DNA of 41,266 nucleotides, taken from NCBI GenBank assembly GCA_903907925.1, contig CAIVQB010000036.1, positions 1 to 41,266 on the forward strand, read 5' to 3'. The DNA comes from an uncultured Verrucomicrobiota bacterium (lineage in GTDB: Bacteria > Verrucomicrobiota > Verrucomicrobiia > Limisphaerales > UBA9464). Below, one piece after another: positions 1-41,266 of the stretch (positions within the stretch are counted from its first letter, which is position 1; every line of letters starts with the position of its first letter). The position numbers were made by a program, and so were the translations under genes. The notes beneath the pieces are model-generated. The model saw nothing but the letters and a program-made list of their open reading frames with translations. It had not been told where the DNA came from and made no database searches.

Positions 1-114
1 CCAGCCTCCAGATTCCACGTCACTCAGACACAAGCCGCCGACTAGTCGAGCCCGCCGGCGTGCTGAGAGCAGAAAGCTCGCGCCGACGGGCGGGTGGACT
101 CCCCATTCCTCGAA

Positions 115-324
115 TCACCCACACAAACTCATCAGGAGCCGAATGTTGGTAGTTGTATCGTTCTCCATCGGAGATCCCCTGAGCCACACAGCAAGCGCGG
201 CCTTTCCACCGGACTCCTTGTAAGCGGTGAGCCCATTGCTGACGATTGGTGGCACGCCTGTTTGTGCGTGAACTGAGATGGTGAAGCAAAAAGCGGCGAC
301 GAATGCGAATATGATCGTTTTCAT
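115..324 (-). CDS. small secreted protein, possibly truncated
   Basis: A 69-residue protein starting MKTIIFAFVAAFCFTISVHAQ, which is a clear Sec signal peptide with cleavage expected after the AHA-like site near residue 19. I chose the ATG at 324 because it begins this peptide; an in-frame TTG further upstream would only add a hydrophilic extension. The mature part is about 48 residues and contains GLTAYKESGGKAALAVWLRGSPMEND in its middle before an early stop. I recall longer (about 130 residue) verrucomicrobial secreted proteins with a similar stretch of the form 'W-L-x-G-S-P-x-E' continuing into a beta-rich domain, so this copy may be cut short by a frameshift or decay; that is inference. 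Function unknown. It lies 107 bp upstream of the start of nothing obvious and is separated from the giant gene's end by a short AT-richer gap. Confidence 0.5.
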   Translation of the reverse strand: MKTIIFAFVAAFCFTISVHAQTGVPPIVSNGLTAYKESGGKAALAVWLRGSPMENDTTTNIRLLMSLCG

Positions 325-431
325 AGTGAACCTGTGTAGTTGATTAACATTGAGCAAGGCAATGGGGTTGTATCTAATCATTTGATATTTGAAATTGAAT
401 TGTGGCGAGGAGATGGATGGGGCTCGATCCT

Positions 432-3400
432 TCAATTCCCGTCGTTCAACGGCTGTGTTGAACGCAGGTAGGCGAAGAGGTCGCGGACTTCCTGATCCTT
501 GAGGCCGCCCAGAAGTCCCTCGGGCATCAGTGAACTGCCGGCCGGCTCCAGTTTCAGGATTTCGGAACGGGGTAGGGGTACGGTCTGGCCGTCCGGGGTC
601 CGCAGCACGATGATCTGAGTGTCTTTGTCGGCCAGAAATCCGGTGAGGTTTCGTCCATCCCGAGTTTCGACGGAGAAGCTTTCATAACCCTCTCGGATCT
701 CGGCATTGGGATTGATCACGTTCAAGAGCAGGCTGCCCAGGTCCGAACGTTGGTAGGTGGTGAGGTCCGGGCCGATTTCAGCGCCTTTTCCGAACAGTTT
801 ATGGCAGACCCCGCATTGGGCCATGAACAGTTTCTTGCCGGTGTAGGGGCTTCCGGTGGTCAACGAAATGACCTCGGAGAGCCTCCCGATCTCGTGTTCC
901 AGTTCCGCACTCGTTGCCTGCCGGATATTGGGCCACAGCTTCGCGGTGAGTTGCGCGAGTTCGTCGCCGGGCATCGATTTGATTTTCCGCACGGAATCCG
1001 CTGGTACGAGGCTTTTTGGGAGGCGGCCGGAATCCACCGCACGCAGCAGATCGAGCGCCAGCGTCGGTCGACTGGTCAGCAAGCCCAGCGCCGCGGGCTG
1101 CAATGGGACGGGAAAGGTCGGAAACTGGGTGAGGATTTCCGAAGCGATTTCGGGCGAGGCGTATAGTTGGAGCGCACCCAGGGCCGCCCGGCGCAACTCA
1201 ACCTCCCGCGCATCACGAACCACTGCCAGCAGAACCGGAACCGCCGACGGCTGCCGGGTTTCTCCAAATACCTGGATCAACTGAAGGCGCTGGGTCATGT
1301 CTGTGGATGCAGAGCGAACCAGTTCGAGAGCCTTCTCCACGGCCGCTGGCCGGCCGCGGCGGGCACCGATCATCACTGATTCACCGCCGGCGCGCTCCAT
1401 CGCGGTCAACAATTCCTCGGGCAATCCCACCAGCGGGCGTCCCTTGAACGCTTCCTCAAATCCCTGGGTGAGACGGGCCGTCTCGGTGGGGCCCGGTGAC
1501 AGCGCGAACAGGCGGGCGCAGGTCAGGAGATCCTCACGCCGTCCGGTCGCCGCGAACCGCCGCATCAGACGCGACAGGATGTGACTTTGAACCATCGGCG
1601 CTCTCCACAGTTCCCGGTCTGAAAACAGCGCCAGAACCGCTTCCCGGTCGGTCGCGCATTTTTCCTCGATCGCCCACCAGAGCATCAGGGGTTGGCGTGC
1701 ATCGCCGGTGTCGGCATCGCGGGCCAGCAGGGCGCGCACGAGATCCAATCCCTCCCGGGCGGGCAGTCGACGCGCGCTTGCGGCCAGTTGAGATCGGACT
1801 TCGATGTTGGGCTCAGTGGACGCCAGATCCGTCAATCGACGGCTGATCGGTGCCGAGACACGTCGCTCATCGCCCAGCAATCGGACGGCCCACGCCCGGA
1901 TCTGAGGATGCGGATGGGACAGCGCCTTCTCCGCCGCGGCGTCGGACCACTGTCCCAACCGGTACAAGGCCCAGAACGCCTCGAGCGGCGTGTTCGACGT
2001 TTCGGGTCCGCTCAACATTTGCTGGAGAGCCGGTACCACGGATGAATCCTGGCGTTCGGCGAGAAGCTGGAGCGATTGCTGGCGGATGAACCGGTTGGAG
2101 TTCTTGAGCTGATTTACCAGGGCGTCGGAACGCGCTGCCGACAGATCGAGAGCCTGGACTGGTTTCGCGGAACGAGGCCGGAGTCGATAGATTCGCCCGT
2201 TCGACGCATCCATCTGGCCTTCGTGATTGCGGTAGTGGTTGACCTGGCGGTCGTACCAATCGCAGACGTAGATCGCGCCATCGGGCCCCAACTTGATGTC
2301 CACCGGTCGAAACCACTTGTCATCGGAGGTCACCGGGTACCCGAGATCCCGGGTGCGAAAGCTCGATCCCTCGGCGGTGATCTCGCTCATCACGATCCGT
2401 CCCTGCAGCGGTTCCACGCCAAGCAGTCGGCCTTGATAGACCTCACCCAAAGCTTCGCTGTCGTAGATCAGGAAGTTATGGGTGAATCGGTCCACATCTG
2501 GGTGGGGCATTTGCGGGAAATAGCCGAAGGCGTATGGATTGGACAATGGGCCGTGCTTGTCGAATCCCTTCTGGAGATAGGCACCCTGTTGATAGTGAAA
2601 TCCGCGGGTGTTGCCGCCGTTGTGCCCGCTGAAGATCCGGCCGGCGGAATCCAGCTCCAGCCCAAACGCATTGCCGCCGCCTTCGCTGAAGATTTCATAA
2701 ACCCGCCGTTGGGGATGATAGCGCCAGATGTTCTGGCCCTGCGAAAACATGGGCTTCGGCTGGATCGGTTTTCCGTCCGCGCCGTAGACCAGAATGTTGC
2801 CGGTGACGGTCGAACCCTGGCATCCGTAAAGCCACCCATCCGGTCCCCAACGCAGTGAGTTGGCGACCGAATGAGTGTCCTCCAGGCCGAATCCGGACAG
2901 CAACACCTGCGGATCTCCGTCCGGCACGTCGTCATGATTGCGGTCCGGATAGAAGAGCAGGTACGGCGGATTGAGAACATAAACGCCGTCCGCACCGAAG
3001 GCGACGCTGGTGGCGATATTGAGGCCGTCCACAAACGTGGTGTGCTTGTCGAAGACGCCATTGCCATGGGTGTCCTCGTGGATGGTGATGCGATCAGCCC
3101 CTTTGAAATGATTCGGAGGGGGAGGCGGAACCTTGTCATAGACGGCGCGCCAGAAGTTGTCCCGGCTCACCATCTTGAGTCCTGCGGGGTGCGGGTATTG
3201 GCGGTATTGAACCACCCACATACGCCCGCGTGCGTCAAAGGTCAGGAATACCGGTTGGGCGACGATGGGCTCACTCAGAACCTGTTCGAACACCAAATCC
3301 TCGGCCACATGAAACTTCTTTGCCGATTCCGCCGGGGTCATCGGTCCGAGTTGTCCCTCCTCGGATTTCTTCGGACCGCGGGCGAGGGTGTCGGCTGCGA

Positions 3401-5474
3401 TGACGGTGGTGAATCGACCGGCGACGGGAGGTGTCTCGGTGCCTGGCTTGGCCCATGCGAGTTCGTTGCCGGTGCGGAATTGCCAGTCACCGGAAAGGGC
3501 AATGGCCTGGTTCCCGACCCGCAGATAGGGAGCAACACCTTTGAATCCGCCCCGACCGCCGTTGTCGAAAACTTGAATGGCGATGAGATTCCAGAGGCTT
3601 GGTCGGAAAGCCGTGTTTCCCAAGTTGTAGGCTTTGGGTTGATCCAATCCGCTGGCGAAGTTCGGCGGAAATGCGCCGGCCATCCCAACCTTCTGGCCGT
3701 TGACATAGGCCGCGTGGGCGTCGTCAACGGATTCTACCACCAGTTCGGCCGTTCGTCCGGCCCAGTCGGCCGGGACTTGAACCCAACAGCGGTACCAGGC
3801 AAATCCGTCGTATTGAGACAGGGCGCCGCCGGAATTCTCATCCCAGGTGCCGGGCACCTTCATGGGATGCCAGTCGGCCGCGTGATCCACCTTCTTCGGG
3901 ACTGCCGGCGGGATCATGTCGCCCACCGACCAGAGAACTCCGTTGAGCAGCAAACGGCGGAAATCCGGGTCGCGAAAATCATCCGGACTGCCCAGCGAAG
4001 TGTAGAACACCCGACGATTGTCGGCCGTATTGACCCACGCCACGGGTTCCACCTCCGAGGTTCCGTCCTCGGTTCGTCCGTTGAGGAGCGGGGTGACGGT
4101 GTTCTTCAGTTTTCGGCTGCGATACAAATGGGACTTGGAGGCGAACTCCGACTTCAACCCGGTGAGGATCGGATGGGCTGCGGTTTCAGCGATCTGCCGG
4201 ACCACAGTGGCCTTTCCCGGACCGGTGCCATAGTGATCCTGATAGTCGGCTCCGATGATCTCCTCGTCGAAATTGGGCCAGGTCTGTTCGGCGGGCGCTG
4301 TCTGGCCGCGCAGTTCAAAGGCGTGGATAGCGGTCCGGATGCCGGCGACAGGCTTTCCGGCGGCGATATGGGCCCGGATGGCGGCCATCATGCCCGCGGG
4401 CGGGGCGCGCCGGCGAACGCTGATCACCAGCAGATCGGCCTGGGGTATGATCTCCCAATTTTTAAAATCGCCGTCTCCCTCACGAGTGGAGGCGGTCACG
4501 TAACTGATTTTGTATCCGCGCCAGGCCAGTTCCTTGCGGGCGAACTCGGGCAGCGTTTCCCATGTGTGATACTCGTTTTCACCGATCACGAAAACGATGT
4601 GCTTCGGATGATCCGCCTTGAATCGAAAGGGCTCGCCGCCGAGGAGATCGACGCTGGTGATGCTGGGACACCAGTATTGTTCGATGTGTTCGGTGACCAA
4701 CTCGGTCCCGCGGAAATGGGAAACCCATGGTGATTTCCGGTGATTGTACATGCTGTCGGTCAGGTCGCGCATCAGAACCACGTTCTGTCCCTGGGTGACC
4801 ATCTGCCGTATTGAAAAGGGCCGTCCCAGTACGCACATATTGATGTGAACGCCCATCACGATGACGTTGGTGATGCCGCGTTGGCGCATCAGGTAGTAGG
4901 CCTCGGTGGAATCGGTAATGGCGTCGCCGTCCTGAATCTCCAGCCCGGGATGTTGTCGGGTCCAAGCCTTGTAACTCGGGCAATCGGGGCACCCGTCGCA
5001 GCCGCCGTCGGAATCATCAATCGGGAGGGCCGGTTCGGTGCCTCCATTCAAGGAACACCAGCCTTGCAACGGGATCCGGGTGGCCACTTTCGGGGCGGAT
5101 TGAGCCAGTTTCCGACCGGGGTGATCCTTGTAGAAATCCATCGTGTCGCTGGGGCAATGCAGAATCAACATGCCGCGGGCGCGTGCCGCCTTGATGACTT
5201 CGTTCATTCGCGGAACGAGTTCCCCCACCCGTTCAGTGGCATCCGGGCAGTGGTGTTTGTCCCACATGTCGCAGATGACGATGGCGGTGCGGGAGGGCTC
5301 CCATTGAAGGTTCTTTTCCACCACGTCGAACGCGTTGGTGTCCGACCGGGATCGCACCCGTGCGCGTCCGTGAAGAGTGATGGGGTCGCCGAGCGCGGAA
5401 GCGGTCAGGACGAGAAAAAGGGCCGTCCAGCAACCGCCCCAAAACCGTCGGGAGAGCAAAGGGAGGGACTTCAT
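432..5474 (-). CDS. giant exported isochorismatase-ThuA-PVC dehydrogenase-HEAT-cytochrome c fusion
   Basis: A 1680-residue secreted protein. The ATG at 5474 is preferred over one 36 bases upstream because it directly starts a signal peptide (MKSLPLLSRR then a hydrophobic core). Domain order by eye: isochorismatase-like cysteine hydrolase about 50-275, with Asp69 in the strand VICDMWD and Cys214 in GVHINMCVLG; ThuA-like domain about 290-520 (HIVFVIGENEYHTWETL); a beta-sandwich resembling the sugar-binding domain of glycoside hydrolase family 2, about 535-670; PVC-type membrane-bound dehydrogenase beta-propeller about 725-1135; HEAT repeats about 1150-1500; and cytochrome c about 1540-1675 with CGVCH at 1554-1558 and a probable Met ligand near 1650. 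PVC dehydrogenase plus HEAT plus c-heme proteins are typical of planctomycetes and verrucomicrobia and are thought to oxidise sugars or sugar derivatives in the periplasm. The front-end hydrolase and ThuA modules are the unusual part. The substrate is unknown. Confidence 0.88.
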   Translation of the reverse strand: MKSLPLLSRRFWGGCWTALFLVLTASALGDPITLHGRARVRSRSDTNAFDVVEKNLQWEPSRTAIVICDMWDKHHCPDATERVGELVPRMNEVIKAARARGMLILHCPSDTMDFYKDHPGRKLAQSAPKVATRIPLQGWCSLNGGTEPALPIDDSDGGCDGCPDCPSYKAWTRQHPGLEIQDGDAITDSTEAYYLMRQRGITNVIVMGVHINMCVLGRPFSIRQMVTQGQNVVLMRDLTDSMYNHRKSPWVSHFRGTELVTEHIEQYWCPSITSVDLLGGEPFRFKADHPKHIVFVIGENEYHTWETLPEFARKELAWRGYKISYVTASTREGDGDFKNWEIIPQADLLVISVRRRAPPAGMMAAIRAHIAAGKPVAGIRTAIHAFELRGQTAPAEQTWPNFDEEIIGADYQDHYGTGPGKATVVRQIAETAAHPILTGLKSEFASKSHLYRSRKLKNTVTPLLNGRTEDGTSEVEPVAWVNTADNRRVFYTSLGSPDDFRDPDFRRLLLNGVLWSVGDMIPPAVPKKVDHAADWHPMKVPGTWDENSGGALSQYDGFAWYRCWVQVPADWAGRTAELVVESVDDAHAAYVNGQKVGMAGAFPPNFASGLDQPKAYNLGNTAFRPSLWNLIAIQVFDNGGRGGFKGVAPYLRVGNQAIALSGDWQFRTGNELAWAKPGTETPPVAGRFTTVIAADTLARGPKKSEEGQLGPMTPAESAKKFHVAEDLVFEQVLSEPIVAQPVFLTFDARGRMWVVQYRQYPHPAGLKMVSRDNFWRAVYDKVPPPPPNHFKGADRITIHEDTHGNGVFDKHTTFVDGLNIATSVAFGADGVYVLNPPYLLFYPDRNHDDVPDGDPQVLLSGFGLEDTHSVANSLRWGPDGWLYGCQGSTVTGNILVYGADGKPIQPKPMFSQGQNIWRYHPQRRVYEIFSEGGGNAFGLELDSAGRIFSGHNGGNTRGFHYQQGAYLQKGFDKHGPLSNPYAFGYFPQMPHPDVDRFTHNFLIYDSEALGEVYQGRLLGVEPLQGRIVMSEITAEGSSFRTRDLGYPVTSDDKWFRPVDIKLGPDGAIYVCDWYDRQVNHYRNHEGQMDASNGRIYRLRPRSAKPVQALDLSAARSDALVNQLKNSNRFIRQQSLQLLAERQDSSVVPALQQMLSGPETSNTPLEAFWALYRLGQWSDAAAEKALSHPHPQIRAWAVRLLGDERRVSAPISRRLTDLASTEPNIEVRSQLAASARRLPAREGLDLVRALLARDADTGDARQPLMLWWAIEEKCATDREAVLALFSDRELWRAPMVQSHILSRLMRRFAATGRREDLLTCARLFALSPGPTETARLTQGFEEAFKGRPLVGLPEELLTAMERAGGESVMIGARRGRPAAVEKALELVRSASTDMTQRLQLIQVFGETRQPSAVPVLLAVVRDAREVELRRAALGALQLYASPEIASEILTQFPTFPVPLQPAALGLLTSRPTLALDLLRAVDSGRLPKSLVPADSVRKIKSMPGDELAQLTAKLWPNIRQATSAELEHEIGRLSEVISLTTGSPYTGKKLFMAQCGVCHKLFGKGAEIGPDLTTYQRSDLGSLLLNVINPNAEIREGYESFSVETRDGRNLTGFLADKDTQIIVLRTPDGQTVPLPRSEILKLEPAGSSLMPEGLLGGLKDQEVRDLFAYLRSTQPLNDGN

Positions 5475-5552
5475 GCCGGGAGGATGACCAATCCCATCTG
5501 AAAATCCCAAGCGAACTCTTTGTTTGTTGAATCGGGCTACCCCGCGTTAGAA

Positions 5553-5688
5553 CGCGTCTGAAAATCAGGAAGAGACCTGCGGCAAAGCATTTTGTCTTCT
5601 GCCAAGGCGACGAAGTTCGAGCATCCCCAAAGTGGGCTGCTCCCTCGTTGCGCCTCGCCATCCAGCCCTTTCCTCAATTTCAGACGCG
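5553..5688. repeat. 136-bp intergenic element with 20-bp inverted ends
   Basis: The left end at 5553-5572 and the right end at 5669-5688 are inverted copies matching at 17 of 20 positions; the outer eleven (CGCGTCTGAAA) are identical. The inside is not obviously coding. The element sits in a 519-bp gene-free stretch upstream of the giant fusion gene. The size and inverted ends suit a MITE or a REP-like verrucomicrobial repeat, but no second copy is in the window, so the family assignment is inference. Confidence 0.5.
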
Positions 5689-5789
5689 CTCTTGGCCGGA
5701 TCGATTCAGTAGAACTGGGCCTTCACCACAGATTCATACTGATGGAGGCAGATCCTTGCGGATTCGGTGCCAGATTCTCCCTTCCCCAC

Positions 5790-5897
5790 GGTAGGGCGAA
5801 CCTCCCGGTGAGCCGCGGTGGACGGACGGATTCCGCTTCGCAGCGCGGCGTCCCTCGTCCTGCCACGCACCCGGCTCGGCGGGAGCCTTGCCCTACC
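5790..5897. repeat. 108-bp palindromic intergenic repeat
   Basis: The arms at 5790-5815 and 5872-5897 are inverted copies matching at 21 of 26 bases. The outermost eight (GGTAGGGC / GCCCTACC) are perfect, as is the inner GAGCCG. The loop contains a further short GGACG/CGTCC pairing. It lies between the divergent starts of the giant fusion gene and the end of the TANGO2-like gene. GGTAGGGC-type palindromes are, as I recall, common between genes in Verrucomicrobiota. The rest of 5475-5993 shows no supported gene. Confidence 0.6.
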
Positions 5898-5993
5898 GGT
5901 GAACCGTACGTGGTTTCTACTGAGATGTTCCGGCTAGGCACCGAGACCGGCCTTTCTTGCCGTCCGAGGAGTCGTTGCCGTGCGAAGGCTCCG

Positions 5994-6731
5994 TCAGTTC
6001 TCGCCGGCCGGAATTAATTCGAGTGCGGAATGGATGCCGGGACGGCCCTCGCAGGGACAGCCCGGCTGATAGAAAACCGCTCCACCTGCACCAATGACCG
6101 TGATTTCAGAATAGCTTACCGTTCCGGCGTCTTCCCGGTGAACACAATGGGAAAAGGGGCCGCGCTTCGGAAGGTGCGACCCATGGAGGGCGCGAAGCCA
6201 AGTGTGATCACCCGCGTCGGTACGCCTGGAAAACCGGCGGAAAACATCAGATCGAACCTTCTGGGAGGCCGGTTCATCCAGGCCCGATGAAATCCATTGT
6301 CGAGGTGCCCACGGATGAGACAAGGCCTTGAGTTCCTTGCCGTCCCATCGCCATTCCATGACCACTCGAAGCCGATCGAACAGTCCCATCACCCGGAAGG
6401 GTTTGAGCCGTTTCAGGGGCAACGCCCCTAGATAGGCATCCGCGTCCACCGGTTTGCTGGTCGACAACAACCATTCCACCACCCGCCCGCGCGAGATCGA
6501 TCCGGCCGAGGGCGGGGGCTCGACGGCGTACCAGTTGATCAGGGCGAACGCGACTCCCGCGTCGTTGAGACCGATCCAGGTGCCACCTCCGGCCTCCACT
6601 GGACAGAGCGCCCGGCGTCGACTGGCCTGGCGTTGAATCGGTGGGAGGGCAACCGGCCTCGACCAGCGTTCGTCCCGGTTCATCCCCAGTCGGAATCCCG
6701 AGCGGCGCGGCCAAAAAGTTACGGTACACAT
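5994..6731 (-). CDS. TANGO2/NRDE family protein
   Basis: A 245-residue protein. It starts MCTVTF, with the invariant Cys2 of the NRDE (TANGO2) family, followed by GMNRDERWSRP containing the family's N-R-D-E motif. The reading frame is open far upstream, but the ATG at 6731 gives exactly the family's N-terminus, so it was chosen. TANGO2-like proteins adopt an Ntn-hydrolase-like fold; eukaryotic and some bacterial members have been linked to heme handling, but no enzymatic reaction is firmly established. No signal peptide or membrane segment is seen. The gene is 41 bp downstream of the DoxX gene on the same strand, so the two are probably co-transcribed. Confidence 0.82.
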   Translation of the reverse strand: MCTVTFWPRRSGFRLGMNRDERWSRPVALPPIQRQASRRRALCPVEAGGGTWIGLNDAGVAFALINWYAVEPPPSAGSISRGRVVEWLLSTSKPVDADAYLGALPLKRLKPFRVMGLFDRLRVVMEWRWDGKELKALSHPWAPRQWISSGLDEPASQKVRSDVFRRFSRRTDAGDHTWLRALHGSHLPKRGPFSHCVHREDAGTVSYSEITVIGAGGAVFYQPGCPCEGRPGIHSALELIPAGEN

Positions 6732-6772
6732 GAAGGCGCAGATCCATTTCAGGGAGTGTCGGATTCGGCCTG

Positions 6773-7207
6773 TTAGGTGGCACGAATTCCCACCGAACAT
6801 TGGGGTGCAGAGGCGCGGCTGATCCACGGTAGCTCGGTTCGGCGCAGCCAGACTACCAGTCCGCCCGACATCCAGACCGTAACCGCCAGCACGAAAAGTA
6901 AACCGCCATCGTCCCGGACCTCCAACCCCAGCCGGGTCAGGTGGGCGAGGATCGCTCCGGACATCAGGCCGACCGAAAGGATTCCGCCCCAGACGGCCGT
7001 ACGAGGAAACAACAGCAGACCCACGGCGACCGTTTCCAGACAGGCGGTGCCAATGCGCCCCCACGGCTCAATTCCCAACGCGGAGAAAATGTGTCGGGAC
7101 TCTTCGGAGCCGCCAAATTTGAAGAACAACGTTTGACCGAGAATCACCGCGGCAAGGATCTGGAAACACCAGGTTGTCCGGCGGTGACACGAACAGGAAT
7201 GTTTCAT
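6773..7207 (-). CDS. DoxX-like membrane protein
   Basis: A 144-residue protein with four hydrophobic segments, roughly residues 13-30, 52-68, 72-90 and 103-121, in the layout of small DoxX family proteins. The first helix is followed by FFKFGGSEES, similar to the 'K-F' motif that follows helix 1 in DoxX relatives. DoxX proteins are four-helix inner membrane proteins associated with thiosulfate:quinone oxidation or with redox and thiol stress; the exact role here is unknown. The N-terminus carries two Cys and a His (CSCH) before helix 1. It is the first gene of a likely two-gene unit with the TANGO2-like gene and is divergent from the DUF1223 gene, sharing a 99-bp intergenic region. Confidence 0.72.
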   Translation of the reverse strand: MKHSCSCHRRTTWCFQILAAVILGQTLFFKFGGSEESRHIFSALGIEPWGRIGTACLETVAVGLLLFPRTAVWGGILSVGLMSGAILAHLTRLGLEVRDDGGLLFVLAVTVWMSGGLVVWLRRTELPWISRASAPQCSVGIRAT

Positions 7208-7306
7208 CGAGCTAAGTCGGAATGGGGTGTCCTCCCTTACGATGCGAGAACGACAGAGTCACAATAAACCGTGTAAGGATCAACCCGGAAGCCCGACACT
7301 GACCCA

Positions 7307-8176
7307 ATGAATCGGTTCACCAACACCGCCTTCTCACTCGGCCTTGGCTGGGTCTGTTTTGGTCTGAGTAGCAGTCTTATCGGGAGAGTTGCAGCGGCCC
7401 CCGCCTCACCTGACTCAGGCGCAGCACCTGAAACACGGGGAATGTCGATGGAACCCGCGGTGCGCCCCATTTTGTTTCACAGCGCCGAAGAGCGGACCGC
7501 TCTCATCGAATTGTTCACGAGTGAAGGTTGCAGCAGTTGTCCGGTGGCGGATCGATGGCTGGGCGGGCTTTCGACTTCGGGACGTCTCTGGAAGGACTTC
7601 GTCCCGGTGGCGTGGCATGTCGATTATTGGGATGGCCTGGGATGGGTGGATGCGCTGGCATCACCCGGCAATACCCGCCGGCAGGAAACCTATGTCAAAC
7701 TCTGGCACGCGCGCAGCCCATACACCCCCGGTTTGGTCGTGAATGGTCGCGAATGGCGGGATTGGAGCCCGTCCGAATCCGTACCCGCGCTGGATGGAAC
7801 GCGAGTCGGTGTCCTCGATCTGAAGGCGACCGCTGCTGGCGAATTCGAGGTTTCATTCCGTCCGGGTTCGAAGCGGCTGGAAACTGATTCCCGGGAATCG
7901 TTGGAAGTGACGATTGCCTGGCTCGGCAACGGGTTGGAGAGCGCAGTCCGTCGCGGAGAGAATTCAGGGAAGACCCTGCGCCATTCGTTTGTCGTTCTGT
8001 CTTCGATTACGGGGCCGCTCGCGCCTTCGAAGGGAGCCGACGGAGGTTGGTCGGCCCGGATCAATTTTCCCCTCCCCAGCGTCAAAGCGAAACAGCGTGC
8101 GGTGGCAGCCTGGGTGTCAAAAGCTGGAAATCCCAGTCCCGTGCAGGTGGTCGGAGGTGTGTGGCCCAACCCATAA
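7307..8176 (+). CDS. DUF1223 thioredoxin-like secreted protein
   Basis: A 289-residue protein with an N-terminal signal peptide (MNRFTNTAFSLGLGWVCFGL to about residue 31, ending AAA). It then shows the DUF1223 hallmark LIELFTSEGCSSCPVAD, which holds a CxxC pair in a thioredoxin-like setting, followed by VAWHVDYWDGLGW and YTPGLVVNG. DUF1223 proteins are probably periplasmic or exported thiol-redox proteins of unsettled function. The ATG at 7307 is supported by the signal peptide. The length fits the family plus a C-terminal beta-rich part. It is divergent from the DoxX gene, and its 3' end faces the ECF sigma cluster across 153 bp with no recognised element. Confidence 0.85.
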   Translation: MNRFTNTAFSLGLGWVCFGLSSSLIGRVAAAPASPDSGAAPETRGMSMEPAVRPILFHSAEERTALIELFTSEGCSSCPVADRWLGGLSTSGRLWKDFVPVAWHVDYWDGLGWVDALASPGNTRRQETYVKLWHARSPYTPGLVVNGREWRDWSPSESVPALDGTRVGVLDLKATAAGEFEVSFRPGSKRLETDSRESLEVTIAWLGNGLESAVRRGENSGKTLRHSFVVLSSITGPLAPSKGADGGWSARINFPLPSVKAKQRAVAAWVSKAGNPSPVQVVGGVWPNP

Positions 8177-8329
8177 TAACGGGACGTGGCAGCGGTTCAA
8201 AGGAGGGGCGTTGAAACGTCACCTCAGTACGAAGAATCCCCCGGAACATCCGGGTCGGCGGCGGCGGTTGAAAAGCAGTCCGCTGGACCACGAGCAGCGG
8301 TCACGGCCGGCGATCGCCGCATCTGCCGT

Positions 8330-8659
8330 TCAATCTCTGGATCGTTCGCAACGAATCCGTTGCTTGAGTCGGTTTCGAATTGCCGAGGTGGAGGCCGAAG
8401 TGGTGTCAGCTTGGGTGCTTTCGGATGGATGGATGTTTGAGGAACGAGCGGCAGCCGTCCGGAGCACGTCAAGTTGTCGAACATACCGGGCGCAGGCCTT
8501 GCAGGTCCACAGGTGGAACCGAAGTCTCAGGGACGCCCAAAGGCCGATGGGCCGATCCTGCCGTTGCGAAGCGAGTTGGATCATCCCGCGACAGTGGGGG
8601 AGGGACGCCGCCAGCCGGCGAGCGATCCCAAGGAACCACCACTGAGGCGCGGCTTTCAC
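8330..8659 (-). CDS. zf-HC2-like putative anti-sigma factor (downstream partner)
   Basis: A 109-residue protein if started at the GTG at 8659, whose last bases overlap the TGA of the sigma gene (GTGA, 4-base overlap), a strong sign of translational coupling. It has the anti-sigma zinc motif C23-x25-H49-x3-C53-x2-C56, visible as HLWTCKACARY in its second half, the pattern of zf-HC2/ZAS domains that bind Zn and hold an ECF sigma factor. No membrane segment follows, so it would be a soluble, possibly redox-sensing, ZAS-type regulator. The C-terminal 45 residues are polar and basic. An ATG at 8584 would remove the first Cys and is disfavoured. Binding to the neighbouring sigma is inferred from gene order. 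Confidence 0.65.
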   Translation of the reverse strand: MKAAPQWWFLGIARRLAASLPHCRGMIQLASQRQDRPIGLWASLRLRFHLWTCKACARYVRQLDVLRTAAARSSNIHPSESTQADTTSASTSAIRNRLKQRIRCERSRD

Positions 8660-9309
8660 TCGTCTGCCTTGTCGTGGCGGCGAAACCAGTGGACTTCCAG
8701 GCATCGTCGAAGAGCCATTCTTGCGCGATGAAGCATCACCCAAAGATTGTTGGGAGATATGTTAAGCGTCGAACAAATTTCATCGGACGGAATCTGGTCC
8801 ACCTCTCGGAGTAGGAACACGCGGGAAATCCGGTCGGGCAATTTATCGCTGCAACTGTGAAACACCTTCCAGAAGTCCTCTCGATCCAATGCCGAACCGG
8901 CGTTGTCCCAGCGTCCGGGAGCATGGGAATCATTCCAGTGATTGGGGTGATCGGCATTTTCGAACGAACGATCCTCCTCCTCGGAATAGAATTCGAGGTC
9001 GGTGAAATTGGTTTCGCGGCCCGACTTGCGGAAATGGTCGAGGAGCTTGTTTCGCAGAATCCCGGTGAGCCAGGTTCGCTCCGATGAACGCCCCTGATAA
9101 CGATTGATCCCGCGGATGCCCGCGAGCAATGCCTCCTGAACAAAATCCTCGGCCTGGGCGGTATTGCGGAGGCGCGACAGCGCGTAGTGGAACAAATAAT
9201 CACCATGCTCATCGACCCAGCGTTCCGGGTCGGGAGCTGAAATTGGAGCCTGCACTGGCGTTGCGTTTCCTGGTTGGGAGATGGGGTTCGGATCGGATGT
9301 GTCAGCCAT
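8656..9309 (-). CDS. ECF-type RNA polymerase sigma factor
   Basis: A 217-residue sigma-70 family factor of the extracytoplasmic function group. Region 2 lies about residues 37-96 (LFHYALSRLRNTAQAEDFVQ, then a TWLTGILRNKLLDHFRK core-binding/-10 helix). Region 4 lies about 155-204 (LPDRISRVFLLREVDQIPSDE and a helix-turn-helix to RARMALRRCLE). The linker is longer than usual and acidic (EFYSEEEDRSFEN), as in the subfamily with a conserved D/E-rich linker. Its ATG overlaps the stop of the upstream zf-HC2 gene by 8 bases, and its stop overlaps the GTG of the downstream one by 4 bases. Probable target genes cannot be read from the sequence, but chrA, DoxX and DUF1223 genes lie adjacent. Confidence 0.9.
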   Translation of the reverse strand: MADTSDPNPISQPGNATPVQAPISAPDPERWVDEHGDYLFHYALSRLRNTAQAEDFVQEALLAGIRGINRYQGRSSERTWLTGILRNKLLDHFRKSGRETNFTDLEFYSEEEDRSFENADHPNHWNDSHAPGRWDNAGSALDREDFWKVFHSCSDKLPDRISRVFLLREVDQIPSDEICSTLNISPNNLWVMLHRARMALRRCLEVHWFRRHDKADE

Positions 9310-9715
9310 CGGAATTGGGGTGGGTCGCGGCGGAATCCATCGGGGCTTTGGGTGCCAGACCGTTCTCGGATTGTATCGAAGTTGTGAGCTGCTGTTTCAG
9401 TCTCAGGCGCGCCTCCGGAGAGAGCGTCGATGGAGGCGGCCTTTGGGCGACCTGCGCGGCAGGCGCGGTGTGCAGCCAGCGAATCTGCGTCCGATACCTG
9501 CGACACACCTGGCAGAGCAGGTAGTGCAGGAAAACACCCGGTCGTCTCCAAAACGGCAACGCGTGTTCAACAAGATCGGAAGTATGCCGACTCATTTCCC
9601 GGCAGTTGGGAAACACAGCGGCTCTGAACCCGCCATGGCTTCCGGCACCTCCAGGGATTCCAGCGATTCTGTTTCGCTCCGGTGTGTTGGGCGTCGGTTT
9701 CGAAGATGCAGGCAT
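9302..9715 (-). CDS. zf-HC2-like protein upstream of sigma factor
   Basis: A 137-residue protein from the ATG at 9715; a TTG at 9733 and a GTG at 9616 are alternatives, so the start is uncertain. The motif C38-x25-H64-x3-C68-x2-C71 (HYLLCQVCRRY) has exactly the same spacing as in the zf-HC2 protein on the other side of the sigma gene, and the two share the lead-in 'NCREM/HCRGM'. It is therefore a paralogue and a second candidate anti-sigma or Zn-dependent sigma partner. The C-terminal part ends with an SPEARLRLKQQL helix. Its stop lies inside the sigma gene's first codons (8-base overlap). The first 37 residues are low-complexity and may not be translated. Confidence 0.6.
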   Translation of the reverse strand: MPASSKPTPNTPERNRIAGIPGGAGSHGGFRAAVFPNCREMSRHTSDLVEHALPFWRRPGVFLHYLLCQVCRRYRTQIRWLHTAPAAQVAQRPPPSTLSPEARLRLKQQLTTSIQSENGLAPKAPMDSAATHPNSDG

Positions 9716-9782
9716 TGAAGGGAGCCGTTTCAATCGTTCGGCCGCCTGTCAAATGAGTTGCGGGAGGTGGCCGAACCTTACG

Positions 9783-10982
9783 TCAATTCCATCCGAGCCC
9801 GGCGGCAATCCATCCAGACGATCCTGCGGCGACCATTGGCCATACTGACGCAACGTGCCACCTGAAAAGTGCGAGAACGGAACCCACCAAAACGAGCATC
9901 GAAAAGGCATTCCAATGGACCTGGATGCTCAATTGAAGTGCGACCCATACCAGAAGTGCCCATGACGCGGTGTTGAGCCCGTCGAGAACAGACCGGGCCA
10001 TGGACGATCTCCGAATTCCTTCAATGATTCTTCCCCCGATTGCCACCCAGCAAAAGGCCGGAAGAAAGATTCCCACGGTGGCGGCAATGGCTGCGATGGG
10101 GCCCCCGAGGATGAATCCAATGAAAGTCGCCGTTGTGAAAACTGGGCCGGGCGTTAATTGCCCGACCGCAACCGCATCCATCAATTGTTGCTCGCTCAAC
10201 CAATGCCACCGATCCACGAGATCAGATCGAAGAAACGCCAGCAGAACGTAGCCGCTGCCGAACAATACCGAGCCGGTCTTGAGGAAGAAGAGGAACAACT
10301 TCCCGGTGGAAAAGGCACTGACGGTCCCAACATCCACCGAAGTCCCAGCGGCGGAACTCCAGCCGCTGATAAATGGAATGATGCCGGCCGATGTCGGACC
10401 GGAATCCGGTTCCGGCTTCTGAATGATCCGGTGCCCCAGTCCGGCGACGCCCGCGGCGAGGAGGAGAATCAATTCGTGAATGCCACCCGCGGCACCCAGG
10501 ACCGTCAGCAGACCGATGCCGGCCTGCAATCGCGTTTTCAGTGCCGTCCGTCCGAGACCGATTGCCGCCTGCAGGATGATGAGAAGGAGAACCGGTTGCA
10601 GCCCCGCCAGGAGTCCGTGGGTTTCGGGCAAACCTCCCCACCGAAGATAGGCCCAGGCAATCGCACTGGTGAGAAGGGCAGCCGGAAGAATAAATGCAAT
10701 GCCCGCCGCCAGCAGGCCCGGCAGACCAGCTCGGCGCTGTCCCAGAAAGAGCGCCATTTCGGTGGAGTTGGGTCCCGGTATGACATTGGTAATCCCGAGT
10801 AAATCGAGAAACTCCTCACGCGAAACCCAGTGCCGCCGCCGGACGAACTCCTCTTCCATCAGTGCGATGTGCGCCGCGGGTCCCCCAAACGCAATGAATC
10901 CCAGGCGAAGAAAAACGGCCGCAACTTCCCGGATTCGGCCGGCCCGGTTTTGCTCCTGCGACGTTGAAGGTTGCGAATCCAT
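9783..10982 (-). CDS. chrA: chromate efflux transporter, two-domain ChrA
   Basis: A 399-residue membrane protein with two homologous halves, as in long-chain ChrA. The first half has LRLGFIAFGGPAAHIALMEE then NVIPGPNSTEMALFLG; the second has FLKTGSVLFGSGYVLLAFLR then GQLTPGPVFTTATFIG. The paired FGG/FGSG and PGP motifs are the family signature. About 10-12 transmembrane stretches are visible. It exports chromate (or sulfate-like oxyanions) using the proton motive force. The ATG at 10982 was chosen because upstream in-frame sequence overlaps the divergent oxidoreductase gene. The zf-HC2/sigma cluster follows on the same strand after about 67 bp, so co-transcription is possible but unproven. 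Confidence 0.9.
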   Translation of the reverse strand: MDSQPSTSQEQNRAGRIREVAAVFLRLGFIAFGGPAAHIALMEEEFVRRRHWVSREEFLDLLGITNVIPGPNSTEMALFLGQRRAGLPGLLAAGIAFILPAALLTSAIAWAYLRWGGLPETHGLLAGLQPVLLLIILQAAIGLGRTALKTRLQAGIGLLTVLGAAGGIHELILLLAAGVAGLGHRIIQKPEPDSGPTSAGIIPFISGWSSAAGTSVDVGTVSAFSTGKLFLFFLKTGSVLFGSGYVLLAFLRSDLVDRWHWLSEQQLMDAVAVGQLTPGPVFTTATFIGFILGGPIAAIAATVGIFLPAFCWVAIGGRIIEGIRRSSMARSVLDGLNTASWALLVWVALQLSIQVHWNAFSMLVLVGSVLALFRWHVASVWPMVAAGSSGWIAAGLGWN

Positions 10983-11115
10983 TCGGGGGTTGGAGTCTTG
11001 CCGGTCCGTCCGCGTGAGCAAGGATTCCCGCGAACTCTGCTGTGGTGCGTTCCAACTTGCCGGCCGCCCTTCAACGGGCCACCCTCGGAAAGATTCACCC
11101 CTGATTAGTCCTGCC

Positions 11116-12471
11116 ATGCGCCCCACCTTTTCAAAATCGTATTCCCGCCGCCACTTCCTGGGCAGCGCCACGTCGGCCGCGTTTGCCTTCAGCTTCCTGC
11201 CCAGCCGCGTTTGGGGCGCCAATGATCGCCTGCGCATCGGCGGAATCGGCGTGGGCGGGAAGGGGAGCGGCGATGTGGATCAGGCGGGCCGTCTGGGTGA
11301 CATCGTGGCCCTCTGCGATTGCGATGAAACCACGCTCAACGCGAAATTGCAGAAGTTTCCCAGCGCACGGACGTTCGTGGACTTCCGCAAGTTTTTCGAC
11401 GCCATGGACGGCAAGGTGGATGCCGTCACCGTCAGCACGCCGGACAACTGCCATGCGTTGGCGGCCGCGCTGGCGATGAAACGCGGGATCCATGTCTACG
11501 TTCAGAAGCCGCTCACCCACGACGTCTGGGAAGCCCGCTGGCTGCGCGATCTGGCCCGGAAGCACCATGTTGTTTCCCAGATGGGCAACCAGGGAACCGC
11601 AGAAGACGGACTCCGACGCGGAGTCGAGGCCATCCGGGCCGATGCCATCGGTCCGGTCCGGGAATTCCACGTCTGGACCAACCGCCCGCAATGGCCTCAA
11701 TCCCCCTCGGTGACCGCGCGACCGACGGAGATCCAGCCCGTTCCGGCGAACCTCCATTGGGAACAGTTCATCGGCCCGGCTCCGATGCGTCCGTACAACA
11801 AGGCGTACCATCCCTTCGCCTGGCGGGGTTGGTGGGATTTCGGTACCGGCGCCCTCGGCGACATGGGCTGCCACACCGCCAATCTCCCGTTCATGGCTCT
11901 CAAGCTTGAACATCCGACGGCCATTCACGCGGAGAGCGAGACCCTCAATCCCGAGACCTATCCCGGCTGGGCGACCGTTCGCTACCAATTCCCAGCCCGT
12001 GGCGATATGCCGCCGGTCCGGATGAATTGGTACGAGGGCAAACTGCCGAACGGACTCAAGAATCTGCCGCCCCTCGAACTGTTCCACGGCGAAAGCCCGT
12101 CGGACAGCGGCTCGCTGATGGTTGGTGACAAGGGCGTCCTGTATTCGCCGTCCGACTACGGCGCCAGTTGGAAGCTGTTGCCCGGTGACGCCTTCGCTGG
12201 GTATGTCGCGCCCGCTCCCACCTTGGCGCGGAACGGCAAGGGTGACTTCGGAATGAAGGAGGAATGGGTGGCCGCGATCCGCGGTGGACCCAAGCCCTTC
12301 TCCAATTTCGACTACAGCTCGCTTCTCACTGAAACGATCCTGCTCGGCAATGTCGCTATTCGGGCCGGAGTGCCGTTGGTCTGGGACGGACCCAAGTTCC
12401 GGTTCACCACCGGCGCCCGGGAAGCCACCAAATTCCTCAAGCGCGATTACCGCCGTGGCTGGCGCGCCTAA
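11116..12471 (+). CDS. Tat-exported Gfo/Idh/MocA family oxidoreductase
   Basis: A 451-residue protein. The start at 11116 gives a twin-arginine signal, SRRHFLGS at about residues 10-17 followed by a hydrophobic stretch and cleavage near WGA. A Rossmann NAD(P) fold follows (RIGGIGVGGKGSGDV), then the lysine motif QKPLTH, here Q in place of the usual E of EKP, and the C-terminal substrate domain with GTGALGDMGCHT. This is the PVC-type Gfo/Idh/MocA group that acts on sugars, inositols or their derivatives; the substrate is not deducible. Cofactor is probably loaded before Tat export. It is divergent from chrA across 133 bp and followed 39 bp later by the CPXCG protein gene. Confidence 0.9.
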   Translation: MRPTFSKSYSRRHFLGSATSAAFAFSFLPSRVWGANDRLRIGGIGVGGKGSGDVDQAGRLGDIVALCDCDETTLNAKLQKFPSARTFVDFRKFFDAMDGKVDAVTVSTPDNCHALAAALAMKRGIHVYVQKPLTHDVWEARWLRDLARKHHVVSQMGNQGTAEDGLRRGVEAIRADAIGPVREFHVWTNRPQWPQSPSVTARPTEIQPVPANLHWEQFIGPAPMRPYNKAYHPFAWRGWWDFGTGALGDMGCHTANLPFMALKLEHPTAIHAESETLNPETYPGWATVRYQFPARGDMPPVRMNWYEGKLPNGLKNLPPLELFHGESPSDSGSLMVGDKGVLYSPSDYGASWKLLPGDAFAGYVAPAPTLARNGKGDFGMKEEWVAAIRGGPKPFSNFDYSSLLTETILLGNVAIRAGVPLVWDGPKFRFTTGAREATKFLKRDYRRGWRA

Positions 12472-12510
12472 CGCTGCCACTCGGGCTTGGTGATCGCCCG
12501 GATCACTCGC

Positions 12511-12687
12511 ATGGAACAAAGCGAAATCGTGCAATGCCCCTACTGTGGGCAGTCCATGACGCTTTCCATCGACACCTCGATTCCGGAGCAGCGGTTCACG
12601 ACCGATTGCGAGGTCTGCTGCCGGCCGTTCGAAGTCTTCGCCGAATGCGAACCCGGCGAAATCGTGGCCCTCGAAGTCCAAGCCTGA
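12511..12687 (+). CDS. CPXCG-motif cysteine-rich protein
   Basis: A 58-residue protein starting MEQSEIVQCPYCGQSM, with CPYCG at residues 9-13 (approximate) and a second pair, CEVCCRPFEV. It matches the small CPXCG-motif cysteine-rich protein family, probably a single zinc ribbon, of unknown function. The ATG at 12511 gives the family's usual N-terminus; a GTG 24 bases earlier is less likely. It sits between the Gfo/Idh/MocA gene and purH, all on the plus strand, but the 100-bp gap before purH argues against tight coupling. Confidence 0.85.
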   Translation: MEQSEIVQCPYCGQSMTLSIDTSIPEQRFTTDCEVCCRPFEVFAECEPGEIVALEVQA

Positions 12688-12705
12688 CCGCGCCGCCACC
12701 TTTGG

Positions 12706-12730
12706 ACTTGGGACTTTAAACTTGGGACTT
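12706..12730. repeat. short direct repeat ACTTGGGACTT
   Basis: The 11-base unit ACTTGGGACTT occurs at 12706-12716 and 12720-12730, a period of 14, in the gap between the CPXCG gene and purH. It looks like a micro-repeat rather than a known regulator. No ZTP (pfl) riboswitch could be recognised in this leader. Confidence 0.5.
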
Positions 12731-12787
12731 CCCATCCCACTCCACCGTTGACGGTTGATCGATCCCCGCCAACGCTCCGCGCCTTCT

Positions 12788-14335
12788 ATGGCAAAAATCA
12801 CCCGTGCCCTGCTTTCCGTGTCCGATAAATCCGGCCTGGCCATATTGGCGCGGGTTCTCGCGGAAGCCGGCGTGGAATTGATCTCCACCGGTGGCACGGC
12901 AAAGGCGTTGCGCGCCGAGGGCCTGACCGTCATCGAGTTGAGCGATTACACCGGATTTCCCGAAATGCTGGATGGTCGGGTGAAGACACTTCATCCCAAG
13001 GTGCACGGCGGGTTGCTCCATTTGCGGGACAACGCCGAGCATACCGCCACGGTGAAGGCTCACGGCATCGCGCCGATCGATCTCGTGGTGGTCAACCTGT
13101 ATCCCTTCGAACAAACGGTGGCGAAGCCCGACGTCACGCTGCATGACGCGATTGAGAACATCGATATTGGCGGGCCCTCCATGCTGCGCAGTGCCGCCAA
13201 GAATCACGAATCCGTCACCGTGATCGTGGATCCCGCCGACTATCAAACGGTGGCCGATCAGGTCCGCTCGACCGGCGAAACCACGCTGGAATTGCGCAGC
13301 AGGCTTGCGGCCAAGGTGTTCGCCCGCACCGCGGCCTACGATGCCGCGATTGCCGCCCATTTGACGCGCGCCTTTTCCGGTGGAACCGAGCCGCTGCCGA
13401 CGCTGGCGATCAGTGCTCCATTGGCTCAATCGCTGCGGTACGGCGAGAATCCGCATCAAAAGGCGGCTTTGTACGGACGCTTTTCAGAGTACTACCGCCA
13501 GCTTCACGGCAAGGAATTGTCGTATAACAACATTCTCGATCTGACCGCCGCCGCGGCGTTGATCGCCGAGTTCGCTGAGGAGGCACCGACGCTGGCCATA
13601 CTCAAACACACCAATCCGTGCGGAATGGGCCGGGGTGTGACGCTTCGCGAGGCTTGGGATCGTGCCTATGCCACCGATCGACAGGCACCGTTCGGCGGCA
13701 TCATCGCGGTCAATCAGCCGTTGGATGGTGCGTGCGCCGAGGCCATCGCCGAGATCTTCAGTGAGGTTATCGTCGCCCCCAGCTTCACTCCCGAAGCGCT
13801 CGCCATTCTTCAGCAGAAAAAGAACCTGCGGTTGATCCAACTGCTCAAGGATCAATCTCCCGCCGGGGCGGTCGATATCCGGAGCGTCGGTGCCGATTCC
13901 TTCCTCTGGCAACAGCGCGATACAAAACGTACCGAAGCCGCTGAACTGAAGTTGGTGACCCGCCGGGCCCCGACCACCGACGAATTGAACGCCATGTTGT
14001 TCGGATGGCGCATCGTCAAGCATGTGAAATCCAACGCGATTGTGTATTGCGGCGCCGATAGGACAATCGGGATTGGTGCCGGCCAGATGAGCCGCGTGGA
14101 CTCTAGCCGCATTGCCGTCTGGAAGGCCGGTGAGGCCGGTTTGTCCCTCAAGGGCAGCGTTGTGTGCAGCGACGCCTTTTTCCCCTTCCCGGACGGCCTG
14201 ATCGCCGCTGCTGAAGCTGGAGCAACTGCCGCCATTCAACCCGGCGGCTCCATGCGCGACCCCGAGGTCATTAAGGCCGCCGACGAACGCGGCATCGCCA
14301 TGATGTTCACCGGCCACCGGCATTTCCGGCATTGA
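12788..14335 (+). CDS. purH: bifunctional AICAR transformylase/IMP cyclohydrolase PurH
   Basis: A 515-residue, full-length PurH catalysing the last two steps of IMP synthesis: formylation of AICAR with 10-formyl-THF, then ring closure. The N-terminal IMP cyclohydrolase (MGS-like) domain spans about 1-190 ([44 protein letters not shown]). The transformylase domain follows with [16 protein letters not shown], the catalytic [21 protein letters not shown] and [13 protein letters not shown]. The ATG at 12788 begins the standard [14 protein letters not shown] terminus. No key motif is missing. It stands alone without other pur genes nearby; a small membrane protein gene follows 52 bp later. Confidence 0.97.
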
Positions 14336-14387
14336 GGTCTGATACACAGGTAACGTGATACCAAACACATAGCCGAGAGGGATTCAG

Positions 14388-14732
14388 ATGGTGACCGTCC
14401 GAAACGTAATAATTATGGCGATGGCACAAGTCGCGGTGATTGTGGCAGGCGTTTTGGCGGCCGCCGTCGCGTTGAAGGTCATGACCACCGGAAGCATCGA
14501 GGTTTCCAGCGAAACTTCGGCATTCGCGACCTACGGCGCAGCACTACTTCTTCTGCCGCTGGCCTGGATTACGGTTCTGCTCAGCATTCTTCGATCGCCC
14601 AATGCAGTTGGGAGGTATGCCGGCATTGTCTATCTGATGGGAATCGTATTGCTGGCCGGATTGTTGTGGGCCGCTTGGAGCACCGCGATCGGCCCTTTTT
14701 TCAGGGTTTGTTTTTTCTCAATCGGTGGCTGA
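14388..14732 (+). CDS. small three-helix membrane protein
   Basis: A 114-residue hydrophobic protein I do not recognise. Three transmembrane segments are visible at about residues 8-31, 48-67 and 78-99. An AGAGGGATT stretch 5 to 14 bases before the ATG may act as a ribosome binding site and supports this start. It ends 12 bp from the convergent DUF309 gene. No family motif, signal peptide or conserved polar pair is apparent. It could be a small housekeeping inner-membrane protein. Confidence 0.6.
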
Positions 14733-14744
14733 CGACTGTGCCGT

Positions 14745-15215
14745 CTAAAATACTGAGCCAGTGTGGGCAATCGGAGTCACCGGCGTGGAGACTTCAGACG
14801 GCAACGGCAATTGGGGCGGAATCGCGCCGGGCAGGGGATTCAGTTCAAACCGGTGGAGTTCAATCCGGTTTCGCCAGTCGGCAATCATCGCCAGCGCGAC
14901 GGTTACGTTGAAGCCATCGTGGATCGCGGGATATTGCTGGAGATTGGCGTCGGCGAGATTGAACAGGGCGACCGACGGTTTGAGTCGATTTTTTTGGAGG
15001 TGGACGAAGGCACCGGCGAGTTGGATGAGGCCCTTGTAAAACGAGTAGTTCGAACCGGTCCGTCCCTGGGCGAGCCATAATTCCTCGAGCACGTCATGCG
15101 CTTCGTAAAAGAGTTGGCGATTGAAACAGTCAAAGAACCCCAGGAAATGCGGGTCGTGCCCTCCGCCGCGACTTCCGGCGATCAGGTTGGCGATTTTCTC
15201 AGACTTTCGGCTCAC
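14745..15215 (-). CDS. DUF309 family protein
   Basis: A 156-residue protein with the DUF309 signature FNRQLFYEAHDVLEELWLAQ near residues 30-50, and a following YKGLIQLAGAFVHLQKNRLKP helix pair. DUF309 proteins are small all-helical proteins with conserved E/H residues suggesting a metal-binding or hydrolase-like site; the function is not established. The start at 15215 is a GTG; no better ATG is seen before the family motif, so the exact start is moderately certain. It is divergent from ispA across 97 bp and convergent with the small membrane protein gene. Confidence 0.82.
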   Translation of the reverse strand: MSRKSEKIANLIAGSRGGGHDPHFLGFFDCFNRQLFYEAHDVLEELWLAQGRTGSNYSFYKGLIQLAGAFVHLQKNRLKPSVALFNLADANLQQYPAIHDGFNVTVALAMIADWRNRIELHRFELNPLPGAIPPQLPLPSEVSTPVTPIAHTGSVF

Positions 15216-15312
15216 GCGGGTCAGCGTAGCCGAGATGAGCTCACCGCAAAAGAAGGCATCCGGGCGTTTCCGTCTTGGCCGTCACGGTGGCAATCTCATA
15301 GCCTTCCTCCGG

Positions 15313-16218
15313 ATGGCTTCACCGAAAAACGCTTCGTTCGATCTTTCCACCTGGGTTTCCAAGAAGGCCAGGGCGGTGGATGCCGCCCTGGACCGCTCGC
15401 TGCCGAAAGCCAGTGCCAAGCCGGCGACGATTCACAAGTCGATGCGGTATTCGCTGTTCGCCGGCGGCAAACGGATGCGTCCGGCCCTGATCCTGGCGGC
15501 CGCCGAGGCGTGCGGCGGAACCGATGCCGGCGCACTGCCCTTCGCCTGCGCGGTGGAATGCATCCACACCTACTCGCTGATCCACGACGATCTGCCGGCG
15601 ATGGACAACGACGATTTCCGCCGGGGAAAACCGACCAACCACAAGGTATTCGGCGACGGCATCGCCGTGCTCGCCGGTGACGCGCTGCTCACCCAGGCCT
15701 TCGAGATCGCGGCCCTGGCCAAGATCGGTCCGAAATACACTCATCAGGAAGTCATCCTCGAACTCGCCCGGGCCTCGGGTTCCTTGCAACTGATCGCCGG
15801 TCAGGTGGCCGATCTCGAAGGCGAAGGACGCGAACTTTCCGTGCCGGAGTTGCGCTACATTCACGAACGCAAGACCAGCGCGTTGCTGACCTGCTCGGTC
15901 CGCTTGGGCGGCATGAGTGCCAATTGCACGCCTGGACAACTGCGCGCCTTGACCGACTTCGGCTACAATGTCGGCCTCGCCTTCCAGGTAATCGACGACA
16001 TCCTCGACGTCACCCAAACCTCGGAAACGCTCGGCAAAACGGCCGGGAAAGATGTCGCCGCTCAGAAGGCGACCTATCCGCGTCTCGTTGGCCTCGAAAA
16101 ATCGAAGAAGATCGCCGCGCAACTGACCGCCAAAGCGTTTGCCGCCCTCAAGCCGTTCAAGGGCCGGTCCGTTGCATTGGAAGCCCTCGCCCGCTACCTC
16201 CTCGAGCGCGATCGCTGA
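15313..16218 (+). CDS. ispA: short-chain polyprenyl (farnesyl/geranylgeranyl) diphosphate synthase
   Basis: A 301-residue trans-prenyltransferase that condenses IPP with allylic diphosphates. The first Asp-rich motif is DDLPAMD at 92-98 within YSLIHDDLPAMDNDDFRRG; the second is DDILD at 228-232. The YSLIH lead-in, with Tyr five residues before the motif, and the two-residue insertion in the first motif are typical of bacterial farnesyl diphosphate synthase (IspA); a geranylgeranyl product cannot be excluded. Other conserved parts are GGKRMRPAL and KTSALL. The ATG at 15313 gives the normal N-terminus; the frame is open upstream but overlaps the divergent DUF309 gene. No dxs or xseB neighbour is present. 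Confidence 0.92.
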   Translation: MASPKNASFDLSTWVSKKARAVDAALDRSLPKASAKPATIHKSMRYSLFAGGKRMRPALILAAAEACGGTDAGALPFACAVECIHTYSLIHDDLPAMDNDDFRRGKPTNHKVFGDGIAVLAGDALLTQAFEIAALAKIGPKYTHQEVILELARASGSLQLIAGQVADLEGEGRELSVPELRYIHERKTSALLTCSVRLGGMSANCTPGQLRALTDFGYNVGLAFQVIDDILDVTQTSETLGKTAGKDVAAQKATYPRLVGLEKSKKIAAQLTAKAFAALKPFKGRSVALEALARYLLERDR

Positions 16219-16269
16219 TCCATTCGCCCGAACTGCCCCCGGTTTTGGGGCCAAAAGCCCGCTCCATAC

Positions 16270-16413
16270 CAGCCTGGGGCAGCGCCCCAGGAAGACGTCC
16301 GAAGTGTTATTGAGGGCTGAAAGCGCGTTCCATTCCTGAACGGACCGATGGATCGGGCCTTCAGCCCTCCGGAGGGGGGAACGTTCCGAATCCTGGGGCG
16401 CTGCCCCAGGCTG
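16270..16413. repeat. 144-bp intergenic palindrome with perfect 23-bp arms
   Basis: The arms at 16270-16292 and 16391-16413 are perfectly inverted over 23 bases. Each arm is itself a hairpin around CCTGGGGC. A nested inverted pair lies inside, GAGGGCTGAA at 16312-16321 against TTCAGCCCTC at 16360-16369. It occupies most of the 299-bp space between the convergent ispA and isochorismatase-like genes, so it could also stop transcription from both sides. It looks like a dispersed verrucomicrobial repeat, although only one copy is visible here. Confidence 0.75.
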
Positions 16414-16475
16414 ATATGTGACTGCGCCGTTGGCGCTGCAAAAGGCCCAACGGGAAGAGGCCCAGAGGCCGACTG

Positions 16476-16492
16476 GCCGGCAGGATGCCGGC
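16476..16492. repeat. small hairpin GCCGGC-N5-GCCGGC
   Basis: A perfect 6-bp stem (16476-16481 with 16487-16492) and a 5-base AGGAT loop. It lies 25 bp past the stop of the isochorismatase-like gene, next to the larger palindrome. It could be a fragment of a second repeat type or a weak terminator without a T-tract. Confidence 0.4.
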
Positions 16493-16517
16493 GCTCCCAG
16501 GGGTAATCGCCTCGTGT

Positions 16518-18110
16518 TCAGCGTTGCGCGGCGGTTATGAACCCTGCGTTCGTCCAGTTGGCGAGGTCACCCCAGAAGCCGTCGCCGGCGTCGGTCGAGG
16601 CCAGGGTGATCCGTTTCGACCCGGCGGGGATCGGAACATCGAATCGCCAGGGTTCCAGTCCGATGCGCGAGGTCGGACTTTCCGCCACCAGCTTCCCGTC
16701 GATGAACACCCGGAAAATCACGCTGGGATGCATGGCGATATTGCTGCCGTTGTTCACGTCGAGGATTCGATCATCCATTCCGGCGAGCGCCACGAACCGG
16801 GTCCAGCCCGGTTGAATCTCGTAGATCAAATGGTTCGGCGCATGGACCCCGATGCCTTGTTCGAACGTGTGGCCGGCGATTCGGAGCGGCTTGCCTTCGT
16901 TGGACAGATTGGTCTGCGGCGGATTCACGCCGGGCGAAAGACGGTGATCGTTGAAGGCGGGCGAATGACCCAACCCGACCCAGCGCCAGGGTTTGATGCT
17001 GCCCAACGCCACTTCGGGTGGCGGCGGCATCACGCCCAGACGGGCAGCGTACGATTCGGAAATCCGCGTCACCCGCCGACCCTTCTGAAATGCTGCGGCA
17101 CGGACCGTCGTGGCCCGGTCGAAGTGCAATGGAGTCAGGTACCGCGGGGAGTTCGCGCCCGGTTCCGTTCCATCGAGCGTGTAGTGGATCTCGGCGTCAT
17201 GCGGGCCTGGCTGGGTCAAGGTGACGATCAATTCGTTCTCAAACAAATGCGGTCGTGACCGCGTACCCCAGGGTGCGTGTCGAACCACGTCGACGATCCA
17301 TTCGTCTTTCCACAGGTGATTGCGTCGAAGCGTTTCGGCGAAATCCATAGTCGGCGCGAGATGCTTCTCGAAATGGGCGACGACTTTCGCGGTGAAGTCG
17401 TCGGGCGTCTCGACTCCCGGTTCGTAGCGGCCGTGGGCGTCGGTCAGATCCCGGGACAGGTAGCAATGAAAGCCGGCCTCGGTCATGGCCTTCAATCCGA
17501 TGCTTTTTCCAAGCAGGCAGACTTGGGTGTGGACACCCATGAACACCAGGTGGGTGATGCCGCGCTGCTTGCAAATGGCATACAGCCGGCCGGGATCGTT
17601 CGGCATGAGATCGTCAGTGCCGACGATGAGATCCGGATGCATCCCGTCCCAACCGTAGTTCACGTGACAGCGCTCGGGTCCGCAGGTGCAGCCGCCGCCG
17701 TCGGGGGCGGCGGGACAGACCACATGCGTCACTTGAGGGAGGGGCAGGGGATCGATCGCGATCACTTTTTCGACCATCGGGGTTCCGACGTAGTTGTCGG
17801 CGACATCGGTCGGACAGAGGAAGATCGTCATGCCCTGGGCCCGGGCCACTTCGAGGCAGCGGTTCATCCGTGGCACCAAGGCACCGACCCGCTCGGTCGA
17901 CGTTTTGCACCAGTGATAATTCCACATGTCGACCACGACGATACCGACATGGCGGGGGTCCAGATCCTCCAAAGCCACGGTGGGAACACCGGTCACCGGG
18001 TCCCGTCGTTGCGATTCAATCGTGAGCGCGTTGGCCGCGAGAAGGAGCGCCAGACCCCAGAGCGAAAGGAGCCGGCGAACGAGTTTTTGGAAGGCACCGG
18101 AGGCGTTCAT
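16518..18110 (-). CDS. secreted isochorismatase-like protein with CHB_HEX_C-like and NPCBM modules
   Basis: A 530-residue protein with an N-terminal hydrophobic signal (VRRLLSLWGLALLLAANAL). Residues about 45-255 form an isochorismatase-fold cysteine hydrolase, with Asp61 in VVVDMWN and Cys198 in GVHTQVCLLG, and a Cys-rich insertion at 141-149 (CTCGPERCH). Residues about 290-360 resemble the CHB_HEX_C/Fn3-like module (HYTLDGTEPGANSPRY). Residues about 370-525 are NPCBM-like, with FEQGIGVHAP and a FWGDLANW end, suggesting carbohydrate binding. The hydrolase reaction and substrate are unknown. It is a paralogue, in its first part, of the giant fusion protein's front end (shared TERVG.LVPRMN). 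Its start lies just after the gyrA terminator, so it probably has its own promoter. Confidence 0.85.
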   Translation of the reverse strand: MNASGAFQKLVRRLLSLWGLALLLAANALTIESQRRDPVTGVPTVALEDLDPRHVGIVVVDMWNYHWCKTSTERVGALVPRMNRCLEVARAQGMTIFLCPTDVADNYVGTPMVEKVIAIDPLPLPQVTHVVCPAAPDGGGCTCGPERCHVNYGWDGMHPDLIVGTDDLMPNDPGRLYAICKQRGITHLVFMGVHTQVCLLGKSIGLKAMTEAGFHCYLSRDLTDAHGRYEPGVETPDDFTAKVVAHFEKHLAPTMDFAETLRRNHLWKDEWIVDVVRHAPWGTRSRPHLFENELIVTLTQPGPHDAEIHYTLDGTEPGANSPRYLTPLHFDRATTVRAAAFQKGRRVTRISESYAARLGVMPPPPEVALGSIKPWRWVGLGHSPAFNDHRLSPGVNPPQTNLSNEGKPLRIAGHTFEQGIGVHAPNHLIYEIQPGWTRFVALAGMDDRILDVNNGSNIAMHPSVIFRVFIDGKLVAESPTSRIGLEPWRFDVPIPAGSKRITLASTDAGDGFWGDLANWTNAGFITAAQR

Positions 18111-18128
18111 GGAAGGACGACATCAAAA

Positions 18129-18157
18129 GGCCGCCTGCCAATTCGAGGCAAGCGGCC
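18129..18157 (-). terminator. rho-independent terminator after gyrA
   Basis: An inverted pair GGCCGCCTGCC (18129-18139) and GGCAAGCGGCC (18147-18157) forms a stem with one mismatch in 11 and a 7-base loop. Read on the minus strand it is followed by TTTT. It lies about 100 bp past the gyrA stop, closing the gyrBA transcription unit, and about 20 bp before the start of the isochorismatase-like gene. Confidence 0.7.
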
Positions 18158-18210
18158 ATTCAACAAAGACAGGATCAACCAAATGAACCGGATCCGATCA
18201 GTTGTTCAAG

Positions 18211-18239
18211 AATCCCTGAAAATCCGTGAAATCCGTGTC
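18211..18239. repeat. tandem AATCC(G/C)TGA repeat
   Basis: Three adjoining near-copies of a 9-10-base unit: AATCCCTGAA, AATCCGTGA and AATCCGTGT, in the short gap after the gyrA stop. Phrases like AATCCGTGAAATCCGTGTC are, as I recall, widely scattered in verrucomicrobial and other genomes. No function is known to me. Confidence 0.55.
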
Positions 18240-18255
18240 GTCCTTCGGCTCCCGA

Positions 18256-20898
<2,643 letters not shown>

Positions 20899-20913
20899 GA
20901 TTAAAGATTCAGT

Positions 20914-21342
20914 TCAATTGGGACGCGTCACGAGGGACAGACCGATGAAGTCCGACGCGTCACACACTCTCTGGTCACTGCTGCATACTTCCTCGCCGCC
21001 ATGTAGTTCCGCCGTCGCGACATGGATCGCATCCAGCGTCCGCAACGGCACGTTCGGGTGGCACTGGTCAATGACCGCGCCCGCCCGCTCGATCACATGA
21101 CGGGTAATCGGCAGCAGTACAAATTCCTGGTCGCGCACCTTGTCCTGAAACAATCGCCAGCCGGTCATCCGCGCCTGGCGGGAGATCCGCCCCGCCCGTT
21201 CTTTGGCGAGCAGGGCGGAACGAACTTCCGCCACGGCCAATTCCGAAGTGACAACGGCGGAGCCCGCCACTAGCCCATGATAGGCGGCGCTATCCGGCTC
21301 GTGGCTGACCAGTTTGACGATGACGCAGGAATCGAGATACAT
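20914..21342 (-). CDS. vapC: VapC-like PIN-domain toxin
   Basis: A 142-residue PIN-domain ribonuclease toxin. The four acidic residues of the active site are visible: Asp4 (MYLDSCVIVKL), Glu39 (SELAVAEVRSA), Asp104 (LRTLDAIHVATA) and Asp123 (SSDQRV), spaced as in VapC toxins that cleave RNA with Mg2+. The ATG at 21342 starts this domain; the longer open frame upstream is not supported. It follows the antitoxin gene by 5 bp and is followed by gyrA after 15 bp. The likely cognate antitoxin is the Phd-type protein directly upstream; toxicity itself is inferred. Confidence 0.9.
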   Translation of the reverse strand: MYLDSCVIVKLVSHEPDSAAYHGLVAGSAVVTSELAVAEVRSALLAKERAGRISRQARMTGWRLFQDKVRDQEFVLLPITRHVIERAGAVIDQCHPNVPLRTLDAIHVATAELHGGEEVCSSDQRVCDASDFIGLSLVTRPN

Positions 21343-21347
21343 CGTCG

Positions 21348-21683
21348 TTACCAGCCTCGTCCGTCGCGGTCGGCGCGGATGATTTCCTCGGCGAACGGTC
21401 CCTCGGTTTGCACCGGCAGCTTTTTGAGCTGATCCCAGGTGCCGGTGAACACTTTGCGGGCTTTGCCTTCGTTCACCGGCGACAAGACGGCCTTCGGTTT
21501 GCCGTCGCTGGTGATGGTGATTTCCCGCCCGCCCGCCACCAGATCCAGCAACGCCGAAAGGTGCGCCTTGGCCGACCGAACGCTGATACTCGAACCCATG
21601 CCGGGTGCCGTGGCAATTTCGCGCAACACCGCCGGCTCCGCCTCTGGGGAAGCGGTGTATTTGAACGGCGTAATCGGTTTCAT
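21348..21683 (-). CDS. Phd/YefM-type antitoxin
   Basis: A 111-residue protein; the core SISVRSAKAHLSALLDLVAGGREITITSDGKPKAVLSPV at about 32-70 is the DNA-binding domain of Phd/YefM antitoxins. The C-terminal tail (KVFTGTWDQLKKLPVQTEGP...) would bind and neutralise the PIN toxin. The ATG at 21683 adds 28 residues before the core and lies 5 bases from the predicted -10 box, implying a leaderless transcript. The internal ATG at 21599 would give a more typical Phd length, so the start is not settled. It lies 45 bp after the gyrB stop and overlaps no gene. Repression of its own promoter through the palindrome at 21691-21710 is probable from the family's known behaviour. Confidence 0.85.
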   Translation of the reverse strand: MKPITPFKYTASPEAEPAVLREIATAPGMGSSISVRSAKAHLSALLDLVAGGREITITSDGKPKAVLSPVNEGKARKVFTGTWDQLKKLPVQTEGPFAEEIIRADRDGRGW

Positions 21684-21688
21684 GCGAG

Positions 21689-21718
21689 AATGTAGTCACG
21701 CGTGACTACATAAGTCAA
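21689..21718 (-). promoter_or_regulatory. toxin-antitoxin promoter with 20-bp operator palindrome
   Basis: The perfect palindrome TGTAGTCACGCGTGACTACA spans 21691-21710. On the minus strand it lies between a -35-like TTGACT (21718-21713) and a -10-like TACATT (21694-21689), with an 18-base spacer, so it overlaps the spacer and -10. Phd-type antitoxins usually bind such palindromes. The predicted start of transcription falls at the antitoxin ATG. The boxes are read by eye and unproven. Confidence 0.6.
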
Positions 21719-21728
21719 GCCGCTTTCT

Positions 21729-24266
<2,538 letters not shown>

Positions 24267-24421
24267 TTAAGCGGGTGTAACGTACCAGCGGTGGAGGGAG
24301 GAACAACAGGATTCTGGGCCAAGGAAGCCCTACCGATGGTGGACCTCACGATCCTGCCAACCAACCCATTGTGGTTTTTCGCCCACGCTAGGCACAGGGC
24401 GTTGCCCGCTCCGAAGCGACT

Positions 24422-24901
24422 CTACTCGGCTGAGGTCACAATGACCAGCCAGGCGTCGTCCCATTTTTCCTTGGTATCACCGGCGAAGGCGAAAATGTGG
24501 CCCGCCTTGAGCTTTTCGATCGGACAAGACTCGGTCTTGAGCAAGGCGGGTTGGCCGCCGGGGTTGACCCCAAAAATCCGGATTTCCAAGTTGCCATCGC
24601 CGACATCGCGCAAGGCGAGGGAGCATTTGTCGCTGAGGACAACCTTTTGAACGGCCTTGGGGGCGATCGCGGTGGTCTGCGCTTTGACGACGAAATAGTT
24701 CTTCCAGCGCAAGTGCCGGAATTTCTCGCGAAGCTTGGGATCCAGTTCGTGCAACTCTTTTCCGGGAGGCTTGGAATCGTCGGTGCCCCAGGCGAGTTGA
24801 GCCTTGATCCGGAGGTCAGTGGCCGTCGCGGCGAGCGGGAGCGCGATGACCGCGGCCCAGAGCACCGGCAGTGCAGCAAACCGCCGCAAATTCATTTTCA
24901 T
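24422..24901 (-). CDS. secreted hypothetical protein of ECF sigma cluster
   Basis: A 159-residue protein I do not recognise. It has a signal peptide (MKMNLRRFAALPVLWAAVIAL ... ATA, about residues 1-27). The mature part is small and beta-rich, with two cysteines (DKCSLAL and KTESCPIEK) that might form a disulfide. It follows the anti-sigma gene by 36 bp on the same strand, so sigma, anti-sigma and this protein probably form one unit; it may be a target or an envelope sensor. That link is inference from order only. Confidence 0.6.
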   Translation of the reverse strand: MKMNLRRFAALPVLWAAVIALPLAATATDLRIKAQLAWGTDDSKPPGKELHELDPKLREKFRHLRWKNYFVVKAQTTAIAPKAVQKVVLSDKCSLALRDVGDGNLEIRIFGVNPGGQPALLKTESCPIEKLKAGHIFAFAGDTKEKWDDAWLVIVTSAE

Positions 24902-24937
24902 CAGATGGGTTGGAAAACCAGGGAGGCGGACGGCAAA

Positions 24938-25390
24938 TCAGTCGATCCAGTGAATGGTCACCCCGTCGGTTTCACTGGTGTAGGTCATGGCGCTGGCTTC
25001 GGTCACGCCAGAAGTGGCAGATCCCGACTGCCAGGGATGGAGCGTTGCCAGCAACGTCACGGCGGCCACCCCGGTCACCGGCACCAGCCATGCCATCCAG
25101 TCGGCGAAGCGGCTGCGTGACGGCCGCGCGGCCGCTGCGGTGACGGCATCGGCCTGCTCGATCCGACGGCGGATCTGCGACCAGTAAAATTCGCGGCTGT
25201 CAGGGACCTGGCCCAGTGGCTCGTGCGAACGGACCGCCTGCCGCACCCAGGACAATTCGTCCCGCAATGCGACGGCGGCGGGATCGGCGGCCAGCCAAGC
25301 TTCGACGGCTTTTCGACGGCCGGCCGATTCGACCCCGTCCAAATGGGCCATCAGTTCCAATGATTGTTCCAACGACTTCTTCTCGTCCAT
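24938..25390 (-). CDS. membrane-anchored putative anti-sigma factor
   Basis: A 150-residue protein. The cytoplasmic N-terminal helical part of about 95 residues (ELMAHLDGVESAGRRKAVEAW ... VRQAVRSHEPLGQ) resembles the sigma-binding part of RseA-like anti-sigma proteins. One transmembrane segment lies about 97-120 (WMAWLVPVTGVAAVTLLATL), and a short periplasmic tail ends VTIHWID. No Zn-binding cysteines are present. It sits 11 bp after the ECF sigma gene. The pairing is inferred from order and architecture. Confidence 0.75.
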   Translation of the reverse strand: MDEKKSLEQSLELMAHLDGVESAGRRKAVEAWLAADPAAVALRDELSWVRQAVRSHEPLGQVPDSREFYWSQIRRRIEQADAVTAAAARPSRSRFADWMAWLVPVTGVAAVTLLATLHPWQSGSATSGVTEASAMTYTSETDGVTIHWID

Positions 25391-25401
25391 AAACTGGTTT
25401 C

Positions 25402-26019
25402 CTAAGCTTTCCGCTCGCGTTTCAAACCCTGAAGGAGCGACGCCATGCGGCGCCGCGCATAAAACAGCCGGGACATCACCGTCCCGATGGAAATCCCCAC
25501 CTTTTTGGCGATTTCCTTGTATTCGAGCCCCTGAAACTCATGGAGCACGAGCACCGTTCGGTGCGCTTCGGTCAATTTCGCCATGGCTTCATCGATCCGG
25601 ATCCGGAGTTCCTCTTTTTCGAGACCCTCGGTTGGGTTGACATGCTCCACCGGCATTTGCCGCTCGACGCCGCCCGCTTCCTCCTCGATTTGCTCGATGG
25701 ATTCCGCCCGCATTTTCTTCTGCCGACGAATCTGATCCAGACACAGATTGATGACGATCCGGGTCATCCACGTGGCGAAGGAGGAATCGCCCTGAAATTG
25801 ATGCAGACGCTGCCATGCTTTTACCCATGCTTCCTGGGACAAATCGAGGGCTTCATCCTCGTTCCGCATCATCATCATCGCCCGTGCGTAAATCTTATCG
25901 CGATGCCGAAAAATGAGCTCTTCGAAGGCTTCCGTATCGCCTTTCTGAGCCCAACCGACCAGAGCCTCGTCCGGTGATGACGGATAGTCATTGTTCAACG
26001 ACGGGGGCATGGACGGCAT
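25402..26019 (-). CDS. RpoE-like ECF sigma factor
   Basis: A 205-residue sigma-70 factor. Region 2 is about residues 27-100 (AFEELIFRHRDKIYARAMMM, EDEALDLSQEAWVKAWQRLH, SSFATWMTRIVINLCLDQIRR). Region 4 is about 142-200 (LTEAHRTVLVLHEFQGLEYKEIA with helix-turn-helix GISIGTVMSRLFYARRRM). The acidic linker is Glu-rich. The first two Met codons at 26019 and 26010 are both possible starts. It is followed by a membrane anti-sigma gene, the usual ECF layout, suggesting release by an envelope signal. A weak ECF-type promoter candidate lies upstream. Confidence 0.92.
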   Translation of the reverse strand: MPSMPPSLNNDYPSSPDEALVGWAQKGDTEAFEELIFRHRDKIYARAMMMMRNEDEALDLSQEAWVKAWQRLHQFQGDSSFATWMTRIVINLCLDQIRRQKKMRAESIEQIEEEAGGVERQMPVEHVNPTEGLEKEELRIRIDEAMAKLTEAHRTVLVLHEFQGLEYKEIAKKVGISIGTVMSRLFYARRRMASLLQGLKRERKA

Positions 26020-26064
26020 CCGGAGCAGGGGAATTCAGTGAAGTTGAAGGCGATATCCGAAATA

Positions 26065-26092
26065 CAGAACCATCACATCATCAAAGAGTTCC
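26065..26092 (-). promoter_or_regulatory. possible ECF-type promoter before sigma gene
   Basis: On the minus strand GGAACT (26092-26087) resembles the ECF -35 consensus GGAACTT, and GTTCTG (26070-26065) is a poor -10, with a 16-base spacer. The -35 also sits in a small inverted repeat (GAGTTC/GAACTC) inside the last codons of hisB. Autoregulation of the sigma gene would fit, but the match is weak. Confidence 0.25.
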
Positions 26093-26743
26093 CTTTGAAC
26101 TCGGAATTTGATCCGAAATTCGGGGATCCCGTTGGCAGGCAAAATCGACTGCGCGGGCAAACGCCTTAAATAACGCCTCCACAACATGATGCGGTTCCCC
26201 GGGGGTCAGTAGTTCCAGGTGCAGGTTGCATTTCGCCTCATTGGTGAACGCCTGAAAGAATTCGCGGGCCAATCCAAAACGGAAGGCTGACGACATGTCC
26301 TGTGTCTTATCCTCCAATGAGATGCGTCGCTGTGCCAGATCGTCCATCCGGCGCCAGACCAGGTGCGGGCGGCCGGAAAAATCGATGACGCACCGGGCCA
26401 GGCATTCGTCCATGGGTACGAACGCCTCGCCCGTAAATGGGTTTCGCGGGTCGAATCCGGCTCCGTAACGGCGGAGGCCCCGCTTGTCGCCCAACGCCTG
26501 CAGGAAGGCTTGTCCGAGGGCCAGACCACAATCCTCGACGGTGTGATGCGCATCGATGTGGAGATCACCGCGGCAGCGCAGGGTGAGGTCGCAGAGGGAA
26601 TGCCGCGCGAACGCGGTGAGCATGTGGTCGAAGAATCCGACGCCCGTTCGGATCTTCGAACGGCCTTTTCCATCGATCTCCAGCTTCAACTCGATGTTCG
26701 TCTCGGAGGTCGCCCTGCGGACGGTTGCAATGCGCGGCGGCAT
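26081..26743 (-). CDS. hisB: imidazoleglycerol-phosphate dehydratase HisB
   Basis: A 220-residue, single-domain dehydratase for the sixth step of histidine synthesis. Metal-binding motifs are visible: GVGFFDHMLTAFARH, DAHHTVEDCGLALGQAF (His66, His67, Glu70, Asp71) and the C-terminal EPHHVVEALFKAFARA. These bind two Mn ions that remove water from imidazoleglycerol phosphate. It lacks the histidinol-phosphatase half found in E. coli HisB. No other his genes are in the window. The ECF sigma gene starts 61 bp downstream. The start ATG at 26743 gives the family's usual N-terminus. Confidence 0.96.
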   Translation of the reverse strand: MPPRIATVRRATSETNIELKLEIDGKGRSKIRTGVGFFDHMLTAFARHSLCDLTLRCRGDLHIDAHHTVEDCGLALGQAFLQALGDKRGLRRYGAGFDPRNPFTGEAFVPMDECLARCVIDFSGRPHLVWRRMDDLAQRRISLEDKTQDMSSAFRFGLAREFFQAFTNEAKCNLHLELLTPGEPHHVVEALFKAFARAVDFACQRDPRISDQIPSSKGTL

Positions 26744-26898
26744 ATCCGGAACCTAGGGTCTTTCCCACCGGGTCCCAAAAGGTTTTTCTTGGAGAAGGGT
26801 TAGAAAACGGCGCAGGGCGGTCCGACGGACGACGCATTCCTTTGAGCCAGATGACGCTTGTTTCGAACCCGGGTGGGACTCACGCTTTCCGGGTAAAC

Positions 26899-27741
26899 AT
26901 GGCCGCCGAGGCGCTCATCATTGTTCCCACCTACAACGAGCGGGACAACCTGCCGCAACTGGTCAAGCGGTTGATGGCCCAGCCGGTCGTGCTCGACGTG
27001 GTCGTGGTGGACGACAATTCACCCGATGGTACCGGACAGATCGCCGACGCGATTGCCGCGACGAATCCCAACGTCCACGTCATTCACCGAAGCGAAAAAG
27101 CGGGGCTCGGCCGCGCCTACATCGCGGGATTCCAGTGGGCCCTCGCCAGGGACTACACCTTCATCTTCGAGATGGACGCGGATTTTTCCCATAACCCGGC
27201 GGATATTCCGCGCTTCCTCGACGCCGCGCGTTCCGGGGATTGCGATCTGGTTCTGGGTTCGCGCTATAGAGACGGCATACGGGTGATCAATTGGCCGCTC
27301 AAACGTCTTTTGCTCAGCATCGCGGCGGCGCGCTACGTGCAAATCATCACCGGCATGACGATTTCCGATCCGACTGGAGGCTACAAATGCTTTCACCGTC
27401 GCGCGCTGGTGGCGCTGGACCTTGAGACCGTCAGCAGCAACGGCTATAGCTTTCAGATTGAGCTGACCCACCGGATTTGGCGGCGGGGCGGGCGGATTGC
27501 CGAGGTTCCGATCGTGTTCACCGATCGTTTTCTGGGGACTTCAAAAATGTCCCGCGGCATTGTCCGTGAAGCCCTGTGGATGGTGTGGAAGCTGTGGTGG
27601 CAAAACGGATTTCGCCGCGGTCCCACCCAGGTCACCATACCCGATTCCGTTTCACCCACGCCGGTTGCCCGGCCTAGTTCTTCCGCCTTAACGGCGACTT
27701 CTCCTCTGGCGGAGTCCAAGGAAGCGCCGCGTCGTTCATGA
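26899..27741 (+). CDS. polyprenol monophosphomannose synthase (Dpm1-like GT2)
   Basis: A 280-residue family 2 glycosyltransferase of the Dpm1 type. ALIIVPTYNERDNLPQLV, VVVVDDNSPDGT (Asp38, Asp39) and EMDADFSHNP (metal-binding Asp93/Asp95) are standard, followed by LGSRYRDG and DPTGGYKCF. It probably transfers mannose (or another sugar) from GDP-sugar to polyprenyl phosphate for cell-envelope glycan synthesis. No C-terminal membrane helices are present, as in the soluble Dpm1 subclass. The ATG at 26899 is preferred over one at 26851. Its last 68 bases overlap the convergent sulfatase gene. Confidence 0.9.
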   Translation: MAAEALIIVPTYNERDNLPQLVKRLMAQPVVLDVVVVDDNSPDGTGQIADAIAATNPNVHVIHRSEKAGLGRAYIAGFQWALARDYTFIFEMDADFSHNPADIPRFLDAARSGDCDLVLGSRYRDGIRVINWPLKRLLLSIAAARYVQIITGMTISDPTGGYKCFHRRALVALDLETVSSNGYSFQIELTHRIWRRGGRIAEVPIVFTDRFLGTSKMSRGIVREALWMVWKLWWQNGFRRGPTQVTIPDSVSPTPVARPSSSALTATSPLAESKEAPRRS

Positions 27742-29047
27742 GCTTCTCCAATCGGGCCACCACCTCCGGGTGACCGGCGGCGAGGTCGTTCTTTTCGGCC
27801 GGGTCGTTCACCAAGTTGTAGAGTTCGATGGAAGCTCCCTCCGCCAGTCGAACCGCTTTCCATTCGCCGGATCGAATGGCGCGTTGATAGCCCTTCTCAT
27901 GGAATTCCCAGTAGAAGTATTCGTGAGCCGCGGTCGGCGGCTTTCCGCGCAGGGTGGTGGCGAATGAAATGCCGTCGGTCTTGACCGGCAGGTTGGTCTG
28001 AAGCACCTCCGCCAGGGTCGGGAGAATATCCCAGAAGGCGACGGGCAGATCGGAGGTGGTCCCCGGCCGGATCTTCCCCGGCCAGCGTGCAATCAGCGGC
28101 ACCCGGATTCCGCCTTCATACAGATCCCGTTTGATCCCGCGCAACCCTCCCGAGCTTTGGAAAAAAGCCGGATCAACGCCGCCTTCCTGGTGCGGACCGT
28201 TGTCGCTGGTAAAGAGGATGAGGGTGTCCTCGTCGATCTTTCGCGCCTTCAACTGTTCCATCAACCGCCCCACCGTCGCGTCCAACCGCGAGATCATCGC
28301 CGCCTTCGCTTTTTCCGGTCCCGGCCACGGACGGTCGCGGTAGATTCCCAAAGTAGGTACCTCCATGCCGTTGGTTCCCATTTCGTTGTTCGCGTGGGGA
28401 ATGATCGTCGGAAAATAGAGCAGGAACGGTCGATCCTCATTGATCCGGATGAAATTGGTCGCCGCCCGCTCAAACCAGTCGGGTGCGTAGTCACGACGCT
28501 GCCCACCCTGATTTCCCGGCAACAACCAAGTCTGACCGTTCCGCCAGAGAAACGATGGGTAGTAGTCGTGCGCGTGGTTCTGGTCCAGGTACCCGAACCA
28601 TTCGCCAAACCCACGGCGGTTGGGCTCACCGGTGCTCCCTTCCCATCCCATGGCCCATTTCCCGAACACTGCCGTTTGATACCCGGAACGTTTCGCGAGA
28701 TCGCCCAGGGTGAAATCCTCCGGAGTCAACGGCACTTGAACATTGCTTCGAATCCGTCCGTGGCCGGAATGAAGACCGGTCATCAACGAGCAGCGGCTCG
28801 GGGCGCAGACCGTGTTGCCGGCGTAGGCCTGGGTGAACCGGATGCCTTCGGCGGCCAATCGGTCCAGATTGGGCGTGAGGATCTGCTTCTGGCCGTAGCA
28901 TCCGAGCTCGCCATACCCCAGGTCGTCCGCAACGATCAAAATGACGTTCGGTGTGGTTGCGGTTCGACGAGGATTGGTTTCGCCTGTCACGACATCCAGC
29001 CCCGCCCAAACGACCAGCCAGAGAATAACGAGTCGGTACAGCCTCAT
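27674..29047 (-). CDS. Cys-type arylsulfatase
   Basis: A 457-residue secreted sulfatase. A signal peptide (MRLYRLVILWLVVWAGL) is followed by NVILIVADDLGYGELGCYGQ with metal-binding Asp41 and Asp42, and the FGly site Cys81 in CAPSRCSLMTG. The C-x-P-S-R form means Cys-type maturation by formylglycine-generating enzyme or an anaerobic sulfatase-maturing enzyme; neither is in the window. The C-terminal half carries the usual WDILPTLAEV block. The ATG at 29047 overlaps the LarA-like stop by 4 bases (ATGA), so the two are translationally coupled. The likely role is desulfation of sulfated polysaccharides. Confidence 0.93.
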   Translation of the reverse strand: MRLYRLVILWLVVWAGLDVVTGETNPRRTATTPNVILIVADDLGYGELGCYGQKQILTPNLDRLAAEGIRFTQAYAGNTVCAPSRCSLMTGLHSGHGRIRSNVQVPLTPEDFTLGDLAKRSGYQTAVFGKWAMGWEGSTGEPNRRGFGEWFGYLDQNHAHDYYPSFLWRNGQTWLLPGNQGGQRRDYAPDWFERAATNFIRINEDRPFLLYFPTIIPHANNEMGTNGMEVPTLGIYRDRPWPGPEKAKAAMISRLDATVGRLMEQLKARKIDEDTLILFTSDNGPHQEGGVDPAFFQSSGGLRGIKRDLYEGGIRVPLIARWPGKIRPGTTSDLPVAFWDILPTLAEVLQTNLPVKTDGISFATTLRGKPPTAAHEYFYWEFHEKGYQRAIRSGEWKAVRLAEGASIELYNLVNDPAEKNDLAAGHPEVVARLEKLMNDAALPWTPPEEKSPLRRKN

Positions 29048-30318
29048 GTCGACGCGAGATAGGGAATGGTGAGCGGGCCCTGGGGCAACACTGCGACCCG
29101 TGCAGCGGGGCCGAGCCGGTCGAGTTCGGCACGCACCGCGGCACCGATGTCTGGACACGGAGTGAGATGCGCCGCGCGAAGCACTTCCACGGGCATGGAA
29201 GAATGAAGCTGGACCCGGGCGCGCCGTTGGATCAATGACTGGATCTGCGCCTGCCATTGTTCCGGTCGAACAAATCCCGGTGTGGCCAACAGCGTGAGAA
29301 TCTCTTCCGGCGAACCTCCCTCGCGCAACAGCCGGTCGAACGGACTTCCGGCCGGCACACCCTCGCTGCATTCCGCGGCGAGGATCAGCAATCCATCGGG
29401 AGCCAGGATGCGCGCACCGGCGCTCATTCCTTTGACGCCCTGATACAGATTCATGTCCAGCGGGTAACCGGAGTTGGTGGTCACCACCACTTCGTAGGGC
29501 CGGTCCACTCGTTGCATCGCGGCGGTCCGGACATATTCACGACCGACCTGATGGGCCTCGACCAGGTCGCCGGCGAAAACGCGGGTGATTTCCCGGTGCT
29601 CATTGAGGGTGACGTTGAGAAGAAAACTCGGTCCCACGCGAAGGGCGATCTCCAGCAACTCGTCCCAAAGCGGATTGCCTTCGCAGATGCCGAAGGTGGA
29701 ACGGGAATCGTTCAGGTTGTCGACCCCGTGATTGCTCATCACGGTTTCCAAATGGGCGACTCCGGGCATCAACGCCTTGGGTCCGCCGCTGAAGCCCGCG
29801 AAGAAATGCGGCTCGATGAATCCGGTGAGAATCCGGACATCCGCCTCGACCGCGATACGATTGATCAGCGCGGGCACGCCGGTGCGGGTCGTGCCCAGCG
29901 CGACGCAGGCCGCGTGGTTTTCGGGTTCGTGATTCACCACCCGCCATCCGGCCACGACTTCGGGCGTGAGCATCTTTTCCAGTTCGGCCTTTGTGTTGGG
30001 ACGATGAGTGCCCAATTGATTCAACAGTGTCACTTGCTCGCGCCGGACGCCTGCCCCCTCGAGGAACGCCAGGAGCCAGGGGATGAGCCGGTGATTCGGA
30101 GTGGCGCGGGTGATGTCGGTGAAGAGGATGACGATCTTGGCGTTGGGCTTGAGCCAGTCGCGAAGCGGTGGACATCCAATCGGGTGCTCGAGTGATTCCA
30201 GCACCGCGCCCCGTTCATCGGCCAACCCGGATCGGAACGAAGGTTCGATCACCGTGATCCGGCCGTCCGGGAATTCCACCGGCAGGCCGCCACGTCCGTA
30301 GGCGAGATTGACGTTCAT
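29044..30318 (-). CDS. larA: LarA-family nickel-dependent racemase
   Basis: A 424-residue LarA-like enzyme. Residues matching Lactobacillus plantarum LarA are present with the right spacing: His105, His171 in EPHFF, Lys181 in GGPKALMPG, which would covalently hold the nickel-pincer cofactor, and His197 in SNHGVD. Asp68 and Arg71 in FTDITRATPNH also fit. The family racemises or epimerises 2-hydroxy acids and related compounds by hydride transfer; which acid is used here cannot be read. Cofactor synthesis genes (larB, larC, larE) are absent from the window. It is coupled to the sulfatase gene by a 4-base overlap, so it may act on an acid released from the sulfated substrate. Confidence 0.88.
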   Translation of the reverse strand: MNVNLAYGRGGLPVEFPDGRITVIEPSFRSGLADERGAVLESLEHPIGCPPLRDWLKPNAKIVILFTDITRATPNHRLIPWLLAFLEGAGVRREQVTLLNQLGTHRPNTKAELEKMLTPEVVAGWRVVNHEPENHAACVALGTTRTGVPALINRIAVEADVRILTGFIEPHFFAGFSGGPKALMPGVAHLETVMSNHGVDNLNDSRSTFGICEGNPLWDELLEIALRVGPSFLLNVTLNEHREITRVFAGDLVEAHQVGREYVRTAAMQRVDRPYEVVVTTNSGYPLDMNLYQGVKGMSAGARILAPDGLLILAAECSEGVPAGSPFDRLLREGGSPEEILTLLATPGFVRPEQWQAQIQSLIQRRARVQLHSSMPVEVLRAAHLTPCPDIGAAVRAELDRLGPAARVAVLPQGPLTIPYLAST

Positions 30319-30398
30319 GTTTTAACGACTCTAGCGGGTTGAAGCGTTGAATCCACGGGAATGATGCCTCCAGAAACGGCCTCGCTGAATTCAGCAAA

Positions 30399-30815
30399 TC
30401 AAAACAGCCCGCCGGGGTGATTCGTGACGGCCATGACGATCACGCTCATCCACCCAAGGCAGAGGACGGAAGCGGCGAACCAGCCTGCTCGTTTCCAACC
30501 CCGAAGAACGTTGGGCGACCAATAGGACTTTCGCAACCCGATGCGAAAAACGAGAAACACCCAAGCAGCCAACAGCGAGAGGCCGCCTTCGAGTGCCGTC
30601 GCTCGAACTGCGGGGCTGGCACCGGATTGTTCCAGATGAGCCATCAACTGAGTGAAACCGATCAGGGAGCCTTGAGACAAAACCGCGAGGAACAACGCCT
30701 GGCTCCAACCCAGCAAGCGAGCGGCACCGCAGGCGATGAAAAGGCCACCGGGCAGAAACAAAATGGCGAGACCCCAGGCCCAAGTGCGGAGTGGACGCGG
30801 TGCTGGAACGACCAT
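30399..30815 (-). CDS. small membrane protein, unknown
   Basis: A 138-residue hydrophobic protein I do not recognise. About four membrane segments are visible: roughly 13-32, 39-58, 75-92 and 108-128. A second overlapping frame on the same strand (30391-30831) is polar and arginine-rich and is rejected in its favour. It lies 21 bp downstream of the gluconolactonase gene stop on the same strand. No family assignment. Confidence 0.6.
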   Translation of the reverse strand: MVVPAPRPLRTWAWGLAILFLPGGLFIACGAARLLGWSQALFLAVLSQGSLIGFTQLMAHLEQSGASPAVRATALEGGLSLLAAWVFLVFRIGLRKSYWSPNVLRGWKRAGWFAASVLCLGWMSVIVMAVTNHPGGLF

Positions 30816-30836
30816 GGGGAGGGCGATCCAAAGCCT

Positions 30837-31901
30837 CTAGAAACCCGCACCCCGGGTGCGGGTGGCGATTCGCAGTAGATGGTGATTGGACGTGATGTAG
30901 AGCGTTGAACCGTCATCGCCCCAGGCGCAATTGCCGGTGGGATTCCCGGTCACCAAGGTTCCGAGGTGCCGGCCTTTCGGGCTCACGATCAGGACGCCGC
31001 CCGGACCCGTGGTCCACAGATTTCCGGCGGCATCCACCTTCATCCCGTCCGGCAGACCGGGGCGATCGGCGCGGACCAGTGGTTTTGCATCGAAGAAGAC
31101 CCGGCTGGATCCCAGGCTTCCGTCGGCCTTGACCTCAAACGCCTTCACGATGGGCTCTGCCGGATCGCTTTGCGTGACATAAAGAGTGCGGTGATCGGGC
31201 GACAGGGCGATGCCATTGGGAAAGGTCATCCCACCTTCCACGAGGACGACTTCCCCGGACGGGCGCCGCAGAAACACTCCGTTGTACGCCAGCTCCTTCA
31301 GCGGGCTTTTGTTGACGCCTTTGTGCGCGTACGGCGGATCGGTGAAGTAAAGGTTCCCCTGGCGATCGAAGACCAGATCGTTGGGGGAATTGAATCGTCG
31401 GCCTTCAAAGTACGTGATCAGCGGCTCAAAGGTTCCCGTCTTGCCGTCGTGTTTCACCAACCGCGAAATCTTCCGATCGCCGTGCTGGCAGAGGACCAGG
31501 CGTCCGGCGGAATCCGTGGTCAATCCATTTGAGCCGGGTTCCTGCCAGTCGATCCCGGTTCCGGTGTAGCCGCTGGGTTCGAGAAAAACACGGACACCGT
31601 CGCGCTCCGACCAGCGGTAGATGCGGTTGGCCGGAACATCGGAGAAGACCAATGCCTTCTCCCGCTTCAGCCAGGTGGGTCCCTCCGACCAGGTGAATCC
31701 CTCGGCGAGGTCCTCCATCCGCGCGGTCGGCGCCAGGACGGCGTCCAGCGCTGGCGCCAGCCGCTCGATGGTGCCGTAGGACGGGTGCGGTAGTCCGGAT
31801 GCCGAGATGCTCGGTACGGTCGAGGCCGCTGAAATCCGGGCGGAGAACGAAACGAACGCGCAGAAGCTGACGGCCACGAGGGACGACAAGGACGGGGTCA
31901 T
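30837..31901 (-). CDS. secreted SMP-30/gluconolactonase-like protein
   Basis: A 354-residue six-bladed beta-propeller of the SMP-30/gluconolactonase family. The signal peptide runs MTPSLSSLVAVSFCAFVSFS to about residue 26. Conserved metal-site parts are EGPTW, NSPNDLVFD and GLPDGMKVDAAGNLW. The family hydrolyses sugar lactones in the periplasm, consistent with the sugar-oxidising genes of the window. The final codons coincide with a GC-rich palindrome at 30843-30863. The small membrane protein gene follows by 21 bp. Confidence 0.9.
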   Translation of the reverse strand: MTPSLSSLVAVSFCAFVSFSARISAASTVPSISASGLPHPSYGTIERLAPALDAVLAPTARMEDLAEGFTWSEGPTWLKREKALVFSDVPANRIYRWSERDGVRVFLEPSGYTGTGIDWQEPGSNGLTTDSAGRLVLCQHGDRKISRLVKHDGKTGTFEPLITYFEGRRFNSPNDLVFDRQGNLYFTDPPYAHKGVNKSPLKELAYNGVFLRRPSGEVVLVEGGMTFPNGIALSPDHRTLYVTQSDPAEPIVKAFEVKADGSLGSSRVFFDAKPLVRADRPGLPDGMKVDAAGNLWTTGPGGVLIVSPKGRHLGTLVTGNPTGNCAWGDDGSTLYITSNHHLLRIATRTRGAGF

Positions 31902-31964
31902 GGGCTGAGATTAAGTGGCATCCGCGGCCAAGGTCAATGCGGGCCGAACGACACTGGAAACGAA

Positions 31965-31993
31965 AAAGCCGCCGCGAATTTCGCGGCGGCTTT
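31965..31993 (-). terminator. rho-independent terminator
   Basis: A perfect 13-bp stem, AAAGCCGCCGCGA (31965-31977) and TCGCGGCGGCTTT (31981-31993), with a 3-base loop. On the minus strand it continues into a TTTTT run, 26 bp after the stop of the triplicated LamG-like gene. It is the strongest intrinsic terminator in the window. Confidence 0.85.
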
Positions 31994-32018
31994 GTGAAGG
32001 AATTGTCCGATCCGGCGA

Positions 32019-35000
32019 CTAGTTGCGCAGACGGAAGAACTGCGTTGTCGCCGATACATTCAGCGTGACGGAGTTGCCGGAAACGCCAGGAACGGCGACC
32101 CACGCGGGGCTGCCGATCGAGGGTGATCCTTCGAGTGTATAACCCGAGACCGACAACGGCCACGAGACGGTGACCTGGCCCGCACCCAGAAGGATGGAGA
32201 GGGCGGGGGCTGGTTGCACGGTGATCGCCAAGGGGAGGGCGGCACCATCCGGGGCACCCATCGCCGCCATTTCGGCGTCGCTGAGTTTGCCCGAGCGGAT
32301 CTGGATCGAACTGACGTACATGTCGCGACGTTCGTCGTGATCGCCGTCGCCGAAGAGAACGGCGTAGGGCAGGAGCGCACGGCGCGGATTGTCGAGGCCC
32401 TGATTGGCCGTCCAATCGTCCTGCTTGATGCCATCCACGAACTTGGTCACGACGGGCGGCTTGGCCGCTTCGTCATAGGCTGCAATCACCCGGTGCCACG
32501 CGCCCGCGGTGAAGGCACCCGTGCCGTTGTATCCTCCGGCACCCTGGCCGAAGTTGCTGCCCTGCCAGAACAGATCACCGTCATCGCCCTCCGCATTGTT
32601 GGTCGAACTGATCTGGAGCAGTGAGGCCGCGCCCGGACCGGACGTGCCGACCAGGATGTCGAAGGCGATGGTGTATTGGTTCACCCGGGTTCCGCCGCCG
32701 TTGGGCTTGATCTGGTGATCCATGATCAGACCGATCTCACGCTTCAGATCCCCCGGCACCAGCATGATGGCGGCGTCGTTGGTTCCGATCAGCGGGACAC
32801 CGAGAACCGAGCAAAGTCCGAATACCGTTCCCTGCTGGGTCAGGCCCGTCGGACCGTCGAGGTATTGCAGTGGCTTGCCGACCGTCGCCGCCAGGTTGCC
32901 GAACTCGAAGTCCCACTGGCCGGTTACAGTGGAATCGGGGAGGATCACCGGAATCGGTCCGCCGTCCGGAGCGCCGAGGAGTGCAAGCTGAACGTCGCTC
33001 AACTTTCCGGCGCGGATCTGGACCGAGTTCACGTACATGTCGCGACGCTCGTCGTGATCGCCGTCGCCGAAGAGGACGGCGTAGGGCAGGAGAGCGCGGC
33101 GGGGATTATCGAGACCCTGGTTGGCGGTCCAATCGTCCTGTTTGATGCCATCGACGTACTTGGTCACGACCGGCGGGTTCGCCGCCTCGTCGTAAGCTGC
33201 CGCCACACGGTGCCAGGCTCCGGCGGTGAAGGCTCCGGTGCCGTTGTAGCCGCCGCTACCCTGACCGAAGTTGCTGCCCTGCCAGAACAAATCGCCGTCG
33301 TCGCCTTCGGCATTGTTGGTCGAACTGATCTGGAGCAGCGACGCGGCACCCGGGCCGGATGTCCCGACGTAGATGTCGTAGACGATGGTGTATTGATTGA
33401 CCCGGGTTCCACCGCCGTTGGGCTTGATCTGGTGATCCATGATCAAACCGATTTCCCGTTTCAGATCGCCGGGGATTTTGACGATCTTGGCATCCTTGCC
33501 GGCAATCAAAGGAACGCCGAGGTCGCTGCAGGCACCGTAGAGCGTGCCCTGCTGGGTCAGACCCGTCGGACCGTCGAGGTATTGTAGCGGCTTGCCGATG
33601 CTGGCGGCGAGATTGCCGGCATCAAAGTCCCATTGGCCGGTGACCGTGCTGGAGGGGATTACCTGCGGGATGCCGTCGGCCGTCGGTCCACCGAGCGCAT
33701 ACAGCTCGGCGTCACTGAGTTTGCCGGCGCGGATTTGGATGGAGTTCACGAACATGTCACGACGCTCGTCATGATCGCCGTCGCCGAAGAGAACGGCGTA
33801 GGGCAGGAGCGCGCGACGGGGATTGTCGAGACCCTGATTGGCCGTCCAATCGTCCTGTTTGACGCCGTCGACGTACTTGGTCACGACCGGCGGATTCGCC
33901 GCCTCGTCATAGGCCGCGGAGACGCGGTGCCAGGCTCCGGCGGTGAAGGCACCTGTGCCGTTGTAGCCGCCGCTGACCTGACCGAAGTTGCTGCCCTGCC
34001 AGAACAGATCGCCGTCATCGCCTTCGGCATTGTTGGTCGAGCTGATCTGGAGCAGCGACGCGGCACCCGGGCCGGACGTTCCGACGTAGATGTCGTAGAT
34101 GATGGTGTATTGATTGACCCGGGTTCCGCCGCCGTTGGGCTTGATTCCGTGATCCATGATCAGACCGATCTGGCGTTTCAAATCGCCGGGGATCTTGATG
34201 ATCTTGGCATCCTTGCCGCCGATCAGGTCGATACCCAACGCCGAGCAGGTTCCATAAACCGATCCTTGCTGGGTCAGGCCCGTCGGGCCGTCCAGATAAG
34301 CGAGCGGCTTGCCGACGGTGGCGGAAAGATCACCGTGATCGAAATCCCACTGTCCGGTCACCTGCGTCGAGGAGCCGGCACCCACGATGATGTCAAAGGT
34401 CCAACTATTGGTGCGGCTGGTCCCGGCGGAATCCTTGTACTCCAACCGGACGAGATTGGCCTTGTCGGTTCGCGCCGCGTTCGGGTCGTAGCGCAGGCTC
34501 AAGTTTCCGCCGGTCTTGCTTAGCCCCTGCGGTGCCACGGCCGTGCCATTCAGGTACAGTTTAACGTCCGATGTAGCGACCGTTGTGGAGCCGTCAACGA
34601 TCAATGCGGAGACGGCCGCGGTGGCACTGTTGCCGGCGGAACCGGGAGCCGGACTGACTTCCGCGAGATACGCGCCGGTGGCGACGCTGCTGTTGGAATC
34701 GCGGAAGGCCTTGATCGCGCGCGGATCGCTGCTGTCGTTGACAAGGATCCGGTCACCGGTCGTCGAATCGATGGTGTAAAACTCCAGGTTGGCGCCGTGA
34801 CCGGTTTGCCAGTGGAGGAGTCGGAACGGATAAATGCCGGCGACCGGCGCATTGAGCGACCAGGTGTTTTCGGAGTGCTGATTGCTGTTGAACGCGCGGA
34901 CCCCGAGGCGCTCGTAGGCACCCACCGGTGTGGCAAAGTAGTCGCGTGGATTCTGCCCGACGAAGGCCACATAACTGTCGTCGTCGTTCACGTCCGTGCG

Positions 35001-35492
35001 ATCCGCCCCGACGCTCACCGCGAAGGTGGTGACGCCGGCCGGCAATTGCAGGAAGGCGACCCCTTCGGTTGAAAAATTCAGGGGGTGGCTGCCGGTGCCC
35101 GGGATGCCCGGAAAGAGATTGGGGCTGAAGGTGAACAGGACATTTCCGTCGGGGTCGGTGATGTCAACGCTGTTGCCATCGACCTCGAAATCGAGGGTGT
35201 CGGTGGCATAACTTCCATCCGCGGCGGGCCCGGGAAACGCCTCATTGGGGATCAAAACACCGTCGGCATCCACCAGGGTTTGGTTGAGCTGCTTGATGGC
35301 GCGGAGCAGGCTGTTGCCCACGACTGCGGTTTCGGGAGCCTGGGCCGTGCGAACCACAAATCCCCGCACGCTCGATGAGCCGAGCGGGAGCGCCAGTGAG
35401 GCGGAGAGATCGTTGGTGGCCGCTTCCGTGCGGTTCAAGGCGAGGGACAGGACAACTCCGGTGAGGAGGATGGGAATGGTGTTGGATTTCAT
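32019..35492 (-). CDS. secreted protein with three LamG-like tandem units
   Basis: A 1157-residue exported protein. The signal peptide is MKSNTIPILLTGVVLSLAL to about residue 25. An N-terminal part of about 377 residues, with aspartate-rich turns such as DVNDDD, is followed by three 239-residue units, each starting VTGQWDF and containing LLQISSTNNAEGDDGDLFWQ and DWTANQGLDNPRRALLPYAV. They look like LamG/concanavalin-like lectin folds for carbohydrate or surface binding. The last about 70 residues (SILLGAGQVTVSWPLSVSGYTLE to QFFRLRN) form the short beta-domain seen at the C-terminus of many verrucomicrobial exported proteins. No catalytic motif was recognised. A perfect terminator follows. Confidence 0.85.
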   Translation of the reverse strand: MKSNTIPILLTGVVLSLALNRTEAATNDLSASLALPLGSSSVRGFVVRTAQAPETAVVGNSLLRAIKQLNQTLVDADGVLIPNEAFPGPAADGSYATDTLDFEVDGNSVDITDPDGNVLFTFSPNLFPGIPGTGSHPLNFSTEGVAFLQLPAGVTTFAVSVGADRTDVNDDDSYVAFVGQNPRDYFATPVGAYERLGVRAFNSNQHSENTWSLNAPVAGIYPFRLLHWQTGHGANLEFYTIDSTTGDRILVNDSSDPRAIKAFRDSNSSVATGAYLAEVSPAPGSAGNSATAAVSALIVDGSTTVATSDVKLYLNGTAVAPQGLSKTGGNLSLRYDPNAARTDKANLVRLEYKDSAGTSRTNSWTFDIIVGAGSSTQVTGQWDFDHGDLSATVGKPLAYLDGPTGLTQQGSVYGTCSALGIDLIGGKDAKIIKIPGDLKRQIGLIMDHGIKPNGGGTRVNQYTIIYDIYVGTSGPGAASLLQISSTNNAEGDDGDLFWQGSNFGQVSGGYNGTGAFTAGAWHRVSAAYDEAANPPVVTKYVDGVKQDDWTANQGLDNPRRALLPYAVLFGDGDHDERRDMFVNSIQIRAGKLSDAELYALGGPTADGIPQVIPSSTVTGQWDFDAGNLAASIGKPLQYLDGPTGLTQQGTLYGACSDLGVPLIAGKDAKIVKIPGDLKREIGLIMDHQIKPNGGGTRVNQYTIVYDIYVGTSGPGAASLLQISSTNNAEGDDGDLFWQGSNFGQGSGGYNGTGAFTAGAWHRVAAAYDEAANPPVVTKYVDGIKQDDWTANQGLDNPRRALLPYAVLFGDGDHDERRDMYVNSVQIRAGKLSDVQLALLGAPDGGPIPVILPDSTVTGQWDFEFGNLAATVGKPLQYLDGPTGLTQQGTVFGLCSVLGVPLIGTNDAAIMLVPGDLKREIGLIMDHQIKPNGGGTRVNQYTIAFDILVGTSGPGAASLLQISSTNNAEGDDGDLFWQGSNFGQGAGGYNGTGAFTAGAWHRVIAAYDEAAKPPVVTKFVDGIKQDDWTANQGLDNPRRALLPYAVLFGDGDHDERRDMYVSSIQIRSGKLSDAEMAAMGAPDGAALPLAITVQPAPALSILLGAGQVTVSWPLSVSGYTLEGSPSIGSPAWVAVPGVSGNSVTLNVSATTQFFRLRN
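32211..34361 (-). repeat. three 717-bp in-frame tandem units
   Basis: The units are 33645-34361, 32928-33644 and 32211-32927, each exactly 717 bp (239 codons), with no length difference. Units 1 and 2 share roughly 85% of residues by hand count, with changes concentrated at the first 60 and last 25 residues of each unit. Long stretches are near-identical in DNA, suggesting recent duplication or gene conversion. Confidence 0.9.
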
Positions 35493-35766
35493 GGCGACGA
35501 TGGGGCTGAACGCTTCTGCAGGTCAGGGGGATTACGGCTTCGGGAATAGCCGCGACCCTCGTATTGAGAGCCGAAATCCCGGGACGCTGTCCAGCACAAC
35601 TGCTGGGAGCACCCAAATTGGGGGAGATGCGGTGGCCGGTCGGAAGGACGAACGGATTCACCCTGCACCGAATGGCGAAAATGCAAGTCGACCCCAATTC
35701 CCGACGTGTCGCCGGTTCCGCCGGTTTCGTCTTTGATCCGGACTGCGGTCCCGCCACGCTTGGGCC

Positions 35767-36147
35767 ATGGAAACACCCGACCAGTTGCGTGAACTCTTCC
35801 GGATGCAGAAGGCCCTCAACAGCCGGATTGGCGTCGTCACCGACGGAATGGATGAGGCGGAGAAAACGAAATGGATCCTCAACTACTGCCGCGCTATGTC
35901 GCAGGAAATGGCCGAGCTCACCGACAGTGTTCCTTGGAAATGGTGGGCCAAGTATCAGAAGTTCGATGAACAGAACGCGCGGGTGGAGGTCGTCGACCTG
36001 CTCCATTTTCTGATCTCGATGGCTCAAGTCCTTGGAATGAGCGCCGACGATGTCTTCCAAGCCTACGTCAAAAAGAATGAGGTGAATTTCAAACGTCAGG
36101 ACAGCGGCTACACGGCCAAGGATCAGGACGATTCCAAGCATATCTGA
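35767..36147 (+). CDS. all-alpha dUTPase-like NTP pyrophosphatase
   Basis: A 126-residue all-helical protein related to dUTPase_2/MazG-like pyrophosphatases. Motifs: CRAMSQEMAELTDSVPWKWW with the acidic metal-binding helix, ARVEVVDLLHFLISMAQVLG with the second acidic helix, and the tail KKNEVNFKRQDSGY that in the family binds nucleotide. It probably cleaves dUTP (or a related NTP) to the monophosphate to keep uracil out of DNA. The ATG at 35767 is the natural start. The 274-bp gap before it, shared with the divergent LamG-like gene, shows no recognised element. Confidence 0.8.
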   Translation: METPDQLRELFRMQKALNSRIGVVTDGMDEAEKTKWILNYCRAMSQEMAELTDSVPWKWWAKYQKFDEQNARVEVVDLLHFLISMAQVLGMSADDVFQAYVKKNEVNFKRQDSGYTAKDQDDSKHI

Positions 36148-36245
36148 TCGGAATCGGCGCCTGAGCGGGGCATTGCGGCATTGACCGCCGTGGAAAAACG
36201 ACGGACGAATCCTGCCGCCGCTCCGACCCAGGCGGCCCGCCAACC

Positions 36246-36875
36246 ATGCCCTCATCCCCGCTGCCCCGCACGCCGCTCTCCGCGCCTCCGCACGTCAGGA
36301 CCAGCAGGGCCGTGGTCCCACGAGGTCACAGTCGCGACATCGCCGCGGTGCTGATCCCGCAACTCCGCATCCAACGGCGGGTCGCCGAACTGGCGGCCGC
36401 CATTTCGGCGGACTACCGCGACCAGGAGCTTCTTGTGGTGGCCCTGTTGAACGGCACGGTGGCATTCCTGGCGGATCTGATGCGGCAGATGGAGTTTCCG
36501 CTGACGATGGACTTGATGGGTGTGAGCAGCTACCGGTCTGGCACCACTTCGGGCGATCTGGCGTATACCAAACGTTTGAAGGTCGATGTCCGCGGCCGCC
36601 AGGTCCTGGTGGTCGATGACATCCTCGACACCGGAAAGACCCTGACCGCGGTGACACGGGAGTTGAAGGCGCTCGGCGCGGCAGGTCTCCGCACCTGCGT
36701 GCTGCTCGACAAGCCGACCAGTCGCTCCGGTGGCTTCGAGGCGGACTACGTCGGATTCGTAGTGCCGCACCTGTTCGTGGTCGGCTACGGCCTCGACTAC
36801 GCGGAAAAATATCGGAACCTTCCCTTCGTCGGAGTTCTCAAGAAGGAAGTCTACGCCCCGGAAACTCCTGAATGA
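36246..36875 (+). CDS. hpt: hypoxanthine phosphoribosyltransferase
   Basis: A 209-residue type I phosphoribosyltransferase. The PRPP loop is VVDDILDTGKT at 122-132. VVALLNGTVAFLADLMRQM, MGVSSYRSGT and the C-terminal FVVGYGLDYAEKYRNLPFVGVL are typical of Hpt. It salvages hypoxanthine (and perhaps guanine) to IMP/GMP with PRPP. The first about 30 residues are Pro/Arg-rich and unlike the family, so the true start may be a little downstream. The stop overlaps the moaD ATG by 4 bases (ATGA). Confidence 0.93.
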   Translation: MPSSPLPRTPLSAPPHVRTSRAVVPRGHSRDIAAVLIPQLRIQRRVAELAAAISADYRDQELLVVALLNGTVAFLADLMRQMEFPLTMDLMGVSSYRSGTTSGDLAYTKRLKVDVRGRQVLVVDDILDTGKTLTAVTRELKALGAAGLRTCVLLDKPTSRSGGFEADYVGFVVPHLFVVGYGLDYAEKYRNLPFVGVLKKEVYAPETPE

Positions 36876-37117
36876 CGGTTTCAATCCAGTTTTGGTCCTA
36901 TTTCCGGGACCTGACCGGCACCGCGGTCGACACCCTCGAGGTCGCGGAAGGTTCCACGGTCGGCACGGTGTTGGATGCGTTGTACTGCCGCTATCCGGCG
37001 CTGCAACCCCTCCGGGCCAGCACGCTGGTCGCCGTTGGCGTCGAATACGCCGATCCCCAACAGGTTCTTCGGGCGAATGAGGAAGTCTCGCTGTTCCCCC
37101 CGGTCCAGGGTGGGTAG
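36872..37117 (+). CDS. moaD: molybdopterin synthase small subunit MoaD
   Basis: An 81-residue ubiquitin-like sulfur carrier ending in VQGG. The terminal Gly-Gly is activated and thiocarboxylated to donate sulfur in molybdopterin synthesis. VSIQFWSYFRDLTG at the front and EEVSLFPPVQGG at the end are standard. It overlaps the hpt stop by 4 bases and is followed by moaE after 29 bp. No other molybdenum cofactor genes are in the window. Confidence 0.93.
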   Translation: MTVSIQFWSYFRDLTGTAVDTLEVAEGSTVGTVLDALYCRYPALQPLRASTLVAVGVEYADPQQVLRANEEVSLFPPVQGG

Positions 37118-37146
37118 GCCCCGGTTGGATCACTCCAAGCTTCCGC

Positions 37147-37554
37147 GTGAAACGTTCCATCACATTGACCGGAGCGCCGATTGACGAGGCGGCCCTGGTG
37201 GCTTCGCGAACGCCCTCCGGTTCGGCGGGTGCGGTGGTGTGTTTCAGTGGCTGCGTCCGTGGTCGGGAGGCCGACCGGAGGATCGAAGCCATCGATTACG
37301 AAGCCTTCCCGGCGATGGTGCATCGGCAATTCGAAGCCATTTTTGACGCGGCCGAGCAGCGGTGGCCGCTCGAGTCGGTGGAAGTGGTTCATCGCACCGG
37401 CCGGGTCGCCACCGGAGAACCGTCCTTGTGGATTCGGGTGACCTCTCCCCACCGCGCCGAGGCGCTGGCCGCCTGTGGCTGGATCATCGACGAAATGAAA
37501 CGCGTCGTGCCGATCTGGAAACGGCCGCTCTGGGGTGCCGGTCGCGGTGGTTAA
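37147..37554 (+). CDS. moaE: molybdopterin synthase large subunit MoaE
   Basis: A 135-residue MoaE, the catalytic partner of MoaD that turns precursor Z into molybdopterin. Active-site lysines Lys118 and Lys125 (EMKRVVPIWKRP) match E. coli Lys119 and Lys126. AGAVVCFSGCVRG and VVHRTGRVATGEPS are also conserved. The start is a GTG at 37147. The genes hpt, moaD and moaE form one likely transcription unit. The stop is followed by a 472-bp gap. Confidence 0.94.
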   Translation: MKRSITLTGAPIDEAALVASRTPSGSAGAVVCFSGCVRGREADRRIEAIDYEAFPAMVHRQFEAIFDAAEQRWPLESVEVVHRTGRVATGEPSLWIRVTSPHRAEALAACGWIIDEMKRVVPIWKRPLWGAGRGG

Positions 37555-38026
37555 TGGGTTGCCGGCCTGAACTGGAAAAGAAGGCGAAAGGCTTCCTGAG
37601 ACGCTCGTTTCGGGTTTGCGCACACCCTTCCGTTTCCGAGTTTCTCCGAATGTAACCCATCCTGGTCCACCATCCCGGTTCGAGCCTTTCTTAGGCGCTT
37701 TACCGGGCCTGCGAACAACGCCAAACATGCGAGGATCTTGCCCGGTTCGATCGGCACTCAGGCCGTTTGGAATCCTCACCGATGACCTCCCCCAAGCACC
37801 CGGCGGACCCACGACAGGAAGTGGCTTGGAACAGCCGTCACACATTATGTAGTGTTTTGTCTTGAGTTTGGCCAAAATACTGCTTAGAAGCATCCAGCCG
37901 CTTTCAATTGTACGGGTGGACCATTTGGGGCGAAGCCCCGCGGTCGATGCCTGTCGTTCCGCAGGCATCGGGCAGGCTGGGGTTTGAGTGCTCTGGCGCA
38001 GAGTCTCTCAGGCGGAAGTTCGACAG
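37555..38026. other. 472-bp gene-free region with two hairpins
   Basis: No supported gene is seen; small open frames here are arginine/proline-rich and unlike proteins. Two stems lie near its 3' end: GGGGC-GAA-GCCCC at 37927-37939, and a perfect 9-bp CGATGCCTG/CAGGCATCG stem with an 8-base loop at 37945-37970. A poor sigma-70-like pair (TTGAGT, 17 bases, TAGAAG) starts at 37862. Together these may form the promoter and structured leader of the large gene that begins at 38027, or be another intergenic repeat. Confidence 0.45.
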
Positions 38027-41000
38027 ATGAGCAACAAACGGTTTCGCATAGTGGTCCGGCACCTTTGTGTCGGTTTTATCTTGGCCCTCCTGGCGAGGTC
38101 GTCGTTCCGCGTCGATGCCCAGACCAACATCAATTTCACCGCCGGCACGCTGGAAATTCACCTGAACTACGGGGATCGCGCGTGGACGGCCGTCGGGGCG
38201 GCTGGAAGTATTCGGGTGGTGGCGGACGGCGTCTTGAGTTCCATCCTGGCGCAGGACGTGAATTCCCTCGATCGCCTCCCCCCCACCAACACGGTTCTCC
38301 ACGTTCGCTTCGGCGGATCCACGATCGACACCACTTCTCCGGACCTCCTGCCTCCCATTCCCATCACTTTGGTGGCTGGAAAGACCAATCGGGTGGATTT
38401 GGACCTCTGTGGGCCGCTCGGCTTGGTGATGGGTCGGGTTTCGCTCAATGGAATCCCACCGCCCGCCTTTCGGTTGGTGAACCTGTTTGATTCCAATGGT
38501 GGACTTCTGGTGGGTGCGCGGACAGACACCAATGGGGTTTTCCGCGCTCTGATTCCGGCCGGCAGCGGCACCGGCCAGGCGCAGGCGGTGGATGGCCAGG
38601 GGCGCTTCTCCTACAGCGTGGCCGGGTGTGAAACAACCGACGTGGGTGAAATCGCCCTGACCTCGGCGGCCCTTCGGTTGGACCTTTTCTACAACGGCAA
38701 ACCCGTCGCCGATCTCGCCGCGGCCGGCACGCTGGCGGTCATGGGTGGCGACGCATTCGGACGCATCCTGTCTCTGGACTCCAGTTCGACGCTGATCCCG
38801 AACCTCGCCTCCGGACCACTGTCTCTGAGGGTTGGCTATGGGGCATTGGCGTTTGAACCGGGTTCCACCGACCTCGTTCCTCAGATCGCTGTCACATTGG
38901 TGAGTGGAACCACCAACGTGGTGGCCGTCGAACTCGGCGGAGGTCTGGGGTTGCTGCAGGGCAGGGTGGTGTTGAATGGGAAACCGGCTCCTGCGGGAAA
39001 GGCGGTTTCACTGTTCACCTCCGACGGCCGGGTCTTGGTCGGAACGGTGACCGGCTCCGACGGATCGTTTCGAATCATGGCACCCGTGGGTGCCGGCAAG
39101 GGACATGCGTTCCTGGTCGATGAGCAGGGGGATTTTTCCTATAACATCACCGCGGGCCGAATCACCGACCTGGGCGATCTCAACATCCAGTCCGGCGCGC
39201 TCCAGATCCTCCTGAGCTATCACGGGACCAACATCTCGACGCTCCAGGCGGGCGTCGCGATCCGGGTGAATGCGGCCGGCCTCTTCAATACGGTCATCTC
39301 CGACGACACCAACTTTTTCCCCAACCTGATTCCGGGCGACTACCTGATGCGCATTGGTTACGGAAGTGCCGTCCAGGCGACGGAAACCGATTTTATCGCC
39401 CCACCGGTGTCGTTTTCCATCGTGGCCGGCGCGACTAACATCATTCCCCTCGATCTTTGCGGGCCCATCGGAATGGTTCAGGGACGGGTCTATCTCAACG
39501 GCAATCCGGTACCTGCCGGAACACCGGTCAATCTGTTCGACTATGCGAGGCATGGATTGATCGGCATCACCACCGACGCCACCGGCACGTTTCGCGCGCT
39601 GGTCCCCGCCGGGCCGGGGAGGGGCCGGGTGACCCTGGTGTCGGGCCAGGGGGATTTCTCGTTTCACGTCGCTCCGTGTGAAACCACCGTTCTCACCACC
39701 ACCGGACAAAATCAAATTCCGATCCTGACGCCGGTGCCGCCCCAGGAAGTGATGGAGGGCAATGAGGTTCAATTCACGGTCCAGGGCACGGACCCCGACG
39801 GTGGCGGCCAACCCCTGACCTACAGTCTCGAACCCGGTGCGCCCGTCGATGCCGTCGTCGACCCCGTCACCGGCGTTTTCAAATGGACCCCACCGCTCGG
39901 CCCGGGTGCTCGAACCGTCCGCGTGCTCATCACCGGCACGGATTCCGGATCGCCGCCCTCCAGCGACAGCATTCTGGTGACGATCAACGTCAAGGCTCAC
40001 CTGCCGCCGCAGATCGCGATCCTCACCCCGACCAACGGGCTCACCCTGATGGCGCCGGCGTCCATCCTGGTGGCGGCCACTGCCACCGGACTGGATGCTC
40101 CGATCGGCAGGGTGGAATTCTACGCCGGCGGACAGCGCATCGCGACGACCTTGAGCATCCCGTATCAAGCCCGCTGGCAACGGGTGGCTGCGGCGACCTA
40201 CGATGTCCTGGCAGTGGCGGTGGATCAGGCCGGAGTCCGGGCCACTTCGGCACCGGTTCGAGTTGTCATCACGTCGAACCGTCCGCCGGTCCTCGACCCG
40301 ATCACCGTTCCGATCCAGGTGGAGGGCCGTGAGGTGGCATTCACCGCCCACGCCACCGATCCCGACAGTCCGGCGCAATCCGTGAGTTACCGTCTCGAAT
40401 CCGGAGCACCCATCGGAGCCACCCTGGACCCGACGACCGGCCAGTTTCGCTGGACCCCACCGCTCGGCCCCGGTGCCCGCACCAACGAAGTCGTGGTCAC
40501 CGCGACCGATACCGGCACGCCCCCATTGTCCGTGAGCCAGACGGTTGTCTTGATCATCCGGCCGCACCTTCCGCCGACCGTTTCGATTGCCTCGCCAACC
40601 AACGGCTCCACTGCCTTTGCTCCGGCGACGCTTGGGTTGGAGGCCCTGATCAGTCCAGGCGATGACCCGGTGGGATCAGTCAAATTCTATCACGACGGAA
40701 CTCGAATCGGAACGGTGCTGAATTCTCCCTACCAACTCCGCTGGCCTGCAGTTCCGGTGGGAAATTACACCCTGACCGTGATCGCCACCGACGTAGCCGG
40801 CGTGATGGCCACTTCCGCCCCGGTCCACATCGCCATCGTTGTTAAACCCAATCTGCCCCCAACTGTCGCCCTGACCCAGCCCCTCGATGGCGCGAAGTTC
40901 ACCGCCCCGGCCACCGTCAATCTGGCGGCGTCGGCGTCGGATCCGGACGGCTCGATTGCTTCGGTTGAATTTTGGAACGGAACACAAAAGGTGGGCTCCA

Positions 41001-41266
41001 GCACGACGGCACCGTACGCCGTTTCCATCAAGAATCTTTCCGCCGGCACCTATACCTTTACGGCAAAGGCCGTCGATAATCAGGGGGCTTCAACCACTTC
41101 AACCGCGGTCCGAGTCACGATTGATCCACCGCCGAACCAACCGCCAACTGTTGCCCTGACCCAACCTCTCGATGGCGCGAAGTTCACCGCCCCGGCCACC
41201 GTCAATCTGGCGGCGTCGGCGTCGGATCCGGACGGCTCGATTGCTTCGGTTGAATTTTGGAACGGA
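38027..41266 (+). CDS. very large secreted Ig/cadherin-like repeat protein (3' end outside window)
   Basis: An open frame of 1080 codons that is still running at the window edge. A signal peptide, MSNKRFRIVVRHLCVGFIL to DAQ at about 32, is followed by about 530 residues of repeated beta domains of the carboxypeptidase-regulatory-like type (LCGPLGLVMGRVSLNG, LVNLFDSNGGLLVGARTDTN, with later copies). Then come alternating cadherin/He_PIG-like domains (VMEGNEVQFTVQGTDPDGG; VEGREVAFTAHATDPDSP) and bacterial Ig-like domains that begin PPTV or PPQI, about 663-745, 845-940 and 945-1040. A further nearly identical Ig copy starts at residue 1041. It is likely a surface or secreted adhesion, matrix or polysaccharide-binding protein. 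No enzyme domain is visible so far. Confidence 0.85.
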   Translation, partial: MSNKRFRIVVRHLCVGFILALLARSSFRVDAQTNINFTAGTLEIHLNYGDRAWTAVGAAGSIRVVADGVLSSILAQDVNSLDRLPPTNTVLHVRFGGSTIDTTSPDLLPPIPITLVAGKTNRVDLDLCGPLGLVMGRVSLNGIPPPAFRLVNLFDSNGGLLVGARTDTNGVFRALIPAGSGTGQAQAVDGQGRFSYSVAGCETTDVGEIALTSAALRLDLFYNGKPVADLAAAGTLAVMGGDAFGRILSLDSSSTLIPNLASGPLSLRVGYGALAFEPGSTDLVPQIAVTLVSGTTNVVAVELGGGLGLLQGRVVLNGKPAPAGKAVSLFTSDGRVLVGTVTGSDGSFRIMAPVGAGKGHAFLVDEQGDFSYNITAGRITDLGDLNIQSGALQILLSYHGTNISTLQAGVAIRVNAAGLFNTVISDDTNFFPNLIPGDYLMRIGYGSAVQATETDFIAPPVSFSIVAGATNIIPLDLCGPIGMVQGRVYLNGNPVPAGTPVNLFDYARHGLIGITTDATGTFRALVPAGPGRGRVTLVSGQGDFSFHVAPCETTVLTTTGQNQIPILTPVPPQEVMEGNEVQFTVQGTDPDGGGQPLTYSLEPGAPVDAVVDPVTGVFKWTPPLGPGARTVRVLITGTDSGSPPSSDSILVTINVKAHLPPQIAILTPTNGLTLMAPASILVAATATGLDAPIGRVEFYAGGQRIATTLSIPYQARWQRVAAATYDVLAVAVDQAGVRATSAPVRVVITSNRPPVLDPITVPIQVEGREVAFTAHATDPDSPAQSVSYRLESGAPIGATLDPTTGQFRWTPPLGPGARTNEVVVTATDTGTPPLSVSQTVVLIIRPHLPPTVSIASPTNGSTAFAPATLGLEALISPGDDPVGSVKFYHDGTRIGTVLNSPYQLRWPAVPVGNYTLTVIATDVAGVMATSAPVHIAIVVKPNLPPTVALTQPLDGAKFTAPATVNLAASASDPDGSIASVEFWNGTQKVGSSTTAPYAVSIKNLSAGTYTFTAKAVDNQGASTTSTAVRVTIDPPPNQPPTVALTQPLDGAKFTAPATVNLAASASDPDGSIASVEFWNG
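40862..41266 (+). repeat. two near-identical 285-bp Ig-domain units, second cut by window end
   Basis: The first unit starts at 40862 and the second at 41147 (period 285 bp, 95 codons). The 120 bases available for comparison differ at only three positions, all near the start. More copies are expected beyond the window edge. Confidence 0.9.

Follow-up and report, generated by a model that had tools for sequence, protein, structure and literature searches.

A conserved isochorismatase-ThuA-propeller-cytochrome c fusion of Verrucomicrobiota and Planctomycetota with a non-canonical hydrolase-like site and a possible role in glycan processing

Domain architecture of the protein

The window, i.e., the whole stretch of 41,266 nucleotides analyzed from an uncultured Verrucomicrobiota bacterium, carries on its minus strand (to which all coordinates in this section refer) a gene at positions 432 to 5474, which starts from an ATG at 5474 and encodes, with the stop included, a protein of 1,680 amino acids (P0001) in one intact frame. 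A longer frame, 432 to 5510, comprises 1,692 codons and starts at a TTG. The N-terminus (residues 1 to 29; 5388 to 5474), read by eye from the sequence, is signal-peptide-like, and judged by this start, the protein is probably exported. It is followed by an isochorismatase-like domain (residues 30 to 290; 4605 to 5387), recognized both by Pfam (PF00857; 33.0 bits against a cut-off of 27, over two stretches) and in the structure model, and by a ThuA domain (residues 291 to 526; 3897 to 4604), which the first-pass annotation had anticipated and which is borne out by its Pfam score (PF06283; 66.8 bits against a cut-off of 33.4) and by its fold. Next comes a jelly-roll carbohydrate-binding-like module (residues 530 to 690; 3405 to 3887), whose nearest counterparts are the jelly rolls of the CE20/sialate acetylesterases (phmmer: 9ega, 1.5e-10; 9h4u, 6.3e-10), with Foldseek concurring. 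This module had earlier been read as a GH2-like binding domain, an assignment that we reject since its score with Glyco_hydro_2_N (PF02837) is 22.8 bits, below the cut-off of 28.

The back half begins with a DUF7133/TIGR02604 beta-propeller (residues 704 to 1105; 2160 to 3365), supported by Pfam (DUF7133; 240.3 bits against 27), NCBIfam (TIGR02604; 240.4 against 122.2), and its fold. It continues with a HEAT-repeat region (residues about 1110 to 1535; 870 to 2147), detected in three stretches by HEAT_2 (PF13646; 49.6 bits against 27.7), and ends with a cytochrome c domain (residues 1540 to 1675; 450 to 857), which scores above the cut-offs of both PF00034 (34.8 bits against 21.3) and TIGR02603 (123.3 against 68.15), matches 7zs0 at 2.1e-9, and contains the CxxCH heme-binding motif in the form CGVCH (residues 1554 to 1558; 801 to 815). 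The chain comprises six modules in all, and its back half is the known PVC dehydrogenase-HEAT-cytochrome c architecture, as had been supposed. In a scan of positions 1 to 6200 of the window, promoter-like (none) and terminator-like (four) sites were not above those in shuffled sequences.

In an AlphaFold2 model of residues 30 to 1110 (pLDDT 76.9, pTM 0.42), compared by Foldseek/VIA, the four front modules take up known folds, namely those of RutB/BiuH, ThuA, the CE20 jelly roll, and the soluble PQQ sugar dehydrogenases; at a pTM of 0.42, the placement of the hydrolase pocket relative to the propeller is not readable from the model. The isochorismatase-like domain modeled alone (pLDDT 95.7, pTM 0.94) is closest, among the chains compared, to RutB (Z 17.9, rmsd 2.9, 172 residues aligned), with BiuH at Z 16.4. 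The ThuA domain matches 4e5v (Z 21.1, rmsd 3.1, 223 aligned) and also 1t0b, and the propeller matches 3a9g (Z 22.8, rmsd 3.5, 283 aligned), 6h7t (Z 22.5), and 2g8s (Z 21.5).

The fusion is a conserved single gene

Among 58 genomes searched, the own genome included, near-full-length relatives with 58 to 66% identity were found in three other genomes of the same family, and the same protein minus the jelly roll is present in many. The isochorismatase profile was matched in 42 of 50 family genomes (E up to 1e-110). The 47 matches listed for these 50 genomes include two paralogues (frames of 347 and 362 amino acids); among the 45 close copies that remain, 33 have frames of 1,225 amino acids or more and 12 have shorter ones, so the halves are by no means always separate. 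In a phylum-wide sample, 3 of 288 genomes match at 1e-40, a count that includes the own genome and comes without the number belonging to its own order. A scan of 84,980 species genomes yielded a best 80 loci, which are not a census; they are titled mostly Verrucomicrobia or Planctomycetes, with a few other labels, and the closest titles are those of Verrucomicrobia/Pedosphaera-type metagenome-assembled genomes. The domain-order search across PVC genomes that the first-pass annotation had called for recovers the same order in Verrucomicrobiota and in Planctomycetota, and its proposal of two halves fused in one chain holds, with the same junction recurring in independent genomes. Hence, the fusion is a genuine single gene common to the two phyla. 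That an assembly error joined two adjacent genes is virtually impossible: the halves do occur as separate frames in some relatives, but the same junction in many independent genomes of two phyla refutes such a merger, and the open frame is under purifying selection.

Of the 50 family genomes, 45 have a propeller of 66% identity or more. When the two halves are scored separately, 41 genomes have both, one has only the front half (G032, which is 70% complete), four have only the back half (G006, G033, G028, and G352, the first three starting at or near contig ends), and four have neither (Fisher p 0.0014, a statistic that ignores the relatedness of the genomes). The fusion and this co-retention suggest that the halves work together. 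Further, all domains are kept by purifying selection: against the same-genus locus L042, Ka/Ks is 0.06 for the isochorismatase-like domain, 0.07 for ThuA, 0.08 for the propeller, 0.17 for the HEAT region, and 0.04 for the cytochrome, and for the jelly roll, which L042 lacks, it is 0.28 against L061, these values being rough since Ks runs from 1.2 to 2.7 and synonymous sites are near saturation.

Domain combinations and evolutionary history

The loci L042 to L161 were sorted by custom profiles; with an isochorismatase score above 300 bits, duplicates removed, and the window excluded, 100 loci were obtained, a set biased toward the window protein since its members were chosen by their match to that protein or to its isochorismatase domain. 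The isochorismatase-like and ThuA domains share a frame in 91 of these loci, and ThuA was not seen in the other nine. A propeller is present as well in 38 of the 91 ThuA-bearing frames (five of the 38 run off a contig end), 12 of which also have the jelly roll. Only 5 of the 53 ThuA-bearing loci lacking an in-frame propeller have a propeller match within the stretch examined, which argues against an obligatory partnership. No conserved operon emerged among 502 clustered neighbor ORFs: the commonest cluster covers 13 loci and the propeller-cytochrome cluster covers 8.

A tree of 90 isochorismatase-ThuA cores, obtained by a quick search, requires 10 changes between the fused and unfused states and 10 jelly-roll changes. 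The full order with the jelly roll occupies one seven-row branch (six rows titled Planctomycetota) and is otherwise scattered among verrucomicrobial rows; the nearest relatives of the window protein in this tree are without the jelly roll. A tree of 65 propellers nests seven unfused members (L047, L063, L066, L069, L072, L073, and L091) within the fused verrucomicrobial branch, as would be expected if they had split off later; this tree has flagged long branches in its outgroup, and its deeper order, including the position of jelly roll-propeller-cytochrome proteins that lack the front half, is tentative.

Two related arrangements were also encountered. The loci L191 to L205 encode a jelly roll-propeller-HEAT-cytochrome protein that lacks the isochorismatase-ThuA half and has about 41 to 45% identity to the back half of the window protein. 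At L077:4570-10209 (minus strand), a 1,290-amino-acid ThuA-propeller-cytochrome frame adjoins a 589-amino-acid protein with a distant isochorismatase-like domain, the same parts thus being distributed over two genes.

The beta-propeller and the heme domain

Sequence relatives of the propeller among PDB chains are absent at an E value of 0.1 in a profile search, with one (2ism) at 0.6. The candidate catalytic residues His868 and Asn935 are present in all 31 sequences compared. The PQQ site of the soluble glucose dehydrogenase sGDH is formed by His144, Arg228, Asn229, Lys377, and Arg408 (residue roles from the accessible text of PMC6881789 and PMC6881810). Of these, the His (with a shift of one residue) and the Asn are kept and the placement of Lys377 is uncertain. 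When the propeller is aligned by profile with distant GSDH sequences (nine recovered of eleven chosen), the place of Arg228 is taken by Gly934, and in the C-terminal Arg pair, Arg1056 is kept and Val1058 stands at the place of Arg408. Moreover, a search found pqqC in none of 24 family genomes; it did find the gene in 2 of 39 genomes overall, with E near 1e-92, indicating that the search was capable of detecting it. In the own genome, no PqqE match exceeded the cut-off. Matches to the PQQ-type GSDH family of propellers number 12 to 23 per genome in the twelve listed family genomes (18 in the own one). The presence of many such propellers without pqqC means that either PQQ is scavenged or the propellers do something else; the cofactor may be taken from outside the cell.

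In the literature searched, a single experiment bears on this domain order: Lac161_ORF7 (AGW45552), a protein with the TIGR02604-HEAT-cytochrome order assigned to Chthoniobacter, was purified and reported to hydrolyze lactose with a Km of 1.8 mM (PMC5342196, accessible text). As this protein has the same order as the back half of the window protein, the "dehydrogenase" label rests on homology. For the LacABC system with DUF1080, it has been proposed that a sugar is first oxidized in the periplasm and the keto-sugar then cleaved (PMC9007349, accessible text), and by analogy, this scheme might carry over to the window protein. The first-pass annotation had envisaged oxidation of a released sugar as such; the absence of pqqC from the 24 family genomes, the Gly at the Arg228 place, and the lactose hydrolysis by a protein of the same order leave this unsupported.

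These observations raise the possibility that the propeller acts as an ordinary glycosidase or lyase and performs no redox step, with the heme and HEAT regions serving in attachment, sensing, or scaffolding and the isochorismatase-like domain being a further sugar-active hydrolase. The activity of Lac161_ORF7 and the lack of pqqC fit this scheme. However, few parts of the protein are as constrained as the cytochrome domain, as its Ka/Ks against L042 attests, and the propeller has the fold of sugar dehydrogenases; we consider the scheme somewhat unlikely.

The active site of the isochorismatase-like domain

Canonical members of this fold use an Asp-Lys-Cys triad, which in the biuret hydrolase BiuH is Asp36, Lys142, and Cys175; the conserved residues of the BiuH active site also include Gln38, Phe41, and Thr179 (PMC5806882, accessible text). 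In an alignment of 105 members of the window protein's clade, the triad Asp (Asp69; 5268 to 5270, minus strand, as are the following) and the triad Cys (Cys214; 4833 to 4835) are each present in 104, the remaining one being a gap. The column of the triad Lys is acidic in 103 of 104 scorable members (101 Asp, 2 Glu, and 1 Trp, with one gap among the 105), and the window protein has Asp188 there (4911 to 4913). The surroundings are altered too: Gln38 of BiuH is replaced by Trp71 (104/105), Phe41 by His74 (104/105, one gap; at Asp+5, 5253 to 5255), and Thr179 by Arg218 (101/105), and further fixed residues are Asp184, Arg236, Asp237, and Asp240 (104/105 each) and His210 (103/105). The column richest in Lys anywhere is 122, with 78 of 105.

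When the clade is aligned by profile with canonical PF00857 proteins, Asp188 falls at the Lys place and a shortened loop follows it; an alignment with two canonical rows agrees. The canonical profile holds 17 of 24 rows, from the own genome and its relatives, one of which is a misread frame (L219), so that column counts use 16 rows. Gln and Phe occupy the Gln38 and Phe41 places in all 16, and the triad Lys lies at a fixed offset in 13, L213 to L215 having a longer loop. The accessible text of PMC5806882 further reports that Lys142 of BiuH tolerates only Arg, with an about 25-fold loss, and that of PMC8849098 reports that Escherichia coli YecD and EntB (Asp-Lys-Gly) retain the Lys though their Cys is replaced by Gly. 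Given the acid at the Lys position and the neighboring exchanges of Gln for Trp and Phe for His, we reject a canonical cysteine amidohydrolase. The earlier description of a cysteine hydrolase with an intact Asp and Cys is thus correct as to the two residues and the fold, but the hydrolase chemistry does not follow, the triad Lys, on which it was silent, having become an acid.

What the altered site might do can be approached by analogy. In BiuH, the Asp, the Lys, and the nucleophile at the corresponding places are within hydrogen-bonding distance, and hence, by extension from that structure, the window protein would be expected to bring together a pair of carboxylates, one thiol, and one imidazole, a set of groups that would be more in keeping with metal binding than with a hydrolase triad. 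One possibility, bold and on balance unlikely, is that Asp69, Asp188, His74, and Cys214 define a new metal-dependent or redox branch of the isochorismatase fold, devoted to sugars and here sharing a chain with a heme domain. Loss of the triad Lys and replacement of the pocket Gln and Phe would also be compatible with a catalytically dead domain retained for dimerization or binding; this is improbable, however, as the domain is strongly conserved along with ThuA, the propeller, and the cytochrome (see its Ka/Ks above) and hardly any of the 105 members departs from the Asp, His, Asp, and Cys.

Association with carbohydrate-active domains

Several partners of the isochorismatase-like domain point to carbohydrates. 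The domain is fused ahead of a GH29 alpha-L-fucosidase at L079:5281-7656 (minus strand) and L080:6105-8534 (plus strand); these came from a Pfam scan of four of the nine ThuA-less loci, which gave two with GH29 and two with nothing else. A paralogue in the window (16518 to 18110, minus strand) has the isochorismatase domain in front of a chitobiase C-terminal/Fn3-associated and an NPCBM domain. Together with the ThuA partnership, these associations make a sugar-related role likely.

This paralogue is the second protein of the clade in the window, with 38% identity over residues 58 to 276. Other features of the window, all on the minus strand, include a row of sulfatase, lactate-racemase-like (LarA), and SMP-30/gluconolactonase-like genes (27674 to 31901), possibly a small sugar-acid cluster; a 1,157-amino-acid protein (32019 to 35492) in which a stretch of about 220 amino acids, weakly matching Laminin_G_3, occurs three times almost unchanged; and a PIN-domain ORF (20914 to 21699) between gyrA-like and gyrB-like genes.

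Proposed function

Taking these findings together, we tentatively propose, at somewhat less than even confidence, that the protein is an exported, modular, periplasmic enzyme of glycan processing, built on a non-canonical isochorismatase-ThuA core, which would carry out an oxidation-assisted cleavage with electrons passing to heme. In such a scheme, the jelly roll would hold a carbohydrate, on which the propeller would act, most likely by oxidation-assisted cleavage, handing electrons to the c-type heme. The ThuA domain might then work on the resulting keto-sugar, and the isochorismatase-like domain could remove a substituent or open the product by means of Asp69, His74, Asp188, and Cys214, rather than an Asp-Lys-Cys triad. 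The proposal draws on the domains and their folds, the conserved fusion, the co-retention of the split halves, and selection; on the sugar partners (ThuA in 91 of 100 loci, GH29, and chitobiase C-terminal/NPCBM), the lactose hydrolysis by Lac161_ORF7, and the LacABC precedent; and on the non-canonical active site. Against it stand the absence of pqqC and the incomplete PQQ site, which leave the redox step without a known cofactor, as well as the rarity of a propeller near the unfused loci (5 of 53) and the lack of a conserved operon.

The scheme of the first-pass annotation, in which an amide or ester is split by a cysteine hydrolase before a PQQ-type propeller oxidizes the released sugar with electrons going to heme, accommodates the invariant Asp69 and Cys214 with the RutB/BiuH fold, the PQQ sugar dehydrogenase fold with its fully conserved His868 and Asn935, and the CGVCH heme site. 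It is nonetheless improbable, since the triad Lys has given way to an acid in nearly all members, pqqC is missing from the family genomes, and, in the distant alignment, Gly and Val stand at the Arg228 and Arg408 places.

Comparison with known systems

PVC genomes are rich in propeller-HEAT-cytochrome proteins, and the own genome alone has 55 matches to some part of the window protein. The back half of the window protein has the same order as the PVC-type heme-binding CxxCH protein (TIGR02604, HEAT, and TIGR02603), which the window protein extends on the N-terminal side by the isochorismatase-like, ThuA, and jelly-roll modules; its likeness to Lac161_ORF7 is one of domain order alone. With the soluble PQQ sugar dehydrogenases (sGDH, Asd, and AA12), it shares the propeller fold and the candidate His868 and Asn935 but differs in the Gly at the Arg228 place, in the lack of any PDB chain matching the propeller profile at E 0.1, and in coming from a family in which pqqC was found in none of 24 genomes. 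With the CE20 acetylesterases (9ega and 9h4u), it shares the jelly roll, whereas the CE20 catalytic domain is not seen. The ThuA domain has the fold and family score of PF06283 (4e5v and 1t0b) and is here fused to the isochorismatase-like domain; the literature searched gave no reaction for ThuA itself. The isochorismatase-like domain has the fold and the active-site Asp, Gly, and Cys in common with RutB, BiuH, and TrtA, from which it differs in the Lys-to-Asp, Gln-to-Trp, Phe-to-His, and Thr-to-Arg exchanges (at the BiuH places), a Cys-rich insert, and its export.

No description of the fusion was found in the literature searched, which consisted mainly of titles and the openings of abstracts and had most subscription journals outside its scope. 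The conserved fusion ties one branch of propellers to a specific isochorismatase-ThuA core, so that learning what either part acts on should disclose the substrate of its partner, and with a Lys-less isochorismatase clade in two phyla, it can be cleanly tested to what extent the fold's chemistry is able to shift. Set against these systems, the window protein is best described as a new combination of known families together with one unusual, perhaps re-tooled, hydrolase clade.
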